Shown in pieces: positions 1-64,000 of a stretch of 64,000 nucleotides of DNA. A program made the position numbers and the translations under genes. Position 1 is the first letter of the stretch; the number at the start of each line of letters is the position of its first letter. The DNA comes from Streptomyces sp. NA02950 (GTDB taxonomy: Bacteria; Actinomycetota; Actinomycetes; Streptomycetales; Streptomycetaceae), in contig NZ_CP054916.1 of assembly GCF_013364155.1 (NCBI RefSeq), forward strand, positions 5,143,001 to 5,207,000, read 5' to 3'. The notes under the pieces are model-generated. The model saw only the letters and a program-made list of their open reading frames with translations. It did not search any database and was not told the DNA's origin.

Positions 1-2046
1 CAGCGCGGATTCACCCGCATCGTCGGCAACGCGTTCATCGCGTCACGGCCGGGTCACCCCTTCTGGGCGGCCCATGTGCACCGCCGACTGGTCGGCGCCC
101 ACAAGCTGCCGGCCACGCTCGACACGACCGGCCCGTTCTTCCTCACCAGAGCGGTCGACAGTGCCCCGGAGCCGGACTCGATCACGGTGGTCGGCCCGGA
201 GGTCCTGTACCCGGAGGTGAGCCCGCACGCGACAGAGCTGTTCGGCCCGCAGGAGGCCGACTACGAGCATGCCTACGCCGTGCACCACTGGTCGGGCAGC
301 TGGGCCTGTGACACCGCGACCGCGCCGAGGGTCTCGGCGGGCAGACGGTTCCCGTTCTGGGCCAGTCAGGAGCGGCAGCCGGTCGCCGACGGCCTGCTCA
401 ACCTGGAGGCACAGCGCCGCCGTTGGGCCTCGGGCGCGCCGGCGCCGACCGTGTCCTGCCTGATGGTGACCAAGGACCGCTCGGCGACGGCATGCCGCGC
501 GATCAGGTGCTTCACCGCTCAGACCTACCCGAACCTGGAGCTGGTCGTGGTGGAGGACGGCACCGATGACGCGCTCGAGCGGCACATCCGTGACCTGGAC
601 GACCCGCGGATCCACCATCACCGCCTCCCCCCGGAGCGACGGACCTTGGGGGAACTGCGCAACGAGGCGGTGGACCGGGCCACCGGGCCGTACGTGTGCC
701 AGTGGGACGACGACGACCTGTACGACCCGGAGCGGGTGGAGACCCAGATGGCGGCGATCCTGGCGCTCGGTGCCGACGCGTGCTTCCTCGCCCGTGAGCG
801 GCTGTGGTGGCCCGCCCGCCGCAAGCTGGCCATCTCCTGCGCGCGGGTCTGGGAAGGGTCGATGGTGTGCGCGAAGGGCCGGCTCCCGCGCTATCCGGCC
901 GAGCGCCGTGGCGAGGACACCCCGGTGGCCGAGGAGCTGGTCCGAAGCTGCCGGGTCGTCTCGGTGGACGCGCCCGACCTGTACACCTACGTGTGCCACG
1001 GGAACAACACCTTCGACGCGTCGCATTTCGCGGAACACTTCGAGGTGGCGACCCAGGTGTGGGCCGAACCCGGAGCCTACGCCGAGCAGTTGCTCGCCAT
1101 GGCGGCCCGGCTGCCGCTCGAACCGGGGGACATCGCGCACGCCGACACCGCCGCCGCGGGCGCCGCGCGCAGCTACGAGCGGAAGCCGCAACCGGAACCC
1201 GAGCCCGCCCCGGCACCGGCGAGCGAGCGGCCCCCGGTGCTGGTGCTCACGCCCCTCAAGGACGCGGCCGCGTTCCTGCCCGGCTATCTGGACCGCCTGC
1301 GCACGCTGGACTACCCGCGCGAGGCGATCTCGCTGGGCCTGCTGGAGGGCGACAGCAGGGACTCGACCCCGGAACTGCTCCGGCAGGTCCTGCCCGGCAT
1401 CGAGGGGGAGTTCCGGCGGGTGACCCTCGTCCACCGTGACTTCGGCCTCCAGCTGGCCGGACCCCGCTGGGAGCAGGGCATCCAGCGCCGGCGCCGCTCG
1501 GTGCTGGCCAAGGTGCGCAACCATCTCCTCGCCCGGGCCCTGGCCGACGAGGAATGGGTGCTGTGGCTCGACGTCGATGTCACCGGCTATCCGGCGGACC
1601 TCGTCCAGCGCCTGCTCGGCGCCCGCAAGGACATCGTCGTCCCGCACTGCGCCACCGCACCCGGCGGGCCGACGTACGACCTCAACACCTTCGTCCTCAA
1701 GCCCGGAGCCGGCACGCTCAACTGGGCCCAGTGGCTGCGCGACGGCATCCTTCAGCCTCCCAGGGGATTCGGCCGGACGTACCTCGACGAATTGCGCGGC
1801 CGCGGACTCGTCCGCGTCGACTCGGTCGGCGGAACCGCGTTGCTGGTCCGTGCGGAGTTGCACCGCGACGGCCTCACCTTCCCGTCCTTCCCCTACCGGC
1901 AGTTCATCGAGACCGAGGGGCTGGCCGCGATGGCCCTGGACATGGGAACCGCATGCTGGGCTCTGCCCGATCTGGAGGTGGTGCATCCGCACCACGGCGC
2001 ACCGCGGCCGGAACCCGCCACCCTGGCCGTCACACACAGTGAGTAA
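1..2046 (+). CDS. three-module glycosyltransferase (GT32-like / GT2 / Anp1-GT62-like), 5' end outside window
   Basis: The frame is open from base 1, so the N-terminus lies upstream; 681 residues are visible. Residues 1-110 resemble the tail of a GT32 (OCH1-like) sugar transferase (NAFIASRPGHPFW, later HHWSGSW). About 149-345 is a GT2 domain starting PTVSCLMVTKDRS, with VVEDG and the metal-binding run WDDDDLYDP near residue 235. About 411-665 resembles the Anp1/GT62 mannosyltransferase family, with VLTPLKDAAAFLPGYL and the DXD-type motif WLDVDVTGYP near residue 522. GT32 and Anp1 are best known from fungal mannan synthesis, so three catalytic modules on one chain is notable. It lies just upstream of a secreted repeat protein and a second GT2, suggesting a glycosylation locus. 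The domain calls are from motifs; acceptor and sugar donor are unknown. Confidence 0.85.
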   Translation, partial: QRGFTRIVGNAFIASRPGHPFWAAHVHRRLVGAHKLPATLDTTGPFFLTRAVDSAPEPDSITVVGPEVLYPEVSPHATELFGPQEADYEHAYAVHHWSGSWACDTATAPRVSAGRRFPFWASQERQPVADGLLNLEAQRRRWASGAPAPTVSCLMVTKDRSATACRAIRCFTAQTYPNLELVVVEDGTDDALERHIRDLDDPRIHHHRLPPERRTLGELRNEAVDRATGPYVCQWDDDDLYDPERVETQMAAILALGADACFLARERLWWPARRKLAISCARVWEGSMVCAKGRLPRYPAERRGEDTPVAEELVRSCRVVSVDAPDLYTYVCHGNNTFDASHFAEHFEVATQVWAEPGAYAEQLLAMAARLPLEPGDIAHADTAAAGAARSYERKPQPEPEPAPAPASERPPVLVLTPLKDAAAFLPGYLDRLRTLDYPREAISLGLLEGDSRDSTPELLRQVLPGIEGEFRRVTLVHRDFGLQLAGPRWEQGIQRRRRSVLAKVRNHLLARALADEEWVLWLDVDVTGYPADLVQRLLGARKDIVVPHCATAPGGPTYDLNTFVLKPGAGTLNWAQWLRDGILQPPRGFGRTYLDELRGRGLVRVDSVGGTALLVRAELHRDGLTFPSFPYRQFIETEGLAAMALDMGTACWALPDLEVVHPHHGAPRPEPATLAVTHSE

Positions 2047-2155
2047 TCGTTTTGACGCATTGAGTGACCAAACTTACGGTGGCTTTACTGCCCGCGCCAC
2101 GAAGTACACCGGCATTCCGGGGCAGCTCCCCCGCACCCAAAGGAAAGGTGCCACC

Positions 2156-2626
2156 GTGAAATCCCGTGTCATGACCTCACTGGCCCTGCCTGCCGCGCTG
2201 GCCACGGCCGGACTGCTCGGCACCGCGGAGGCGGCCTACGCCGCCATCGCTCCGGACACGCAGACGCGGACGGCGACGTACGGGTACCCAGGACAGCCGA
2301 TGAGCGGCGACGTGACCCTCACGCCCGGGACCAGTCACCCCTGCGAGCCGATCGGCAACGTCACCATCACCGACTACGGGCACTGCTGCCCGCCGGTGAA
2401 CAACATGACGATCACCGACTACGGGCACTGCTGCCCGCCGGTGAACAACATGACCATCACCGACTACGGGCACTGCTGCCCGCCGGTGAACAACATGACC
2501 ATCGCCGACTACGGGTGGTTCTGCGAGGTCGATGACGACCGCGGACGCGAGCTCGGGTTCGGCCACTACCGCGAGTACGCGGACGGGGCCTACGCCCCTC
2601 AGCGTGCGGAGCACGAGCACAGCTAG
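2156..2626 (+). CDS. secreted protein with 15-residue Cys-rich tandem repeats
   Basis: 156 residues from a GTG start preceded by AAAGGAAAGG. The N-terminus (KSRVMTSLALPAALATAGLL...AEAAYA) is a typical Sec signal peptide, with likely cleavage after AYA. The mature part carries three tandem copies of N(V/M)TITDYGHCCPPVN and a fourth decayed copy ending in WFCE. Each unit has an N-x-T sequon, a Tyr and a vicinal Cys pair. The acidic tail (EVDDDRGRELGFGHYREYADG) has no clear family. Flanked by glycosyltransferase genes on both sides in the same direction, it could be a glycosylation acceptor or a multi-core peptide precursor; both ideas are inference. The larger open frame beginning upstream at 1436 is an artefact of the antisense-like frame of the preceding gene. 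Confidence 0.75.
   Translation: MKSRVMTSLALPAALATAGLLGTAEAAYAAIAPDTQTRTATYGYPGQPMSGDVTLTPGTSHPCEPIGNVTITDYGHCCPPVNNMTITDYGHCCPPVNNMTITDYGHCCPPVNNMTIADYGWFCEVDDDRGRELGFGHYREYADGAYAPQRAEHEHS
2357..2527 (+). repeat. 45-bp in-frame tandem repeats (3 full copies plus a partial fourth)
   Basis: Copies start at 2357, 2402 and 2447, each 45 bp and nearly identical, followed by a diverged copy from 2492. The near identity at nucleotide level, including silent positions, points to recent expansion or slippage. They encode the 15-residue units of the secreted protein. Confidence 0.93.
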
Positions 2627-2763
2627 CGCAGGATCCGTGGCAGTGCCCGGCCGTGGGCCCGCGGAAGTGGCCCCGGGGGACGGCCGGTGCCCGGAACACC
2701 GGCTTCCGGCCCGCCCGATTCCCACTCCCACCCCCACCCCCGCCCCGAACCGAAAGACCGCGC

Positions 2764-3735
2764 ATGCCACACACTCCCGCCCCTGTGGTCTCGGTGGTCA
2801 TCCCCTGCCATGACTACGCCCGCTATCTGCCCGAGGCCGTGTCCAGCATCCTCGCCCAGACCTTCCAGGACTGGGAGATCCTCATCGTCGACGACGGCAG
2901 CACCGACGACACCGCCGAGGTGGCCCGGTCCCTGATCGCCCGCCACCCCGACCGGCGCATCAGGCTCGTCCAGCGGGCGAACGGCGGCGTCTCGGCCGCC
3001 CGCAACACCGGGATCGAGGCAGCCACCGGCCGCTACGTCCTTCCGCTGGACGCCGACGACGTGATCGCTCCCACGATGCTCGAGAAGACCGTCGCGGTCC
3101 TGGACGGCAGCCCCGACATCGCGATCGCCTCCACTGATGTGTTCACCTTCACCGAAGACGATCTGCCCCCGCAGGCGATGTCCCTCCCGGCCTACAGCCG
3201 GGAACTGATGCTCCAGAGGCTGATCATGTTCTACTGCTCGCTGTACCGCCGGGAGGTGTGGCGGACCGTGGGCGGCTATGACGAGAGCATGCGGGCCGGA
3301 GAGGACTGGGACTTCTGGGTCGGCTGCGTCGAGCACGGCTTCGATGCCCACCACATCCATGAGCCGCTGTTCGGGGCGCGCAACAAGGACACGGGACTGC
3401 ACGTGGAGGCCGCCGAGAACGACCTGGCCATCCGGGCGCGGATCGTCGCCAATCACCCGAGCCTGTTCAAGCCGATCACCCGTGGCTGGGCGCGGGCCGT
3501 GCTCGGCCAGGACGCGGAAGCCTGCCTGCGGGACGAACACGTGCCCGACGACATCCTCACCCGGGCCGCCGAGATGGATCATTTCCTCACCGCGGTGATG
3601 GCGCTACAGCGCACGGCGCGGGTTCAGCACTACCACATCCAGCGGCTGACGAAGGAGCTGGCGGCCCACCGCCGCACGGCCGGCTCTCCCGCCCAGGAGA
3701 AGGCCCCGGCCCCGACGGCGGTGTCCACCGTGTAG
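2764..3735 (+). CDS. GT2-family glycosyltransferase
   Basis: 323 residues from ATG 2764 (MPHTPAPVVSVVIPCHDY). An upstream extension to 2653 is Pro/Arg-rich and looks non-coding. The GT-A fold opens with VSVVIPCHDYARYLPEAV, then ILIVDDGSTDDT and the nucleotide-sugar motif PLDADDVI. A later GEDWDFWVG is the usual acceptor/base region of this family. The last ~60 residues are basic and Pro/Ala-rich. No membrane segment is visible, so it is probably cytoplasmic or peripheral. It follows the repeat-protein gene by 137 bp on the same strand and likely belongs to the same glycosylation locus. Substrate unknown. Confidence 0.88.
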   Translation: MPHTPAPVVSVVIPCHDYARYLPEAVSSILAQTFQDWEILIVDDGSTDDTAEVARSLIARHPDRRIRLVQRANGGVSAARNTGIEAATGRYVLPLDADDVIAPTMLEKTVAVLDGSPDIAIASTDVFTFTEDDLPPQAMSLPAYSRELMLQRLIMFYCSLYRREVWRTVGGYDESMRAGEDWDFWVGCVEHGFDAHHIHEPLFGARNKDTGLHVEAAENDLAIRARIVANHPSLFKPITRGWARAVLGQDAEACLRDEHVPDDILTRAAEMDHFLTAVMALQRTARVQHYHIQRLTKELAAHRRTAGSPAQEKAPAPTAVSTV

Positions 3736-4090
3736 CGCGGTGGCCGGCTCCGGTCGAGGTGCAGGGCGGATCCACCAGGCCGGCGTCACCGCCGGGTCAT
3801 ATGGGACTGGGCGAGGTGAAACGGTGGGCGACGTCCGGGCCGTCGCCGGGCCGTCCGAGGCCGCTGCCCACCCGCTTGAAGCCCCCTGTCCGCGGTTTCC
3901 CCGCCAGGCAGGGGGCGCTGTGCGTTCCCGACGTCTCCTGTAACCGTGGGTCATCCGCCAGGTGACGGATGTCCATCCGGCCGTCCGCGCCCGGCTTGAC
4001 GATCCCACGGCGGTCCAGGCCCAACGGGACACCAGCCGCACCCGGCCGGGATCCCCGTCAACCGGAACCGGACAGGGCCGCGGCTGAACG
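3736..4090. other. intergenic stretch, no gene recognised
   Basis: About 355 bp between the GT2 stop and the terminator hairpin. The short open frames on both strands have no family resemblance, no consistent ribosome binding site and look like GC-rich noise. Confidence 0.5.
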
Positions 4091-4129
4091 CAGCAGGGCC
4101 CGGGACCGCACCGGTCCCGGGCCCTGCTG
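4091..4129. terminator. perfect 18-bp hairpin between convergent genes
   Basis: Arms 4091-4108 (CAGCAGGGCCCGGGACCG) and 4112-4129 pair perfectly across a 3-nt loop. It lies between the plus-strand GT2 gene and the minus-strand Cys-rich peptide and phoU, so it can serve both directions. No U-tract, as is common for Streptomyces terminators. Confidence 0.8.
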
Positions 4130-4142
4130 ACGTACGCCTACG

Positions 4143-4301
4143 TCAGCAGCAGCCGCCGCACTGGCAGGGCCCGCCGGACTGGCAGCCGCAGCCACAGCCC
4201 GAGCCGCAGCCGCAGGCGGCGAGCGGGGGGAGCGGGGGGCGCCGGTCGGCCGGGCGGGTGGCGGGGGTGGGCATGGGCCTGGGCTTGGCGAGGTCCGCCA
4301 T
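4143..4301 (-). CDS. small Cys-rich (metallothionein-like) protein, 52 aa
   Basis: Reads MADLAKPRPMPTPATRPADR, then a Pro-rich linker, then a tail with nine cysteines in 23 residues, arranged CGCGSGCGCGCQ...CQCGGCC. The ATG at 4301 is preceded by a near-consensus GAGGAGG eight bases upstream, which is strong evidence that it is translated. The Cys spacing (C-x-C, C-x3-C, C-C) suits metal chelation, as in metallothioneins, but no named family is recognised. It lies 105 bp downstream of the phoU stop, same strand, and could be cotranscribed. It is easy to miss because of its length and because it sits in low-complexity GC-rich DNA. Confidence 0.72.
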   Translation of the reverse strand: MADLAKPRPMPTPATRPADRRPPLPPLAACGCGSGCGCGCQSGGPCQCGGCC

Positions 4302-4405
4302 GTGTCGCCTCCTCGAGAAGGGTCACCTGCTGCTCATGGTGCCGATCCGCCGTCCGTGCGCAGGGGCGCACGGACGGCGCGCGGAGGCATACCCGCAGGG
4401 CGGCG

Positions 4406-5086
4406 TCACGCCCCTTCGACGGTGTCCTGCTGCTGGACGATCTCGTCCGCGTGCTCACCGGTGACCAGGTAGACGACGCGCTTGGCGACCGACACCGCGT
4501 GGTCGGCGAACCGCTCGTAGTAGCGGCCCAGCAGGGTCACATCGACGGCGGTCTCGATGCCGTGCTTCCAGCGGTCGTCCATCAGGTGCTGGAAGAGGGT
4601 GCGGTGGAGCAGGTCCATCGCGTCGTCGTCCTGCTCCAGCTGGAGCGCGAGGTCGACGTCCTTGGTGATGATGACCTCGCCGGCTTTGGCCATCAGCCGC
4701 TGGGCGAGCTGGCCCATCTCCAGGATGGTGGCGTGCAGATCGCGGGGGACGGCGGAGTTCGGGAAGCGCAGCCGGGCCAGCTTGGCGACGTGCTGGGCGA
4801 GGTCGCCGGAGCGCTCGAGGTCGGCGCTCATCCGCAGGCTGGTGACGACGATCCGCAGATCGGTGGCGACCGGCTGCTGCCGGGCCAGCAGGGCTATCGC
4901 ACGGCTCTCGAGCTCGCGCTGGAGATCGTCGACCTTCTCGTCGGCGGCGATGACGCTCTCGGCGAGCTTGAGATCCGCGTCCAGAATGGCGGTGGTGGCA
5001 CGGCCGATGGCCGAACCGACCAGCCGGGCCATGTCGACCAGGCCCTCCCCGATCGAATCCAGCTCCTCGTGGTACGCGTCCCGCAT
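4406..5086 (-). CDS. phoU: phosphate signalling protein PhoU
   Basis: 226 residues from ATG 5086 (MRDAYHEELDSIGEGLVDMARLVG), with AGAGAAGG upstream. An in-frame GTG one codon earlier is less likely. The protein is all-helical with the two repeated three-helix PhoU bundles (ADEKVDDLQRELESRAIALLARQQPVATDLR and, in the second half, KDVDLALQLEQDDDAMDLLHR), whose acidic residues bind metal clusters in known PhoU structures. PhoU couples phosphate transport to the PhoR kinase and influences Pho signalling. It is divergent from phoRP across a region with two PHO boxes, so PhoP control is likely. Confidence 0.95.
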   Translation of the reverse strand: MRDAYHEELDSIGEGLVDMARLVGSAIGRATTAILDADLKLAESVIAADEKVDDLQRELESRAIALLARQQPVATDLRIVVTSLRMSADLERSGDLAQHVAKLARLRFPNSAVPRDLHATILEMGQLAQRLMAKAGEVIITKDVDLALQLEQDDDAMDLLHRTLFQHLMDDRWKHGIETAVDVTLLGRYYERFADHAVSVAKRVVYLVTGEHADEIVQQQDTVEGA

Positions 5087-5118
5087 CACTGACCTTCTCT
5101 CACTGACTCTCGCTGACG

Positions 5119-5213
5119 GATCTCTGTGGATCTCAACAGATCGTTCTCAACAGATCGTTCTCGATAGATCTCTATTGATCTCTATTGATCTCTGACCGAT
5201 CTCGATCGATCTC
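5119..5213. repeat. GATC-rich phased repeat in the phoU-phoR divergent region
   Basis: Ten GATC tetranucleotides occur at 5119, 5129, 5139, 5153, 5167, 5177, 5187, 5198, 5204 and 5208, mostly 10, 11 or 14 bp apart, inside short repeats such as GATCTCTATT (twice) and AACAGATCGTTCTC (twice). AT-richer than its surroundings. It occupies the phoU leader or promoter zone. Confidence 0.8.
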
Positions 5214-5305
5214 CGCCCGGTACCGGTTCCCCGGCCGGTCGGCGTGGACTCGCGCCCGCGCCCCACACTCCCACGTTCCGGCCGGAACGCGTCCTGCTCC
5301 GGCAT

Positions 5306-5338
5306 CGGGGGTGAACCACACCCGACCCCTCGGTGAAC
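5306..5338 (-). promoter_or_regulatory. PHO box (three 11-nt PhoP direct-repeat units)
   Basis: Read on the minus strand, three consecutive 11-nt units appear: GTTCACCGAGG, GGTCGGGTGTG, GTTCACCCCCG. Units one and three fit the Streptomyces PhoP repeat GTTCACC-N4; the middle one is weaker, as is usual. Location between phoU and phoR supports a PhoP binding site. Confidence 0.82.
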
Positions 5339-5390
5339 TCTCGGCAACATGCCCCTCGCGTCGCCGTGCCCGACCCCCGCGGCGGACGGT

Positions 5391-5423
5391 CGGGAGTGAA
5401 CCGGTGCCGACCCCTCGGTGAAC
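5391..5423 (-). promoter_or_regulatory. second PHO box (three 11-nt units), near the phoR start
   Basis: Minus-strand units GTTCACCGAGG, GGTCGGCACCG and GTTCACTCCCG, almost a copy of the box at 5306-5338. It lies 73 bp before the phoR start. Two such boxes allow separate control of phoU and autoregulation of phoRP. Confidence 0.82.
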
Positions 5424-5496
5424 TCTCGGCAACGTCTGTTCGAGGGGATCGCTGCGGGGCTGTGGAGGGGTCCGGTGCCCCGCATAACCTGGACGC

Positions 5497-6777
5497 ATGA
5501 ACGTGAACGCGGCGATCGCCGCAGTGGCGGCGCTCGCCGGGCTCTGCACCGGTGTGATCGCCATGCTGGCGTTCCGCTGGAGCGAGCGCGAACAGGCGAA
5601 GCCTACGCGCTCCTCGCTGCACACCGATGCGGTACTGCCGCCCGGCGTGGACACCGTTCTCTCGGTCCTGCGGTCCTCGGCGGTCGTCCTCGACGAGGCG
5701 GACGCGGTCGTGAAGGCCAGCTCGGCGGCGTATGCGCTGGGCCTGGTGCGCGGCGGCAAGCTGGCGGTCGAGCCGATGCTGGCGATGGCCCGCGAGACCC
5801 GGCGGGACGGCGAGATCCGGCAGATCGAGCTCGATCTGGCGCGACGCGGCAGCGGCCGGGGCGGCGACGCCCTCGCCGTATCGGCCAGAGTGGCCCCGCT
5901 CGGCTCCCGGCTGGTACTGCTGCTGGTGGAGGACCTCACCGAGGCCCGCCGGATCGAGGCGGTCCGGCGCGACTTCGTGGCGAATGTCAGCCATGAGCTC
6001 AAGACCCCGGTCGGCGCGCTGTCGCTGCTGTCCGAGGCCGTGATGGACGCGTCCGACGACCCGGAGGCGGTCACCCGCTTCGCCGGGCGGATGCAGGTCG
6101 AGGCGACCCGGCTGACCAGCCTGGTCCAGGAGCTGATCGATCTCTCCCGGGTGCAGAACGACGACCCGCTGGAGGACGCCGAGCCGGTCCGGGTCGACGA
6201 GCTGGTCGCCGAGGCCATCGACCGCTGCCGCCACCAGGCGGGCACCAAACAGATCACCATGGCCACCGGCGGCACCGCCGAACTGCACGTCTGGGGCAAC
6301 CGCGGCCAGCTGGCCGCCGCGCTCGGCAACCTCGTCGAGAACGCGGTGAACTACAGCCCGGCCCGGACCCGCGTCGGCATCGCCGCCCGCCGTATCCCCG
6401 CGACCGGAGGCGATCTGATCGAGATCGCCGTCACGGACCAGGGCATCGGCATATCCGAGAAGGACCGTGAGCGGATCTTCGAGCGGTTCTACCGCGTCGA
6501 TCCCGCCCGCTCGCGGCAGACCGGCGGGACCGGGCTCGGTCTCGCCATCGTCAAGCACGTGGCCGCCTCGCACGGCGGGGAGGTCACGGTGTGGAGCGCC
6601 GAGGGACAAGGCTCCACCTTCACCCTGAGACTCCCGGAAGCCGGTGCGGCGCGGGACCGGGACCGCTCGTCGAGCGAGTCGTACGAGACCGGGGCCGACC
6701 TCGATGGCGAGGAAGCGGACCGGCCGTACGAGACCTTCTCCAACGAACCACTTTCAGCCCCGGAGGTCCTTCCGTGA
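5497..6777 (+). CDS. phoR: sensor histidine kinase PhoR (SenX3-like)
   Basis: 426 residues from ATG 5497. One N-terminal membrane segment (about residues 4-27) is followed by a PAS-like region, then the dimerisation box FVANVSHELKTPVGAL with the phospho-accepting His at residue 166. The catalytic domain shows the N box (GNLVENAVNYSP), G1 (VTDQGIGI), the F box (IFERFYRVDPARSR) and G2 (GGTGLGLAIVKHV). It senses phosphate status and phosphorylates PhoP. The single membrane helix matches the SenX3/PhoR type of actinobacteria. Its stop overlaps the phoP start (GTGA), giving translational coupling. Confidence 0.95.
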   Translation: MNVNAAIAAVAALAGLCTGVIAMLAFRWSEREQAKPTRSSLHTDAVLPPGVDTVLSVLRSSAVVLDEADAVVKASSAAYALGLVRGGKLAVEPMLAMARETRRDGEIRQIELDLARRGSGRGGDALAVSARVAPLGSRLVLLLVEDLTEARRIEAVRRDFVANVSHELKTPVGALSLLSEAVMDASDDPEAVTRFAGRMQVEATRLTSLVQELIDLSRVQNDDPLEDAEPVRVDELVAEAIDRCRHQAGTKQITMATGGTAELHVWGNRGQLAAALGNLVENAVNYSPARTRVGIAARRIPATGGDLIEIAVTDQGIGISEKDRERIFERFYRVDPARSRQTGGTGLGLAIVKHVAASHGGEVTVWSAEGQGSTFTLRLPEAGAARDRDRSSSESYETGADLDGEEADRPYETFSNEPLSAPEVLP

Positions 6778-7454
6778 CCCGAGTTCTGGTCGTCGAGGAC
6801 GAGGAATCGTTCAGCGACGCGTTGTCGTACATGCTTCGCAAGGAGGGATTCGAGGTCGCGATCGCGGCTACGGGACCCGAGGGGCTCGATGAGTTCGAGC
6901 GGAACGGCGCCGATCTGGTGCTGCTCGACCTGATGCTGCCGGGACTGCCCGGTACGGAGGTGTGCCGGCAGCTGCGCGGCCGCTCCAACGTTCCGGTGAT
7001 CATGGTCACCGCCAAGGACAGTGAGATCGACAAGGTCGTCGGGCTGGAGATAGGTGCCGATGACTATGTGACCAAGCCTTTTTCCTCCCGCGAGCTGGTC
7101 GCCCGGATCAGAGCCGTGCTGCGCCGCCGCGGCGAGCCCGAGGAGGTCACCCCCGCGGCCCTGGAGGCCGGACCGGTCCGGATGGATGTGGACCGGCATG
7201 TGGTCACGGTCGACGGCGGCAAGGTGGACCTGCCGCTGAAGGAGTTCGACCTGCTGGAGATGTTGCTGCGGAACGCGGGCCGGGTGCTGACCCGGATGCA
7301 GCTGATCGACCGCGTCTGGGGCGCGGACTACGTGGGCGACACCAAGACCCTGGATGTCCATGTGAAGCGGCTGCGCGCCAAGATCGAGCCGGACCCGGGG
7401 ACGCCGCGGTACCTGGTCACCGTGCGCGGTCTGGGCTACAAGTTCGAGCCGTAA
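6774..7454 (+). CDS. phoP: response regulator PhoP (RegX3-like, OmpR family)
   Basis: 226 residues from GTG 6774, preceded by CGGAGG and overlapping the phoR stop by 4 nt. The receiver domain (1-120) has the acidic pair ED near residues 8-9, phospho-acceptor D52 in LVLLDLMLPG and K102-type AKDSE/KPF motifs. The C-terminal winged helix (about 130-226) has LPLKEFDLLEMLLRNAGRVLTR and the recognition segment TLDVHVKRLRAKIE. PhoP controls the phosphate-starvation regulon and influences secondary metabolism in Streptomyces. An alternative, much longer upstream start is unlikely because it would overlap the kinase domain. Confidence 0.95.
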   Translation: MTRVLVVEDEESFSDALSYMLRKEGFEVAIAATGPEGLDEFERNGADLVLLDLMLPGLPGTEVCRQLRGRSNVPVIMVTAKDSEIDKVVGLEIGADDYVTKPFSSRELVARIRAVLRRRGEPEEVTPAALEAGPVRMDVDRHVVTVDGGKVDLPLKEFDLLEMLLRNAGRVLTRMQLIDRVWGADYVGDTKTLDVHVKRLRAKIEPDPGTPRYLVTVRGLGYKFEP

Positions 7455-7492
7455 GCCGGAGCGCGGCCGAAGGCGACGAGGGCCCCGGAAGA

Positions 7493-8976
7493 CCTTGGAT
7501 TCAAGGGGTCGTCGCAACACCACTTGGTTTCAGGTGGTGAGTAGATCACGTAGACGCTCGGCTGGGGTATCCCAGCCGAGCGTCTTGCGTGGGCGGCCGT
7601 TGAGTTCCTGGGCGACGTGTTCGAGGTCTTCGGGACTGTGGACGCTGAGGTCGGTGCCTTTCGGGAAGTACTGGCGCAGGAGGCCGTTGGTGTTCTCGTT
7701 CGAGCCGCGTTGCCAGGGGCTGGCGGGGTCGCAGAAGTAGACGGGCATGCCGGTGGCCATGCTGAACTGCTTGTGGCGTGCCATCTCGCTGCCCTGGTCC
7801 CAGGTGAGGGAGCCGCGCAGGTGGGCGGGCAGGGTCTGGATCGTGGCAACGAGGCCGTCGCGGACGGTCTCGGCGTCGTGGGCCCCGCCCGGCAGATGGA
7901 CCAGCAGGGTGTAACGGGTGCTGCGCTCGACCAGGGTGGCGATCGCGGAGCGCCCGCCCGCGCCGATGATCAGGTCGCCTTCCCAGTGACCGGGCACGGC
8001 CCGGTCCTCGACGTCGGCGGGACGGTCGCTGATCATCACCATCGGGTCGATGAACCGGGGCGTGCGCCGCTGGGAGTCCCGGCGCGGTTTGCGGCGGGTC
8101 CGGCCGGAACGGATGGCGGCCTGCACTTCCCGCTTCAGGCCGCCGCGGGCCTGGAAATACAGTGCCTGGTAGACCGTCTCCACGCTCACCCGCATGCTCT
8201 CGTCGTCGGGATGCTCTCTCCGTAGAGCGTGGCAGATCTGTGCCGGTGACCACCGCTGGCGCAGTCCGTCCCGGACGAAGCGGCGCAGCCGTCCCTCGCG
8301 CAGCAGTTTGCGCTCCTTGGGCCGGGGTCTGCGCGCTGCCGCTGCCCGGTGGGCGGCGTAGGGCTGGTAGCCCTCGCTGCCCGAGTTCGCGTCGATCTCC
8401 CGCTTGATGGTGCTCGCCGGCCGTCCCAGGACCCGTCCGATCGCCCTCAGCGACTGCCCCGCCGCGCGCAGATCGCGGATCTTCTCGCGCTCGGCGAGCG
8501 CTAGGAACCGCGGGTGAAGCTGCTTCTCCAGGGCCGTCAGGCCCACCGGTGCCGTGGTCACACCGCACATCGTGACGGTCCCGGTGCTGTAGTCGACACG
8601 GCGGCCGTCAGCGTAAGTGCGCGTGGTGCCGGTCTTCTTGACGCCCCAGTCCCAGTCCTTGGCCGTGCGCTCGTTCACCCCGACCTGCAGGGCCGCCACC
8701 CGAGGTGCGACACCGGCGGCCCGAAGCCGCTCGTACTCGTCGCGCCCGGGGTGCCGCCGAGGCAGGCGCACCGAGGTCCGTCCGGCCTTTCGGGCCCAGC
8801 CGAAGGCAGTGTTCCGGTTCACCCCCAGCTCACGCGCCACCACGGTCACGTTCCCCACGGCATCCAGCCGCGCAAGGAAACGCTCCCTCAACCCCGCAAG
8901 ATCATCCCGTCCAACGGCCACGGTCCTCGCAACTCCCACAGATCGCGGGTGTTGCGAGGACCGTTAGAACCCAAGG
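7493..8976. mobile_element. IS30-family insertion sequence
   Basis: The ends are imperfect inverted repeats: the left starts CCTTGGATTCAAGGGG and the right, reversed, CCTTGGGTTCTAACGG; both continue to TCGCAACACC. About 24 of the first 29 positions match. A 2-bp AC flank on each side may be the target duplication, so the outer boundary is certain only to a base or two. The single internal gene is an IS30 transposase. Confidence 0.78.
7530..8939 (-). CDS. IS30-family transposase
   Basis: 469 residues if the GTG at 8939 is used; a GTG nearer the coding core is also possible. The N-terminus holds helix-turn-helix regions (VTVVARELGVNRNTAFGWARKAG, then LRAAGQSLRAIGRVLGRPASTIKREI, the IS30 HTH_38 type). 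The catalytic DDE core shows HWEGDLIIG, TWDQGSEM and PWQRGSNENTNGLLRQYFPKG, which carry the three acidic residues. Full length and uninterrupted, so it may be active. It lies convergent to phoP. Confidence 0.93.
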   Translation of the reverse strand: MGVARTVAVGRDDLAGLRERFLARLDAVGNVTVVARELGVNRNTAFGWARKAGRTSVRLPRRHPGRDEYERLRAAGVAPRVAALQVGVNERTAKDWDWGVKKTGTTRTYADGRRVDYSTGTVTMCGVTTAPVGLTALEKQLHPRFLALAEREKIRDLRAAGQSLRAIGRVLGRPASTIKREIDANSGSEGYQPYAAHRAAAARRPRPKERKLLREGRLRRFVRDGLRQRWSPAQICHALRREHPDDESMRVSVETVYQALYFQARGGLKREVQAAIRSGRTRRKPRRDSQRRTPRFIDPMVMISDRPADVEDRAVPGHWEGDLIIGAGGRSAIATLVERSTRYTLLVHLPGGAHDAETVRDGLVATIQTLPAHLRGSLTWDQGSEMARHKQFSMATGMPVYFCDPASPWQRGSNENTNGLLRQYFPKGTDLSVHSPEDLEHVAQELNGRPRKTLGWDTPAERLRDLLTT

Positions 8977-9003
8977 ACTGCTTCCGGGGCCCTCGTCCGT
9001 GCC

Positions 9004-9714
9004 TCAGTGGGCGTTCGGCGTCGGCTCGCCGGGGGCGATGCCGTTGCCGGGCTTGGTGGTGCCACCGGGCTTGGCGGTGGCCGAACCGGACGGCTTCTCG
9101 CCGGGCCTGGTGGCGCCTGGACGGGTGTCCTGGCTCGCCGAGCCGGACGGGGTGCCGGTCGGCGTTCCGGTCGGCTTGCCCGGTGTGGCGGTCGGCACCT
9201 CGGACGGGCCCCAGCCCTTGAAGTAGCTGTGCGCCGGGACGACGAAGGCGGTGATCGGGATGTCGCCGGTCCGGTTGAGGTCGAAGACGACGCGCTGTGC
9301 GTCCCCGTCCCGCGCGGCCTCCCGCCCGTTGGCGAGGACCGCGGAGGGGTTGCCCTTGCCGCCGAGGATCACCGAGCCACCGGCCGGCACCACGATCGGG
9401 CCCGAGCCCTTCTTGGCCGGGGAGAGCTTCGCGCGGGCGCCGGTGCCCGGAAGGGTGATGGCCTTGAGCGTCTCGTTCCGCGCACCGTTGTTGAAGATCT
9501 TGCCCGTGACCACGGCCGGGCCCTTGGCCTTGCGGTCCGGCTGGGTCACCACGTTGACGTTCTGGATCTTGATGGTGCCGACGGACGTCGCGGCGTTGTC
9601 CGGCTTGATCTCCTGCGTCTGCGCGTCGTTCCCGGCCGCGCAGGCGGAGAGCGGGGCGACCGAGACCACGATGGCGGCGGCGGCGAGGACGCCGCGTCGA
9701 AGGCTGCTGCTCAC
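9004..9714 (-). CDS. DUF461 (PCuAC-like) lipoprotein
   Basis: 236 residues from GTG 9714 with AGGAG upstream. A signal peptide ends in the lipobox LSAC (Cys about residue 25). The middle region (GTIKIQNVNVVTQPD... to ...ITAFVVPAHSYF) fits the DUF461/copper chaperone PCuAC fold, but the canonical metal-binding His/Met motif is not obvious. The last 60 residues are a Pro/Gly/Thr/Lys low-complexity tail. A lipoprotein of this type is found between phoP and carD in other streptomycetes, as I recall. Role in copper delivery is family knowledge, not visible here. Confidence 0.82.
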   Translation of the reverse strand: MSSSLRRGVLAAAAIVVSVAPLSACAAGNDAQTQEIKPDNAATSVGTIKIQNVNVVTQPDRKAKGPAVVTGKIFNNGARNETLKAITLPGTGARAKLSPAKKGSGPIVVPAGGSVILGGKGNPSAVLANGREAARDGDAQRVVFDLNRTGDIPITAFVVPAHSYFKGWGPSEVPTATPGKPTGTPTGTPSGSASQDTRPGATRPGEKPSGSATAKPGGTTKPGNGIAPGEPTPNAH

Positions 9715-10249
9715 GGCGGCGGCATCTCCTAGGACGAGGTAAAAGTTGGATCAGCGGCCTTAGGTTACCGATCCGCCCTCTTGGAGCCGCACCCGACCCG
9801 CCTCCTGGACGCGGCACGGGCCCGCGGGGCCCTTCCGGAGCCGTCCTGAATATCGGTTCGGCGGCCCGGCCCGGAGATTATCGGTAAGGAATCCGTGGAT
9901 GTCCTGGAATTGATCACAGGAGTGATCCGGTCCTCTCGTGATCAATTCGTGAATCGGGGCCGGATCTGACGCCTCCTGGCCCGAACGGAGTAGCGGAAGT
10001 CCATCGACTGGACTCCGGCAAAACGGGACGTACGGCCGCTCGTGGCACCTTCTCGGGACGGGTGGCGCGCGGGTTTCAGCCCGCCTTCACAGCGGCTCCC
10101 ACCTGCGAATACCCGGTTCCGCCTACCTCTCCCAGCACGTTCCGGCCGCTGTTGTCAAGCCCCGAGATATGCCCTGACCTGCGAAAACGCCATTCAGAAG
10201 AAGGCGTTCCCGTGTTACCCTGGATAGCCACGGAAGGGGTACCTGTCAC
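9715..10249. other. intergenic region upstream of carD
   Basis: About 530 bp with no convincing gene. Close to carD there is an inverted repeat AACGCC (10186-10191) / GGCGTT (10203-10208), a possible regulatory dyad, and a TACCCT hexamer that could be a -10 element about 30 bp before the start codon. The divergent lipoprotein promoter should also lie here. Confidence 0.4.
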
Positions 10250-10732
10250 ATGACGTTCAAGGTTGGCGACACCGTGGTCTATCCCCATCACGGGGCCGCG
10301 CTGATCGAGGCCATCGAAACTCGCCAGATCAAAGGCGTGGACAAGACCTACTTGGTGCTGAAGGTCGCTCAGGGTGACCTGACGGTTCGTGTGCCGGCGG
10401 ACAATGCGGAGTTCGTCGGTGTGCGTGATGTGGTTGGCCAGGACGGGCTGGACCGGGTCTTCGAGGTGCTGCGAGCACCTTATGCGGAAGAGCCGACTAA
10501 CTGGTCCCGTCGCTACAAGGCAAATCTCGAGAAGCTCGCCTCCGGCGACGTGATCAAGGTCGCCGAGGTTGTGCGCGACCTGTGGCGCCGAGAGCGTGAG
10601 CGCGGACTCTCCGCCGGTGAGAAGCGCATGCTCGCCAAGGCCCGCCAGATTCTGGTGAGCGAGCTGGCCCTCGCCGAGAGCACCAATGAGGACAAGGCCG
10701 AGGCCCTGCTTGATGAGGTTCTCGCGTCCTGA
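10250..10732 (+). CDS. carD: RNA polymerase-binding transcription factor CarD
   Basis: 160 residues from ATG 10250 with GAAGGGG upstream, full length for the family. The N-terminal CarD/TRCF RNA-polymerase-interaction domain begins [23 protein letters not shown]. The C-terminal helical DNA-binding part contains [13 protein letters not shown] and [22 protein letters not shown]. CarD binds the beta subunit and stabilises open complexes at many promoters, including rRNA promoters. It stands alone, followed by a terminator. Confidence 0.96.
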
Positions 10733-10813
10733 CACATCACTGCCGCGGTGCCCGAGTGACTCAGACTTGCTGTTCTAAGCCGTCTGTCGCCGGGCGCTGC
10801 GGCATGTGCGCGT

Positions 10814-10835
10814 ACCGGGACCCTGGGGTCCCGGT
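10814..10835. terminator. hairpin downstream of carD
   Basis: ACCGGGACCC (10814-10823) pairs with GGGTCCCGGT (10826-10835) across a 2-nt gap. The rest of the carD-ispD interval (10733-11034) contains GC-rich imperfect repeats and no gene that I can support. Confidence 0.6.
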
Positions 10836-11034
10836 CCACCGCACCGTGTGCCGGACCAGTGCGTATCGGCGTCGCACCGGTGCCGCTGCGTGCCGGTGTC
10901 GCCGTGTGCGGATGTCGCGGTCGCCGTGCGGATGGATCGCGGTACAGATGGAGCGAAAGGTGTGCCGGGCCCTGGGCACTGGCTCGACCAGTCGTCACGG
11001 AAGGGGCTGGTCGGCGCATCGCGCCCGGCACGCT

Positions 11035-11868
11035 GTGGCCATACCCATTTCGGTCGAGGAAGCAAACCTGAACGCCAACTCAAAGTCCGTAACCACGAGT
11101 CCTGGCGGCTCCGGCGCGCCCGAGCGCCCCGCCCGTACCGCCGCCGTGATCCCGGCCGCGGGCCGTGGCGTGCGGCTGGGCCCCGGTGCGCCCAAGGCGC
11201 TGCGTCCGCTGAGCGGTACGCCGATGCTGGTTCACGCCGTCCGGGCGATGGCCGGATCCCGCTCCGTCTCCCTTGTGGTCGTGGTCGCCCCGCCGGACGG
11301 CGCCGACGAGGTCCAGCGGCTGCTGGACGCCTACCCGCTGACCGGCCGCGGCGCCGATGTGGTGGTCGTCCCCGGCGGGGAGACCCGTCAGGAGTCCGTC
11401 CGGCTGGGCCTGGCCGCCGTACCCGAGGACGTCTCCACCGTGCTGGTCCACGACGCCGCGCGTCCGCTGGTCCCCGAGGACACGGTGGACGCGGTGATCG
11501 CCGCCGTACGGGACGGGGCGCCCGCCGTCGTCCCCGCGCTGCCGCTGGCCGACACCGTCAAGCAGGTCGAGCCGCGCACCGGCGAGCGGGCCGGTGAGCC
11601 CGAGCCGGTCGTCGGCACCCCCGAGCGCGCCCGGCTGCGCGCCGTCCAGACGCCGCAGGGCTTCGACCGCGCCACGCTGGTCGAGGCCCACGAGAAGATC
11701 GTCCTGGAGGGCGACGGGGCCACGGACGACGCGGGGATGGTCGAGCGGCTCGGCGTCGAGGTCGTGGTCGTACCCGGCCATGAGGAGGCGTTCAAGGTGA
11801 CCCGGCCGCTGGACCTGGTGCTGGCGGAGGCGGTTCTCGCGCGCAGGAGGGCCAACGATGGCTTCTGA
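11035..11868 (+). CDS. ispD: 2-C-methyl-D-erythritol 4-phosphate cytidylyltransferase IspD
   Basis: Catalyses CTP-dependent activation of MEP in the non-mevalonate isoprenoid pathway. The nucleotide-binding loop [30 protein letters not shown], the signature [11 protein letters not shown] and VQTPQGF are all present. The start is uncertain: GTG 11035 is in frame but lacks a ribosome site, whereas a CTG at 11068 has GAGGAAG just upstream and would give 266 residues, the usual size. Overlaps ispF by 11 nt, so the two are cotranslated. Confidence 0.93.
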
Positions 11869-12409
11869 GACGCCCCGCCCCGCCGCCGAGGTGCCCCCGC
11901 TGCCCCTGGTGGGCATCGGCACGGATGTGCACGCCTTCGAGCAGGGCCGCGAGCTGTGGTGCGCGGGTCTGCTGTGGGACGCCGAGGAGTACGGGGGGTA
12001 CGGCCTGGCCGGGCACTCCGACGGCGATGTCGCCGCCCACGCGGCCTGTGACGCGCTCTTCTCCGCCGCCGGGCTCGGCGACCTCGGCGCCCATTTCGGC
12101 ACCGACCGCCCCGAGTGGTCCGGCGCCGCCGGGGTCACCCTGCTCGCCGAGGCGGCCCGGATCGTACGCGCCGCGGGGTTCGGGATCGGCAATGTGGCGA
12201 TCCAGGTGATCGGCGTCCGCCCCAAGATCGGCAAGCGCCGGGAGGAGGCGGTCAAGGCGCTGTCGGCCGCGGTCGGCGCGCCCGTCTCGGTCTCCGGCAC
12301 CACGACGGACGGCCTCGGGCTGACCGGCCGGGCCGAGGGGCTGGCGGCGGTCGCCACGGCGCTCGTGGTCCGTACGGGCCCTGTTCCCCGCGAGGGTGCT
12401 GACCTCTGA
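11858..12409 (+). CDS. ispF: 2-C-methyl-D-erythritol 2,4-cyclodiphosphate synthase IspF
   Basis: 183 residues from ATG 11858, inside the end of ispD. Forms the cyclodiphosphate of the MEP pathway as a zinc-dependent trimer. The metal-binding motif [23 protein letters not shown] and the C-terminal [17 protein letters not shown] are conserved. The region [10 protein letters not shown] between them differs slightly from the common PEYKGADS but is acceptable. ispD-ispF adjacency is the standard arrangement. Confidence 0.95.
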
Positions 12410-12523
12410 CGGTGCGTTGGGTACGTACGGAAACGGGTACCCGCGACCCGCTTCCGTACGCTTCGCCGGCCCAGGCGGAGCTCAGCCCACCGTGAACGAC
12501 CCGTCGTGAGGGAAGGATCCGCC

Positions 12524-12928
12524 GTGGCCACCGCACTCTCCGAGAACCTCAAGCGCCTCCTCGACAGCCCCGTCTTCATCGTCGTCGGCACCGTCCAGGC
12601 CGACGGCAGCCCGCAGATGTCACCGGTGTGGGTGAAGCGTGACGGGGACGAGCTGCTGTTCTCGACCACGATGGGGCGACAGAAGCAGCGGAACATCGAC
12701 CGGGATGCGCGGGTGTCGGTCCTGGTCCAGCCCGCCGACTCCCCGTACACGTACGCCGAGATCCGCGGTACCGCGTCGTACACCACCGAGGGCGGCAACG
12801 CGCTGATCGACGAGCTGTCGCTGAAGTACGCGGGCAAGAAGTACGCCGAGTTCAACCCGGCGTCCGCGCAGGACAGCGAGCGGATTGTGGTGCGGATCAC
12901 ACCGAAGAGGATCGTCGGCTCCCTCTGA
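12524..12928 (+). CDS. PPOX-class (pyridoxamine 5'-phosphate oxidase-like) F420/FMN-dependent protein
   Basis: 134 residues from GTG 12524, with GGAAGG seven bases upstream; the earlier GTG at 12506 lacks a site. The split-barrel flavin-binding fold is recognisable from VFIVVGTVQADGSPQMSPVWVKRDGDELLFSTTMGRQK and RDARVSVLVQPADSPYTYAEIRGTA. Small actinobacterial members use F420 or FMN to reduce various substrates; the actual substrate is unknown. Followed by a strong terminator, so it ends the ispDF transcription unit or is monocistronic. Confidence 0.86.
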   Translation: MATALSENLKRLLDSPVFIVVGTVQADGSPQMSPVWVKRDGDELLFSTTMGRQKQRNIDRDARVSVLVQPADSPYTYAEIRGTASYTTEGGNALIDELSLKYAGKKYAEFNPASAQDSERIVVRITPKRIVGSL

Positions 12929-12932
12929 GCGA

Positions 12933-12971
12933 CCGGCGTCCTGGCCGCTCCCCGAGCGGCCAGGACGCCGG
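12933..12971. terminator. perfect 18-bp hairpin
   Basis: Arms 12933-12950 and 12954-12971 pair perfectly across a CCC loop, starting 5 bp after the preceding stop codon. Confidence 0.88.
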
Positions 12972-13075
12972 AGGGCTGACCGGAGGACTGACCGAGGCGC
13001 CCCAAGTGTCACGCTTATGTGTCCCTCGGCCGGATCGGGCGCGGGGCACTGCCGCCTTCCCACTACCCTTGATGC

Positions 13076-14476
13076 GTGACTATTCGGCTGTACGACACCA
13101 GCGCCCGGCAGATCCGTGACTTCATCCCGCTCACGCCGGGCTGCGTCTCGATCTACCTGTGTGGCGCGACCGTGCAGGCCGCTCCGCACATCGGGCACGT
13201 CCGGTCCAATCTGAACTTCGACATCATGCGCCGCTGGTTTCTGCACCGCGGCTACGACGTGACCCTCATCCGCAATGTCACGGACATCGACGACAAGATC
13301 ATCGCCAAGTCGGTCGAGCAGAACCGGCCGTGGTGGGCGATCGGCTACGAGAACGAGCGCGCCTTCAACAGCGCGTACGACACCCTCGGCTGCCTGCCCG
13401 CCACCTACGAGCCGCGGGCCACGGGCCACATCCCCGAGATGATCGAGATGATGCGGACCCTGATCGACCGGGGCCACGCCTATGTCGCCGAGGGCAATGT
13501 CTATTTCGACGTGCGCTCGTTCCCGGAGTACCTCCGGCTCTCCAACCAGGAGCTGGACGGGCTGCGCCAGCCCTCCGGCGAGGGCGAGACCGGTAAGCGC
13601 GACCACCGCGACTTCGCCATGTGGAAGGCGGCGAAGCCGGGGGAGCCCAGCTGGGAGACCCCCTGGGGCCGTGGCCGGCCGGGCTGGCACCTGGAGTGCT
13701 CGGCGATGGCCCACAAGTACCTCGGCCGGGTCTTCGACATCCACGGCGGCGGTATCGATCTGATCTTTCCGCACCATGAGAACGAGATCGCGCAGGCCAA
13801 GGCGTTCGGCGACGACTTCGCCGAGTACTGGGCGCACAACGCGTGGGTGACCATGAGCGGCGAGAAGATGAGCAAGTCGCTCGGCAACTCGGTGCTGGTC
13901 TCCGAGATGGTCAAGCGCTGGCGCCCCATCGTGCTCCGCTACTACCTGGGCACCCCGCACTACCGGTCCACGATCGAGTACAGCGAGGAGGCCCTGCGCG
14001 AGGCGGAGTCCGCGTTCGCCCGGATCGAGGGCTTCGTCCAGCGGGTGACAGAAAAGGCGGGGAAGGCGGTCGCTCCCGCCGCCGAGGTGCCGCCGGCGTT
14101 CGCCGAGGCGATGGACGACGACCTCGGCGTGCCGCAGGCGCTCGCGGTCATCCACACCGCCGTCCGGCAGGGCAACTCCGCCCTGACCGCCGACGACAAG
14201 GAGTCGGCGGTCGCGCGGCTGGCCGAGGTGCGGGCCATGCTGGGCGTCCTGGGCCTGGACCCGCTCGACGAGCACTGGTCGGGCGGCTCGGACCGGGGCG
14301 AGGATCTGCACGGTGTGGTCGACTCGCTCGTCCGGCTGGTCCTGGAGCAGCGGCAGGCCGCGCGGACCCGCAAGGACTACGCGACGGCGGACGCGATCCG
14401 CGATCAGCTCCAGCAGTCGGGTCTGGTGATCGAGGACACTCCGTCGGGGCCGCGATGGGAGCTGGGCAGCCGCTGA
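13076..14476 (+). CDS. cysS: cysteinyl-tRNA synthetase
   Basis: 466 residues from GTG 13076. A class I synthetase: the HIGH motif appears as [18 protein letters not shown] as [11 protein letters not shown]. Zinc ligands are visible as [16 protein letters not shown] and HHENEIAQ. The C-terminal DALR-type anticodon-binding part ends [24 protein letters not shown], typical of CysRS. Full length. Adjacent rlmB is a common partner in actinobacteria, but here a terminator and a repeat-rich leader separate them. Confidence 0.97.
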
Positions 14477-14511
14477 GGCGCCGCTCCGGCCTCTCCCTGA
14501 CCTCCGTCTTT

Positions 14512-14537
14512 GTGCCGCCCGGCCCGCCGGGCGGCAC
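14512..14537. terminator. hairpin after cysS
   Basis: GTGCCGCCCGG (14512-14522) pairs with CCGGGCGGCAC (14527-14537), 4-nt loop, 36 bp after the stop codon. Confidence 0.82.
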
Positions 14538-14552
14538 ACTGATGACCGTACA

Positions 14553-14631
14553 TACGTTTCCCGCTACGTCTCTCCCCACATTTTCGCTCCCCCTACGTTT
14601 CCGCATACGCTTTCCCGTTACGTTTGCCCGC
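14553..14631 (+). repeat. degenerate TACGTTTCCCGC repeats in the rlmB leader
   Basis: Copies begin at 14553, 14565, 14594, 14606 and 14619 (TACGTTTCCCGC, TACGTCTCTCCC, TACGTTTCCGCA, TACGCTTTCCCG, TACGTTTGCCCG), 12 or 13 bp apart within two groups. AT-richer than the surroundings. They lie directly upstream of rlmB and could be a regulator or leader element. Confidence 0.7.
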
Positions 14632-14672
14632 TTGCCGAGCAGCGCTGAGCAGTCAAGAGACAGGTGACATTC

Positions 14673-15629
14673 ATGGCCGGCAACAGCCAGCGCAGGAACC
14701 GCCGCACCGCCAACAAGAAGGGCGCGACGGTCGGCAGTGGCGGCAAGCGGCGCCGGGCGCTGGAGGGCAAGGGCCCCACGCCGCCCGCCGAGATGCGCAA
14801 GGGGCATGTCAAGCAGCGCGCGGCCAACGCCCGCGCCCGCAAGGCAGCCACGGGGCGCCCGGCCCCGCGCCGGGGCGCCGGTAAGGGCACCAACGAGCTG
14901 GTGGTGGGCCGTAACCCGGTGGTCGAGGCGCTGCGCGAGGGCGTTCCGGCGACCACGCTGTACGTCCAGCAGTTCATCGACAGCGACGACCGGGTGCGCG
15001 AGGCGCTGAAGCTGGCCGCCGACCGCGGTGGCATCCACCTGATGGAGGCCCCGCGCCCCGAGCTGGACCGGATGACCAACGGACTCAACCACCAGGGCCT
15101 GGTGCTCCAGGTCCCGCCGTACGAGTACGCCCACCCCGAGGACCTGAGCGCCGCCGCCTTCGACGAGGGCGAGGACCCGCTGATCGTCGCCCTCGACGGG
15201 GTCACCGACCCGCGGAACCTCGGCGCGGTGGTGCGTTCGGTGTCCGCCTTCGGCGGCCATGGTGTGGTGGTGCCGGAGCGGCGCGCGGCCGGGATGACCG
15301 CGGGCGCCTGGAAGACCTCCGCGGGCGCCGCCGCCCGCACTCCGGTCGCCCGGGCGACCAACCTCACCCGTGCGCTGGAGTCCTACCAGAAGGCCGGGCT
15401 CACCGTGATCGGCCTGGCCGCCGACGGCGAGGTCGAGCTCCAGGACCTGGAGGTGCTGGACGGCCCGGTCGTGATCGTCGTCGGCAGCGAGGGCAAGGGC
15501 CTGTCGCGGCTGGTCGGCGAGACCTGCGATGTGCGCGTCCGGATCCCGATGCCGGGCGGTGCGGAGTCCCTGAACGCGGGTGTCGCGGCGGGCGTCGTCC
15601 TGTACGAGGCGGCGCGTCGGCGCGGATAG
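14673..15629 (+). CDS. rlmB: 23S rRNA (guanosine-2'-O-) methyltransferase RlmB / SpoU family
   Basis: 318 residues from ATG 14673, with AGGTGA upstream. Residues 1-75 are a basic, disordered RNA-binding extension ([22 protein letters not shown]), common in actinobacterial members. It is followed by the substrate-binding domain ([17 protein letters not shown]) and the knotted SpoU methyltransferase domain: [33 protein letters not shown] and [22 protein letters not shown] are the three signature motifs. Methylates a 23S rRNA guanosine using SAM. Confidence 0.94.
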
Positions 15630-15641
15630 CGGCGTGCACGG

Positions 15642-15665
15642 CGCGCGCCCCGGCGGGGGCGCGCG
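15642..15665. terminator. hairpin after rlmB
   Basis: CGCGCGCCCC (15642-15651) pairs with GGGGCGCGCG (15656-15665), 4-nt loop, 12 bp after the rlmB stop. Confidence 0.7.
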
Positions 15666-15724
15666 GCGCAGGGGCGGGCGCGTCGGCGGGCGTGCCCGGC
15701 CGCGGAGGGGCGCGGTGGGCCGGG

Positions 15725-15757
15725 GCGGCGCGGAGTCCCTGAACGCGGGCGCCGCGC
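15725..15757 (+). repeat. partial second copy of the rlmB 3' end
   Basis: GCGGAGTCCCTGAACGCGGG at 15731-15750 exactly repeats 15562-15581 of rlmB, and the flanks (GGCGG before, G(C/T)GCCGCG-type after) are also close. It encodes the SpoU motif GAESLNAG in an open frame that soon ends. This looks like a relic of a duplication or misalignment event at the gene end. Confidence 0.7.
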
Positions 15758-15853
15758 TGTGCGGTGCGTTCCGCTCGACGATCTTGACTTGACGGGCCTC
15801 GGACAGCACAAGACGGTCACGGCCAGTGTCTTTCCCGCCAGTCACTCGGTTAG

Positions 15854-17500
15854 TTGAGTGTGGAGACCAGAAAAGCCCGCACGCCCTTGGCGGGACGCGC
15901 GCCGGGATTCGACGACGAGCCGCAGCTGACCATGGCCAAGGTGCCATGCGATCCGGCGCAGGTCGCCGTCAACGCCCCGAGCTTCCGGGTGCAGCTCAGC
16001 GCCCCGGTCGTGAGCAGCGCGCTGGCGGACACGGCCCGGTTCGCCCGCGTCCCGGCCCCGGCCCGGCGCCGCCCGCCCGTGGTGTGGAGCGGCCGCACCC
16101 GGCCCGGCGGTGACACGGCGGCGACCCGGCTCCTCCAGGCCGTGCGGTACTCCGAGGAGGGCGTGGCCGACGGCCTCGGCGAGCGAGCCGACGATGTGGG
16201 CGCCACCCAGGTGCTGCCACGGATCGCGATCGACGAGGGCCAGCCCACCGTCATCGGGCCGCGCAGCCCGCGCACCGAGACGGTACCGCGGTCCGGGCCC
16301 GGACAACGCCCGCCGCGAGCGGGGGAGTTGCCCGACCGTGACCGGGACCGGGACCAGGGCTGGGACCAGGGCCGGTACGAGGAGCCGGGCGCGCCCCACC
16401 AGGCCGCCGTCCCGCGCCCGCGCCGCCACTCCGACTCCGTACGCCAGGCCTATTACCCCGGGCGGCGGATGAACCTGGGCATCGTCCTCCTCCCGCTCCG
16501 CATCTTCCTCGGCTTCATCTCCGTCTACGCCGGGATGGGCAAGCTCTCCGACCCCGTCTACTTCGACGGCGGCGAACGCGGCTCGATGGTCACCTGGCTG
16601 CGGTCGCTGCACCCCTGGCCGATCGCCGAACCGCTGCGGGACCTCGCGCTCGAGCACCCGGTGGGCGCCGGGCTGACGGTCGCGTTCCTCCAGATCGTGG
16701 TCGGCGTACTCACCGTCCTGGGGCTGTGGCAGCGGCTGGCGGCGGCGTTCGGGGCGCTGCTGTCCGCCGCGCTGATCCTCACCGTGAGCTGGCGTACGGT
16801 GCCGGTCTACGACGCCCCCGACATCATCTACCTCGCCGCATGGAGCCCCCTGTTGATCGCGGGCGCGCCGGTGTACTCGGCCGACGCCCGCCTCGCGGGC
16901 GAGGCGTGGCGGCGGCTCGGCCCGCGCGCCGAGCTGTGGGACCTGCGGCGCCGGGTGCTGCGCCGGGGCACCGTGATGGCGATGGTGGTGGCCGGGCTGA
17001 CCCTGCTGGTCGGCTCGACGCTGGGCGGTGCCGTTCGGTCCGCGGAGACGGTGCGGGCGCCGGAGCCGAGGGATGTGCCGACGAACAGCGTGCCGGGCTC
17101 GCCGCTGCCGCGGAAGTCCATGGAGAGCCCGCGCGGCGGGACGCGCGGCCCGGTGGGCACCAGCGGCGCCCCGTCCCCGAGCGAGCGCCCGCGGACGAGC
17201 CCGAGCCCGTCCGCGTCGGCGTCGTCCTCCGTCCCGGGGCAGCCGAGCGCGACGGGGCCGCTGGACGGGTCCGGCCGACCGAGCCAGTCGCAGCCCGGCC
17301 TCGGCACCACCCCGCAGTCCCCGCGCCGGGCTCCCGTCGCCCCGAGGACGACGATGAGCCCGCCGTCCCTCGGCGACGGCGCCGGAGGCGGGGTGACCGG
17401 CGGCGGCCCGGAGGAAGCCCCGGCGGAGGAGGACGGCGGGTACGGCGGCTACAGCGAGAGCGGCGGCGAGGAAGCCGCTCTGGGCGGCCTCCTCGGCTGA
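15854..17500 (+). CDS. DoxX-family membrane protein with long low-complexity ends
   Basis: 548 residues from TTG 15854 (GTG 15860 is an alternative). Residues 1-205 are hydrophilic and charged (DRDRDRDQGWDQGRYEE) with no domain. The DoxX-like four-helix membrane core spans about 206-390: NLGIVLLPLRIFLGFISVYAGMGKLSDP, a loop, TVAFLQIVVGVLTVLGLW, LAAAFGALLSAALILTV, then MAMVVAGLTLLVGSTLGG. The remaining 150 residues are Pro/Ser/Gly-rich and probably outside the membrane. DoxX proteins act in redox or thiol stress and electron-transfer complexes, but this one's role is unknown. Confidence 0.84.
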   Translation: MSVETRKARTPLAGRAPGFDDEPQLTMAKVPCDPAQVAVNAPSFRVQLSAPVVSSALADTARFARVPAPARRRPPVVWSGRTRPGGDTAATRLLQAVRYSEEGVADGLGERADDVGATQVLPRIAIDEGQPTVIGPRSPRTETVPRSGPGQRPPRAGELPDRDRDRDQGWDQGRYEEPGAPHQAAVPRPRRHSDSVRQAYYPGRRMNLGIVLLPLRIFLGFISVYAGMGKLSDPVYFDGGERGSMVTWLRSLHPWPIAEPLRDLALEHPVGAGLTVAFLQIVVGVLTVLGLWQRLAAAFGALLSAALILTVSWRTVPVYDAPDIIYLAAWSPLLIAGAPVYSADARLAGEAWRRLGPRAELWDLRRRVLRRGTVMAMVVAGLTLLVGSTLGGAVRSAETVRAPEPRDVPTNSVPGSPLPRKSMESPRGGTRGPVGTSGAPSPSERPRTSPSPSASASSSVPGQPSATGPLDGSGRPSQSQPGLGTTPQSPRRAPVAPRTTMSPPSLGDGAGGGVTGGGPEEAPAEEDGGYGGYSESGGEEAALGGLLG

Positions 17501-17608
17501 CGCCCGCCGGTCCGCGGCGCGGACGCGGCGCGCGACGCGCAACGCCGGGGTCCCGCCCGGTGGTTGGGCGAGGCGGTGGCCCGGGTCTCAGGGGCAGGGC
17601 AGCCCGGG

Positions 17609-17884
17609 TCAGGGCAGGAGGACGACCTTGCCCTGGTCGCGGTCGGCTTCGATATCGGCGTGGGCCCGGGCGGCCTCGGCGAGCGGATAGGTCCGCCAGA
17701 CGGGGACGTCCAGCGTGCCGGCGGCGATCAGTGCGGCCGGCACGGGCAGGGCCTCGGGGAAGCGATCGGCCGGGTCCATACCGGTGAACCGCACGCCGTG
17801 CTCGGCGAAGGACGGGTCGGCAATGGTGATGACCTTGTCCGCATCACCGGCCGGCGCGACGGAGTCGGCGAGGACCCCCGCGCC
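17609..17884 (-). pseudogene. C-terminal fragment of a zinc-type NADPH:quinone oxidoreductase / alcohol dehydrogenase
   Basis: About 90 residues read GVLADSVAPAGDADKVITIADPSFAEHGVRFTG... to ...GTLDVPVWRTYPLAEAARAHADIEADRDQGKVVLLP, the closing Rossmann segment of MDR-family quinone oxidoreductases. Upstream in the same frame the sequence dissolves into Arg/Pro-rich noise, and the GroES-like and cofactor domains are missing. A 5'-truncated relic downstream of the nucleotidyltransferase gene. Confidence 0.72.
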
Positions 17885-18009
17885 GGATGCGGCGCGCTGC
17901 CGTGAGGCGGCCGGGGTGCCGGGCCGCCGCCCGGCCGCGCCCCGCTCGCGGCCGGGCCGCCGCAGGACCGAGCTCAGGCGTGATCTCAGCCGTGATCTCA
18001 GCCGTGAAC

Positions 18010-18813
18010 TCAGGTGTGGGGGACGGGCGGGGTGGCGGTGAGGGGACCGTGGCCGTGCGGGGCCGGGCCCGCGGCCAGTTCCTTGGCGGCCTCGGTGAGG
18101 TCCTTGGCGGTGTCGATCGCCCGCCAGTACGCCCCGTGAGGAAGCGGAAAGCCCGCCAGACGGCGTTCGCGCGCGAGGCGCGGGAAGGTGGTGCGCTCGT
18201 GGTCGCCGCGGTTCGGCAGCAGCGACGTGAAGTCGGCGGCGAAGACGTACACCCCCGCGTTGATGAGGTACGGGGACGGCGGCGCCTCGATGAAGTCGAG
18301 GACATGACCGAACTCGTCCGTCTCCACCACGCCCCACGGGATGCGCGGGCGCGCCAGCGCGAGGGTGGCGACCGCGCCGCGCTCGTGGTGGAAGTCCGCC
18401 ATGTCGCGGAGCGAGAAGCGGGTCCAGATGTCGCCGTTGGTGGCGTACCAGGGCCGGTCGGGGTGGGGAAGCGAGGCGGCGGCGAACTTCAGACCGCCGC
18501 CGCGGCCCAGCGGCTCCTTCTCGACGACCGTCGTCACCCGCAGCGGCAGCTCCGCCGACGTCAGCCAGTCCTGGAGGACGGCGGCGAGGTGGCCGCAGGA
18601 GACGACGGCGTCGGTGACGCCTTCGGCGGCCAGCCAGGCGAGCTGGTGGCCGATGATCGGGGTCCCGGTGCCCGGGATCTCGACCATCGGCTTGGGGCGG
18701 TCGTCGGTGTACGGGCGCAGCCGCGAGCCCTGGCCTCCGGCCAGGACGACGGCTTGGGTGGGGCGCGCGGCCTGTGGGTGGTGCCCGTGCCTGCGGTCGT
18801 CGTCATCGGTCAT
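18010..18813 (-). CDS. nucleotidyltransferase (sugar-1-phosphate type)
   Basis: 267 residues from ATG 18813; an ATG four codons upstream (18825) is possible. Opens with the NTP-transferase signature QAVVLAGGQGSRLRPYTDDRPKPMVEI, then GTPIIGHQLAWLAAEGV, VEKEPLGRGGGLKFA, WYATNGDIWTRF (the metal-binding Asp of the GxD motif) and INAGVYVFA. This family makes NDP-sugars from a sugar 1-phosphate; substrate cannot be told from sequence. Just downstream on the same strand lies a dehydrogenase fragment. Confidence 0.88.
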   Translation of the reverse strand: MTDDDDRRHGHHPQAARPTQAVVLAGGQGSRLRPYTDDRPKPMVEIPGTGTPIIGHQLAWLAAEGVTDAVVSCGHLAAVLQDWLTSAELPLRVTTVVEKEPLGRGGGLKFAAASLPHPDRPWYATNGDIWTRFSLRDMADFHHERGAVATLALARPRIPWGVVETDEFGHVLDFIEAPPSPYLINAGVYVFAADFTSLLPNRGDHERTTFPRLARERRLAGFPLPHGAYWRAIDTAKDLTEAAKELAAGPAPHGHGPLTATPPVPHT

Positions 18814-18872
18814 GGACCGCACCATATGCGGTGCCGGGACCGCCGCAGGCGGAGCTGGATGAGGGGGCGCGG

Positions 18873-19292
18873 TCAGCGGTACGCCTGGGTGATGCCGGAG
18901 GCGAACGAGGTGTCGCACACGGGGCGAGCGTACGCCTGGGCACGGGCCGCACCGCCGTACTTGGCGACCGCGGCGCGGCCGAGCGCACGGGCGATGGACG
19001 CACAGTGCTTGGCGAGGGAGGGCCGCTCGTTGGCCGCCACCTGGAGGTGGGTGAGGGCCACCGCCGGGTCCTTCTCCTGGAGCTCGGCGAGCAGTCGGTC
19101 GCGCAGCAGCTCGTGCGGGGCGCGATGGGTGGCCTGGGTGGACGCCCTGTTGGCGGACGCGGTGAGGATCTGCGACTCGGCACTCGGCGAGGCCCACGGG
19201 ACGCGGGTGACCGCGAGCGTCCCGGAGAGGACGAGGACGACGGGGAGGACGAGGGCGAGAGTTCTGCCGATGCGGCGGGCTGCGGTGTTCAC
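18873..19292 (-). CDS. secreted or membrane-anchored hypothetical protein
   Basis: 139 residues from GTG 19292 with GAGGA upstream. An N-terminal hydrophobic segment (RTLALVLPVVLVLSGTLAV) fits a signal peptide or anchor. The remainder is helical with two cysteines (KHCASIARALG and PVCDTSFASGITQAY) that could form a disulphide outside the cell. No family recognised. Stands 60 bp upstream of the nucleotidyltransferase on the same strand. Confidence 0.7.
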   Translation of the reverse strand: MNTAARRIGRTLALVLPVVLVLSGTLAVTRVPWASPSAESQILTASANRASTQATHRAPHELLRDRLLAELQEKDPAVALTHLQVAANERPSLAKHCASIARALGRAAVAKYGGAARAQAYARPVCDTSFASGITQAYR

Positions 19293-19578
19293 GGGGGTGT
19301 TCCTCGCGGGTCGATCGGGACTGCGGTACGCGGTGATCGTAGCGAGGAGCGACGATTTGGCGACATTCAGTCACTGAGGTGGGTGATGGAATGCCACCTT
19401 TGAGGGCGGATGCGTTGACGTTGCTGTCCAAAATGCCGCAATTGTCGGGGAATTTATCGACAACGTGATGACGTCACCCGGAGCGCCGCGTCCCCCAGCC
19501 CACCCCGGCAGAACAACAAGGGCGCCGCCCGCCCGCGCGAGCGGACGAACGGCGCCGTGAACTCCCTCAGGGGCGGGC

Positions 19579-20715
<1,137 letters not shown>

Positions 20716-20766
20716 GGCGATCTGATCCCTTCACCGGCAGGAACGTGCCGGACGATCCGAGTAAAG

Positions 20767-20782
20767 GTGGGTCTAGTCCACT
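20767..20782. promoter_or_regulatory. candidate DasR operator (dre) upstream of msiK
   Basis: GTGGGTCTAGTCCACT resembles the 16-bp dre consensus ACTGGTCTAGACCAGT (core GGTCTAGNCCA). Located 52 bp upstream of the msiK start. It overlaps a second dyad, TCCACT-GA-AGTGGA. DasR responds to glucosamine-6-phosphate, so control of a shared sugar-import ATPase makes sense. Confidence 0.6.
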
Positions 20783-20891
20783 GAAGTGGATTGGCGTGAC
20801 GCTATCCCGGGGAGGGGTGATCTGTCTCTAGGTGAAGGGTGAGAATTTTCGAACGGATCACCCTCGGGAGATGGGTACACTGCTGGGGACG

Positions 20892-20964
20892 CCGACTTAG
20901 CTCAGCTGGTAGAGCACCGCTCTTGTAAAGCGAAGGTCGTCGGTTCGAACCCGACAGTCGGCTC
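20892..20964 (+). tRNA. tRNA-Thr(TGT)
   Basis: 73 nt. Acceptor stem GCCGACT pairs with AGTCGGC, discriminator T. D arm TTAGCTCAGCTGGTAGAGC, anticodon loop CTTGTAA with anticodon TGT, T arm GTCGGTTCGAACCCGAC. CCA is not encoded. Its 3' half is the integration site of the adjacent element, whose end restores the gene. Confidence 0.97.
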
Positions 20965-20967
20965 TGA
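20920..20967 (+). repeat. attL (48-bp direct repeat with 36145-36192)
   Basis: Begins at the anticodon stem (GCTCTTGTAAAGCGAAGG...) and runs 3 nt past the tRNA 3' end. Identical over 48 bp to 36145-36192, and the flanks differ on both sides. The integrase gene begins 95 bp inside. Confidence 0.93.
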
Positions 20968-21062
20968 GCGGAAGACCCTGGTCACAGACCGGTTGGACGC
21001 TTCCCCGCCAGGGGGCGCCCGTGAGCGCAGTACGCATTCTGTACACACGGATTCAGCGCCCC

Positions 21063-22259
21063 CTAGGCGGCGAGCTGCGCACGCAGCTTTTCGAGAGCGG
21101 CATTCCGCCCGATGTCGAGTGCGTCGGCGACCTCGTCCAGCCGATCCGGCCACAGGTGCCCGTACACGTCCAGCGTCATCGCCGCGGACTTGTGTCCGAG
21201 CATGAGCTGAACCACCTTGACGTCAGCGCCGGCCGCGATGGCGAGCGACGCCGCGGTGTGCCTCAGCTTGTGCGGCGTGATCCCGAGTTCGGTGAGCCCG
21301 GCCGCCTTCACCGCAGGGTCGAAGATCCTGCCCCGGAAGTTCGAGTATCGGAGCGGTCCGCCTTCCGGCGCGGTGTACAAGAGCCCGTCCGCCCCCGCCG
21401 CGTCCCCTATCGGCCGCAGTTCCTCGGCGAACGACCGGGGGAGCGGCACCGAACGCTTCTCGTGCGTCTTCACCGGCCCGAGTTCGAGCTTGCCCTTGAC
21501 GTCGCTGTACGCCTGGACGATGCGCAGCCGTCGCGTGTCGACGTTGAGCCGCCGGCCCTTGGCCGCGATCGCCTCGCCCCACCGGATGCCGCAGTAGCCG
21601 AGCGTCAGCACCAGCAGCCGGTACTCACCCGCCGCGTTGGCCAGGGCCTCAAGCTGCTCGTGCGAGAGGTATACGTGATCGTCGTCGTCATCGCGGCGCG
21701 GCAGGTCGTGTTCCGTCGCCGGACTGGCCGCGATCCGGTGCGACTTCACCGCGTGCTTCAACACCGCGGAGAACACCCGATAGATCTTCACCACGCGGGC
21801 CGCGCCGAGCTTCCGTCCGGACTTGCCGGGCTTCTCGCACAGCTCGTCAACCCACGTCGAGACGTCGTCCCAGGCGATCGCCGCAACCTGCCACGATCCC
21901 CAGTAGGGGAGGACGTAGCTGTCCAGGATCTCCCGGTAGTCCGCTTTGGTGCGGCGGCCCTGCTTGCGCAGCTTGCCGAACCACTCCTCGGCCACAACCG
22001 TCACGGCAGCCTTGCCCGACTGCGGGTCACGGTACGAACCCTTGTCGAGTCGCCCGGTCAGCGTCTGCTTCTCCGCCTCGGCCTGCGGCAACTTCTGGAA
22101 CGTCTTGGCTTTCGGCTTGCCATCCGGCCCGTACCAGCGCACCCGCCACCTGCCCGGCGGCTGCCGCTTGCTGCCCGCCTTCTTCGCGGCCTGCCACTTC
22201 TCCATGGCTGCCTGGTAGTCGGCGTGGCCGGCGCGGTCCTCAATCCAGACCCTAGCCAT
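21063..22259 (-). CDS. int: tyrosine recombinase (integrase)
   Basis: 398 residues from ATG 22259, directly preceded by GGGGGGAGAGG. An N-terminal Arm-binding part (RWRVRWYGPDGKPKAKTF) is followed by a core-binding domain and the catalytic domain. Catalytic residues visible: Arg in CGIRWGEA (about 226), His-x-x-Arg in PHKLRHTAAS (about 330-333), His in LGHKSAAMT and the nucleophile Tyr in LDVYGHL (about 365). Intact. It recombines the 3' end of tRNA-Thr, 95 bp away. Its start overlaps the repressor stop by 8 nt, so it is cotranscribed with the repressor. Confidence 0.95.
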   Translation of the reverse strand: MARVWIEDRAGHADYQAAMEKWQAAKKAGSKRQPPGRWRVRWYGPDGKPKAKTFQKLPQAEAEKQTLTGRLDKGSYRDPQSGKAAVTVVAEEWFGKLRKQGRRTKADYREILDSYVLPYWGSWQVAAIAWDDVSTWVDELCEKPGKSGRKLGAARVVKIYRVFSAVLKHAVKSHRIAASPATEHDLPRRDDDDDHVYLSHEQLEALANAAGEYRLLVLTLGYCGIRWGEAIAAKGRRLNVDTRRLRIVQAYSDVKGKLELGPVKTHEKRSVPLPRSFAEELRPIGDAAGADGLLYTAPEGGPLRYSNFRGRIFDPAVKAAGLTELGITPHKLRHTAASLAIAAGADVKVVQLMLGHKSAAMTLDVYGHLWPDRLDEVADALDIGRNAALEKLRAQLAA

Positions 22260-22809
22260 CCTCTCCCCCCGCCTGATCACGTAGTCGGTCGACGTCCTCG
22301 GCGAGCCCATCCAGCAGCTCGCGGAGCCGACGCGGCGGGAGCCCGGTGACGTCCCCCGCCTTCGCCATCTGCCCCCATAGGTCCCGCAGCCAGGGCGGGA
22401 GGCCGTACAGCTGGTACTCCAGCAGTTCGGTCTGCTCGTTCCCCGGGGCCATCTTCAGTGGGCGGCGCGTGCTGGCCCATGCCCAAGCGTCCGATGCGGG
22501 TGTGGGGCCCATGCCCGTTACCTCAACCGACTCTTGGTCGGAGTCGGTCAGGGGGAGGAGCAGCGCGGCAGGCGACACACCGAGAACTACCGCCAGGGCG
22601 GCGAGGTCGTCGCTCGTCACGACCCGCTCACCCTTCTCCATGCGCGTGATGCCCGAGGCCGGGATGGAGCGCCCAGCTCGTTCCAGCATCCCGGAGAGCT
22701 GTCGGGTTGTGATGCCGCGGCGTTCGCGGAGACGCGAAAGGTTCGCCGCGACGGTCTTGCCGGTGGGCCCGATCTCGATCGCGCGGCGCCCGCGCTGCTG
22801 CTCAGTCAT
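22252..22809 (-). CDS. XRE-family repressor-like regulator
   Basis: 185 residues from ATG 22809 (MTEQQRGRRAIEIGPTGKTVAANL). The HTH spans about 20-80: LSRLRERRGITTRQLSGMLERAGRSIPASGITRMEKGERVVTSDDLAALAVVLGV. The C-terminal 100 residues are unfamiliar (LPPWLRDLWGQMAKAGDVTGLPPRRLRELL). Placed between the integrase and a divergent early operon, where a lysogeny repressor is expected. An upstream start would extend into the divergent promoter. Confidence 0.88.
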   Translation of the reverse strand: MTEQQRGRRAIEIGPTGKTVAANLSRLRERRGITTRQLSGMLERAGRSIPASGITRMEKGERVVTSDDLAALAVVLGVSPAALLLPLTDSDQESVEVTGMGPTPASDAWAWASTRRPLKMAPGNEQTELLEYQLYGLPPWLRDLWGQMAKAGDVTGLPPRRLRELLDGLAEDVDRLRDQAGGEDG

Positions 22810-22943
22810 GGGCACCAGCGTATGCAACAAGGCTCGCCTTGTTATTCCGCTTGTGTGCACTACCATCTGACTCATGGCTCTATCTAACAACAGATGGTGC
22901 TAACGTGCAACACATGTTCCGGGAAACAAGAGGTGCGCGAGAC

Positions 22944-23150
22944 ATGACCGACCCGCTCCTGACCCCCAAGGACGTGGAAGCCGAATACGGCATCGATGCG
23001 CAGACGCTCGCCAACTGGCGGTGGATGGGCATGGGGCCCGACTACATCAAGACCAGTCCAGCGAGGTCGGCACGAGTGCACTACCGCCGATCCGCGATCG
23101 ATCGGTGGCTCGATGCCCGGACGGTTCAGACCGGGGGCACGGCGGCATGA
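22944..23150 (+). CDS. excisionase-like small HTH protein
   Basis: 68 residues from ATG 22944 with GAGGTG upstream. MTDPLLTPKDVEAEYGIDAQTLANWRWMGMGPDYIKT is the winged helix of the MerR/AlpA excisionase type (HTH_17), with RVHYRRSAIDRWLDAR as the second half. First gene of the rightward early operon, divergent from the repressor; could act as excisionase or as an activator. Its stop overlaps the next start (ATGA). Confidence 0.85.
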   Translation: MTDPLLTPKDVEAEYGIDAQTLANWRWMGMGPDYIKTSPARSARVHYRRSAIDRWLDARTVQTGGTAA

Positions 23151-24112
23151 CCGACATGCAGAACGCCCCCGACCCGGTGGCACGGGCGGGGGCGCAACAC
23201 GACCAGCAGGGCGGCGGGTCTGTCGACATCGTGCCACACGGCCTCGCATGGCGGCAGGCGCTCCACGCGGCCACCAGCGCGGCGCGGCGTGGTCTGCACG
23301 TCTTTCCGATCGGTCGGGCCAAGCTGCCCGCCATCCGGTCCCCGCATCGCGACGACCCGCGCGGTATCCCGCAGTGCCGCGGGGCGTGCGGGCGCCCCGG
23401 GCACGGCGTCCACGACGCCACCACAGACGCTCAGCGTCTCGCAGCGCTCTTCGCCGCTGCGCCGCACGCCACCGGCTACGGCATTGCGTGCGGGCGCGGG
23501 GCGTATCCCCTGCTCGGCATCGACCTTGACCGGAAGAACGGCGTGGACGGCGTGGTCTCCCTCGACGCGCTCGCCAGGCAGCACACGTTCACCGTGCCCG
23601 ACACCATGGTGATCGCCACCCCCTCGGGTGGTCTGCATCTGTGGTTCACGGGTCCGGCCGGCGCCCCGGTCCACAACAGCGCGAGCAAGCTCGGCCCCGG
23701 GATCGACGTCCGCGGATATGGCGGCTACCTCGTGGGTCCCGGGTCGTGGACCGCGAGGGGCGTATACCGCGTCGCCGAGCTGCGCGACGTCGCCGAACTG
23801 CCGGACCCCCTGCTGTCGTTGATGCTGCCCCCGCCGCCGGTCCGGCGCCCCCGCCCGGAGCCGCCTGCGCTGCCAGGCCCGCGCCGCTCGGCCGCGCTGC
23901 TCGGCCTGGTCAAGTTCGTGCTCCAGGCCCCCGAGGGCGAACTCAACAACCGCCTGTACTGGGCTGCCTGCCGCGGTTACGAGACCGGTGCCGACGCCGA
24001 GGCGTTCGGCCGCGCCCTGGTCGACGCGGCCGTCTCCCTCGGCCACCCCGAGCGAGCGGCCGAACGCACCGTGAAAAGCGCCCGCAACGCCCCCGTGAGG
24101 AACCGCGCATGA
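23147..24112 (+). CDS. bifunctional DNA primase/polymerase (Prim-Pol) protein
   Basis: 321 residues, ATG overlapping the previous stop. The Prim-Pol fold is recognised from ATSAARRGLHVFPIGRAKLPAI, the zinc-like cluster CRGACGRPGHGVHDATTD, ATGYGIACGRG...LLGIDLDRKNG (catalytic Asp pair), TPSGGLHLWF (His) and PGIDVRGYGGYLVGPGS. It should prime and copy the element's DNA together with the helicase encoded next, to which it is translationally coupled. Confidence 0.93.
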   Translation: MTDMQNAPDPVARAGAQHDQQGGGSVDIVPHGLAWRQALHAATSAARRGLHVFPIGRAKLPAIRSPHRDDPRGIPQCRGACGRPGHGVHDATTDAQRLAALFAAAPHATGYGIACGRGAYPLLGIDLDRKNGVDGVVSLDALARQHTFTVPDTMVIATPSGGLHLWFTGPAGAPVHNSASKLGPGIDVRGYGGYLVGPGSWTARGVYRVAELRDVAELPDPLLSLMLPPPPVRRPRPEPPALPGPRRSAALLGLVKFVLQAPEGELNNRLYWAACRGYETGADAEAFGRALVDAAVSLGHPERAAERTVKSARNAPVRNRA

Positions 24113-25923
24113 GCGACGAGAACGACTTCGACGAGCAGGCCCGGGAGATCCTGAGCCGGGCCGGGCTCGCCGAAGAGGGCAAGGGCCGCGGGCCTTCGCA
24201 GGCATCGCAGCTCGTTGCCCTCGCCCGGGAGCGCTACGAACTGTTCATGTCCGAGGACGGACGCCCGTACGGTGTGAAGCGCGACGGGCCCAACATCGCT
24301 CGTCCGCTCCGGGGCAAAGCTGGACTGCGGTCCGAGCTGTCCTTGATCTACACCGACGCCAACGGCGGGAACGCCCCCTCGCAATCCGCGCTCGCCGACG
24401 CCATGACCGTGTTGGAGGGCGCCGCCCAGGCCGAGGACCCGCGCGTGCCTCACATGCGCGTCGCCCGTGACGGCGACACCATCGTGGTCGACCTGGCGAC
24501 GTCGGACGGCCGGTGCGTCGTCGTCGGCCCGGACGGCTGGCGGCGCGAGAGCCGGTCCCCGGTGCTGTTCCGTCGCTCCGGGGCGATGAAGCCCCTGCCC
24601 GCTCCCGTCAGCGACGGCGACGGGCTGGCCAAGCTGCGGGACCTGCTGAACATGAGCGACGAGGGATTCCACCTGCTCGTCGCATGGCTGGTCGCCGCGT
24701 TCATCCCGGACCTGCCACACCCGATCCTGACGTTCCGCGGCGAGCAGGGCACCGGCAAGTCCTACAGCGCGAAGATGGTGATCGGCCTCGTTGATCCCTC
24801 CGGCGCCCCGAAGCGCACCGCGCCGCGCGACATCAAGTCGTGGGCCACACAGGCGTTCAACTCCTGGGCGCTGTGCCTGGACAACGTCTCGATCATCCCC
24901 GACTGGCTGTCCGACGCGCTGTGCCGGGCCGTGACCGGCGACGGCATCGTGGACCGCGCCCTGTACACCGACGACGACGTGGTGGTGCTGGAGTTCCGGC
25001 GGGTGCTGGCCATGACGACGATCGACGCTGGGGCCCTCGCTGGGGACCTGGCCGAGCGACTGCTGATGATCGAGCTGCACACCATCCCGGACAGCAAGCG
25101 GCGGGAAGAGGCCGAGATGGACGCGGCGTACGCCGACGCCCACGCCGCCATCCTCGCCTCGCTGTTCGACCTGCTCGCCCAGGTACTCAAGGTGCTCCCC
25201 GAGGTCCAGCTGACGGAACGCCCCCGCATGGCCGACTTCGCGCGCGTCCTCGCCGCTGTCGACCAGGTGCAGGGCTGGACGACCATGGACAGCTACCGGG
25301 CCAGCGCCCGGGACGCGGTGGCCGACGTGCTCGACGGCGAGCCGTTCGCTCAGGCCGTCGTCGCACTCGTGGACCGTGCGGGAGCCGAGGGCCTGACCCT
25401 CACCGCCTCGGAGTTGCTGGAGCGCGTTCCTACCCCGGACCGGCTGCCCAAGAAGTGGCCGAAGGACCCCACGAGGGCGGGTGGCCAGCTCAAGCGGCTC
25501 GCTCCGGCGCTGCGCACCATCGGCATCGATGTGGACGACAGCAAGCGCGGACCCAAGCCGAAGAAGCAGCGGCTGTACACGCTCACGGCATCAGCAGAGA
25601 GAAGGTACGAAGCAGCGTCCCCAGCGTTCCCCAACACCCTCGAAACCAGGGCTGGCCTGCGGGAACAGGGGGGACGCTGGGAGGGGGACGCTAGCGTCCC
25701 CCCGCCGACCGGGGGGACGCTGGGGAACGCTGAGGGGGACACTGCGCTCTTCGCAGCGTCCCCCCGAGGCGCCACCCCTGACCAGGGAGAACGGCGTGAG
25801 GGGGACGCTGGGGACGCTGGGGACGCTGAAATGCGCCCACTCTCTGATGACCTCACCTGTGTTGCGTGCGGTGAACCCTTCACCCCCTACGAGCCCGGCC
25901 AGACCACACACCCCGGATGCTGA
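24109..25923 (+). CDS. P-loop ATPase / helicase-like replication protein with C-terminal zinc motif
   Basis: 604 residues, ATG overlapping the Prim-Pol stop by 4 nt. The ATPase core holds Walker A FRGEQGTGKSYSAKM (about 212-226), a Walker B-like region LCLDNVSIIPDWLSDALCRAVTGDGI and an arginine-bearing segment VLAMTTIDAGALAGDLAERLL. A winged-helix-like part follows. The last 120 residues are low complexity, encoded by the GGGGACGCT repeats, and end with CVACGEPFTPYEPGQTTHPGC, a likely zinc site. Fits a phage or satellite replicative helicase. Confidence 0.88.
   Translation: MSDENDFDEQAREILSRAGLAEEGKGRGPSQASQLVALARERYELFMSEDGRPYGVKRDGPNIARPLRGKAGLRSELSLIYTDANGGNAPSQSALADAMTVLEGAAQAEDPRVPHMRVARDGDTIVVDLATSDGRCVVVGPDGWRRESRSPVLFRRSGAMKPLPAPVSDGDGLAKLRDLLNMSDEGFHLLVAWLVAAFIPDLPHPILTFRGEQGTGKSYSAKMVIGLVDPSGAPKRTAPRDIKSWATQAFNSWALCLDNVSIIPDWLSDALCRAVTGDGIVDRALYTDDDVVVLEFRRVLAMTTIDAGALAGDLAERLLMIELHTIPDSKRREEAEMDAAYADAHAAILASLFDLLAQVLKVLPEVQLTERPRMADFARVLAAVDQVQGWTTMDSYRASARDAVADVLDGEPFAQAVVALVDRAGAEGLTLTASELLERVPTPDRLPKKWPKDPTRAGGQLKRLAPALRTIGIDVDDSKRGPKPKKQRLYTLTASAERRYEAASPAFPNTLETRAGLREQGGRWEGDASVPPPTGGTLGNAEGDTALFAASPRGATPDQGERREGDAGDAGDAEMRPLSDDLTCVACGEPFTPYEPGQTTHPGC
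25614..25827. repeat. twelve iteron-like GGGGACGCT motifs inside the helicase gene
   Basis: Nine perfect copies: AGCGTCCCC at 25614, 25693 and 25755; GGGGACGCT at 25670, 25684, 25713, 25801, 25810 and 25819. Three one-base variants lie at 25623, 25722 and 25735. Copies at 25684/25693 form a perfect palindrome, and the last three are head-to-tail. Density and mixed orientation look like initiator-binding iterons, so this is a candidate replication origin. Confidence 0.85.
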
Positions 25924-25933
25924 GGAGACGACC

Positions 25934-26137
25934 GTGAACGACGCCCGGAACGCCCGGCTTTACGAACGTCCCCTCGCCCGGGCTCACGCCCTTGCCGAGC
26001 AGTGGGCCGACGACCTTACGCCCATCACCCGCTCCGAAGCCGCCCGGTTGCTCTCCACCGCCATCAGCACGACCGGATGGCGGCAGAGCACGCCGCTCCC
26101 CCTCTGCCCGGCTCCCGACCCCGAGGAGACACCGTGA
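25934..26137 (+). CDS. small hypothetical protein
   Basis: 67 residues from GTG 25934 with GAGGAG just upstream (MNDARNARLYERPLARAHALAEQWADDLTPITRSEAARLLSTAI). Helical, no recognised family. Starts 11 bp after the helicase stop and overlaps the next start (GTGA), so it belongs to the replication operon. Confidence 0.72.
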   Translation: MNDARNARLYERPLARAHALAEQWADDLTPITRSEAARLLSTAISTTGWRQSTPLPLCPAPDPEETP

Positions 26138-26739
26138 ACGACACTTCCACCCCGGTCGGCTGGCGATGGTGGCAGCTCACCGACGACGGCCGCCTCAGCG
26201 GGTTCCACACCCCGTACGCCCGCCAGCCCTGGCCCCGTCAGTCCTACGTCACCGCCGTCTGCAACCACGGCCGTACCGACCACGGACCCCACGACGCCCC
26301 ATGGCCCGACTGTGAGTGCGGCATCCGCGTCATGCCCAACCTGTCGCACCTCCTGGACGGCATCCGAAAGCATCCTGCTCGAACTGGCATCACACCTCAG
26401 GCATGGCGCGTCATCGGAGGCACCGCGTACCACGCCGACCGTGCCCACCACGGTGTCCTGTACGTCCCCGACGTCATCGGCCAGGTCGTCACCGCCGGCC
26501 GTATCGAAGACGCCTGCCCCTGGGACGACCCGCCCGGAACCTTCCGGGCCCAACGCGCGAGCGTCGGCGCGGTGCTGCACCTCAGCGCCCACCTGGCCCG
26601 CCTCGCGCCCACCGTCGCCCGCTGGTACCCGCACGCTGCTGTCTGCGTCGGCCAGACCACGGGCCTTGCCTGGCTTGACGAAATCAGCTCCGACCACAGC
26701 GACCACCAGGGGGGAGAGGTGTCGGCATCACCACCCTGA
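26134..26739 (+). CDS. hypothetical protein of the replication operon
   Basis: 201 residues from GTG 26134, overlapping the previous stop. Trp-rich start MNDTSTPVGWRWWQLTDDGRLSGFHTPYARQPW, then CNHGRTDHGPHDAPWPDCECGIRV and YHADRAHHGVLYVPDVIGQVVTAGRIEDACPWDDPPGTFRAQRA. The spacing of Cys and His could bind metal. Similar proteins occur in actinobacterial integrative elements as I recall, with no known function. Confidence 0.72.
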   Translation: MNDTSTPVGWRWWQLTDDGRLSGFHTPYARQPWPRQSYVTAVCNHGRTDHGPHDAPWPDCECGIRVMPNLSHLLDGIRKHPARTGITPQAWRVIGGTAYHADRAHHGVLYVPDVIGQVVTAGRIEDACPWDDPPGTFRAQRASVGAVLHLSAHLARLAPTVARWYPHAAVCVGQTTGLAWLDEISSDHSDHQGGEVSASPP

Positions 26740-26813
26740 TCGCCCGGGGGCCCGCCGCGGTCAACTCGGCACACGCCAACGGCGTTCAGAACCGCTTTTG
26801 GAGAGGAAGGCTC

Positions 26814-27290
26814 ATGCCCGCACGACGAACGGACCCCCCGAAGGGGTTGAAGCTCATCGAGCGTAAGCCTGCGCTGCGCGTCGCGAAGGAAGCCGAGATC
26901 GGTGGCTTGGGGTTGGACTGGTCGAACCGCCCTGGAGTGCTGGACGAGGCCGGGCTGACGGAGTGGGACCGGTTGGCCGAGGTGTACGCCATGGACGCCA
27001 CCCGGTTCCGCGAGGGCGAGCGGGCCGCGTTGGTGGCCTACTGCTCGTGGTGGTCGGCGTTCGCTTCGGCCGCGGCGGACGTACGGGATCGGGGGCCGGT
27101 GGTTGAGGGCCGGTCTGACATGGACCGCGGGCGGATGGTGAAGAACCCGGCCACGGTGGCGATGCGGGAGGCGTCGCAGCAGCTCCGGTACTGGGCGCGC
27201 GAACTGGGTCTGACGACGGACGCCCGGGTCCGGATCGGCCTGGCGGATACCGACGACCAGGGCCAGGACGACGACAACCCGTTTGCGTGA
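26814..27290 (+). CDS. terS: phage terminase small subunit (P27 family)
   Basis: 158 residues from ATG 26814 with GAGAGGAAGG upstream. The order PPKGLKLIERKP...IGGLGLDWSNRPGVLDEAGLTEWDRLAEVY, then FREGERAALVAYCSWWSAFASAA, and the end ...ATVAMREASQQLRYWARELGLTTDARVRI is the P27 pattern found in actinophage small terminases. TerS selects the DNA to be packaged. No large subunit follows, so packaging would need a helper phage's motor, as satellites do. Confidence 0.85.
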   Translation: MPARRTDPPKGLKLIERKPALRVAKEAEIGGLGLDWSNRPGVLDEAGLTEWDRLAEVYAMDATRFREGERAALVAYCSWWSAFASAAADVRDRGPVVEGRSDMDRGRMVKNPATVAMREASQQLRYWARELGLTTDARVRIGLADTDDQGQDDDNPFA

Positions 27291-27300
27291 GGAGAGAGGC

Positions 27301-27465
27301 ATGGACGAGGACGACCAGGCGCCCGCCGCCGAGCAGGACTGGCACCGGCCGCGAGCGGCGCGGGTGCCGATGGGGCCGGCGCGTGTGGACGGGCAGCAGG
27401 AGTTCGCCGAGGGCGACCCGATCGACGTGCAGGACTGGGACTACAGGCTGTGGAGGCGGACATGA
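27301..27465 (+). CDS. small hypothetical protein
   Basis: 54 residues from ATG 27301, with GAGGAGAGAGG directly upstream. Acidic and Trp-rich (MDEDDQAPAAEQDWHRPRAARVPMGPARVDGQQEFAEGDPIDVQDWDYRLWRRT). Its stop overlaps the next start (ATGA). Lies between terS and the capsid gene; function unknown. Confidence 0.7.
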   Translation: MDEDDQAPAAEQDWHRPRAARVPMGPARVDGQQEFAEGDPIDVQDWDYRLWRRT

Positions 27466-27740
27466 GGGTGAAACCGGTGGACGGACGGCGCGCCGCCGGG
27501 GCGCGGCTGCTCGCGGTCGTCGTGCAGCATGCGGAGCTGGCCGCGTTGCCGCCGGGGGCGTGGACGTCGGAGGCGTCCCAGGGACGGCTGATGGACGCCG
27601 AGGGCGACGTCTGGTTCATCGAGGACGGCGGCCGCGCGGTGCAGCGGCTCCGGTTCCTGCCGTGCCGGTGTGGCTGCGCGGAGTTGACGACCTACAGGGA
27701 CGGCCGCGAGATCTCCCGCGAAGTCGGCCCGGCTCGGTAG
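27462..27740 (+). CDS. hypothetical protein upstream of the capsid gene
   Basis: 92 residues from ATG 27462 with GGAGG upstream. Ends FLPCRCGCAELTTYRDGREISREVGPAR; the CRCGC motif suggests a metal site. No family known. Followed by 273 bp without a clear gene before the capsid start; that interval may hold the capsid promoter. Confidence 0.7.
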   Translation: MRVKPVDGRRAAGARLLAVVVQHAELAALPPGAWTSEASQGRLMDAEGDVWFIEDGGRAVQRLRFLPCRCGCAELTTYRDGREISREVGPAR

Positions 27741-28013
27741 AATCAACGCAGGTTGATCGACGGCCAGCAGTAGGGACCGCGAGCGACCATTCCGTGAGCG
27801 CGGATGCGAGGGGCGCGGCGGCGGCCACCGGTAGCCAGTCCGGCCGCCAAGTCGCCCGTCCCGAGCAGACCCCCGCGGAATGGCGCCGCCAGCTCTCCGG
27901 CCCGCTCAGTTCGGCGCCGCCCGGGACCCACCGTTGCAGGCCCGCCTACCGCGTCAGCGGGGCCGTGCCTCCGGCCGTGCCGGGAAGACACCACGACTTC
28001 CCGAAGGACTGAG

Positions 28014-29216
28014 ATGGATCTCGAAACGATGCGTGCCCGCCTCAAGCTGCTCGCCGCGAAGGCCACGGGCATCAAGGCCAAGGCGGACGCGGAGAAGCGC
28101 GACTTCACCGCGGAGGAGGCAACGGAGCTGCGGGCGATCCTGGACGAGGCACAGCCGCTCACCACACAGATCAAGACCGCGCAGGAAGGGGAAAGCCTCC
28201 GCAAGACGCTCGCTGAACTCGGCGACTCGATCGCGGCCCCGACGTCGCGGAAGGCGGACGTGCACCCGCGCGTGAAGGCGTCCGGCGGCACCGACTGGGC
28301 CGACACCATGCTGAAGACGCTGGGCGGCCCGCAGGGCTACAAGGGCATCCTCGCGGGCGGGACCATCGCGGTGAGCGTGCCTCTCGACCCGGAGCCGGTC
28401 CGCATGGACGTGCCGGTGCTGTCGCTGCGGCAGCTCATGCCGAACGTCGCCAACACGACGGGCCGCTTTGCGTACCTGCGTCAGACGACCCGTACGAACA
28501 ACGCGGCCGCGGTCGCTCCGGGCGCGAAGAAGCCGACTTCCGTCTACACCCTGTCGCGCGTCGATGACCGGGTGCGGACGATCGCGCACCTGTCGGAGCC
28601 GATCGCGAAGCAGGATCTGGACGACGTGGCGATGCTGCGGCAGTTCATCGACCAGGAGATGCGTCTCGGTCTGGATCTGGCTTTGGAGGCACAGATCCTG
28701 AACGGGGACGGCACCGGCGAGAACATGACCGGCATCGGGAACGTGTCCGGGTCGCAGGCGCAGGCGTTCACCACGGACCTGCTGGTCACGACCCGTAAGG
28801 CCGTGACCAAGCTGGAGCGGTACGGCTACATGACGAACGCCGCGTTCGTGATGACCCCGGACGACTGGGAGGCCATCGAACTCCTGGCGGACAACGAGGC
28901 CCGGTTCTACTACGGCGGCCCGCAGGCCAGCGTGAACCCCGCGGCCCGCCGACTGTGGGGCGCCCCGGTGGTCGTCTCCGAGTCCGCGACAACCGGCACC
29001 GCGTACCTGGCCGACTTCTCACAGATGCAACTCCAGGTGCGCCAGGAGGGCATGCTCGACTGGTCGGAGAACGTCTACGACCCGAACGCCCTGGGCGCCG
29101 GCAGCGGCGCCTCGGACTTCGAACGGAACATGCTGCGCTTCCGGTTCGAGGGCCGGTTCGGTCTCGAGATCCTGCGCCCCTCGGCGATCGTGGAGGTGGA
29201 TCTGACCGCGTCGTAG
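28014..29216 (+). CDS. HK97-fold phage major capsid protein
   Basis: 400 residues from ATG 28014 (AAGGA upstream). Residues 1-70 are a helical delta/scaffold-like region (MDLETMRARLKLLAAKATGIKAKADAEKRDFT). The HK97 core follows: VPVLSLRQLMPNVANTTGRFAYLRQTTRTNNAAAVAPGAKKPTSVYTLSRVDDRV, then LRQFIDQEMRLGLDLALEAQILNGDGTGENMTGI and LWGAPVVVSESATTGTAYLADFSQMQLQVRQEGM. The whole chain is present. No capsid protease or portal gene is nearby, so a helper would be needed to build particles. Confidence 0.92.
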   Translation: MDLETMRARLKLLAAKATGIKAKADAEKRDFTAEEATELRAILDEAQPLTTQIKTAQEGESLRKTLAELGDSIAAPTSRKADVHPRVKASGGTDWADTMLKTLGGPQGYKGILAGGTIAVSVPLDPEPVRMDVPVLSLRQLMPNVANTTGRFAYLRQTTRTNNAAAVAPGAKKPTSVYTLSRVDDRVRTIAHLSEPIAKQDLDDVAMLRQFIDQEMRLGLDLALEAQILNGDGTGENMTGIGNVSGSQAQAFTTDLLVTTRKAVTKLERYGYMTNAAFVMTPDDWEAIELLADNEARFYYGGPQASVNPAARRLWGAPVVVSESATTGTAYLADFSQMQLQVRQEGMLDWSENVYDPNALGAGSGASDFERNMLRFRFEGRFGLEILRPSAIVEVDLTAS

Positions 29217-29246
29217 CGGTCTCTCGACTGCGCCTGAACAGCACGA

Positions 29247-29269
29247 CGGCCCCCACTGAGTGGGGGCCG
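29247..29269. terminator. hairpin after the capsid gene
   Basis: CGGCCCCCACT (29247-29257) pairs with AGTGGGGGCCG (29259-29269), 31 bp after the stop. Confidence 0.78.
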
Positions 29270-29329
29270 ATCGACGTACCCCGGAGCCGACCGGGGGTAC
29301 CGTTCTGGTGTCGAAGCAGAACGGAGCCC

Positions 29330-30532
29330 ATGATGGCACAAGCCACTGACGGGCGACCCGAGGGAGTTGGCGCGCGCATCCACGAACTGCGCGCCCTGCG
29401 CAACTACTCCCTGCGGGAACTCGCCCAACGAGCCCACGTCTCCAAGAGCATGCTGTCCGACGTCGAACGCGGGGAACGCCATCCGAGCGAGCAGGTCATC
29501 GCCGCGGTCGCCAAGGCGTTAAACGTATCGGTACCCGTCATCCACGGGCAGCCCTTCATCGAGCAGCTGCGCAAGGATCAGCTCGACCAGCTCATTGCCC
29601 CGCTGTCGAACGCCCTTGACGACTGGGACATCCCGCCCGCCGGTGACGTGCCGCCGCCACGGCCGCTGACGGAGATCGAGGCGACGATCAAACGTGTCTA
29701 CAAACTCCGCTCCAAGGGGCGGTTCGGCGACCTGGCGCGGATGCTGCCCGGCACGCTGGCCGAGCTGTCATACGCGGTCCTCGACGCGCGCCCCGGGGAT
29801 CGTGAGCGGTTCTGTTGGCTGCAATCTGAGGCGGCCCTCGGCGGGTTCAGCGTCGCCTACAAGCTCGGCTATCTGGATCTCGCACGCTTGGCGCTGGCTC
29901 GGATGGCGGCCGCGGCTGCACATTCGGGGGACCCGCGGCAAGTGGCTGTTGAGCGGCTGAAGCGCGCTCAGTTGTCCGCCAACGGACCGGCCATAGAGAT
30001 GGGTCTGCGGCTGGTCAACCGCGCCCTTGAGGATCTGGACGACGACCACACAGCGGAGACCCGCGCGGTCCGCGGTGGCCTCATGCTGAAGGGCGTCCAG
30101 CTGCACGCCCTGGTAGGCCGCGGCGACGAGTCCGACACTTGGCTGACGGAGGCGCACGGGCTCGCGCGCGACCTCGGCGAGACCGATCACTACGGCATGG
30201 TGTTCGGCCCGACCAACGTCGGCCAGCACGGCGTGGCAGCGGCGGGCGACAGGGACGAACACGGGCTCGCGCTGGAGCGGGCCTCGGCAGTCCGCATCCC
30301 CGAGGGCTATTCGCCGTTGCGGGCGGGGCAGTTCTTGGTGGACCGTGCACGATCGCAGGCGCTGACGGCTCGGCCTGATGATGCGCTCACCTCCCTCCAG
30401 GAGGCGCGGAAGGTGACGCCGCAGCAGACGCGCTATCACCCGACGACGCGGGAGACAGTCGGCACGCTGCTGCGGGCTCGGCCGCGGCCGTCGCGAGAAC
30501 TGCGCGAGTACGCCTTGTGGAGCGGCGTGTAG
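29330..30532 (+). CDS. XRE-family regulator with C-terminal TPR-like region
   Basis: 400 residues from ATG 29330 (a second ATG follows immediately). The HTH is IHELRALRNYSLRELAQRAHVSKSMLSDVERGERHPSEQVIAAVAKALNV, residues ~15-65. The rest is alpha-helical repeat sequence (ARLALARMAAAAAHSGDPRQ, GLMLKGVQLHALVGRGDESDTWLTEA, ALTSLQEARKVTPQQTRYH), as in quorum-type or sporulation-linked XRE-TPR regulators of Streptomyces. It may pair with the DUF397 gene downstream, an association seen widely in this genus. Confidence 0.88.
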   Translation: MMAQATDGRPEGVGARIHELRALRNYSLRELAQRAHVSKSMLSDVERGERHPSEQVIAAVAKALNVSVPVIHGQPFIEQLRKDQLDQLIAPLSNALDDWDIPPAGDVPPPRPLTEIEATIKRVYKLRSKGRFGDLARMLPGTLAELSYAVLDARPGDRERFCWLQSEAALGGFSVAYKLGYLDLARLALARMAAAAAHSGDPRQVAVERLKRAQLSANGPAIEMGLRLVNRALEDLDDDHTAETRAVRGGLMLKGVQLHALVGRGDESDTWLTEAHGLARDLGETDHYGMVFGPTNVGQHGVAAAGDRDEHGLALERASAVRIPEGYSPLRAGQFLVDRARSQALTARPDDALTSLQEARKVTPQQTRYHPTTRETVGTLLRARPRPSRELREYALWSGV

Positions 30533-30551
30533 CTTCTCGCTCACCCAGAGT

Positions 30552-30592
30552 CAAGCCCCTGATGTCCGCAACGAGCGGACATCAGGGGCTTG
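30552..30592. terminator. perfect 18-bp hairpin after the XRE-TPR gene
   Basis: Arms 30552-30569 and 30575-30592 (CAAGCCCCTGATGTCCGC and its complement), 5-nt loop AACGA, 19 bp past the stop. Confidence 0.87.
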
Positions 30593-30641
30593 TCCGGTCG
30601 ACAAGATGTGACGGTCAACACGCCGCTACATGGAGCCGACC

Positions 30642-31058
30642 ATGACGACCAGAGCCGAGCAGTGGACACCACCGACCGGGGAGTGCCCCGAGGCGTTACC
30701 GGCGGGCAAGTGGTGGGACGCCGTCCGTGTGGAGGAGCCCATCGGCGAGCGAGCCCTCGCGTTCCTCGGCAGCCACTCCGGCGCCGTCATCCAGGACCGT
30801 TGCAACACCCTCTACTGGCTCATCACCCCCGGTGCCGCGGTGTCATGGAATCTTCGGAACGTCCATGTCCTCTCCCATGCCGAGGGCGTGGCCACCTACC
30901 TCGGCGTGCCCCCCGTTCGTCGACTGGCCCGGCCCGGGACGTTCTGGCGGGTGCCGTTCACGCAGGACTGGTACCTCACCGACGCGTGGCGGCTGTACAA
31001 GGCCCTGGCTCACGCCGTGCTCACCGAGCCGGACACCGGTGAGGGGGAGGCTCGGTGA
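30642..31058 (+). CDS. hypothetical protein
   Basis: 138 residues from ATG 30642, preceded by GGAG; the ATG at 30630 lacks a site. Contains GERALAFLGSHSGAVIQDRCNTLYWLITPGAAVSW and WRVPFTQDWYLTDAWRLYKALAHAVL. Similar to uncharacterised cargo proteins often found near XRE/DUF397 genes in Streptomyces, but I cannot name a domain. Overlaps the next start (GTGA). Confidence 0.72.
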   Translation: MTTRAEQWTPPTGECPEALPAGKWWDAVRVEEPIGERALAFLGSHSGAVIQDRCNTLYWLITPGAAVSWNLRNVHVLSHAEGVATYLGVPPVRRLARPGTFWRVPFTQDWYLTDAWRLYKALAHAVLTEPDTGEGEAR

Positions 31059-31222
31059 CCGCCGGCCAGGAGTCGGCCGTCCACCCCGACCAGCCGACCG
31101 CGTGGGCGCGGTTCCTCGGCCACGCCGAGGGCTGCGCTGACTGCCGCGACAGTCAACGGTGCATGGCTGGGAACGAGCTGCACGACGCCGTCCGGCGCGA
31201 AGCGCGCGCCGCGGCCCCATGA
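31055..31222 (+). CDS. small hypothetical protein with CxxC motif
   Basis: 55 residues, GTG 31055 overlapping the previous stop, with GAGGGGGAGG upstream. Reads TAGQESAVHPDQPTAWARFL, then GHAEGCADCRDSQRCMAGNELHDAVRREARAAAP. C-x2-C-x5-C may bind zinc. Coupled to the preceding gene, so probably its partner. Confidence 0.66.
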   Translation: MTAGQESAVHPDQPTAWARFLGHAEGCADCRDSQRCMAGNELHDAVRREARAAAP

Positions 31223-31384
31223 CCGGGCGGGCCGCTGCCGATCCGGGCCCCCGTACCGGACGCACCTGCGGCGGCCCGCCCTCCCCGACCCCCATCCGGC
31301 CGTTTACGTGACGGTCGACGGCCGGATGGGTTGCAAGGCGGCACGGGGACCGACTCCCCGTAGCACTGTGAAGGGATATGCATC

Positions 31385-31591
31385 ATGACCGGACAGTCGT
31401 TCGAGTTCGTGAGCACAGCGTTCTGCCGCGACAAGAAGGTGGGCAACTGCCCGCAGGTCGCTCTCAACGTCCCCGGCGTCGTTGCCGTCCGGGACAGCGA
31501 GCGACCCGACGCGATCGTTACCATGACGCCCGACGCCTGGCGGCTGCTCACCAACGCCGTCAAGGCGGGCGAGTACGACCTGACCGCCTGA
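31385..31591 (+). CDS. DUF397 domain protein
   Basis: 68 residues from ATG 31385 with AAGGGAT upstream. The order FVSTAFCRDKKVGNCPQVALNVPGVVAVRDSERPDAIVTMTPDAWRLLTNAVKAGEY is the DUF397 pattern. Such proteins are usually encoded beside XRE regulators in Streptomyces and are thought to modulate them. The XRE-TPR gene upstream fits, though two small genes lie between. Confidence 0.85.
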   Translation: MTGQSFEFVSTAFCRDKKVGNCPQVALNVPGVVAVRDSERPDAIVTMTPDAWRLLTNAVKAGEYDLTA

Positions 31592-31603
31592 GAGCAGGAC
31601 CCT

Positions 31604-31774
31604 GTGGAGAAGTGCCCCCGCTGTTCCGATGAGTGCCCTACGGACCCTGAGAGCGGTTTGCCGTGGTGCGCTCGCTGCGGGGAGTACTTCGGGCTCAAGC
31701 CGCCTGAGTGCAAGGGGCTGTGGTCGCGCCGCGATACGGTGACCCGTGCCCCATGGCGGCGGCGCGAGCACTGA
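31604..31774 (+). CDS. small zinc-ribbon protein
   Basis: 56 residues from GTG 31604 with AGCAGGA upstream. The order VEKCPRCSDECPTDPESGLP and then WCARCGEYFG has two C-x2-C knuckles 15 residues apart, a classic zinc ribbon, followed by a basic tail ending APWRRREH. Starts 12 bp after the DUF397 stop and ends just before a terminator. Function unknown; possibly DNA- or RNA-binding. Confidence 0.6.
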   Translation: MEKCPRCSDECPTDPESGLPWCARCGEYFGLKPPECKGLWSRRDTVTRAPWRRREH

Positions 31775-31788
31775 GCGGGAGGCTTACC

Positions 31789-31830
31789 GGCCCCGTCCGC
31801 GTGTCGCCCAGGTGGCACGCGGACGGGGCC
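31789..31830. terminator. 15-bp hairpin ending the rightward genes
   Basis: GGCCCCGTCCGCGTG (31789-31803) pairs with 31816-31830 across a 12-nt loop. A second long hairpin follows at 31889-31899/31921-31931 (AACGGCCCCGG and its complement). Beyond this lies the repeat array. Confidence 0.75.
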
Positions 31831-31950
31831 CTTGCCGTCTCTGGACTCGGCCGCCCAGCCGCCCGCCGCGCTCGGCAGCGGGCGCGCGAACGGCCCCGGG
31901 ACGCGCGCGGGAACCGCGTTCCGGGGCCGTTGTGCTGCTGGTGGTGAAGG

Positions 31951-32397
31951 GTGCCGCCCGCGCGTACAGGGTCGGTGGAACATGGCTATGGCAGACGAAG
32001 ATCCAGCCGGTGTGCCGCCCGCGCGTACAGGGTCGGTGGGGTGGGGGGAGTGCGGTGTCAACAATTGTGGACGTGCCGCCCGCGCGTACAGGGTCGGTGG
32101 AGCGTCCGCCGGTGTGCAAAATTTTTCACACGAGTGCCGCACACGTGCACGGGGTGAGTGCCAAGTCGGTCTTCCTGGGAAACCCGACTTCGCCGCCGTG
32201 GCACGTGAGAAGCGATAGGTGGTTTTCCTGGGAAAACCACCTATCGCGCTCGCACCGCCCGCGCGGGGACGAGAGCTGTCGCACGGGCTACTGAGTCATA
32301 TGACTCAGTCGCACGCCCGTGCGCGAGGATGAGAGCCGCCGAGGTCGTGTCTGGAATTCCAGACACTCGCACCGCCCGCGCGTACGAGGTCAGTGGC
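31951..32397. CRISPR. CRISPR-like direct-repeat array (three exact plus about five decayed 28-bp repeats), no cas genes
   Basis: Exact 28-bp repeats start at 31951, 32012 and 32073 (GTGCCGCCCGCGCGTACAGG followed by GTCGGTGG), with a decayed copy at 32134, all exactly 61 bp apart, giving 33-bp spacers. Weaker copies follow near 32192, at 32252, 32311 and 32369 at 57-59 bp spacing; the last matches 24 of 28. The 61-bp period is that of type I-E CRISPR, and the repeat shares GTGC and CCCGCGCG with actinobacterial I-E repeats. Most spacers contain palindromes, which is not expected of captured DNA, so a functional CRISPR is doubtful. Confidence 0.5.
32057..32366. repeat. array of six unrelated palindromes phased with the repeats
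   Basis: Palindromes at 32057-32072 (one mismatched pair), 32112-32131 (one mismatched pair), 32163-32190 (two mismatched pairs), 32214-32245 (perfect 15-bp arms, TG loop), 32290-32309 (ACTGAGTCATATGACTCAGT, perfect, inside outer arms GCACGGGC/GCCCGTGC) and 32347-32366 (GTGTCTGGAATTCCAGACAC, perfect). Sequences are unrelated, but symmetry is kept. Centres are 53-70 bp apart. AT-rich centres in GC-rich surroundings. Confidence 0.9.
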
Positions 32398-32452
32398 CGC
32401 AGTTCGGTTTGGTCCACCAGCCGCACTTGTCGCAATACTCATGGCCGTTCAT
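32390..32452 (-). CDS. possible 20-residue Cys/His mini-protein
   Basis: MNGHEYCDKCGWWTKPNCGH from ATG 32452, with GGGAG six bases upstream. C-x2-C and a C-x-H pair could bind one zinc. It overlaps the end of the preceding membrane-protein gene by 14 nt, in keeping with the overlaps in the rest of this operon. Too short for certainty. Confidence 0.42.
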   Translation of the reverse strand: MNGHEYCDKCGWWTKPNCGH

Positions 32453-32870
32453 CGCAGGCTCCCTTCCGTGCCTTCTCGACCCGCTGCACGGGTGGCTGTA
32501 TGGACCACGCGACCCCTTCTACGATCGGAGAGGGGTACCACCTCTCACCCTCTTGACCAGCCTCTTCGTGGCCGAGAGGGGTATCGGGGTCCGGTGGGGG
32601 AGTGGCGGACGAATCGGACATGCGCCACGCGGCGACCGCCCACACGACCGGCACAGCGGCGACGAAGTACGGCGCCCGGCCGAGCAGCTGGCCGTAGAAC
32701 GCCACCCCCACCAACGCCCCGCCCGAGCGGGCGACGAACCGCTTCCCGGAGTCCTCGGGGGCGAGCCAGCCGCCCGCCCCGTGGAGTAGCAGCCCGGTGC
32801 CGAGCGCGAGCCGCTGCCCGGCCGTACGGGACCACTCGACCGCGGCCGCCGCCATCTCGCGGGCGTTCAC
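32439..32870 (-). CDS. hypothetical membrane protein of the right-arm operon
   Basis: 143 residues from GTG 32870, overlapping the upstream stop. Hydrophobic stretches TGLLLHGAGGWL and GALVGVAFYGQLL...YFVAAVPVVWAVAAW suggest membrane segments; the C-terminus is acidic and hydrophilic. No family. Small coupled membrane proteins of this sort are common in Streptomyces integrative elements. Confidence 0.72.
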   Translation of the reverse strand: MNAREMAAAAVEWSRTAGQRLALGTGLLLHGAGGWLAPEDSGKRFVARSGGALVGVAFYGQLLGRAPYFVAAVPVVWAVAAWRMSDSSATPPPDPDTPLGHEEAGQEGERWYPSPIVEGVAWSIQPPVQRVEKARKGACDERP

Positions 32871-33376
32871 AGCAGCCCCACCGTCCAGTCACCGGCCGCG
32901 GAGACGACTGGCGAGAGGACGAACCCTGCGGCTCCGGCGACACCGGACGACAGGCCCAGCGAGATGCCGCAGACGAGGTTGAAGAAGATGTCCCAGCGGA
33001 AGCCGCGCTTGCGGGTCCACACGGCCACCAGCACCACCGTGGCGATGATGACCACCGCGTGCCCACCGTCGCTCAGGACGAGGTTGGAGTGCCGGGTGAC
33101 GTTCGGGGAATCGCCGCCCACACCGTGCTTAAGTGCGGCGTCGCCGATCGCGGAGGAGCCCCACAGACCGACGTCGGCCCCGCGGCCGAGGATTCCCCCG
33201 GCGGACAGGATGAGCAGCACCCCGTAGAGCGCGGTGATGAAGAACGGGACGAGGTCCTTGAGCGCGGCGAGGTTGCGCTTCTTGTGGCCGGTCCACCAGC
33301 GGGTGACGTTCCATGCGGCGATGGACAGACCGACCGTGACGCCGCCGAGGCTGACGACGTTGTGCGTGAAGTTCAT
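32867..33376 (-). CDS. hypothetical integral membrane protein
   Basis: 169 residues from ATG 33376, with GAGGAAC upstream. At least four hydrophobic segments: VVSLGGVTVGLSIAAW, LVPFFITALYGVLLILSAGG, HAVVIIATVVLVAVW, and IFFNLVCGISLGLSSGVAGAAGFVL. No known domain. Its stop overlaps the next start (GTGA). Confidence 0.75.
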   Translation of the reverse strand: MNFTHNVVSLGGVTVGLSIAAWNVTRWWTGHKKRNLAALKDLVPFFITALYGVLLILSAGGILGRGADVGLWGSSAIGDAALKHGVGGDSPNVTRHSNLVLSDGGHAVVIIATVVLVAVWTRKRGFRWDIFFNLVCGISLGLSSGVAGAAGFVLSPVVSAAGDWTVGLL

Positions 33377-33384
33377 GATGTTCC

Positions 33385-33531
33385 TCAGTGCGAGAGCGCG
33401 GCGAAGCTGGCCGCGGCGAGGGAGAGAACGAGAGCGGTGGTGCCGAGCACGGGCACCAGGGCGCGGCGGTCGACGGCGGCCAGGAGGCCGAGGGCGACCG
33501 CCGCGCCGCCCGCGAAGAGCGCGAGCAGCAC
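33385..33531 (-). CDS. small membrane protein, 48 aa
   Basis: From GTG 33531 with GGAAGG upstream: a helix LLALFAGGAAVALGLLAAV, a short basic loop DRRAL, and a second helix VLGTTALVLSLAAASFAAL. It fills the 170-bp space between two operon genes and ends 8 bp before the next start. Two-helix hairpin topology. Confidence 0.6.
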   Translation of the reverse strand: MLLALFAGGAAVALGLLAAVDRRALVPVLGTTALVLSLAAASFAALSH

Positions 33532-33546
33532 GACGGGTGCCTTCCG

Positions 33547-34365
33547 TCAGGTGGGTGCGAGGGCGGCGCGGCGTACGCGCCGGCCGTAGGAGTCGGACGC
33601 GTCGAGCCGCTTGCCGATGGCGGTTCCGGTCAGTTCCGGTTCCGTGGCCAGCCAGCCGCGAGCGGTCTGCACGTGGCGAGCGAATCGGCCCGCGTCGGTG
33701 TCCTCGGCGGGCTCGTCGGACCGATCGGAACCGCGCTCGGTTCCGCCGGTTCCGCCCGCCGGTTCCGGTGTCTCGTCCGGCTCGGCCTCGGGGTGCTGCT
33801 TCGGCTGGTCAGCGTCGGTTCCGGTGCTGGTTCCGCCGTGGTTCCGCTCCAGCTCGGCGAGGGCGACGAACGGGCCGAGCACGGGCACGCTCGGGGTCGT
33901 CTCGACCGCCGCCGGAACTGGCCGGGCCTTGATCGGTTCCGGCACCGGTTCCGCCGGAACGGGCGGGACGTAGATCGGTTCCGCTACCGGTTCCGGCAGG
34001 GGTCCAGAACTGGACACCTCGCTCGGACCGCGGCCCGCCCGGAGCGCGTGCACCCGCCACAGAACCACCGGAGCGATCGCCGAGACAGCCACCACCAGCC
34101 ACGGCGACACCGCGAGCATGCCGCCCTGCATCAGGTGCGCCGCAGCGTTCGTAGCGACCATCAGTAGCACCGGAGGGAACACCTCCCGGCCCACGTCCAT
34201 GGCCCGCAGCGCGTACGCATCGATGGCGACGGGCAGGCCCGCGGCCACCAAATCGGCGTAGCCGCAGCGTTGGGCGAGGAACCATTCCCCGTGCGCGGAG
34301 ATGGCGATGCACGCGGCCATGGCGATCCAGCCGAGGAAGTCACGGTCCCCCTGGCGGTTCCTCAC
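33547..34365 (-). CDS. DUF2637-domain membrane protein
   Basis: 272 residues from GTG 34365, with GGAGGGAGG upstream. The DUF2637 region is about 1-110: DFLGWIAMAACIAISAHGEWFLAQRCGYADLVAAGLPVAIDAYALRAM, followed by VFPPVLLMVATNAAAHLM and WLVVAVSAIAPVVLWRVHALR. A Pro/Glu linker and a C-terminal HTH-like tail (ARGWLATEPELTGTAIGKRLDASDSYGRRVRRAAL) follow. DUF2637 genes are typical of actinobacterial plasmids and integrative elements, where they are grouped with spread or transfer functions; the tail suggests DNA contact. Confidence 0.85.
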   Translation of the reverse strand: MRNRQGDRDFLGWIAMAACIAISAHGEWFLAQRCGYADLVAAGLPVAIDAYALRAMDVGREVFPPVLLMVATNAAAHLMQGGMLAVSPWLVVAVSAIAPVVLWRVHALRAGRGPSEVSSSGPLPEPVAEPIYVPPVPAEPVPEPIKARPVPAAVETTPSVPVLGPFVALAELERNHGGTSTGTDADQPKQHPEAEPDETPEPAGGTGGTERGSDRSDEPAEDTDAGRFARHVQTARGWLATEPELTGTAIGKRLDASDSYGRRVRRAALAPT

Positions 34366-34745
34366 CGGCCTCCCTCCTCGCGGAGAAGTGCGGCGAGATG
34401 ACCGGCGAGCGCGTGGAGCTGGGCGCCGTGCCGGATCAGGGACTCGGCGATGCCGTGCAGCTGCGCAGGATCGGACGGGTAGAAGTCGCCGTCCAGCCCG
34501 ACGTTGACGAACGGCCGGCGGCCGGGCTCCCGCTGCTCGGTGAACGGCCGCTGCTCCAGGAAGGCGGGCATGAGGTAGACCGTGCCGCGGCTGGTGCCGA
34601 GGGTGAGGCCGGTCTCGGGGCCCTCGTGGAAGAGGTCGACGCGGTACCCACCGTCCTCGTGGCGGGCGGTGCACCAGGGCGGGCAGGTGAGGGTGACGGC
34701 GCCGTGATCGCGGGTCTGCACGGTGACCGTGCGGGGCGCGCTCAC
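34362..34745 (-). CDS. DUF6907-like protein
   Basis: 127 residues from GTG 34745, overlapping the preceding stop. VTLTCPPWCTARHEDGGYRVDLFHEGPETGLTL, then RPFVNVGLDGDFYPSDPAQLHGIAESLIRHGAQLHALAGHL. The CPPWC...H motif is shared with the larger protein encoded at 35017, so both seem to belong to one family found on actinobacterial mobile elements. Confidence 0.74.
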   Translation of the reverse strand: MSAPRTVTVQTRDHGAVTLTCPPWCTARHEDGGYRVDLFHEGPETGLTLGTSRGTVYLMPAFLEQRPFTEQREPGRRPFVNVGLDGDFYPSDPAQLHGIAESLIRHGAQLHALAGHLAALLREEGGR

Positions 34746-35020
34746 TGCTGGCCCTCGGCGTTGGTGCGCGACTGGCCAAAGGCGCGGTAGCCGGTGGGCG
34801 GGTGCTCGGCGAGGCGAGCGCGCAGGTAGTCGGCGGACCATCCGGGGTCGTCGCCGCGCTGGAGGACGCCGCGGAGGGCGATCGTCGCGTGCATGGCCCG
34901 GTTGGCCATCAGTCGGTCGTGGATCTCGGCGTCGCCAACCGTGGCCGGGGCCGGGATGTCGAGCGCTTCGAGGACGGCGCGCAGCAACTCGGCCGCGGGC
35001 TCGGGGATGTTGTGGCTCAC
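34742..35020 (-). CDS. hypothetical protein
   Basis: 92 residues from GTG 35020, overlapping both neighbours by 4 nt. Helical (NIPEPAAELLRAVLEALDIPAPATVGDAEIHDRLMANRAMHATIALRGVLQRGDDPGWSADYLRARLAEHPPTGY). No recognised family. Confidence 0.72.
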   Translation of the reverse strand: MSHNIPEPAAELLRAVLEALDIPAPATVGDAEIHDRLMANRAMHATIALRGVLQRGDDPGWSADYLRARLAEHPPTGYRAFGQSRTNAEGQQ

Positions 35021-35940
35021 TGGGCACCACCGTTCGCCTGCCAGTCGGCGCGGGCCTGGACGAGCTGGGCGTGGACGGCACGCAGCTGGTCGACGTGTGC
35101 GGCGAGCTTGTCGATGACCGCACCGAACTCGTCCGGGCCCATGGGGCCGGTCCAGAAGTCCTGGTCCCCGATCATCTGCATGTTGACGTGCGGGATGCGC
35201 TGCTCGGCCTCGTCGGCGTGGGGGATCACGGCGACGTCGGCGATGAGGACCAGGTCCTCATACGTCTCGCGGCTCTCGGTGAGGACCAGGGGCATGGCGA
35301 CGTGGTCGCTCTGGTGCCAGATGTCGGACGGGTGGATAGTGCTTTCCGTCTCCCGCTGGTGGATCTCTGTCGTGGTGCACCAGGTGGGGCAGGTCTCCGT
35401 GTGCTCGTCGCCGTCGTGCGTGCGCATCGTCCAGGTGGGCGGCGCGGCGGGCTGCGGGGCAGCGGGCGCGCCCTGCTCGATGGCAGCGAGCTGATCGGCG
35501 AGCCGATCGAATCCGCATGCCCCGTGACGCATGCGGGAAGCGAGCTGCCGGAGCCCGGCCGAGTTGGTGTCAACGTCTGAGTTGGCCGAGGCGTAGACCG
35601 CCGCGACCGTGCGCGGGGTGGGGTCGTCGTTGGTGAACAGCTCGGCGGTGATCAGGGGTTCACGGGCACCGGGCGCGGTGATCCGGACCGGGCTGCTCTC
35701 CACCCTGGCGGGGGTGTCGGCGAGGAACTGGGCGATGACCGGGAACTGCGCGTCAACGGACCGGCGCACGGTCTCCCGCTCGGCAGCCTCGGCGTTGAGC
35801 TGGCGGGAGTCGGCGAGCGCAGCCGAGCCGGTCAGAGTCGGAAACAGCCTGCGGGCGTCGGCGTCGGCGAGCAGTTCGCCGAGCGGCACGGCCGGGGCCA
35901 GAGCGGTGCAGTGCGTGGGGGTCTGTACGGTGATGCTCAT
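35017..35940 (-). CDS. DUF6907-like protein, first gene of the right-arm operon
   Basis: 307 residues from ATG 35940 with AAGGAG upstream. The N-terminal half is helical (GELLADADARRLFPTLTGSAALADSRQLNAEAAERETVRRSV). The second half has ETCPTWCTTTEIHQRETESTIHPSDIWHQ, which matches CPPWCTARH in the protein encoded at 34362, and ends PMGPDEFGAVIDKLAAHVDQLRAVHAQLVQARADWQ. Leads an operon of at least seven overlapping genes reading leftwards from near attR. Confidence 0.76.
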   Translation of the reverse strand: MSITVQTPTHCTALAPAVPLGELLADADARRLFPTLTGSAALADSRQLNAEAAERETVRRSVDAQFPVIAQFLADTPARVESSPVRITAPGAREPLITAELFTNDDPTPRTVAAVYASANSDVDTNSAGLRQLASRMRHGACGFDRLADQLAAIEQGAPAAPQPAAPPTWTMRTHDGDEHTETCPTWCTTTEIHQRETESTIHPSDIWHQSDHVAMPLVLTESRETYEDLVLIADVAVIPHADEAEQRIPHVNMQMIGDQDFWTGPMGPDEFGAVIDKLAAHVDQLRAVHAQLVQARADWQANGGAQ

Positions 35941-36144
35941 GGTGCGGACTCCTTGCTTGGAAGGGTCCGGCCGTAGGCCCCGGATCAGGTGTTTGCCCAC
36001 CTTCCGGGGCCGCCCCGTTCTCGTACACATGCCGTACATATGAGAGCGGGATAAGCCGGGATGACTCGGGATGCGTCGGGACGCGAAATCCCAGGTCAAC
36101 CGGCCTGTGAGGGTCTTTCCGCTGGTAGCTCAGCCACCCCTGAC

Positions 36145-36192
36145 GCTCTTGTAAAGCGAAGGTCGTCGGTTCGAACCCGACAGTCGGCTCTG
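36145..36192 (+). repeat. attR (48-bp direct repeat with 20920-20967)
   Basis: Identical to the tRNA-Thr 3' half and 3 nt beyond. The sequence upstream of it does not form a complete tRNA. It is also the left junction of the older remnant that follows. Confidence 0.92.
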
Positions 36193-36208
36193 TGTCTGAG
36201 CAGGGACG

Positions 36209-36240
36209 AAGCCCCGGACGATCTTTCGTCCGGGGCTTTT
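36209..36240 (+). terminator. Rho-independent terminator with T tract after attR
   Basis: AAGCCCCGGACG (36209-36220) pairs with CGTCCGGGGCTT (36227-36238), followed by TT. Probably the original terminator of tRNA-Thr, displaced 15 kb by the integration. Confidence 0.85.
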
Positions 36241-36257
36241 GACATCTACAAGTGACA

Positions 36258-37163
36258 TCAACGCGAGAGAGAGCTGCCGCCCTGGGGTGGTGAGCGGCAA
36301 GGCCACAAGGCGACCGATGAGACGAGCGCGTTGGGCGCGGGGGCGACGGCCAGACGGAGCCGGTGCCAGCGCAGCGCGGCCAGGCAGATCAGGGGGAGGG
36401 GCACCGGCCGGATCTTCCCCGTCTTGGTGGTGTCCTGGTACAGCTCACCGCCGATGCGCTGCACCTGGTTCCCAACACGGATCACCCGCTTGTCCAGGTC
36501 CACGTCAGACCACCGCAGCCCCAGCACCTCCCCGCGCCGCAGCCCCATCGCGATAGCGAGCACGAAGGCCGCGTACAGCGGGTCGCGGCGCGCCTTTTCC
36601 AGGAACCGCAGTGTCTCGTCCAGAGACCACGGTGTTGTCTCGCGGCTGTTCACCTTCGGGGCCTCCACGAGGGACGCGACGTTGCGGGTGACGAGTTCTT
36701 CACGACAGGCGGCGGTGAGGGCGGTACGCAGCACGCGGTGAGCTTCCTTGGCCGTGGCGGCCGTCGTCTTGCGCGCCAGTTCGGCGAGGAACGTCCGGAG
36801 GTGTCGAACACTGAGGGACTCCAGCCGTTTGGCCCCGAGCATGGGCAGCAGGTACAGCCGTATATGCATCGCGTACTTGCTGTACGTGGTCCGCTTCCGG
36901 TTCGGCCTAATCACGTTGTCCAGCCAGTACGGCAGCCATTCGGAGAGCTTGGCGGAACGGGTCGGCACGGGGATGCCGCCGTCGCCCTTGGCCAGCAGCT
37001 CCCGGCGCTTGTTGTCGCACTCGGTCCAGGTCTTGCCGTACGCGAACTTCCGGGCACGGGTGCCGTCCGGCTGGAGCACGTACACCGCGCACTGGTACCG
37101 GCCGTCCTTGCGCTTAGTGATCGTGCCAGCGCCATTGGGATTGCGCTTGCGCTGCGTAGACAT
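36258..37163 (-). pseudogene. int: integrase, C-terminally truncated
   Basis: 301 residues from ATG 37163, normal length being near 400. The Arm-binding start (NPNGAGTITKRKDGRYQCAVYVLQPDGTRARKFAYG), core-binding domain and first catalytic Arg (GLRRGEVLGLRWSDV) are intact. After APNALVSS the sequence turns into an unrelated tail (VALWPCRSPPQGGSSLSR). The His-x-x-Arg and Tyr motifs are gone, so it cannot recombine. Overlaps the xis stop. Confidence 0.88.
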
Positions 37164-37345
37164 CAGGCGGCCGCCTCCAGTTCGTTGGCGATGTAGTCGC
37201 GGACGGCCCGAGCCGGGATGCGGCGGCAGCGGCCGATGGTGAGTGAGGGCAGGCGGCGGGAACGGATGAGGTCGTAGACGGTGGAGCGGCCGAGTCGCAG
37301 CCGAGCCATCACTTCGCGCACGGTCAACAGCTCGTCTTCATGCAT
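37163..37345 (-). CDS. xis: excisionase (HTH_17 family)
   Basis: 60 residues from ATG 37345 with AAGGAGA upstream. LLTVREVMARLRLGRSTVYDLIRSRRLPSLTIGRCRRIPARAVRDYIANELEAAA is a full MerR-like excisionase domain. Stop overlaps the int start (ATGA), start lies inside the rep end, the typical rep-xis-int array. Confidence 0.9.
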   Translation of the reverse strand: MHEDELLTVREVMARLRLGRSTVYDLIRSRRLPSLTIGRCRRIPARAVRDYIANELEAAA

Positions 37346-38698
37346 GTGTTGGATCTCCTTCCGTTCCGGGGGCGGGGGTGATGGTGGCGGTGAGCCATTC
37401 CTCGGCGGCGGTGAGGCCGGTTCCTGCGTAGACCCAGTGGGCGAGGACGAGAGTGGTCTCCTCGTTCTCCAGCTCGGTGGCTGCTTGGGCACGTCGCCAA
37501 GTGGCGCGGGCGTCGCGGAGGGCGCCGAGGGTGGTGGAGTAGCGACGGGACTTGGTTGAGAAGTGGCCCCGGAAGCCGAGCATGTGAGCCCAGGCACGGA
37601 GCCGGAGGTGTTCCAGGTCCTTGCGGGCGCCGAGGGCCCAGGCGGTGCGGATGAGGCGGCGGGCGTGGTCGGTGATGTCGAGCTGGGCGATCTCGGCGAT
37701 GAGCCGTATCGGCCTGTCCAGGGCACCGGTGGCGGTCTCGGCGCCCTTGGTCGCGTACTTGGCGATGTACGCGGCAACGGCCCGATCGGTCAGCTCCTGG
37801 CCACCGTTGAAGTCGGCGCCCCGGATGGGTCGTACGTCGAGCTGGTCCCCGAAGGCGAAGGTGTGGGCCCGGCCATCGATGACCGGGCCAGTGATCTGTG
37901 CCCTGGTCGTGGTGTCGGTCGCGGCGGCGCGGATCGCGTCGGTCAGCAACTCGGCCGTGGCCCAGGCCGGGGGCGGGGTGCCGCCGCCGTCGGGACCGTC
38001 GAGGCGGATCACGGCGTGGAAGTGGACGGCACCGCGCTTCTGGTACTCGGCGACCTTGGCGAAGGACAGCCGAGCGTGGTCACGGAACGTGCGTTGGGTG
38101 AGCCCGACCCGCTTGGCGACCTCCCGCCGCAGGTAGATCGAGAACCGCCGCCACAGCAGCCCCGCGTGGGCGTTCCAGAGAACCGCGGCTTCGTAGTCGT
38201 AGGTGGCTGGGTTGAGCGGGGTGCCGACCTCATCGTCTTCCTGGTCGTGGCGTGTGCCGCAGCGGCATGGGCGGTGGGTACCGGCGGGGCCGGTGGGGCG
38301 GTTGTGGACGGGGCCGAAGCTGGGCGCGGTGAAGGTGGCGAAGACGCGCGGTGCGTGGCGACGCCTTCCGGGGTGCCTTTGCCGCCGCGTAGTCCGGCGG
38401 TGATCAGGTGGAAGGTGTCGCGGCGGTAGGTCTCGGCGCAGGCCGGGCAGCGGGTGATGCGGCGGTTGTTGCAGCGGACCAGCAGATGCCCGGCGGGCAG
38501 CTCGGCGGAGTCCAGGTGACGGAGGACGCGGCCGATCTCGCCGGTTTCCCGGTTCACCTCGTGCTCGGTGCGGTGGCCGTCGAGGCGGATGGGGTGGGTG
38601 CAGCCGCCGAGTCCGGAGAGTTGGCGGAGCAGGGCTGGCAGGTTGCCGAGCGCCGCCAGGTTGCCGAGCTGGGACAGCGGTGGCGGGGTGGTGCGGGT
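37338..38698 (-). pseudogene. rep: replication initiator (RepSA-like), frameshifted
   Basis: The N-terminal part (NLAALGNLPALLRQLSGLGG..., then CNNRRITRCPACAETYRRDTFHLITAGLRGGKGTPEGVATH) is in one frame and the rest (RVFATFTAPSFGPVHNRP..., then YQKRGAVHFHAVIRLDG with the HUH-type motif HFHAV) in another. The shift at about 38350 fits loss of one base. No start codon is evident at the beginning. The C-terminus ends ...TAAEEWLTATITPAPGTEGDPTHA. Initiates rolling-circle replication in intact relatives. Confidence 0.82.
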
Positions 38699-38803
38699 GA
38701 TGATGGGGACACCTCTTTCGGCTGTGGTCGGGAGGGGTTGGGCTGCCGGGGCGGCGGATGCTTGGCGGTATCGAGGCCGCCCCGGCAGTCGTGCTCGTGT
38801 GGG

Positions 38804-39046
38804 TCAGCGGCGGCGCTGGCTGGTGAGCAGCGAGCGCATGACGACGGCGGCCACGGTGACGGAGATGGCCGTGACGGCGACGGCGGCCAGGAGCGCGGTC
38901 AGGACGATGCCGACCGTGACCACGGCCCCGACGGTTCCGGCGTTGAGCCCGAGCAGCGGTGTCCGGGGAGCGGGCGCGGGGGTGTTCTGGCACGCGCAGG
39001 CCGGGGCGTGGTGGTGCTGGGCCGCCGGGGCAGTCGGGCCGGGCAC
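38804..39046 (-). CDS. spdD: SpdD-like mobile element transfer protein
   Basis: 80 residues from GTG 39046; the true start may be upstream and lost at the deletion junction. A Pro/His/Cys-rich start (PAAQHHHAPACACQ) and one long hydrophobic stretch (VGAVVTVGIVLTALLAAVAVTAISVTVAAVVMRSLL) are typical of SpdD. These proteins help spread elements between mycelial compartments. Confidence 0.76.
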   Translation of the reverse strand: MPGPTAPAAQHHHAPACACQNTPAPAPRTPLLGLNAGTVGAVVTVGIVLTALLAAVAVTAISVTVAAVVMRSLLTSQRRR

Positions 39047-39081
39047 GTGGACGGTGGGCAGCGTGGGGGCCTCGGGGTACG

Positions 39082-39864
39082 ATGCACGAGGCCCGATTAC
39101 ACGGCATCCGATCGGTCAAGATCTTCGCCGAGTCCACCCGACGCGGCGCCACAGGCGAGATCTCGCTCATGCCCGACGCACTCATGGCCCAGGCCGTCCG
39201 CGCCGCGAAGGACGCGGAACCCGACCTCGCAGTCATGACGGAGACGTGCCTCTGCTCATACACCGACTCCGGACTCTGCTACCTCACCGACGTACACGGC
39301 CGCCCGGACATCCCCGCCACGGTCGACGTCACCGCCCGGCAGGCCGTCGCACACGCAGCGGCAGGCGCCGACATCGTGGGTCCGGCCTCCATGGTGCTCG
39401 GCACCACGCAAGGCGCCCGCACCGCGCTGAACGATCAGGGGCACGGCAACGTCTCCGTCATGCCGCACGTGATCTTCTGGAGCAGCCTGTACGACGGCTT
39501 CCGACGCACCATGGGCGCCACCCCCAAGGCAGGCGTCGACCGCGAGTTCCAGATCAATCCGGGCAAGCCCGAGCAGTTCATCGACGCGGCCCTCCAGCTC
39601 GTCCAAGAAGGCGCCGACATGCTCCTGCTGGAGCCCGCCATGTTCACCGTCGACGTGCTGACCCGCCTGAAGCAGCACACCCGGGCGCCGCTCTTCCCGT
39701 TCTCGGTGTCCGGCGAGTACACCGCGCTCACGTCCCTCGACGCCAGGACCGGCCGACGAGACGTGCGCAGGCTCATCGAACTCTTCACCATGCTGAAGCG
39801 AGCCGGAGCCGACGCCAGCGTCACGTACGCGGCGCTGGACATCGCCCGGCAGCTCAGCGGCTAA
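39082..39864 (+). pseudogene. HemB-like (5-aminolevulinate dehydratase) 5'-truncated fragment
   Basis: 260 residues in frame from ATG 39082; full HemB is about 330, and the first 80-90 are missing at the element junction. Recognisable: VMTETCLCSYTDSGLCYLTDVHGRPD, AGADIVGPASMVLG and FPFSVSGEYTALTSL. The two Schiff-base lysines of HemB are not present: the regions read NVSVMPHVIFWSSLYD and MLLLEPAMFTVD where HemB has a Lys in each. So it derives from a divergent paralogue, probably not a haem enzyme. Stop overlaps the convergent HemC-like stop. Confidence 0.75.
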
Positions 39865-40520
39865 ACCGCAGCCTCGGCCCGTATGTCGCCGAGGATAGAA
39901 CGCGCGTCCTGGCCGATCAGCTCTCCGGCCAGGGCCTCCCCGAGCTTCTCCGGATCGCCAAACGGCCCAGAAAGCGAGCCGGAAACCTGACGGATCCCAT
40001 CGAGCGACGTCACCTGCGCATAAAGCGAAAGCGATCCATCCGAGCGGACCTCCGCATATGCCCCCACGGGCACGCTGCATCCGCCGTGCAACTCGGCTAG
40101 CAATGCACGCTCAGCCCGCACTTGAGCGTCAACCGCGAGATCTCCCGACGTGGAAAGGATGTCCTGAATCGCCGTGCTGTCCTCACGCACCTGAATACCA
40201 AGCGCTCCTTGCCCCGGCGACGGCGGGAAGAGATCGATTGGCAGAATCTCGCCGATAGCATCATCCAGCCCGAGACGGCGAAGCCCCGCGACCGCCAGAA
40301 CCACAGCGTCAAGCCCCATTGTCTCGATCTTCTTCAGCCGTGGCGGGACATTACCCCGAATCGGTACGACCTCAATATCAGGTCGCACCGCCAGCAGCTG
40401 GGCGATACGCCGCGGAGCCCCCGTCCCCACCCGCGCACCCTTGGGCAACCCGGTCAGCGTGGACCCACACAGGGCATCGCGCGCATCTTCCCGGCCCGGT
40501 GGAGGCACCAGAACAAGCCC
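39861..40520 (-). pseudogene. HemC-like (porphobilinogen deaminase) 5'-truncated fragment
   Basis: About 220 residues. KGARVGTGAPRRIAQLLAVRPDIEVVPIRGNVPPRLKKIE, IDLFPPSPGQGALGIQVRED and RAERALLAELHGGCSVPVGAYAE are HemC landmarks; the Cys that carries the dipyrromethane cofactor is kept (GGCSVPVGA). The first ~90 residues, including the start, are missing and the upstream frame is noise. Convergent with the HemB-like fragment with overlapping stops. Confidence 0.76.
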
Positions 40521-40867
40521 CGGCGGATCTTCGGCGCCGGCCTGGCGCGCCATTCCACACCGTGGCATCCGCGTAGAAGGGAAGGGACGGCGAGAGCTGA
40601 GGAAGAACATGAAGTTGCCTCGGACGCAGCACCGGGTGAGAGAAGGCCACCAAGCCGACGATCCACCACAGGTAGGACCGAGGCAGCCGCCCCTGGCATT
40701 GCGGGTACTTCTCGTCACTCTGTGCGGACAGAACGTCACAAGCTGCCGCAGAAGACTCTGCAGGCTCATCGCTCATACCAAGGCAGTGAAGTTACGGCTC
40801 GGGAGGATGTGTCCAGGGTTTTTGAGCTGTGGATTTGCCGCCTCGCCGCGCTGCTCATCCTGGCGCG
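40521..40867. other. unassigned stretch between decayed genes
   Basis: Open frames exist but show no protein family and their start sites are poor. Likely degraded DNA between the HemC-like and MFS remnants. Confidence 0.4.
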
Positions 40868-41478
40868 TTCTTCGGCTTCCAGTTCATCGTCACGCTCTAC
40901 CTGCAGGAGCTGCGCGGCTGGTCGTCCCTGCAGGCCGCTATCGCGCTGATCGTCATGGGCTGCGACGCCGTGCTGGCGCCCACCCTCACCCCGCGCCCGG
41001 TGAATCGCTACGGCAACAGTCGGTGATCTTCATCGGCTTCCTGCTGGCGATCGTGGCCTACGGGCTCTTCCTGCCGGTCGAAATGGGCTGGTCAACGCGG
41101 CGAGGTTCCCGAGCCCGATCATCGCAGGCACCGCCTTCGCTCTCGCCTACGGCCCGCTCACCATCGCGGCGACCGACAGCGTGGCCAAGGAGGAGCAGGG
41201 CCTGGCCGGCGGGCTGCTGTACACGTTCACCCAGTTCGGCTCGGCGGTCGGGATCTCAGCGGTGACCGCAGTGTACGGGATCGCCGCGGCCGGCGCCGAT
41301 GGCTCCTCGGCCGACGCCGATGGACGCATACCGCACCGCGCTCGTCGTCCCGGTGGTCATGGTGCTGCTGGGGGCGGCGGTCTCCGCCTTCGGCCTGCGC
41401 AACGCCAGGCTCCCCGGCCAGCGGAAGGGCGCGGCGCCCGCGGCCCGCGACGAGGTCAGCGACGGTGTTCCGGGGTGA
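40868..41478 (+). pseudogene. MFS transporter, multiply frameshifted C-terminal half
   Basis: Pieces in all three frames line up as one transporter: FFGFQFIVTLYLQELRGWSSLQAAIALIV, then SVIFIGFLLAIVAYGLFLPVE, then AFALAYGPLTIAATDSVAKEEQGLAGGLLYTFTQFGSAVGISAVTAVYG, then MDAYRTALVVPVVMVLLGAAVSAFGLRNARLPG with a stop at 41478. At least three shifts. Faces the tetR-type gene, a usual repressor-pump pairing. Confidence 0.8.
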
Positions 41479-41566
41479 GCGCCCCCGTTCCTGATCCGCT
41501 TGCGCACCGGATCGCGTCCTGGAAGACGCGGTGGGCAGGGCCGAGGGCTGAGGTCCGTGCCGGATC

Positions 41567-42220
41567 TCACCCGATCGCACCGCGGAGGATGGTGTCGACG
41601 GTGCGGTGGGCGAAGACCGTCAGTTCTTCCGGATCCTGCTGTCCGAAAGTGGAGGCCCAAAGAGCGAAGCGGCCGAAGAGGGCCGACCAGAGGGTGGTGG
41701 CTGCGTGTTCGACGCCATCGGGCCAGCGCCGGCCTTCGTTCTCGCAGGCATGGAGGGCGGCGAGCCACTGCTGCCACAGAGCGCGAGCGGGATGGGCATC
41801 GCGCGGTATCCCGAAGGAGGTGGCGTCGTAGCCGAACATGAGGCGGTAAACGCCACGTTGGGTGCGGGCGAAGGTGCAGTAGGCGTCGGCCTGAGCGTGC
41901 AGCCGCTCGCGGGCATCGGCTCCGCAGTCGACCGCTTCGGCGTCGGCGTCGCGCATGGCAGCGACGAGACGCTCGTAGCCGTCTTCGGTGACCGCGCGGG
42001 CCAGCTCGTCCTTGTCGGCGAAGTGCAGATACATGCTCTGGGCGGCGATGCCGACTTCTCGCGCGACCTCGCGGAGGGAGACGGGAAGGGTGTCGTTCGC
42101 CACCTTCTCGTCGAGCAGGCGGCCGACGGCCGCGACGATGTCCTGGCGCAGCCGCTTGCCCTGGCCTCGGGCGTTGCGCCTGCGTACGGTGGCGGATGGC
42201 TGGTCGTTCACCTTTCTCAT
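41567..42220 (-). CDS. TetR-family regulator
   Basis: 217 residues from ATG 42220. HTH about 15-65: QGKRLRQDIVAAVGRLLDEK...VSLREVAREVGIAAQSMYLHFADKDELARAVTEDGYERLV. The C-terminal ligand domain (YCTFARTQRGVYRLMFGYDATSFGIPRDAHPARALWQQW) is TetR_C-like. Its likely target pump is the MFS pseudogene next to it, or the P450 operon just upstream on the same strand, 60 bp away. Confidence 0.9.
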   Translation of the reverse strand: MRKVNDQPSATVRRRNARGQGKRLRQDIVAAVGRLLDEKVANDTLPVSLREVAREVGIAAQSMYLHFADKDELARAVTEDGYERLVAAMRDADAEAVDCGADARERLHAQADAYCTFARTQRGVYRLMFGYDATSFGIPRDAHPARALWQQWLAALHACENEGRRWPDGVEHAATTLWSALFGRFALWASTFGQQDPEELTVFAHRTVDTILRGAIG

Positions 42221-42280
42221 TGTGGTCCATGAGTCGCTTCGGGGAGGTTGGCCGGGCCCGGCCAACCTCCCCGAAGGGGG

Positions 42281-42703
42281 CTACGCCTGGCCGAGGGCAC
42301 GCGTGGCCGTGGCCATTGCCTGGCCGGCTGCTGGGTATCCGATGTACGGGACGGTGTGGAGTACGGCTTCCAGGATCTCCTCGGGGCTGAGTCCGTTGGC
42401 CCGGCCTGCCACGACGTGGTTGCTGATCTCTGTCTGATGTCCCTGAGCCATCAGGACTCCGAGGGTGATCAGGCTGCGGTCGCGCCGGGCGAGCCCCGGA
42501 CGGGTCCAGATGTCCCCGAAGACGTGCTCCAGGGCCAGTCGGCCCATGCTGGGCACGGGGCCGTCTCCGTCGGGCGCGGCCTGCATGTTCGCGGTCAGGA
42601 AGGCCGCGCCCAGCATCTCCTCCACGACCTGCTCCCCCGCCGTTCGGCGCGCACTCGCCGTGCGTCGTGCGCCGGCGGCCTCGACGTCTTCGGTCGAGCT
42701 CAT
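42281..42703 (-). CDS. carboxymuconolactone decarboxylase (CMD)-family protein
   Basis: 140 residues from ATG 42703, overlapping the SDR stop by 4 nt. WTRPGLARRDRSLITLGVLMAQGHQTEISNHVVAGRANGLSPEEILEAVLHTVPYIGYPAAGQAMATATRAL is a complete CMD domain. The AhpD CxxC pair is absent, so a decarboxylase- or lyase-like role is more likely than peroxide reduction. Last gene of the P450 operon. Confidence 0.9.
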   Translation of the reverse strand: MSSTEDVEAAGARRTASARRTAGEQVVEEMLGAAFLTANMQAAPDGDGPVPSMGRLALEHVFGDIWTRPGLARRDRSLITLGVLMAQGHQTEISNHVVAGRANGLSPEEILEAVLHTVPYIGYPAAGQAMATATRALGQA

Positions 42704-43557
42704 GGCTGTTCTCCGTTTTCGGGCGCGGTCAGGCGGGACAACATGCCCAGGCCGGTTGCGGTGGTGGTCCCGGCGTCCACGGGGAGCACCGTGCCGGTGA
42801 TCCAGCGTGACTCCGGGCCGGCCATGAAGAGCGCGGCCCAGGCCAGGTCCCAGGCGGTGCCCTCCAGTCCCAGCAGGTTGGCCTTGCGGCGCATCTCCCG
42901 GCCCTCGGCGCCGCCCTGGTCCCCCATGGGGGTGTACAGGTGCCCGGGGACCAGGCAGTTGACGCGGATGTTGTCCGGTCCCCAGGCGTGGGCGAGGTCG
43001 ACGGTCAGGGACTGCAGGGCGCCCTTGCTGGGGCCGTAGGCGCCGGTGCCGAAGCCGCGCAGGCCGGCGATGGAAGAGACATTGACGATCGAGCCCCCAC
43101 CGCTGCGGACGAGATGCGGGTAGGCGGCGCGGGCCACCAGCATGGGGGCGGTCGCGTTGACCGCGAAGACCCGGTCCCAGTCGGCGCGGGTCGCCGTCTT
43201 GATGTCCCCCTTGGGGGTGACGGCCGCGTTGTTGACGACCGCGTCGAGCCGGCCCGCCGTGAACGCGAAGGAGTCCACGGCGTTACCGACGGCGTCCTCG
43301 TCGGTGACGTCGGCCACCAGCGTGACGGCCTTGCCGCCGGCCTCCTCGATACGCGTGCGCGTGCGCGCGGCGCGCTCCTCACCGACGTCGAGAATCCCGA
43401 CGGTGGCGCCCTGCGCGGCGAGCAGCAGGGCGGTCGCGGCTCCCGTGCCGAGGAAGTCTCCGCTGCTGCCGGCACCAGTGATCAGCGCCGCCGTGCCCTC
43501 CATACGCCTGCCACGGCCGTCGAGGTAGCCCCCGACGGTGAACGCGCCGGCGCTCAC
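42700..43557 (-). CDS. short-chain dehydrogenase/reductase
   Basis: 285 residues from GTG 43557, whose GTGA overlaps the P450 stop; ATG 43503 is an alternative. Rossmann motif ALITGAGSSGDFLGTGAATAL (with a 3-residue-longer glycine loop than usual), NNAAVTPKGD, and the active site NVSSIAGLRGFGTGAYGPSKGAL (Ser, Tyr, Lys). C-terminal ITGTVLPVDAGTTTATG is typical of SDRs. Probably oxidises or reduces the P450 product. Confidence 0.92.
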   Translation of the reverse strand: MSAGAFTVGGYLDGRGRRMEGTAALITGAGSSGDFLGTGAATALLLAAQGATVGILDVGEERAARTRTRIEEAGGKAVTLVADVTDEDAVGNAVDSFAFTAGRLDAVVNNAAVTPKGDIKTATRADWDRVFAVNATAPMLVARAAYPHLVRSGGGSIVNVSSIAGLRGFGTGAYGPSKGALQSLTVDLAHAWGPDNIRVNCLVPGHLYTPMGDQGGAEGREMRRKANLLGLEGTAWDLAWAALFMAGPESRWITGTVLPVDAGTTTATGLGMLSRLTAPENGEQP

Positions 43558-44786
43558 CAGGTCACCGGCAAGGACTTCAGGCCGTACACGGCGGTCTCGC
43601 TCTTGAAGTCCAACTCGTCCTCGGCGACGGCCAGCCGCAGCCCGGGGATCCGTTCGAAGAGGCGGGGCCAGGCCACCTCCATCTCGACGCGGGCAAGGTT
43701 CTGGCCCAGGCACTGGTGGGTGCCGAAGCCGAAGGCGACGTGGTTGCGGGGGTTGCGGCCGATGTCGAGCCGGTCGGCGGGGCACTCGTCCGTGTCGAAG
43801 ACGCGCGGGTCATGGTTGCCGGCGACCAACGAGACGATGACGCCCTCACCCTCGCGGACCAGCTGCCCGCCGATCTCCACGTCTTCGAGAGCGACACGGC
43901 GCGGGTTGACGGCGACGATGCTCCAGTAGCGCAGCATCTCCTCCACGGTGCTGGCCGCCAGCTCCGGGTGGGCGATCAGCCGTTCGCGCTGGTCGGGGTT
44001 GACGAGAAGTGCGGTCAGGCCCAGACCCAGCATGTTCGCGGTGGTCTCGTGTCCTGCTCCGGTCAGGATCGCGACCAGACCGGGCATGGTCTCGGGCGGG
44101 AATCCATCCGGACCGGAGTGGTCCGCGAGGAGACGGCTGATCATGTCGTCGCCGGGCTCGCGGCGCTTGCGCTCGATGAGATCCGTGTAGTATGCGATCG
44201 CCTCCAGCTGTCCCTGGACGCGCTCCTCATGCGTGGCCGTCAGGTCGGCGCCGAGGTCCGCGTGCTTCTGGAAGACCTCACGATCCTCGTAGGGGACGCC
44301 CAGGACGAGGCAGATGGCCCGGGACGGCAGGGCGAGCGCGAACTCCTGGACGAAGTCGATGGGACTGTCCTTGGCGAGTATCTTGTCGATCAGCTCGTCC
44401 GTGATCCGCAGGAGCTCGTCGCGCATGGCCCGAGTGCGCTTGACGCTGAACTCCCGGGTGAGCATCTGCCGCAGCCGGGCGTGCTCGGGGTCGTCGAGGC
44501 GCAGGAAGAGGCCGCCCTGCTCCTCGCGCTGGGTGGACCAGTCGAGTGGGTACTTGGGGTGGCGCACGTCGGCGCTGAAGGACTGGCTGCCCAGGACGGC
44601 ACGGACGTCGTCGTGCCGGGTGGCGAGCCAGTGCTGCGAGCCGTCCCAGATGGTGACCTTGTGCAGGCCGCCGGCCTCACGGAACTCGGCGTGCTGCGGC
44701 GGCGCGCTGAAGGGACAGGTCCGCGCGGCCGGGAAGAAGGGTGCTTCGCTCTCGGGTGCCGGGGTGGGGGGTGCGGAGGTGGTCAT
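43554..44786 (-). CDS. cytochrome P450
   Basis: 410 residues from ATG 44786 with GAAGGCAAGG upstream. I-helix oxygen-binding motif LTGAGHETTANML, ExxR as EEMLRY, and the haem loop FGFGTHQCLGQNLARVEM with the ligand Cys. A bacterial soluble class I P450 that needs a ferredoxin; both ferredoxin and reductase are encoded just upstream. Substrate unknown. Confidence 0.95.
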   Translation of the reverse strand: MTTSAPPTPAPESEAPFFPAARTCPFSAPPQHAEFREAGGLHKVTIWDGSQHWLATRHDDVRAVLGSQSFSADVRHPKYPLDWSTQREEQGGLFLRLDDPEHARLRQMLTREFSVKRTRAMRDELLRITDELIDKILAKDSPIDFVQEFALALPSRAICLVLGVPYEDREVFQKHADLGADLTATHEERVQGQLEAIAYYTDLIERKRREPGDDMISRLLADHSGPDGFPPETMPGLVAILTGAGHETTANMLGLGLTALLVNPDQRERLIAHPELAASTVEEMLRYWSIVAVNPRRVALEDVEIGGQLVREGEGVIVSLVAGNHDPRVFDTDECPADRLDIGRNPRNHVAFGFGTHQCLGQNLARVEMEVAWPRLFERIPGLRLAVAEDELDFKSETAVYGLKSLPVTW

Positions 44787-44851
44787 GTCGCCTTGCCTTC
44801 TTTCGAACGTCTCTGTTCTGGGTGAGTTGGGGGTGCGCGGTCCGCCGACGC

Positions 44852-46099
44852 CTATGCGGCGGACGGAGCAGCTGCGGGCCATGCGGCCCGGTCCAGGACG
44901 GCCTGCCGCCAGGTGCGCAGGGAGCGGGCCATGCCGTTGCCGAGCACGCCGTCCACGGTGCTCGGCCGGCCGTCGCTGTCGCGATGGCCGTAGACGCCGA
45001 TGAATCTGCCCTCGGAGAGCGAGCCCTCCACGACCGTGAAGGCCATGTCCCGGCCGGTGGTGCCGTAGGACTGGAGCTTCAGGTCGTACTGGTCGGACCA
45101 GAAGTACGGCAGTGAGGGCGCCGGGGGCTCCGCGCCCAGCAGGGCGGCTGCGACGGCTCGACCCTCCTCCGTCGCGGCGAGCCGGTGCTCGCTGCGCCGA
45201 TGGCGTCCGCTCGCCGGGTCGAACCAGGCCGCCACGTCACCCGCGGCCCAGATGCCCTCGCCCGCTCGCCCGGCCTTGTCGCACAGCACGCCTTCGACGC
45301 CGTCGCGCGTCCGATCGCCGAGCGGCACACCAGAGTCGGCGAGCCAGCCCACGGCCGGGCGAGCGCCGACGGCGACCAGCACGTTCGTCGCGTCGACGAC
45401 GCTGCCGTCGTCCAGGGCCACCCCCGTGGTACGGCCGGCCTCGGAGAGCACCTCGGTGACGCCGACACCGCACCGCAGGTCCACTCCGGCGGCGCGATGG
45501 CGTTCGGCGAGCATCTGCGCCACCTCCTCGCCCAGCACGCCGACCATGGGGAGCGCCAGCGGGTCGACCATCGTCACCGGCACGCCCATGCCTCGAGCGA
45601 CGGCCGCCGCCTCGGCCCCGACGAATCCGGCGCCGACCACAGCCAGCCGACTGCCTTGGGTGAGCGCGTCACGAAGACGGAGCGCGTCCGGGAGGTTGCG
45701 CAGCACCTGGCTGCCGGCCAGGCCGACGCCCAGCGAGACGGGATGCATTGCAACCGCTCCGGTGGCGATCACCAGTGCGTCGTACTCGCGCGTGGTGCCG
45801 TCGGCCAGACGCACCAGGCGGGCCTGCGTGTCCAGCCCCACGGCCGCCGTGCCCGGCAGGTGTGTGACACCGAGCGCTTCCCATTGCTCACCCGGCCGCA
45901 GCAGCAACCGGTCCGTCTCCCATTCACCTGCCAGCAGCTGCTTCGACAGGGGTGGACGGTCGTACGGCAGCCCCGGCTCGTCACCGATCAAGGTCACCTC
46001 ACCGGTGAACCCGCGCCGCCGCACCTCCTCCACCACCGCCAAGCCCGTGGCCGACGCGCCGACCACGACGAGCCGCCGCGGTTGCGGGGCGGCTGTCAC
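44852..46099 (-). CDS. FAD-dependent ferredoxin reductase
   Basis: 415 residues from GTG 46099. FAD-binding RLVVVGASATGLAVVEEVRRRG, LPYDRPPLSKQLL, VIATGAVAMHP, NADH-binding RLAVVGAGFVGAEAAAV, and GIWAAGDVAAWFDP. The C-terminal reductase-associated domain ends FWSDQYDLKLQSYG... and GVYGHRDSDGRPSTVDGVLGNG. Passes electrons from NAD(P)H to the ferredoxin encoded one base upstream. Confidence 0.94.
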   Translation of the reverse strand: MTAAPQPRRLVVVGASATGLAVVEEVRRRGFTGEVTLIGDEPGLPYDRPPLSKQLLAGEWETDRLLLRPGEQWEALGVTHLPGTAAVGLDTQARLVRLADGTTREYDALVIATGAVAMHPVSLGVGLAGSQVLRNLPDALRLRDALTQGSRLAVVGAGFVGAEAAAVARGMGVPVTMVDPLALPMVGVLGEEVAQMLAERHRAAGVDLRCGVGVTEVLSEAGRTTGVALDDGSVVDATNVLVAVGARPAVGWLADSGVPLGDRTRDGVEGVLCDKAGRAGEGIWAAGDVAAWFDPASGRHRRSEHRLAATEEGRAVAAALLGAEPPAPSLPYFWSDQYDLKLQSYGTTGRDMAFTVVEGSLSEGRFIGVYGHRDSDGRPSTVDGVLGNGMARSLRTWRQAVLDRAAWPAAAPSAA

Positions 46100-46100
46100 C

Positions 46101-46298
46101 TCAGCCCTTCTCGATCAGAATTGCGGCAGCCGGACACACCTGCGCGGCCTCTCGCGCGGCGGCTTCCTGCGCTGTCCCGGGCTCCGGGTCGAGCAGCACC
46201 ACGATGCCGTCCTCGTCCCGCTGATCGAACACCTCCGGGGCCACAAGCACGCACTGCCCGGCAGCGCAGCATTTCTCTTCATCGACCGTGATCTTCAC
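46101..46298 (-). CDS. 3Fe-4S-type ferredoxin
   Basis: 65 residues from GTG 46298 with GGAAAGG upstream. KITVDEEKCCAAGQCVLVAPEVFDQRDEDGIVVLL ... AAREAAQVCPAAAILIEKG. The cluster cysteines fit C-x5-C ... CP, as in P450-associated [3Fe-4S] ferredoxins. First gene of the five-gene operon; one base separates its stop from the reductase start. Confidence 0.94.
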   Translation of the reverse strand: MKITVDEEKCCAAGQCVLVAPEVFDQRDEDGIVVLLDPEPGTAQEAAAREAAQVCPAAAILIEKG

Positions 46299-46400
46299 CC
46301 AACTGCCTTTCCCTTGAGCACAGTGCAGGCCTTTCCATCTCCCCCGCATGACCTGACACGCGTAACCTTACGACTGTCGGGTTAGAGTGGGCAAGAGATC

Positions 46401-46790
46401 GTGAAGCGGCATACGGAACGCCCACTTCGGCATTGCGCGGATGCGGTGCTGGTGATCGACGAGACCGGGGACGTGAAGAAGGGCACGCACACCGTCGGTG
46501 CCCGGCGCCAGTACACCGGCACCGCCGGGAGGATCGAAAACGCGCAGGTTGCGGTTTACCTCGTCTACGCGGGCTGCCGCGGGCACGCGGCGGTGGACCG
46601 TGAGCTGTACATCGCGCGCTCGTGGACGTGCGACCCGGACCGCTGCCGGGCCGCGGGCCTGGGCGAGGACACCGTCTTCGCGACCAAGCCGGAGCTGGCC
46701 GCCCGCATGATCGGCCGGTTCCTTGACGCTGGGCACCTCGTGGGCCGGGTCGCAGGCGACGAGGACTACACAGTGGCGCAGTATCTTCGA
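46401..46790 (+). pseudogene. IS701-family transposase fragment
   Basis: LVIDETGDVKKGTHTVGARRQYTGTAGRIENAQVAVYLVYAGCRGHAAVDRELYIARSWTCDPDRCRAAG, then ATKPELAARMIGRFLDAGHLVGRVAGDEDY, is the middle of the DDE domain of IS701 transposases. N- and C-terminal parts are missing and no terminal repeats can be seen. Confidence 0.82.
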
Positions 46791-47215
46791 TTGCGCGTGC
46801 AAGGCCAGGCTTCACCCGTGGACGGCTCACACGCACAGAGGGCCACCACCAGGCGAAGGCGGCGAACATCCGCGCCTTCGACAACCGTCGTGCCCCATCC
46901 GTGCCCTCCGGAACGGCAAACAGCGGTCAACGGCGGTGCGGCCATGCCGCTATCCAAAGCCTCTGCCGCAGCATTTCACCAGGTCAGCGACATGCAGCTA
47001 TGGCAGGCGCCATTGATTCCCAAGCTCAGAGCGCGAGTTCGATGCTCGTCACCCGCTCCACGGCAAAGGCCCGGGTCACAGACCGGGCGCTGCTTATTGT
47101 CTAGACCTCCCCCGGGCAGGGCTCACCCTCTACCAGATCCTCGACGCACTCCAAGACACTCTGAGGTGCTGGAGTACCCCAGCAGTTCGTGCAGCCCGAG
47201 GAGCTGATGCACACT
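46791..47215. other. degraded stretch, no gene recognised
   Basis: Follows the transposase fragment. Open frames on both strands are short, Arg/Pro-rich and without family features. Confidence 0.4.
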
Positions 47216-48026
47216 GTGCCACCGGAGGGTCGAGGCTCTGTGGGCGTTGATCCGTCCGCACACGGGCGAGCAGTACGAGGTCCGGCCCACCTCGCGCGGC
47301 AAAGGGGCCGATGTCACAGCTTTGGTTTTGGGAGAGCGGGGATCATTCTTCGTCAAGGCGTGCCGCAACCGGCCTGGGGGCCGCCGGGCCTCGATCGTCC
47401 GGGAGCGGCTGGTCAATCCGTCGGTGCGGGCTCTCTCGCCGACGTTGCGGTGGCATGTCGAGGGTGACGACTGGATCGTGCTCGGCTTCGAGCCCGTGGA
47501 CGGACGCTCCGCGGACTTCACACCCGGCTCACCCGACCTCCCCGCGGTCGTAGGTGTCCTCGACAGCCTCGGGGAGCTCGTGGTGCGCCGGGTGAGGGGG
47601 AGACGCGGTGGGACCGGTTCGCCGATGAGGGGGACAGGGTTCATTTCCTGGGCGACGCCCTGCTGTTCACCGATGTCAACCCCGACAACTTGATGATCGG
47701 CGCGCGGCGGACGTCGATCGTGGACTGGTCGTGGCCCACCGTGGGCGCTGCCTTCATCGACCCCGCGTGTCTCGTGGTCCAACTGATCGCAGCCGGACAC
47801 ACAGCGGAACGGGCTGAAGCGTGGGCGGCCGAGTGCAAAGGGGTGGGCGACGGCGAATCCCGCCGCGATCGACGCGTTCACTGTCGCCACCGTGCGTATG
47901 AGCCGAGGCCAGGCGGAGCGGTTCCCGGACGCGAACTGGCTCCACGACATGGCCGAAGCCGCCCAGCAATGGGCCCTTCACCGAGGAGTTGAGGAGAAGG
48001 CGGTCATCCTCGCTCCGGGCGAGTGA
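47216..48026 (+). pseudogene. aminoglycoside phosphotransferase-like kinase, frameshifted
   Basis: Pieces in successive frames: VRPTSRGKGADVTALVLGERGSFFVKACRN, then HFLGDALLFTDVNPDNLMIGARRTSIVDWSWPTVGAAFIDPACLVVQLIAAGHT (Brenner-like DVNPDN and metal-binding VDWSW), then AIDAFTVATVRMSRGQAERFPDANWLHDMAEAAQQW. At least two shifts, near 47600 and 47840. Similar to uncharacterised APH-fold proteins of Streptomyces. Confidence 0.75.
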
Positions 48027-48484
48027 ACCAACGGTCCAAAGCCTGCCCGAGTCCCAACGAGCGTACGGCCCCCTGACCATGCCCGCACCCAGACCGGGCA
48101 GGACATCGCCCCAACGCTCTCGGTCGGCCGCTTGCCCATAGCGCGCCACTATCCGGGCGGGTGACCAACGGACCGTCGGCCGCCGTCCGTCTCGCATCAC
48201 CACGAGCCTTCGCGTTGAGCCTGATCGATGCGCCCCGGCTGGAGGGGGGAGTCCTCGAATGAGGGCATGACGACATCCCCGGTGCCATCGGCCCGGGGTC
48301 CTGAACAGAGCTCTCAACCTGACTACCCACCCCTGCCACGGTTTGAGGAGTAGTCCGGTCTTTGCGCTCCCACGACTCGCCCGCCGCGTGAAGCGGGCAG
48401 TAGCTGCACGGGTCCAGGGGACGATGGAGTCTGCGCATCCCCCGTGGCCGCAGCCTGATGTTCAGCGTGTGCGAGCGCCTCTAA
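48027..48484. other. unassigned stretch before the IS1380 element
   Basis: No recognisable gene. The minus-strand open frame contains an unfamiliar sequence (RIVARYGQAADRERWGDVLPGLGAGM), perhaps a relic. Confidence 0.35.
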
Positions 48485-50145
48485 CCTCGCGCTTTCACGA
48501 GGCGGGCTGTCCGACTGGTGATCAAGAAAGCAGAAAGTGCCTCTGACCAGCGAGAATGAGGATTGCTGAGGTCCTTGTTCCCGCCACCGCCGGAGGCACT
48601 TTCCAGGTGAAGAAGCGTATCGGGTCCTACCCGCGTGTCCGCGTCGAGGGCGGCGGTCGTGGGGTCGTCTCGCAGGCCGGGGCCGTGCTGCTGGTCGAGA
48701 CGATCCGCAAGTCCGGTCTCGACACGGCGATATCGGCGGCGCTTGAGCCGTGGCGGAAGGCCCGGGCGGTGCACGATCCGGGCAAGATCCTGCTGGATGT
48801 CGCGCTCGCGGTGGCACTCGGCGGGGACTGCCTGGCCGACGTGGGCTTGCTGCGGGCTGAGCCGGCCGTGTTCGGGCCGGTAGCCTCCGACCCCACGGTC
48901 TCCCGGCTGATCAACACGCTGGCGTCGGGCGGACAGCGGGTCCTGGCAGCACTGCGCACCGCCCGTGCTGAAGTACGCGAACGCGTATGGCGGTTGGCCG
49001 GTGAAGCAGCGCCGGACACGGGCGGGCAGGTGATCGTGGACATCGACGGCGTCCTCGTCCTGGCCCACTCCGAGAAGCAGGACGCAGCCGCGACCTGGAA
49101 GAAGACGTTCGGCCACCACCCGCTGATGGGATTCGTCGACCACGGCCGCAGCGGGTCCGGCGAGCCGGTCGTGGGCCTGCTGCGGCCCGGCAACGCGGGC
49201 TCCAACACCGCCGCCGACCACATCGAGGCCACCAGACTGGCCCTGGCCCAGTTGCCGAAACGGCTCCGGCGCGGCCGGCAGACGCTGATCCGTACCGACT
49301 CCGGCGGAGGCACCCACGAGTTCGTCGCCTGGCTCGCCCGGCGCGGAAGGTGGCTGTCGTACTCGGTCGGCATGACCATCACCGACGCCATCCACCAGGC
49401 CGTCCTGAAGGTCCCGGCCTCGGCCTGGACACCGGCCGTCGAACCCGACGGCGACATCCGCGACGGCGCCTGGGTTGCCGAACTCGGCGGCGACTGCCTG
49501 ACCGGCTGGCCCAACGGGCTGCGGCTGATCGTGCGGAAGGAACGGCCGCACCCCGGTGCCCAGTTGCGCTTCACCGACGCCGACGGCATGCGGTTGACCT
49601 GCTTTGCCACCAACACAGCGGGCGAGGCGATCGCCGCCCTTGAACTGCGCCACCGCCAGCGTGCCCGTGCTGAGGACCGCATCCGCGCCGCCCGCGCCAC
49701 CGGCCTGCGCAACCTTCCCCACCATGGCGCCGCACAGAACCAGATCTGGCTGGAGATCGTCCAGATCGCCCTGGACCTGCTGGCCTGGATGCCCCTGCTC
49801 GCTCTCACCGGCAAGGCCCGCCTGTGGGAGCCCCGCCGCCTTCGGCTTCGGCTGTTCTCCGCCGCCGCGCAGCTCATCACCACCGGCCGCCGCCGCTACC
49901 TCCGCCTGGCCAGGCACTGGCCCTGGGCCGACGTGATCAGCGATGCCCTGGACCGGCTCCGCGTCCTCCCGAACCCCGGCTGACCGGCACGTTCCCGTCC
50001 CTGCGAGCAGCACCACCCCCGACCGGAGCCGTGGAACCCGGCGCCCACCCGACGCGACAACCGGGCCGTCAGCCTGCCCAGACGCCGAAACCCCCACCAC
50101 AAAGAGTCCGCCAGCAAACTGACGACCCCTCATGAACGATCGAGG
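48485..50145. mobile_element. IS1380-family insertion sequence with CTAA target duplication
   Basis: Left end CCTCGCGCTTTCACGAGG and right end (reversed) CCTCGATCGTTCATGAGG form imperfect inverted repeats. CTAA flanks both ends (48481-48484 and 50146-50149), the expected 4-bp duplication. About 1661 bp with one intact transposase gene, so recently inserted. Confidence 0.86.
48556..49983 (+). CDS. IS1380-family transposase
   Basis: 475 residues from ATG 48556; the in-frame GTG at 48607 (VKKRIGSYPRVRVEGGG), with GGAGG upstream, is equally likely and matches relatives better. DDE domain with IVDIDGVLVLAHSEKQDAAATWKKTFGHHPLMGFV and TLIRTDSGGGTHEFVAWLARRGRWLSYSVGM. C-terminus IWLEIVQIALDLLAWMPLLAL...LRLFSAAAQLITTGRRRYLRL, standard for IS1380. 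Full length. Confidence 0.94.
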   Translation: MRIAEVLVPATAGGTFQVKKRIGSYPRVRVEGGGRGVVSQAGAVLLVETIRKSGLDTAISAALEPWRKARAVHDPGKILLDVALAVALGGDCLADVGLLRAEPAVFGPVASDPTVSRLINTLASGGQRVLAALRTARAEVRERVWRLAGEAAPDTGGQVIVDIDGVLVLAHSEKQDAAATWKKTFGHHPLMGFVDHGRSGSGEPVVGLLRPGNAGSNTAADHIEATRLALAQLPKRLRRGRQTLIRTDSGGGTHEFVAWLARRGRWLSYSVGMTITDAIHQAVLKVPASAWTPAVEPDGDIRDGAWVAELGGDCLTGWPNGLRLIVRKERPHPGAQLRFTDADGMRLTCFATNTAGEAIAALELRHRQRARAEDRIRAARATGLRNLPHHGAAQNQIWLEIVQIALDLLAWMPLLALTGKARLWEPRRLRLRLFSAAAQLITTGRRRYLRLARHWPWADVISDALDRLRVLPNPG

Positions 50146-50336
50146 CTAATGGGGGAATTCATGGAGGAGTTGGGCTTCACCGACGCCGTGGGGCATGGCA
50201 GGCTCGGGACGGCGATATGCCGGTCGCAGGAGCCAGATGCGCGTGCAGAGGGCTTAAAAGAGGCTGCTCCACCTCCGTGAAACCGCGCAGCATGTACGTT
50301 GCATGCGGTGGCTGGAGCGTCACACAGGGGGAGAGG

Positions 50337-51455
50337 TTGAATCTTCAGCATCAGGCCGGAAACTTTGTCAATGCCTCGTGGTCATTGCTGGGCTTACGAG
50401 ACTTGATCTACGAGATGGTCGACCAACTTTTCGTCGACCTCGAAAAGAACGGCGGCATGGCCGGTGATGATGACGCCGGTCGGGCGTTCGCTGCCGTGTA
50501 CACACCGGCAGTGAAGATGGTCTTCGAGAAGGCTGGCAGCGCTCATCAGGTCATGGCTACGGGTGCGGGAACGCTGCTGCTTGCTGCTGAGCAATTCCTC
50601 AGGCAGGACAGCAAAGTTGCGGCCTCACTGCTCGACCAGAGCCCTGGAGCCGCTGACTTCGGTTCGCAGCCCTCCGGACCGGACTGCACACCGCGGTCCA
50701 GTCACAACGCCGAGGATCTACCGGACGTTGTGGGTGAGACAAGCTGGTCCCAGAAGTGGCTGCATCATCAACGGTTTCGTGGACAGCGTGACAAGCTCCG
50801 TAAGGTCGCCAAGAGTTGGCGTTCTGCCGCGAAGATCCTCGAGGATGCCTACTGGGACTCCGACACTGCCTGGAAGACGGCCACCCTTGATCAGGCCGGC
50901 GAAACTGCGGACGCAGCTCATAGCTTCTTCAAAACGTTCGTCGGCAAGACTGCCCCTCCGTCCGTAGTGGGCGAGGATGAGACCCTCATGGCTAATCTGC
51001 CATCAGCCTGCAAGATGCTTGCTTCCGCATGCGATGCTTACGCGGACCATATCGACACAGCCCTCGAACAGATACCTTGGGATGAGAATGAGCCCTTCCG
51101 TGGGCCTGAGTTGAGCCCCGGGCTCGGCGGCAACGGAACCGATGGCGGCCTCCATGAACTCGTCGCGTCTGACACCCACATAGCAGCGCTCGGGAAAATT
51201 CCGCGTGCGCTGGACAGTTCCAGAGCGCGTGTCCCCGTGCCGCAACCTGATGGCGATTCGCTGCCGGGGCTGCCAATCCCTCTTGCTCCGCTCATTCGGG
51301 TCCCCGCCCTGGTCCCGGCCGGCTACCGGGTACCGACTGGGCCGCGAATTCCCCCCAATCCCACCCCCGGTACCACCGGATCCCCGTTTTCCCCTCCTCA
51401 ACCTTGGCCAGCAGCGGAAATTCCGCACTTGGCTGAACTCCTTGCGTGCGGGTGA
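50337..51455 (+). CDS. polymorphic toxin, N-terminal part (reading frame breaks before the toxin domain)
   Basis: 372 residues from TTG 50337, chosen because GGGGGAGAGG lies directly upstream; an ATG at 50292 is in frame. Helical WXG-like start LQHQAGNFVNASWSLLGLRDLIYEMVDQLFVDLEKN and later WRSAAKILEDAYWDSDTAWKTATLDQAGETADAAHSFF, then a Pro-rich linker (VPQPDGDSLPGLPIPLAPLIRVP). Resembles type VII-type secreted toxins. It ends early at 51455; the toxin continues in the +1 frame from about 51390. A homopolymer-rich stretch (CCCCGTTTTCCCC, 51380-51396) is the likely shift point. Confidence 0.66.
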   Translation: MNLQHQAGNFVNASWSLLGLRDLIYEMVDQLFVDLEKNGGMAGDDDAGRAFAAVYTPAVKMVFEKAGSAHQVMATGAGTLLLAAEQFLRQDSKVAASLLDQSPGAADFGSQPSGPDCTPRSSHNAEDLPDVVGETSWSQKWLHHQRFRGQRDKLRKVAKSWRSAAKILEDAYWDSDTAWKTATLDQAGETADAAHSFFKTFVGKTAPPSVVGEDETLMANLPSACKMLASACDAYADHIDTALEQIPWDENEPFRGPELSPGLGGNGTDGGLHELVASDTHIAALGKIPRALDSSRARVPVPQPDGDSLPGLPIPLAPLIRVPALVPAGYRVPTGPRIPPNPTPGTTGSPFSPPQPWPAAEIPHLAELLACG

Positions 51456-51870
51456 CGTATCTGGTGGTAAGCCCCCCGAGGTCGCCTACCAGAAGCGCGT
51501 GGCCGGATACCCTGAGTACGAGGTGCCGATCCCGCCTGGCGTCGTCAAAAGCCAGAACAACACGCTGATGGTCGACGGCTTCCGCGAAAGCGACGGTATG
51601 GCCATCGAAGCCAAGTACGTCAACAACGGGAAGAAGGAGTGCTATCGCACCCTCGATGAACTGCGTCAAAACCATCAAACGCACAAGAAGGATTTCCTCT
51701 ACGACAAGGACGAAAGGGAACTCAAAAAGTACGCCGCAGCGCTCAAAGACCCCCGGAACACTGAGATGCGGGGCGTGGAGACAGTCACAAACAACGCGGA
51801 CTCAGTAGCATACTGGCGCGTGATGATGGCGGCGTACGGTGTCAAAGGCTATGCGCGCTATGTCCCCTGA
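51205..51870 (+). CDS. polymorphic toxin, C-terminal nuclease-like part
   Basis: Real coding in this frame begins near 51390; the upstream part is out-of-frame shadow. LLNLGQQRKFRTWLNSLRAGDVSGGKPPEVAYQKRVAGYPEYEVPIPPGVVKSQNNTLMVDGFRESDGMAIEAKYVN, then DFLYDKDERELKKYAAALKDPRNTEMRGVETVTNNADSVAYWRVMMAAYGVKGYARYVP. The VDGFR...AIEAKYV core looks like the D-ExK nuclease motif of restriction-endonuclease-fold toxins. Follows the N-terminal part as one gene with a frameshift. Confidence 0.68.
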   Translation: MRWTVPERVSPCRNLMAIRCRGCQSLLLRSFGSPPWSRPATGYRLGREFPPIPPPVPPDPRFPLLNLGQQRKFRTWLNSLRAGDVSGGKPPEVAYQKRVAGYPEYEVPIPPGVVKSQNNTLMVDGFRESDGMAIEAKYVNNGKKECYRTLDELRQNHQTHKKDFLYDKDERELKKYAAALKDPRNTEMRGVETVTNNADSVAYWRVMMAAYGVKGYARYVP

Positions 51871-51902
51871 CCAACATCGATGCAACACAATGGAGTCATC
51901 AC

Positions 51903-52334
51903 GTGGACGCCTCCGAACTGGCTGCCCTCCGCACCATGTACATCTTCACGCCAATGGAGGGCGAAACTTGGGGCCTCACGTACCAGGACCTGGAAGCCAA
52001 GCTGCGTGAACGGGGCCCTGACGAGTTCGTCGACCTCGAACTCGGCGAGTCGATTCGGGGGACCAAAATGTACTTCGGTATCACGCTCGGGGACGAGAAG
52101 CTCGAGGGCATTGCGAGACTGTCACCGGAAGGTGTGGCCATCGATGACTGTCCCGCGCCTACGGCTGCGGCCTTCGTGAACTGGCTTCGGGAGAATATCG
52201 TTCCGGATGGGATGGCGATGACGTTCAATACTGAATGGGGACTGGAAGAGGGTCTGCCTGACGCTCCCGTACCCGATGTCCCGCGCCCACGCCTGATCGC
52301 AATCTTCCTGGCACACCTGGAGCAGACACTCTAG
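51903..52334 (+). CDS. putative immunity protein
   Basis: 143 residues from GTG 51903, 32 bp after the toxin stop. ELAALRTMYIFTPMEGETWGLTYQDLEAKLRERGPDEFVDLELGESIRGTKMYFGITLGDEKLEGIARLSPEGVAIDDCPAPTAAAFVNWLRENIVPDG. Small, acidic, soluble: the profile of immunity proteins to nuclease toxins. The position, not the sequence, gives the assignment. Confidence 0.68.
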   Translation: MDASELAALRTMYIFTPMEGETWGLTYQDLEAKLRERGPDEFVDLELGESIRGTKMYFGITLGDEKLEGIARLSPEGVAIDDCPAPTAAAFVNWLRENIVPDGMAMTFNTEWGLEEGLPDAPVPDVPRPRLIAIFLAHLEQTL

Positions 52335-52335
52335 G

Positions 52336-52790
52336 CCCTCCCTTCGAGAATGCGGCGCGTAGTCGCCTCAAGCAGATGATGGCGCAGACGAGTTCGAGTA
52401 GGCCCTGGTGCAGGTCGGTACGTATCTCGTAGCGGATACGGGCGTTTGAACCGGTGCAGCCACGCGAACCTGCGCTCGACGACCCATCGGGTCTTGCCCA
52501 GGCCGGAGCGTGCGGGGCGCCGCGACGGGCGATCTTCGGCGTGATGCCGCGGGCGTACAGCGCGCGACGGTGCTTGAGAAGTCGTAGCCGCGGTCAGCGA
52601 AAAGGCGTTTGGGCCGGTGGCGGGGCGGCCGCGTCGTCCGCGGATGTGCGGGCTTGCGTCAAGGAGGGCGCGAACAGGGTCACGCCATGCCGGTTTCCGC
52701 CGGTCAGCGAGATGGCGAGCGGAGTGCTGTGCCGGTCGACGATCACATGGTGTTTGGTGCCGGGACGGCTGCGGTCGACCGGTGAAGGTC
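52336..52790 (-). pseudogene. IS5-family transposase, frameshifted remnant
   Basis: Minus-strand pieces GPSPVDRSRPGTKHHVIVDRHSTPLAISLTGGNRH, then ADRGYDFSKHRRALYARGITPKIARRGAP, then GLGKTRWVVERRFAWLHRFKR, then IRYEIRTDLHQGLLELVCAIICLRRLRAAF form the DDE core and end of an IS5 transposase, in several frames. The N-terminus is absent. Confidence 0.82.
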
Positions 52791-52836
52791 CGGAGTGAGA
52801 CCCCCTTTTGAGCGCCCTGAACTCATTCTGAAGCGC

Positions 52837-53040
52837 TCATCGGCCCTCTTCCGGCGCCGACCGCCGGTCAGAGAGGCGATCCTGGTCGGCGGCGTCTCCG
52901 GTACGAGCCTCGGTGCGGCGACCCCGCGCCAGGTAGTCTCGGACGATCAACTCGACAGCGTCCTGCGGACTCCTCGTACCGGCCAGCAGCATCACCTCGA
53001 TCGCCAGATCGCTGTCCAGGCTGATAGTGACCTTCGTCAT
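52837..53040 (-). CDS. orphan VapB-type antitoxin
   Basis: 67 residues from ATG 53040 with GGGGGG upstream. MTKVTISLDSDLAIEVMLLAGTRSPQDAVELIVRDYLARGRR is the ribbon-helix-helix plus toxin-binding start of VapB antitoxins. Downstream there is only the IS5 remnant, with no PIN-domain toxin gene, so the toxin seems lost. Confidence 0.66.
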   Translation of the reverse strand: MTKVTISLDSDLAIEVMLLAGTRSPQDAVELIVRDYLARGRRTEARTGDAADQDRLSDRRSAPEEGR

Positions 53041-53332
53041 AACGCCCCCCTGAAGGACTCTCCGCGCAGCCTACCCAGGATCGGTGGCCAACATTTGGCG
53101 ATGGGTAGCTTGCGGCCCAAAGAGCAGAGGGACCGGGTCGGAAACTCGACCAGCCACGAACGGCTCATTCCGTAACGAGCTGTTAGCCCGCGATGGCCTG
53201 AAGGTCAACGGCCATGGCGGTGGCGCGGCGCGACGGGACAAGCGTGCCGAGCTCGACCGTGAGATCCGGGTCATCGCTGAGCTTGATCGCCTTGGTGCCA
53301 TCCAGGCCGACTACCCGGTCGGTGCGGGGGCA

Positions 53333-53951
53333 TGGAGGAGGGGCGCTGGATGGCGGTGCGGTGGGCGCCGGGGGACCTGATGGGACGCCTTGGCTCCAGC
53401 CCGTCACCAGGACACTCCCCGTGCGCGCGAGGTCGTAGCCGCCTGCGCGCGGTCCATGGCCACCGCGGCGGCGGCCCTTCACGCTGTCGGGTGGGCCCAC
53501 GCCGACATCCAGCCCACGAACGCACGGCTCGGCTGTCCTGATCGACTACGCGCCGGTGCACGGTCCGGTGGCAGCCGGTCTGCCTGATCTGGAGACCGGT
53601 CGGGTCCCGTACCGAGGCGCTCTCACGCGCACGACCGCCCCGGAGATCGCCCGGGCCCTGCTGGACACCCCCGAGACCGGGCACGTCCGTGCCACGGCCG
53701 CGTCCGATGTGTGGGCGCTGGGGGGCAGCGCTGTTCTGGTGCTGGACGGGGCACCGGCCCGTGGCGTATCGCGGGCCGGATGGCCCGCGTACGGGGAAGC
53801 TGCGAGACATCGCCGCGGGGGGCACGCGGGACGTCGCGCCGGTACGGCCGTGGCGCTTCCCTCGGTTCGAGGACGCTGTGATGGCCTGTCCGCATCCGCA
53901 TCCGGAGCCGCGCCCCTGCCCCGACGGCGTTCGAGTTCGTCTCCTCCCTGA
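53333..53951 (+). pseudogene. protein kinase-like gene, frameshifted
   Basis: Kinase landmarks in shifting frames: MEEGRWMAVRWAPGDLMG, AAALHAVGWAHADIQPTN (catalytic loop-like HADIQPTN), GRVPYRGALTRTTAPEIARALLDTPE (APE motif), ATAASDVWALG, then KLRDIAAGGTRDVAPVRPWRFPRFEDAVMAC. The order matches a single kinase-fold gene found in Streptomyces, broken by at least two shifts. Confidence 0.68.
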
Positions 53952-54192
53952 CCGGCTCGTCCTCATCCCCTCGCTTCCCCACGGGCTTTCCTCGAGCGCA
54001 GGATGGGGTGATCTTCGCACCACTCATGACCAGCGAACCCACTCGCACCGCTCGGATAGCATGTTCAAACTCACGATGATCGCCCTCATCGCTCGTCCTT
54101 CACCGGAAAACCATGCTGTCCAGCACAAAGCGTGACTTGGTTAATCAACGTCCAACAAATCGGCCAGACAATTGATATCTATAGCATCGCGG

Positions 54193-55548
54193 ATGTTTTC
54201 GCGAATAAGCCGCACAATTGGGTTCGCCGCGTGGCGTCAACCACGGGCGATGCTGTGGGCCGCGGCGGGTGTGGTGGCCCTCGGGTTCTTCATCGCGCTG
54301 GAGCTCGCCGCGCGTCGGTACGGTCTGCCGGGGCCGATCACCACCCAGGCGCAAGAGGTGGTCCTCGCGCCCAAGTCGGGGTTCCTGTTGTACGCCGGTA
54401 TGGCGTTGATGATGGTGGTGCTGACCTGGCGGGAACGATTCATCGCGACTGGTGTCGCGATCGGCATCGACGTCGTCTTCGTGCTGGTGCGGTGGGTGCT
54501 CGACGTCAAGGTGACCGAAGGCCACCCCTTCGGAAACGGCGCGTTGTGGGTGATGTTGGGCTGTGCGGTCATCGCTGTCACGCGCCGCACCGGCCGGGAA
54601 CGTGCGCTGCTGCTGAAGGGCGTCGGGCTGGGTCTGCTGCTGGTGGCCGGCCGCAAGACGGGCGATACCTGGCTGCTCATCACGTCCAAGACCCGCCCGG
54701 CGGTGCTCGACCAGTACCTGGCAACCGCCGATCACGCGCTGGGCGACCCGTCGTGGCTGGTGGGCCGGATCGTCAAGGCCACCGGCCCGATCGGCAGCCA
54801 TGTTCTCGACTACGTCTACATTCAGCTTGCGGTGGCCGCGGTCATCGTCACAATCTACCAGCTGCGTCACGTGGCGGTCGAGCGCCGGTTCCCGCGCCAT
54901 CATCTGGTGCGCACCTTTCTGGTGATCGGCCTCGTCGGGCCGGGCATCTACATGATCTTCCCGGTGGTCGGACCGATCTTCGCCTACGGTCCGGGCGCCA
55001 CCGGCACCGGCGGCGTGGAATGGGCGGTGGCCAACCTGTGGCCGCATACGCCGCCGCCGATCGCTGTCCCGCACCCGATGCCGTACGACCAGATCACCCC
55101 TCGCAACTGCATGCCCAGCCTGCACACGGCGTGGGCTACCGCGATCTTCATTCATTCCCGCAAGGGCCCACGGATACTGCGCTTCGCCGGCGCGTTCTGG
55201 CTGGTTGCCACGCTCGGCGCAACGCTGGGCTTCGGCTACCACTACGGCGTGGATCTCCTTGCCGGGGTGGTGTTCGCGCTCACGATCGAGGCGGCGCTGC
55301 GTTCGCTCGCGTATGGCTGGGACCGGTCAGGAATTCAGCTGGTCGCTCATGGCGCGACGGTTTTCGCCGCGCTTCTGGTGGCGTATCGCTGTCTGCCGGT
55401 GGAGATGGCAAAGCATCCGTGGGTGTTCGGGCCCCTTCTCCTGCTGGCGATGGGCTCGGTGGTCCATCGCTACGCACGGACCACCAAACTGTGGGAAGGG
55501 AAGGCCGTACCGGCGCCGCTGCCGGAGCCGCAACCCGAGCTGGTCTGA
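54193..55548 (+). CDS. PAP2-family membrane phosphatase
   Basis: 451 residues from ATG 54193 (TTG 54172 is an alternative; no clear ribosome site). About nine membrane segments. The phosphatase motifs in the second half are MPSLHTAWATA (RNCMPSLH, with catalytic His) and GFGYHYGVDLLAGVV (His and Asp). This is the inositol-phosphotransferase-like PAP2_3 group; likely dephosphorylates a lipid or glycolipid phosphate. The 5' end is notably AT-richer than the rest, suggesting acquisition. Confidence 0.88.
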   Translation: MFSRISRTIGFAAWRQPRAMLWAAAGVVALGFFIALELAARRYGLPGPITTQAQEVVLAPKSGFLLYAGMALMMVVLTWRERFIATGVAIGIDVVFVLVRWVLDVKVTEGHPFGNGALWVMLGCAVIAVTRRTGRERALLLKGVGLGLLLVAGRKTGDTWLLITSKTRPAVLDQYLATADHALGDPSWLVGRIVKATGPIGSHVLDYVYIQLAVAAVIVTIYQLRHVAVERRFPRHHLVRTFLVIGLVGPGIYMIFPVVGPIFAYGPGATGTGGVEWAVANLWPHTPPPIAVPHPMPYDQITPRNCMPSLHTAWATAIFIHSRKGPRILRFAGAFWLVATLGATLGFGYHYGVDLLAGVVFALTIEAALRSLAYGWDRSGIQLVAHGATVFAALLVAYRCLPVEMAKHPWVFGPLLLLAMGSVVHRYARTTKLWEGKAVPAPLPEPQPELV

Positions 55549-55585
55549 GGCAGGCGGTCCCCGGTGGCCCCCGGCGGTTCGGCGG

Positions 55586-56425
55586 TCAGATCAGGAACGC
55601 CGTCGTGGTCGACACGAAGCGGCTGGGGTCGTCGAGCCAGGGGAAGTGGCCGGCGCCGGTCTGGGTCGTGAAGTGGGGGGCGGGGAGGAGGTCGGCCAGA
55701 GCGGCCACGGCCGGGGGCGGGGAGTTCAGGTCGAACTCTCCGGCGAGGAGCAGCACCGGCTGGTGGAAGCCGGCGAGGGCGGTGCGGGTGGCGTCGGGGG
55801 CGAAGGCGCCCTCGGAGACGTAGACGGCGGCGGCCTCGTTGTTGCGCTGGGTGGCCTCGGCGGCCTGGTGGGCCTGGGCGGTGGCGTCCCAGTGGCCGTA
55901 GCGGAAGGGCGCGATGGCCTGCCAGGAGTCAGGGGTGGAACGGCCGGAGACGATCGCTTCCAGGGCCGCGAAGGCCGTCGGGAACCACGGTTCGTCCTGG
56001 CGGAGCAGGGCCGTCGCGTGGCGGTCGTCGGCGGTGATCGTGATGCCGGGCGCCATGGGGCTCGGAGTGATCAGAGCCAGTCTGCGGATGCGGTCCGGGT
56101 GGCCCTCCGCGTAGCGGAGGGCCAGATTGGTGCCGCCGGAGTGGGCGAGCAGGTCGGCGCGGTCGAGGCCGAGGTGGGCGCGGAGGGCTTCCACGTCGGG
56201 GATGAGCCGGTCGCAGCGGTAGGTGGCGGGGTCCCGCGGGGCGGCCGAGCGGCCCGTTCCGCGGAGGTGCAGCTTGATCAGGCGGTGGTGGGCGGAGAGA
56301 CCGCCGAGGTCGCCCAGGTAGGCGGGGTCCTGCATCGGGCCGCCGGGGATGACGATCAGCGGGGATCCCTCTCCGAGGACGTCATAGGCGAGTTCGGTGC
56401 CGTCGGGTGCGGTGAAGGCGGGCAT
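55586..56425 (-). CDS. alpha/beta-fold hydrolase
   Basis: 279 residues from ATG 56425. GEGSPLIVIPGGPMQDPAYLGDL (oxyanion region), nucleophile elbow LLAHSGGTNLALRYA with Ser, catalytic Asp in LLLAGEFDLNSPP and His in TGAGHFPWLDDPSRF. Resembles proline iminopeptidase-like hydrolases. Substrate unknown. Confidence 0.92.
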   Translation of the reverse strand: MPAFTAPDGTELAYDVLGEGSPLIVIPGGPMQDPAYLGDLGGLSAHHRLIKLHLRGTGRSAAPRDPATYRCDRLIPDVEALRAHLGLDRADLLAHSGGTNLALRYAEGHPDRIRRLALITPSPMAPGITITADDRHATALLRQDEPWFPTAFAALEAIVSGRSTPDSWQAIAPFRYGHWDATAQAHQAAEATQRNNEAAAVYVSEGAFAPDATRTALAGFHQPVLLLAGEFDLNSPPPAVAALADLLPAPHFTTQTGAGHFPWLDDPSRFVSTTTAFLI

Positions 56426-56470
56426 GGGCGGGGCCTTTCGGGAGGTACGCGGCTGGATAGGCTGCGGAGA

Positions 56471-56665
56471 ATGGAAGCGATCGGTGACGGGCCGCTGTCG
56501 GACGGCGAATTCGAGCTGTTTCTCGGGCTGTTGAAGCGGTTCTGCGCGGATGAACTCGATCAGTGGGAGGCGTGGCGGACGCCCACTCCCTACGGGACGG
56601 TCTACGTCAACATCAGCCGGGGGCTGCCACCTGGTGACGAGCCGGGTATGTACCGGCCGATCTGA
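56471..56665 (+). CDS. small conserved hypothetical protein
   Basis: 64 residues from ATG 56471: MEAIGDGPLSDGEFELFLGLLKRFCADELDQWEAWRTPTPYGTVYVNISRGLPPGDEPGMYRPI. Divergent from the hydrolase, convergent with the next gene. No domain recognised; composition and codon use look genuine. Confidence 0.72.
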   Translation: MEAIGDGPLSDGEFELFLGLLKRFCADELDQWEAWRTPTPYGTVYVNISRGLPPGDEPGMYRPI

Positions 56666-56671
56666 GCGTGG

Positions 56672-57076
56672 TCAGACGCGGTGCTCCCACCAGCCGGGGA
56701 CGTCCGGCGGGGCCCCGTACGTCGTGGCGAGCACCCGGCGGTCCACCGCCCCTACCACCGCCGCGAGTTCGCGGCGGGCGCGGCGGGAGAGGGAGTGGAG
56801 CACGCGCTCCAGGCCCCGGCGGCCCTCGGGTTCCGGCTCACAGCACGGACACAGGGTGGAGGGGCCGGTGCCGCCCCGCCGGTTCGCCTCCGCCGCCTGG
56901 CGTTTCCACCCGGCCAGGTCCCGGGCGACCTCGCCGGGGTTGCCGCGGGCGCGCTCCAGGCGGTGGGTCTCGCCCAGCGTCGCCGCGGACACACCGTCGA
57001 TGACCGAGGAGCGCTCGCCTCTGCGCGGGTGACGGGGGAGGGCGGCCCGTACCGCTGCCGGTGATTTACGCGGCAT
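56672..57076 (-). CDS. hypothetical protein with CPCC motif
   Basis: 134 residues from ATG 57076. Basic (MPRKSPAAVRAALPRHPRRGERSSVIDGVSAATLGETHRLERARGNPGEVARDLAGWKRQAAEANRRGGTGPSTLCPCCEPEPEG) and ends RRVLATTYGAPPDVPGWWEHRV. C-x-C-C may bind metal. Unknown family, common in streptomycetes as I recall. Confidence 0.72.
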   Translation of the reverse strand: MPRKSPAAVRAALPRHPRRGERSSVIDGVSAATLGETHRLERARGNPGEVARDLAGWKRQAAEANRRGGTGPSTLCPCCEPEPEGRRGLERVLHSLSRRARRELAAVVGAVDRRVLATTYGAPPDVPGWWEHRV

Positions 57077-57188
57077 GGCTCCCGGGCTGGTCCGGTGTGC
57101 GGGGCGTGGGTGTCATGCGCGCAGGGTGGCACAGTCCGATTCGGCAGGCCACCGTATTTCCGGCGGGGTCCACGGTAGAAAGGGAATC

Positions 57189-57698
57189 ATGCCGACGAGT
57201 TCGCCCGTTCCCGAGTCCGATGTCGAGGCGATGGTCCACGCCTTGTTGATCGCCTCCCGTCTGCTGCTCGCCGTCTCGGCGCGGTCCTTGGCGGCGGTGG
57301 AGGAGACGCTGACGCTGCCGCAGTTCCGGATGCTGGTGGCGCTGGACAACAGCGGGCCGCTCACGCTGTCCCGGCTGGCCGAGGAGTTGGGGGTGCAGCC
57401 GTCCACGGCGATGCGGATGATCGATCGGCTGGTGGCGGCCGGTGTGGTGGCCCGCGGTGTCTCGGCCGTGGACCGGCGGGCGAGTGTGATCTCGCTGACC
57501 GATGCAGGGCGGCGGACGGTGGAGGAGGTCACCGAGCGGCGGAAGGGTGAGCTCGCGGGGATCGTGGAGGCCATGCCGGTGGGACAGCGGCGTGGACTGA
57601 TCGAGGCGTTGCAGGCGTTCACCAAGGCCGGTGGCGAGCCCTCGGGCGGGCCGTCGGGCGACGGGCGGGGGGCGCGGCGGCAGGTCGCCGGTTGGTGA
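57189..57698 (+). CDS. MarR-family regulator
   Basis: 169 residues from ATG 57189 (AGGGAATC upstream). Winged helix: LTLPQFRMLVALDNSGPLTLSRLAEELGVQPSTAMRMIDRLVAAGVVARGVSAVDRRASVISLTDAGRRTVEEV. Standard MarR fold with the DRR wing. Target unknown; neighbours are unrelated. Confidence 0.92.
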   Translation: MPTSSPVPESDVEAMVHALLIASRLLLAVSARSLAAVEETLTLPQFRMLVALDNSGPLTLSRLAEELGVQPSTAMRMIDRLVAAGVVARGVSAVDRRASVISLTDAGRRTVEEVTERRKGELAGIVEAMPVGQRRGLIEALQAFTKAGGEPSGGPSGDGRGARRQVAGW

Positions 57699-57727
57699 GG
57701 GTGCGGCCGCGGACCCGTCCCGCGAGG

Positions 57728-58165
57728 TCATCGGTCGTCCGTCGTCCCGTCCGGCGGCGCGGGGGACCACAACCCCGCGGCGGTTCCCTCATCCAGGTGC
57801 CGTTCGTAGGTCACGACCTTGGTGCGGATGATGTCCAGGCAGGCGGTGAGGGCCGCGATCTTGGACTGGACATGACGTTCGTGTTCCCGCAGCAGGGCCA
57901 GACGCTCGGGCTCATTGCCCCCTCCGGCGCGGACGAGGGCGGCGAACTGCCTGATCGTGGCGATCGGCATACCCGAGGCACGGAACCGGTCGCACAGCAG
58001 GAGCCAGTCCACGTCGGCCTGTTCGTACGTACGCTGTCCGCCCGCGGTCCGGGGTATCTCCCGCAGGAACAGGCCCTCGCGCTCGAAGAACCGCAGCGCG
58101 TGCACGCTCATACCCGTCACCCTGGAAACCCTGCCGATGGACAAGCCGCCCGTGTTCTCCGCCAT
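57728..58165 (-). CDS. MerR-family regulator
   Basis: 145 residues from ATG 58165. GLSIGRVSRVTGMSVHALRFFEREGLFLREIPRTAGGQRTYEQADVDWL is the MerR HTH, followed by a long dimerising helix (LLREHERHVQSKIAALTACLDIIRTKVVTYERHLDEG). Divergent from the SDR gene; likely its activator. Confidence 0.92.
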   Translation of the reverse strand: MAENTGGLSIGRVSRVTGMSVHALRFFEREGLFLREIPRTAGGQRTYEQADVDWLLLCDRFRASGMPIATIRQFAALVRAGGGNEPERLALLREHERHVQSKIAALTACLDIIRTKVVTYERHLDEGTAAGLWSPAPPDGTTDDR

Positions 58166-58213
58166 GGGGGCACCGTAGCTTGAGCCCGTCCGTCGCTTGA
58201 TCCGGCCCATCGC

Positions 58214-58244
58214 TTGACCTCGCCTGCGGTCCAGCTTTTACCGT
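58214..58244 (+). promoter_or_regulatory. MerR-type promoter with 19-bp spacer before the SDR gene
   Basis: TTGACC (58214-58219) and TACCGT (58239-58244) are separated by 19 bp, the long spacer typical of MerR-activated promoters. A partial dyad GACC...GGTC lies between them. The SDR start is 8 bp past the -10. Confidence 0.5.
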
Positions 58245-58252
58245 CCTTTCGC

Positions 58253-59248
58253 ATGATCAACGAACAGCGCAGGCTGGGTACCGGATTCGGCGCGCACAGC
58301 ACCGCCGACGACGTCCTCACCGGGATCGATCTGACGGGCACCACCGCACTGGTCACCGGTGGGTACTCCGGGCTCGGACTGGAGACGACGCGCGCCCTGA
58401 CCCGCGCCGGAGCGCGCGTCATCGTTCCCGCGCGGCGGACCGCCACCGCCGGGGAAGCCCTGCGGGGCGTACCCGGGAGCGAGGTGCAGCCGATGGACCT
58501 GGGCGATCTCGAGAGCGTACGGTCCTTCGCCGACCGCTTCCTGGACACCGGGCGCACCCTGGACATCGTCATCAACGGGGCCGGGGTGATGGCTTGTCCG
58601 GAGACCCGGGTGGGGCCGGGCTGGGAGGCGCACTTCGCCGTCAACCACCTCGGACACTTCGCTCTCGTCGGCCGTCTGCGCCCGTCCCTCGCCCCCGGTG
58701 CCCGGGTGGTGGCCGTCGCGTCGTCGGGCCATTTCCTCTCCGGCATCCGGTGGGACGACCTCCACTTCCGTGGCGGCTACGACCGCTGGCTGGCCTATGC
58801 GCAGTCCAAGACCGCGAACGCCCTCTTCGCCCGGCACCTGGACCGGATCGGTGCCGCTGCCGGGGTACGTGCTTTCGCTGTGCACCCCGGCAGCATCCTC
58901 ACCCCGCTCCAGCGCCATGTTCCGCGTGAGGAGTGGTCCGCGCTCGGCTGGATCACCGCCGACGGCCGCGCCGCCGAGGGCTTCAAGACGCCGTCGCAAG
59001 GGGCGGCGACGGCCGTCTGGGCGGCGACGTCACCGCTGCTCGACGGCCACGGCGGTGTCTACTGCCAGGACTGCGATCTCGCGGAGCCCGCCACGAGCGA
59101 CGACATGCTCGTCGGCGGGGTCAAACCGTGGGCCGTGGACCCGGAGGCGGCGGCCCGGCTCTGGGGCCTCTCCGCCGAACTCACCGGTGTGGACCCGTCC
59201 TTCTGTGGCCCTGGGAGGGTACGGACGTTTCCGGGCAGGGGATTGTAG
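58253..59248 (+). CDS. short-chain dehydrogenase (retinol-dehydrogenase-like)
   Basis: 331 residues from ATG 58253 (MINEQRRLGTGF). ALVTGGYSGLGLETTRAL (glycine motif), INGAGVMACP, and the active site SSGHFLSGIRWDDLHFRGGYDRWLAYAQSKTAN with Tyr-x3-Lys. Extended C-terminus GGVYCQDCDLAEPATSDDM. Likely oxidises or reduces a hydrophobic carbonyl; controlled by the divergent MerR gene. Confidence 0.92.
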   Translation: MINEQRRLGTGFGAHSTADDVLTGIDLTGTTALVTGGYSGLGLETTRALTRAGARVIVPARRTATAGEALRGVPGSEVQPMDLGDLESVRSFADRFLDTGRTLDIVINGAGVMACPETRVGPGWEAHFAVNHLGHFALVGRLRPSLAPGARVVAVASSGHFLSGIRWDDLHFRGGYDRWLAYAQSKTANALFARHLDRIGAAAGVRAFAVHPGSILTPLQRHVPREEWSALGWITADGRAAEGFKTPSQGAATAVWAATSPLLDGHGGVYCQDCDLAEPATSDDMLVGGVKPWAVDPEAAARLWGLSAELTGVDPSFCGPGRVRTFPGRGL

Positions 59249-59410
59249 GCGAACCGACTGCGCTTCGGGCCCGCTTTGAGCACAACCGACGAAAAAGATT
59301 CTTGCTCAGTGCAAAGTTCGTGTGTTGCGTATTCCCAGGAGTCCACAGCAGTCCCTTGCACTACGGCCACGGCTCCTCAGTGACGGACCGTTGTGCCCCC
59401 AGGAGGCATG

Positions 59411-60094
59411 ATGAAATCTCACGCCCGGAACGCACGAAGCAACGGCCCCGCCTTTCCCATGAGTCGCGTACTCGCTGCCGTGGTCGCCCTGGTGGCGATC
59501 GTCGCCGGGGTGGCCGTCTGGATGTCGCAGAGCGATGGCGCGGACGAAGGTGACTCGGTGGCGGGGCACCTGCCGTCGGCGCAGAACGCCGGAGCGGCGG
59601 CCGCCGGGTCCGGGGGACTCACCGAACTGGACAAGACCTTCCTGGTCAAGGTCCGGCAGGCCGGGCTGTGGGAGATACCGGCCGGGCGGATGGCCCAGAG
59701 CCAGGCCTCGAGCGAGGCGATCAAACGGGCCGGAATGCATCTGCTGGACGGCCACAGCAAGCTGGACCAGCTCACTCGTGAGGACGCCAAGGCCCTCAAC
59801 GTCCCGCTCCCCGACGAGGCCAGTGCCGAGCAGCAGGGCTGGGTGGACCAGATGAAGGCCGCCAAGGGGCGCGAGTTCGACCAGACCTTCGTGGATCTGC
59901 TGCGCGCCTCGCACGGCAAGATCTTCATCACCATCGGCCAGGTCCGCGCCACCACCAAGAACGCCATGATCCGGCGGCTGGCCACGCAGGCCAACAACAC
60001 CGTGAACGACCACATGGAGGTCCTGGAGGACACCGGTCTGGTGACCGACGCCGTGCTGGACGATGTGGCGTCCACCGTCCCCAAGTCCAAGTAG
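59411..60094 (+). CDS. DUF4142 membrane-anchored protein
   Basis: 227 residues from ATG 59411; AGGAGG at 59401 gives proper spacing for this rather than the ATG at 59408. One N-terminal membrane anchor (MSRVLAAVVALVAIVAGVAVW). DUF4142 region from about 75: LTELDKTFLVKVRQAGLWEIPAGRMAQSQASSEAIKRAGMHLLDGHSKLDQLTREDAKALNVPLPDEASAEQQGWVDQM. Helical-bundle, often linked to stress; exact role unknown. Confidence 0.9.
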   Translation: MKSHARNARSNGPAFPMSRVLAAVVALVAIVAGVAVWMSQSDGADEGDSVAGHLPSAQNAGAAAAGSGGLTELDKTFLVKVRQAGLWEIPAGRMAQSQASSEAIKRAGMHLLDGHSKLDQLTREDAKALNVPLPDEASAEQQGWVDQMKAAKGREFDQTFVDLLRASHGKIFITIGQVRATTKNAMIRRLATQANNTVNDHMEVLEDTGLVTDAVLDDVASTVPKSK

Positions 60095-60137
60095 CCGCCC
60101 CGAGCGGTCGGTCACCAGGTGACCGGCAGACGCCGCT

Positions 60138-61355
60138 TCACCAGGTGACCGGCAGGGCCTCCAGCGGGCGTACCACCACGTTCTGCTGGTACCGCAGCTC
60201 CGACGGATGGACCGCCAGCCGCACCCCGGGGAAGCGCTCGAAGAGCCGGCGGGCCCCGATCTCCGTGATGATCTTGGCGAGATGGGCCCCGGAGCAGTAG
60301 TGGATGCCGAAGCCGAAGCTCAGATGGGCCGGTTTGGCGCGGTCGAGGTCCAGTTCGTCGGGGTGGTCGGGGAACTGGCCCCGGTCACGGTTGGTGGACA
60401 TCACCGAGATGATGACCACCTCGTCGGCCGGAATGGTGACCCCGCCGATCTCCACCGGTTCGGTGGTGACGCGCTGGAGGGCGTTGCTGATCGGGCCGAC
60501 GTAGCGGATCAGTTCGTCCATCGCGGCGCCCCAGCGGCCCGGTTCGGCGAGCAGCCGCCGCCGCTCCTCCGGGTGGGTGAGCAGGGCGGCGATGACCCCG
60601 CCGACGAGGCTGGCGGTGGTGTCGTTGCCGCCGGTCATCAGGGCGAAGCCGGTGGACAGGATCTCGGTGGGGGTCAGCCGCCGTTCGGCGTCGGCGTGGA
60701 TGAGGGAGGACAGCAGATCCTCACCCGGCTCGCGCTCCTTCGCCGCGATGAGCGAGGACATATACGCGGACAGATCCTGGATGTTGCGGTCCAGGACCCC
60801 CGAGGTGTCGGTCGGGGAGAACGTCCGCAGCGCCTGTGACCAGCGCAGGAAGTCCGGCCAGGCGTCCGCGGGCACACCCATCAGCTCGGCGATGACGATG
60901 ACGGGCAGCGGATCGGCGTAGCCCGCGATCAGATCGGTGCGGGTCCGGCCCGCCATCCGGTCGAGCAACTCGTCGGCGATCTCCAGGATCCGCGGCCGCA
61001 GCGCCTCGGCGCGGCGCGGGGTGAAGGCGAAGCTGATGGCCTTGCGCAGCGGGGTGTGGCGCGGGGGTTCGAGGTTGGCCAGATGGTTGGCCTCCTCGGG
61101 GGGAGGGGTCAGGGTCCGTCCCGAGCGGCGGGACATCAACTGGTAGTGAACATGGATGTCGCGGCTGAAGCGGGGGTCGGCGAGCGCGGCCTTGGCGTCG
61201 TCGTAGCGGGTCACCACCCAGGCGCGGCCGCCGTCGGGCAGCGCGATCTCGCACACCGGGCGTTCCTCGCGGACGTGCTCCAGCACCGGATACGGGTTCT
61301 GGGTGAACTCGTTGGTGAGCATCCAGTACTTGGAGAGTGTCCGTGTGGCGGCCAT
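60138..61355 (-). CDS. cytochrome P450
   Basis: 405 residues from ATG 61355 with GAGGGGG upstream. I-helix GFALMTGGNDTTASLVGG, ExxR region DELIRYVGPI, haem loop FGFGIHYCSGAHLAKIITE with the Cys ligand. No ferredoxin next to it, so it borrows redox partners. Function unknown. Confidence 0.94.
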   Translation of the reverse strand: MAATRTLSKYWMLTNEFTQNPYPVLEHVREERPVCEIALPDGGRAWVVTRYDDAKAALADPRFSRDIHVHYQLMSRRSGRTLTPPPEEANHLANLEPPRHTPLRKAISFAFTPRRAEALRPRILEIADELLDRMAGRTRTDLIAGYADPLPVIVIAELMGVPADAWPDFLRWSQALRTFSPTDTSGVLDRNIQDLSAYMSSLIAAKEREPGEDLLSSLIHADAERRLTPTEILSTGFALMTGGNDTTASLVGGVIAALLTHPEERRRLLAEPGRWGAAMDELIRYVGPISNALQRVTTEPVEIGGVTIPADEVVIISVMSTNRDRGQFPDHPDELDLDRAKPAHLSFGFGIHYCSGAHLAKIITEIGARRLFERFPGVRLAVHPSELRYQQNVVVRPLEALPVTW

Positions 61356-61614
61356 GCCGTCCCCCTCAGCTGTCCGGTAGGCGCTGTCCGGTAGGTGCTC
61401 CTGCCTCCCCGCGACCCTAGGCCCGGCCCCCGCTCCGCACAGATGTGATGCAAAGACTTCGAAGCGGGCCCCCGGCGGCCCCACCCGCCTCCGCCCCGAA
61501 CTCCGTCCCGATCTCTGCCATTCGGCAGAGGTGGCAGCCCCGCGGCCCGTCCTACTCTCGGCTCATCAGCGTAGGCAGGCGTAAGCACCGCCCGGCACAG
61601 GGAGAGTGAGCCGC

Positions 61615-62379
61615 GTGAGCGCGACGATTTCGACGGAGACGGAACTGGCCGCCCGAGCGGTGAACGTCCACAAGCTCTATGGCACCGGCGATGCCCAAGT
61701 CGCCGCCCTGCGGGGGGTGAATGTGGAGCTGCGCCGCGGTCAATTCACCGCGATCATGGGTCCTTCGGGTTCCGGGAAGTCGACCCTGATGCACTGCCTC
61801 GCCGGTCTTGATTCGGTGAGCGAGGGCGATGTGTATGTGGCCGACATGAAGGTCAACGGAATGAGCGACAAGGAGTTGACCCGGCTTCGCAGGGAGCGTA
61901 TCGGATTTATTTTCCAGCAATTCAATTTGCTGCCGATGCTGACCGCGGAGGAGAACATCCTGCTGCCGCTCGCCATCGCGAAGCGCAAGCCCTCGCCCGA
62001 GTGGCTCCAACAGGTGATCGACACGGTGGGGCTGAGCGAGCGGCTGGGCCACCGGCCGTCGGAGCTGTCCGGCGGGCAGCAGCAGCGGGTGGCGTGCGCG
62101 CGGGCGCTGGTGTCCCAGCCCGAGGTGATCTTCGCCGATGAGCCGACCGGCAATCTGGACTCGCGGTCCGGTGCCGAGGTGCTGAGCTTCCTGCGCAACT
62201 CCGTGCGGACGCTGGGCCAGACGATCGTGATGGTCACCCATGACCCGAACGCCGCCTCCTACGCGGACCGGGTGGTGTTCTTCGCCGACGGCCAGGTCGT
62301 GGCCGAGATCACCGAACCGACCGCCGAGGCCGTGCTCGACATGATGAAGAAGATCGACACGCTGGAGAAGGTGGCCTGA
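61615..62379 (+). CDS. ABC transporter ATPase (MacB/LolD-like)
   Basis: 254 residues from GTG 61615 (GGGAG upstream; GTG 61606 also possible). Walker [18 protein letters not shown]-loop [21 protein letters not shown], signature [16 protein letters not shown], Walker [18 protein letters not shown]-loop [17 protein letters not shown]. Works with the FtsX-type permease encoded in overlap with its stop codon. Confidence 0.95.
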
Positions 62380-64000
62380 TGTTCAAGGCGACTCTCAAGA
62401 GCGTGCTCTCGCGCAAGCTCAGACTGCTGCTGTCGGGGCTCGCGGTGGTGCTGGGCGTCACCTTCGTCTCCGGGGCGTTTGTCCTCCAGGACACCCTGGG
62501 CCGGTCGTTCGACGCCCAGTTCGCCGGCGCGTACGACGACATCGACCTCCAGGTCGCCGCGAAACCGCGGGTCGACGCCGGGGTGGGCGACGCGGCCAGC
62601 GCGCCGGTGGGGCTGGACGCGGGGACGATACGCGAGGTCGCGGGCGTCTCCGGGGTCGGCACGGCCCACGGGGAGGTGCGGGTCGAGGGCGCGCGGGCGC
62701 TCGGCAAGGACGGCAAGGTGGTGCCGGGCACCGGCGGTCCCCGGTACGGCAAGAGCTGGACCGGCGAGACCTCGCTGCTGAAGCTGCGCGAGGGCAAGGC
62801 GCCGGGCCAGGCGGGCGAGGTGGCGATCAACGCCGGACTCGCCGAAAAGGGCCACTTCTCCGTCGGCGACAGCATCGCGGTGCTGACCGGGGAGCCGAAG
62901 CGGACGTTCACCGTCTCCGGCGTCTTCGGATACTCCGGTGACCGGGACTCCATCGGCGGTGAGCAGACCGTCGCGTTCACCGAACCGGTGGCGCAGCGGC
63001 TGATGCTGGGGAAGACGGGCGAGTACTCGGCCGTCACCGTGACCCTCGCCTCCGGCGCGAAGGCCGCCTCCGTGCAGACCGCGCTGAAGAAGGAGCTGGG
63101 CGGCGGCTTCGAGGTGCGCACCGGTGAGGAGCTGTCGAAGAAGTCGGCCGACCGGTCGCGGGACGTACTGGACCTGGTCACCCAGGTGCTGCTGGGCTTC
63201 GCCGCGGTCGCGGTGCTGGTGGGCGTCTTCCTGATCATCAACACCTTCTCCATCATCATCGCCCAGCGGATGCGGGAACTGGCGCTGCTGCGGGCGCTGG
63301 GCGCCAGCCGCCGCCAGATGATCGGGTCGGTGCTGCTGGAGTCGATGGTCATCGGGCTGGTCGCGGCGGTGGTCGGACTCGGGCTCGGGGTGGGGCTCGG
63401 GGCGCTGGGCGCCTCGCTGCTCGCGGACTCCATGGCGGGGCTGGAGGTCGCCGACCTCGCCGTGCCGGCGAGTGCCGTGATCGTGTCGCTGCTGGTCGGT
63501 GTCGGAGTGACGATGCTGGCCGCGCTGTTTCCGGCGCTGCGCGCGGCGAAGGTCCCGCCGATCGCGGTCATCCGCGCCGCCGCGGCCCCGGACCGCAAGC
63601 ACCGCAAGCAGACCTGGACCGGTTCGATCCTGCTGGTGGTGGGCGCGGGGCTGCTGCTGACGGGGCTCATGGGTTCGGGCGACGCCGCGGTGTCCGCCGT
63701 GCTGCCCGGGGTGCTGCTCGCGTTCATCGGGGTCGCGCTGCTCACCCCGCTGATCAGCCGGCCGGCCGTCTGGCTGCTGGGCGGGATGTTCTCCCGTTCG
63801 CTCCCGGGTCAGCTGGGGCGGCGCAACTCGGCGCGCAATCCGCGGCGTACCGCGATCACCGCATCGGCCCTGATGATCGGTGTCGCGCTGGTCACCACGC
63901 TCAGCACGGTGGCCGCGTCGGCGAAGGACAGCGTCAACAACGAGATCTCCGGCAAGCTGACGTCCGAACTGGTCGCCATGGGCGACATCGGCCAGGGCAT
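62379..64000 (+). CDS. FtsX/MacB-type ABC permease, 3' end outside window
   Basis: ATG 62379 overlaps the ATPase stop (TGATG). [41 protein letters not shown] starts the first membrane helix, a large extracytoplasmic domain follows (about 45-255), then FtsX helices (LLGFAAVAVLVGVFLIINTFSIIIAQRMRELALLRALGASRRQMI). A second half begins near residue 420 (LGRRNSARNPRRTAITASALMIGVALVTTLS). Likely exports a lipid or peptide, or does mechanotransmission. Reads to the end of the window without a stop. Confidence 0.92.
   Translation, partial: MFKATLKSVLSRKLRLLLSGLAVVLGVTFVSGAFVLQDTLGRSFDAQFAGAYDDIDLQVAAKPRVDAGVGDAASAPVGLDAGTIREVAGVSGVGTAHGEVRVEGARALGKDGKVVPGTGGPRYGKSWTGETSLLKLREGKAPGQAGEVAINAGLAEKGHFSVGDSIAVLTGEPKRTFTVSGVFGYSGDRDSIGGEQTVAFTEPVAQRLMLGKTGEYSAVTVTLASGAKAASVQTALKKELGGGFEVRTGEELSKKSADRSRDVLDLVTQVLLGFAAVAVLVGVFLIINTFSIIIAQRMRELALLRALGASRRQMIGSVLLESMVIGLVAAVVGLGLGVGLGALGASLLADSMAGLEVADLAVPASAVIVSLLVGVGVTMLAALFPALRAAKVPPIAVIRAAAAPDRKHRKQTWTGSILLVVGAGLLLTGLMGSGDAAVSAVLPGVLLAFIGVALLTPLISRPAVWLLGGMFSRSLPGQLGRRNSARNPRRTAITASALMIGVALVTTLSTVAASAKDSVNNEISGKLTSELVAMGDIGQG

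Follow-up and report, generated by a model that had tools for sequence, protein, structure and literature searches.

The 64,000-nt stretch of Streptomyces sp. NA02950 DNA analysed here (hereafter the window, whose coordinates are used throughout) contains a 15.3-kb integrated element at positions 20918-36192, bounded by an exact 49-bp direct repeat. Its features are listed below with the strand where one applies; identities are to proteins of the related elements L071 and L072, the latter from Streptomyces sp. NEAU-Y11.

20918..20966: attL, left copy of the 49-bp repeat, 3' part of tRNA-Thr (ARAGORN tRNA 20891-20964)
21063..22310, minus strand: tyrosine integrase (PF00589, E=8.6e-20)
23021..24112, plus strand: primase-polymerase-like protein (phrog_5852, E=1.3e-38)
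24109..25923, plus strand: possible helicase/ATPase (GEQGTGKS motif by eye; 76% identical protein in L071; no match in a PHROG search)
26814..27290, plus strand: terminase small subunit (PF05119, E=1.1e-14; phrog_83)
27804..29216, plus strand: HK97-type major capsid protein (PF05065, E=5e-37)
28955..30532, plus strand: XRE-type regulator (phrog_5823, E=2.9e-61; HTH_3; domain from about residue 136)
31385..31591, plus strand: DUF397 protein (PF04149; 81% identical in L072)
31604..31774, plus strand: small Cys-rich ORF, zinc-ribbon-like by eye (76% identical in L072)
31789..31830: terminator-like hairpin closing the plus-strand operon
31889..31931: second hairpin, ahead of the array (a hairpin stands here in L072 too)
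32393..32455, minus strand: 20-aa Cys-rich ORF, end of the convergent operon (86% identical in L072)
32867..33376, minus strand: 169-aa ORF (94% identical in L072; no match in a Pfam search)
36144..36192: attR, right copy of the exact 49-bp direct repeat

Broadly, the element combines an integrase and att repeats at a tRNA gene with its own capsid (PF05065) and terminase small subunit (PF05119) within 15.3 kb, which are cfPICI-like features, and by gene content it looks like a capsid-encoding phage satellite, much as the first-pass annotation of this DNA had supposed when it placed the array in a satellite-like element. Mobilisation would presumably be by a helper phage. The Walker motif and the zinc-ribbon-like ORF are our own assignments by eye. 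To the right of attR lie a second integrase-like ORF (36258-37345) and then, by eye, an excisionase-like ORF, together a neighbouring, possibly truncated element; a 45-bp tandem repeat (3.6 copies, 95% matches) was also seen in the window at 2356-2515.

Beyond the end of the plus-strand operon at 31774 come the two hairpins, and the opposing minus-strand operon ends at 32393. The gap is filled by an array of repeats and palindromes (31951-32397), with the following parts:

31916..31951, plus strand: conserved 'leader' into the first repeat (31/36 bases as in L072)
31951..31978, plus strand: repeat copy 1 (28/28)
32012..32039, plus strand: repeat copy 2 (28/28)
32073..32100, plus strand: repeat copy 3 (28/28)
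32134..32161, plus strand: decayed repeat copy (20/28)
32252..32279, plus strand: decayed repeat copy (17/28)
32369..32396, plus strand: last repeat copy (23/28)
32057..32072: palindrome 1 (weak and read by eye, with a single mispaired position; scores under 7)
32112..32131: palindrome 2 (GTG-N14-CAC, paired throughout but for one position)
32163..32190: palindrome 3 (read by eye; 2-nt centre, arms paired except at two positions; scores under 7)
32212..32247: palindrome 4 (36 bp; 17-bp perfect arms, central TG unpaired; AGGTG...CACCT, N16)
32290..32309: palindrome 5, ACTGAGTCATATGACTCAGT (perfect)
32347..32366: palindrome 6, GTGTCTGGAATTCCAGACAC (perfect; GTG-N14-CAC)

The exact 28-mers at 31951, 32012 and 32073 and the 20/28 copy at 32134 follow each other at 61-bp spacing, which confirms the three exact repeats and decayed fourth reported by the first-pass annotation. 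About four later decayed copies had also been claimed, among which those at 32369 (23/28) and 32252 (17/28) were recovered and those at 32195 and 32311 fell outside the ten best ungapped matches; as a background, matches of at least 20/28 never occur in the element and those of at least 17/28 occur with a frequency of 0.0008 per position. All six palindromes described earlier were found, with the correction that the one given as perfect at 32214-32245 is not strictly so, its central TG being unpaired. By eye, the first spacer (31979-32011) holds no palindrome.

Four palindromes with a score of at least 7 lie in the 447-bp array, where a Markov model predicts 0.10 on average and never gave more than 2 in 300 trials, and four are likewise held by 5 of 1272 sliding 447-bp stretches of the 64-kb window, the array-covering ones included. 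The repeat-palindrome array is real and beyond chance, and the chance origin that had been allowed for can be set aside. Searches of 392 Streptomyces genomes with the array DNA did not recover the array outside its own genome: some match at E<=0.001 was found in 153 genomes, the non-self ones being short (best E 3.7e-8), and the exact 24-mer repeat core had no match in the genome contigs.

Seven elements with related capsids (L066, L067 and L069-L073; capsids 53-75% identical) were compared, the comparison stopping short of eleven other Streptomyces genomes in which the capsid is more distant; an orthologous array was found in one of the seven, L072. Its layout comprises a hairpin, a conserved leader, three identical 28-bp repeats (spaced 61 and 72 bp) and three decayed ones. 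On either side of the two arrays, the flanks align with 84% identity over 457 bp and 89% over 1030 bp; between them, the alignment is limited to 94 bp around the leader, and the two repeats have 17/28 bases in common. Six palindromes in the L072 array score at least 7 (0.11 expected), one of them within a repeat copy; the array palindromes are AGGTGTCGGAAATCCGACACCT, GTGTCTACCACGGTAGACAC, TCAGGTGAGGAAAATTCCTCACCTGA, AGGTGCGAGGTTCCTCGCACCT and GTGGGTCAGACTGACCCAC, and none is common to L072 and the window. As read from this one sister element, the symmetry of the array is kept at an orthologous place while its sequence is replaced. The earlier suggestion that selection seems to act on the dyad thus gains from an array that was turned over and is again palindromic; the proposed check for symmetry in homologous arrays could be run on this one ortholog, with a favourable outcome. 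In both arrays, the repeats are identical near the leader and decayed at the distal end, a polarity which suggests that new units may be added at the leader end.

The right-hand flanking genes are common mainly to L072 and L073. The latter shares right-hand genes with the window, is without the DUF397 and Cys-rich genes, and has one palindrome at the orthologous place, a lone 37-bp GATCTGAGGGTTTGGATAATATACAAACCCTCAGATC (L073:14136-14172) without repeats, which may represent an ancestral or a reduced form of the array. Three palindromes stand in a row in L067, in a different gene context; no such array was seen in the remaining four related elements, nor within ~1.5 kb of DUF397/Cys-rich homologues at nine other Streptomyces loci. 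As separate observations, four GC-rich palindromes lie within 500 bp on the opposite side of a DUF397/Cys-rich homologue (L082:900-1328), and the Streptomyces coeruleorubidus element holds, by eye, a run of ~180-bp units (L069:14560-16400), each with its own short inverted-repeat vocabulary and with CAGGTC/GACCTGC words between.

The array geometry is one that we take to be type I-E-like from its period and the look of its repeat, and a decayed CRISPR array of 61-bp period would account for the 28-bp repeats, for the period itself and for leader-proximal identity with distal decay in both arrays. The repeat core CCGCCC(A/G)CGCG is also found in CRISPR-like Streptomyces arrays of 61-bp period. 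Six CRISPR-like Streptomyces repeats with this core have uninterrupted 6-7-bp stems and 4-nt loops (-10.9 to -14.1 kcal/mol), whereas the window repeat folds differently, with 7 interrupted pairs and a 9-nt loop (-10.6 kcal/mol; the fold of the L072 repeat has -7.0 kcal/mol). Its best ungapped match to these six is 18/28, about the same as the 17/28 between the two arrays, which, with the fold, may speak against a CRISPR origin. Against it, too, stand the lack of any match to Cas1 (PF01867), on which the cas gene search was based, in either of two genomes (its own and that of L072) at E<=0.001, compared with 9/14 control genomes, and the fact that the spacers are dyads. No convincing protospacer match for 31979-32370 was found among 50,697 phage and 72,556 plasmid records at E<=10, and where array palindromes recur in viral contigs, by eye the dyad alone matches and not its flanks. 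We therefore regard a CRISPR origin of the array as unlikely, with decay from a type I-E-like array the least probable of the readings weighed here, and agree with the first-pass annotation that its spacers are unlikely to have been captured by a CRISPR system.

The first lead to the nature of the palindromes was a single match of one L072 palindrome in viral contigs, which fell within the coding region of an HTH gene (contig L171). Among the five homologous phage genes checked first, a different palindrome stands at the same codons in L175 and L176/L177, a weak one in L178 and none in L174. In this HTH gene family, which is spread over actinobacterial phages, prophages and plasmids, a palindrome directly follows the HTH codons and is mostly AGGTG-N12-CACCT, its inner bases varying from gene to gene. 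In a test set of 43 genes (drawn from 63 loci by removing near-duplicates and loci without the motif), a palindrome with a score of at least 7 follows the HTH in 31 genes, compared with 4/162 control windows taken from these genes, and GTG-N12/13-CAC is present in 32, against 2.9 expected under synonymous recoding and 4/162 control windows; for 17 of the 43, the recoding p-value was below 0.01 (0.4 expected). The 11 genes without GTG-N12/13-CAC include three with visible weaker dyads (L195, L199 and L229) and one with none to speak of (L233). As an independent check, four further homologues were inspected, of which three plasmid loci have the palindrome (one of them, L262, with an HTH reading frame not annotated as a gene) and one phage gene has none. 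Neither of the two whole phage genomes examined (PFR1 and MoxS-R1) holds a second copy of the dyad within 6 mismatches. Constant in place and geometry and variable in sequence, this looks, as far as sequence comparison goes, like a self-identification site held within the HTH genes. The predicted structure of the HTH protein had no PDB match at E<=0.001.

Some plasmid loci deserve mention in their own right. In three actinobacterial plasmids (L260, L261 and L262), the HTH gene or frame stands shortly before a DUF2637 gene; the HTH gene of the Arthrobacter plasmid L260 holds a 32-bp perfect palindrome, and three AGTGCAGAATCTGCACT copies within ~160 bp of the same plasmid (L260:5732, 5822 and 5878) are possibly another site cluster.

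In L171, PFR1 and MoxS-R1, the HTH gene is followed by a member of phrog_5931. For the protein encoded after the HTH gene of L240 (predicted structure with a mean pLDDT of 84), the five best Foldseek matches in the PDB are all ParB proteins, the best with E=2.5e-3, a probability of 0.97 and a TM-score of ~0.25; none reaches E<=0.001, and no PDB sequence match to the partner protein was found at E<=0.1. Pfam ddrB-ParB was matched by 1/15 partner members (E=0.014), and in prophiGD43A-1 the HTH homologue is followed by two genes with a ParB-like annotation. The predicted fold of the partner is thus possibly ParB-N-like, and the HTH gene and its partner may form a split ParB/parS-like module. Both PFR1 (orf48, phrog_2149) and MoxS-R1 (gp26, phrog_3171) encode a separate replication-initiation-like protein, which weakens the case for another candidate, a replication origin inside an initiator gene.

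Palindrome 5 of the window provides a direct link between the array and these genes. Its arms, searched as ACTGAGTCA-NN-TGACTCAGT, recur in 10 viral contigs, with 16 sites spread over 14 stretches. Three of the contigs, L240, L243 and L248, carry all 18 arm bases in their HTH-gene site, whose centre stands +82 nt from the STRAI codon, as it does in the other HTH-gene sites. In 7 of the 10 contigs, the pattern lies outside such HTH genes, sometimes several times. Dispersed copies were noted in L244, L246 and L250 (one contig), in L242/L249 and in L247/L253, with constant arms and variable central two bases, and in an overlapping tandem near L244:5420. Palindrome 6 has one exact match, between two ORFs and outside an HTH gene of viral contig L172 (the tail genes of this contig, like the hosts of the viral contigs, are our own reading), and the relaxed form of palindrome 4, AGGTGGTTTT-N6-AAAACCACCT, has no match in viral contigs. 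Within 140 Streptomyces genomes, AGGTGCGAGG-NN-CCTCGCACCT was absent at <=1 mismatch, and GTGTCTGG-N4-CCAGACAC was present in two, its own and G085, where by eye it lies outside an HTH gene. The pattern searches covered window palindromes 4-6 and the L072 palindromes other than GTGTCTACC, TCAGGTGAGG, AGGTGTCGG and GTGGGTCAG.

On the L072 side, three palindromes match HTH-gene sites, that of L173 in all 20 arm bases (a match that is not independent, because L173 was located using an L072 palindrome) and those of L188 and L234 in the pentamer after GTG. Four sites are free of such circularity (L072 a, d and f, and L067 a), two of which match library pentamers, at a chance of ~0.028 each. In the window, two palindromes have N14 and one N16 between their outer motifs and two have neither pattern, versus N12/13 in the HTH genes. 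From these comparisons, the assignment of the array palindromes to the class of HTH-gene sites has good support for L072; for the window, a direct match suggests it for one of the six palindromes, and the rest would follow by orthology. That palindromes of the array's class are sites inside phage HTH genes goes beyond the first-pass annotation and is a finding of the sequence matches.

The element itself encodes no protein of this HTH family. No match to the family was found in the NA02950 genome, and those in the L072 genome are limited to two that are partial and N-terminal (E=3e-10 and 8e-9, covering positions 11-72 and 15-72 of the 245 in the model); the sites are thus probably meant for foreign proteins. 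Two matches in G320 are weaker than those of L072, and the candidacy of these host-genome matches (L072 and G320) as true family members was rejected, since by eye they have no STRAI-type HTH with its site.

It is tempting to see in the array a bank of sites recognised by the HTH/ParB-like proteins of foreign phages, acting as decoy or docking place, a reading to which we give a probability of about 0.53. The satellite-like element would carry several sites of differing specificity, with its own 28-bp repeat between them and no HTH-family gene; once a phage whose HTH protein fits one of these sites becomes active, this protein and its partner would bind the site on the satellite. Binding would most likely titrate an early phage protein or redirect it onto satellite DNA, which could in turn benefit the satellite. 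Double-stranded DNA would be the active form of the sites, since hairpins precede the array where it lies between convergent operons, and phage coding genes hold dyads of its class. The operator sponge and the partition site, both named among the possibilities in the first-pass annotation, come near this reading, and its interpretation as a whole is partly supported. A bolder version, which we hold to be rather unlikely, would make the array a protein-directed, non-CRISPR record of the phages met with: units of repeat and dyad would be added at the leader end, with dyads that match the self-sites of foreign HTH/ParB-like proteins, and helpers or rivals would be recognised or sabotaged without guide RNA, the phage HTH genes diversifying their self-sites as a self/non-self code.

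The main rival to capture by such sites is hijack of a helper complex, in which the sites would mimic helper origins, centromeres or packaging sites, so that an infecting helper would replicate, organise or package the satellite. This is possible, if on the doubtful side. A single site inside an early gene resembles the origins within phage initiator genes, as in lambda, whose origin lies within the O gene (PMC7157519); satellites are described as relying on helper functions (PMC10690885); and several specificities would fit several helpers. Against hijack, the separate initiation-like proteins of PFR1 and MoxS-R1 mean that the HTH gene need not be an initiator, and the element has a primase-polymerase-like gene of its own. 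Between the two, we infer decoy rather than hijack. A role as RNA hairpins or bidirectional terminators is suggested by the position between convergent operons, next to two hairpins. The dyad centres of 0-2 nt are a weak argument against an RNA role, as the other palindromes of the element are likewise short-looped (0-2 nt, with 2-5 nt in its terminator-like hairpins). Also against it are the cores, by eye A+T-rich and without T runs, the dyads of the same class at one fixed place inside phage coding genes, and the lack of any Rfam match for 31000-33300 up to E=1; the hairpin RNA raised by the first-pass annotation is accordingly not favoured, and we consider this reading quite improbable.

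The dyads might instead be operators bound by regulators that the satellite itself encodes (XRE, DUF397 or small Cys-rich proteins), and such proteins are indeed encoded beside the array and have gene homologues in L072. Each array nevertheless holds several unrelated dyads, and every dyad differs between the two elements, although their adjacent DUF397 and Cys-rich proteins have 76-81% identity. The XRE proteins, on the other hand, are only 28% identical, so that a changed regulator could explain part of the turnover; overall we judge own-regulator operators very improbable. For the bank of foreign recognition sites, which we continue to prefer, what the sequences show is the dyads, the turnover of one sister array with its symmetry intact, the sites in HTH genes and the sites in common; HTH binding, double-stranded DNA as the active form, the split ParB module, the decoy effect and the benefit to the satellite would be further steps, which we infer from these.

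In the literature searched, with most subscription papers outside its scope and several sources available in part, no account of such arrays or self-sites was found. Two things would then be new: an HTH family of phages, prophages and plasmids with an intragenic dyad conserved in place and variable in sequence, and a satellite-like element gathering dyads, some of HTH type, in a fast-turnover array of CRISPR-like geometry and polarity without a Cas1 match. If HTH proteins do bind the dyads, the specificity between satellite and phage could be read from DNA, and the question of multiple helpers would become testable.

Among known systems, one close parallel is a carried phage origin. A fragment of the origin of phage Sfi21 is reported to interfere with that phage (PER, phage-encoded resistance; PMC6356513), and lambda ori plasmids inhibit their phage likewise (PMC3349717). 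As in PER and the origin plasmids, a phage-type DNA site would here be carried elsewhere; unlike in PER, where the pieces come from one phage origin, several different dyads are carried in a satellite-like element. On whether the carried site is an origin, as it is in PER, there is one site per genome in both phages examined, and both have a separate initiation-like protein. The resemblance to ParB-parS lies in a palindrome at the gene of an HTH DNA-binding protein and perhaps in a partner whose best predicted-fold matches are ParB, whereas here the HTH and the N-domain would be separate proteins, the site is inside the HTH gene, its inner sequence varies between phages, and the array has sites without proteins. 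In the case of PLE and the origin-directed nuclease of ICP1 (PMC8263062), conflict between satellite and phage over short replicon recognition sequences is reported to make these sequences diversify; there the phage attacks the satellite's own origin, while here the satellite carries sites of foreign type. With type I-E-like CRISPR, the array shares 28-bp repeats, a 61-bp period and polarity, and it differs in having no Cas1 match, another repeat fold and dyads for spacers. Finally, like the Streptomyces satellite viruses MiniFlayer and MulchRoom and the capsid-forming PICIs (PMC10690885), the element is small and encodes a capsid; in the main text of that paper, where 'palindrom' occurs 0 times, a palindrome array is described for none of them, and such an array is what would set the NA02950 element apart.
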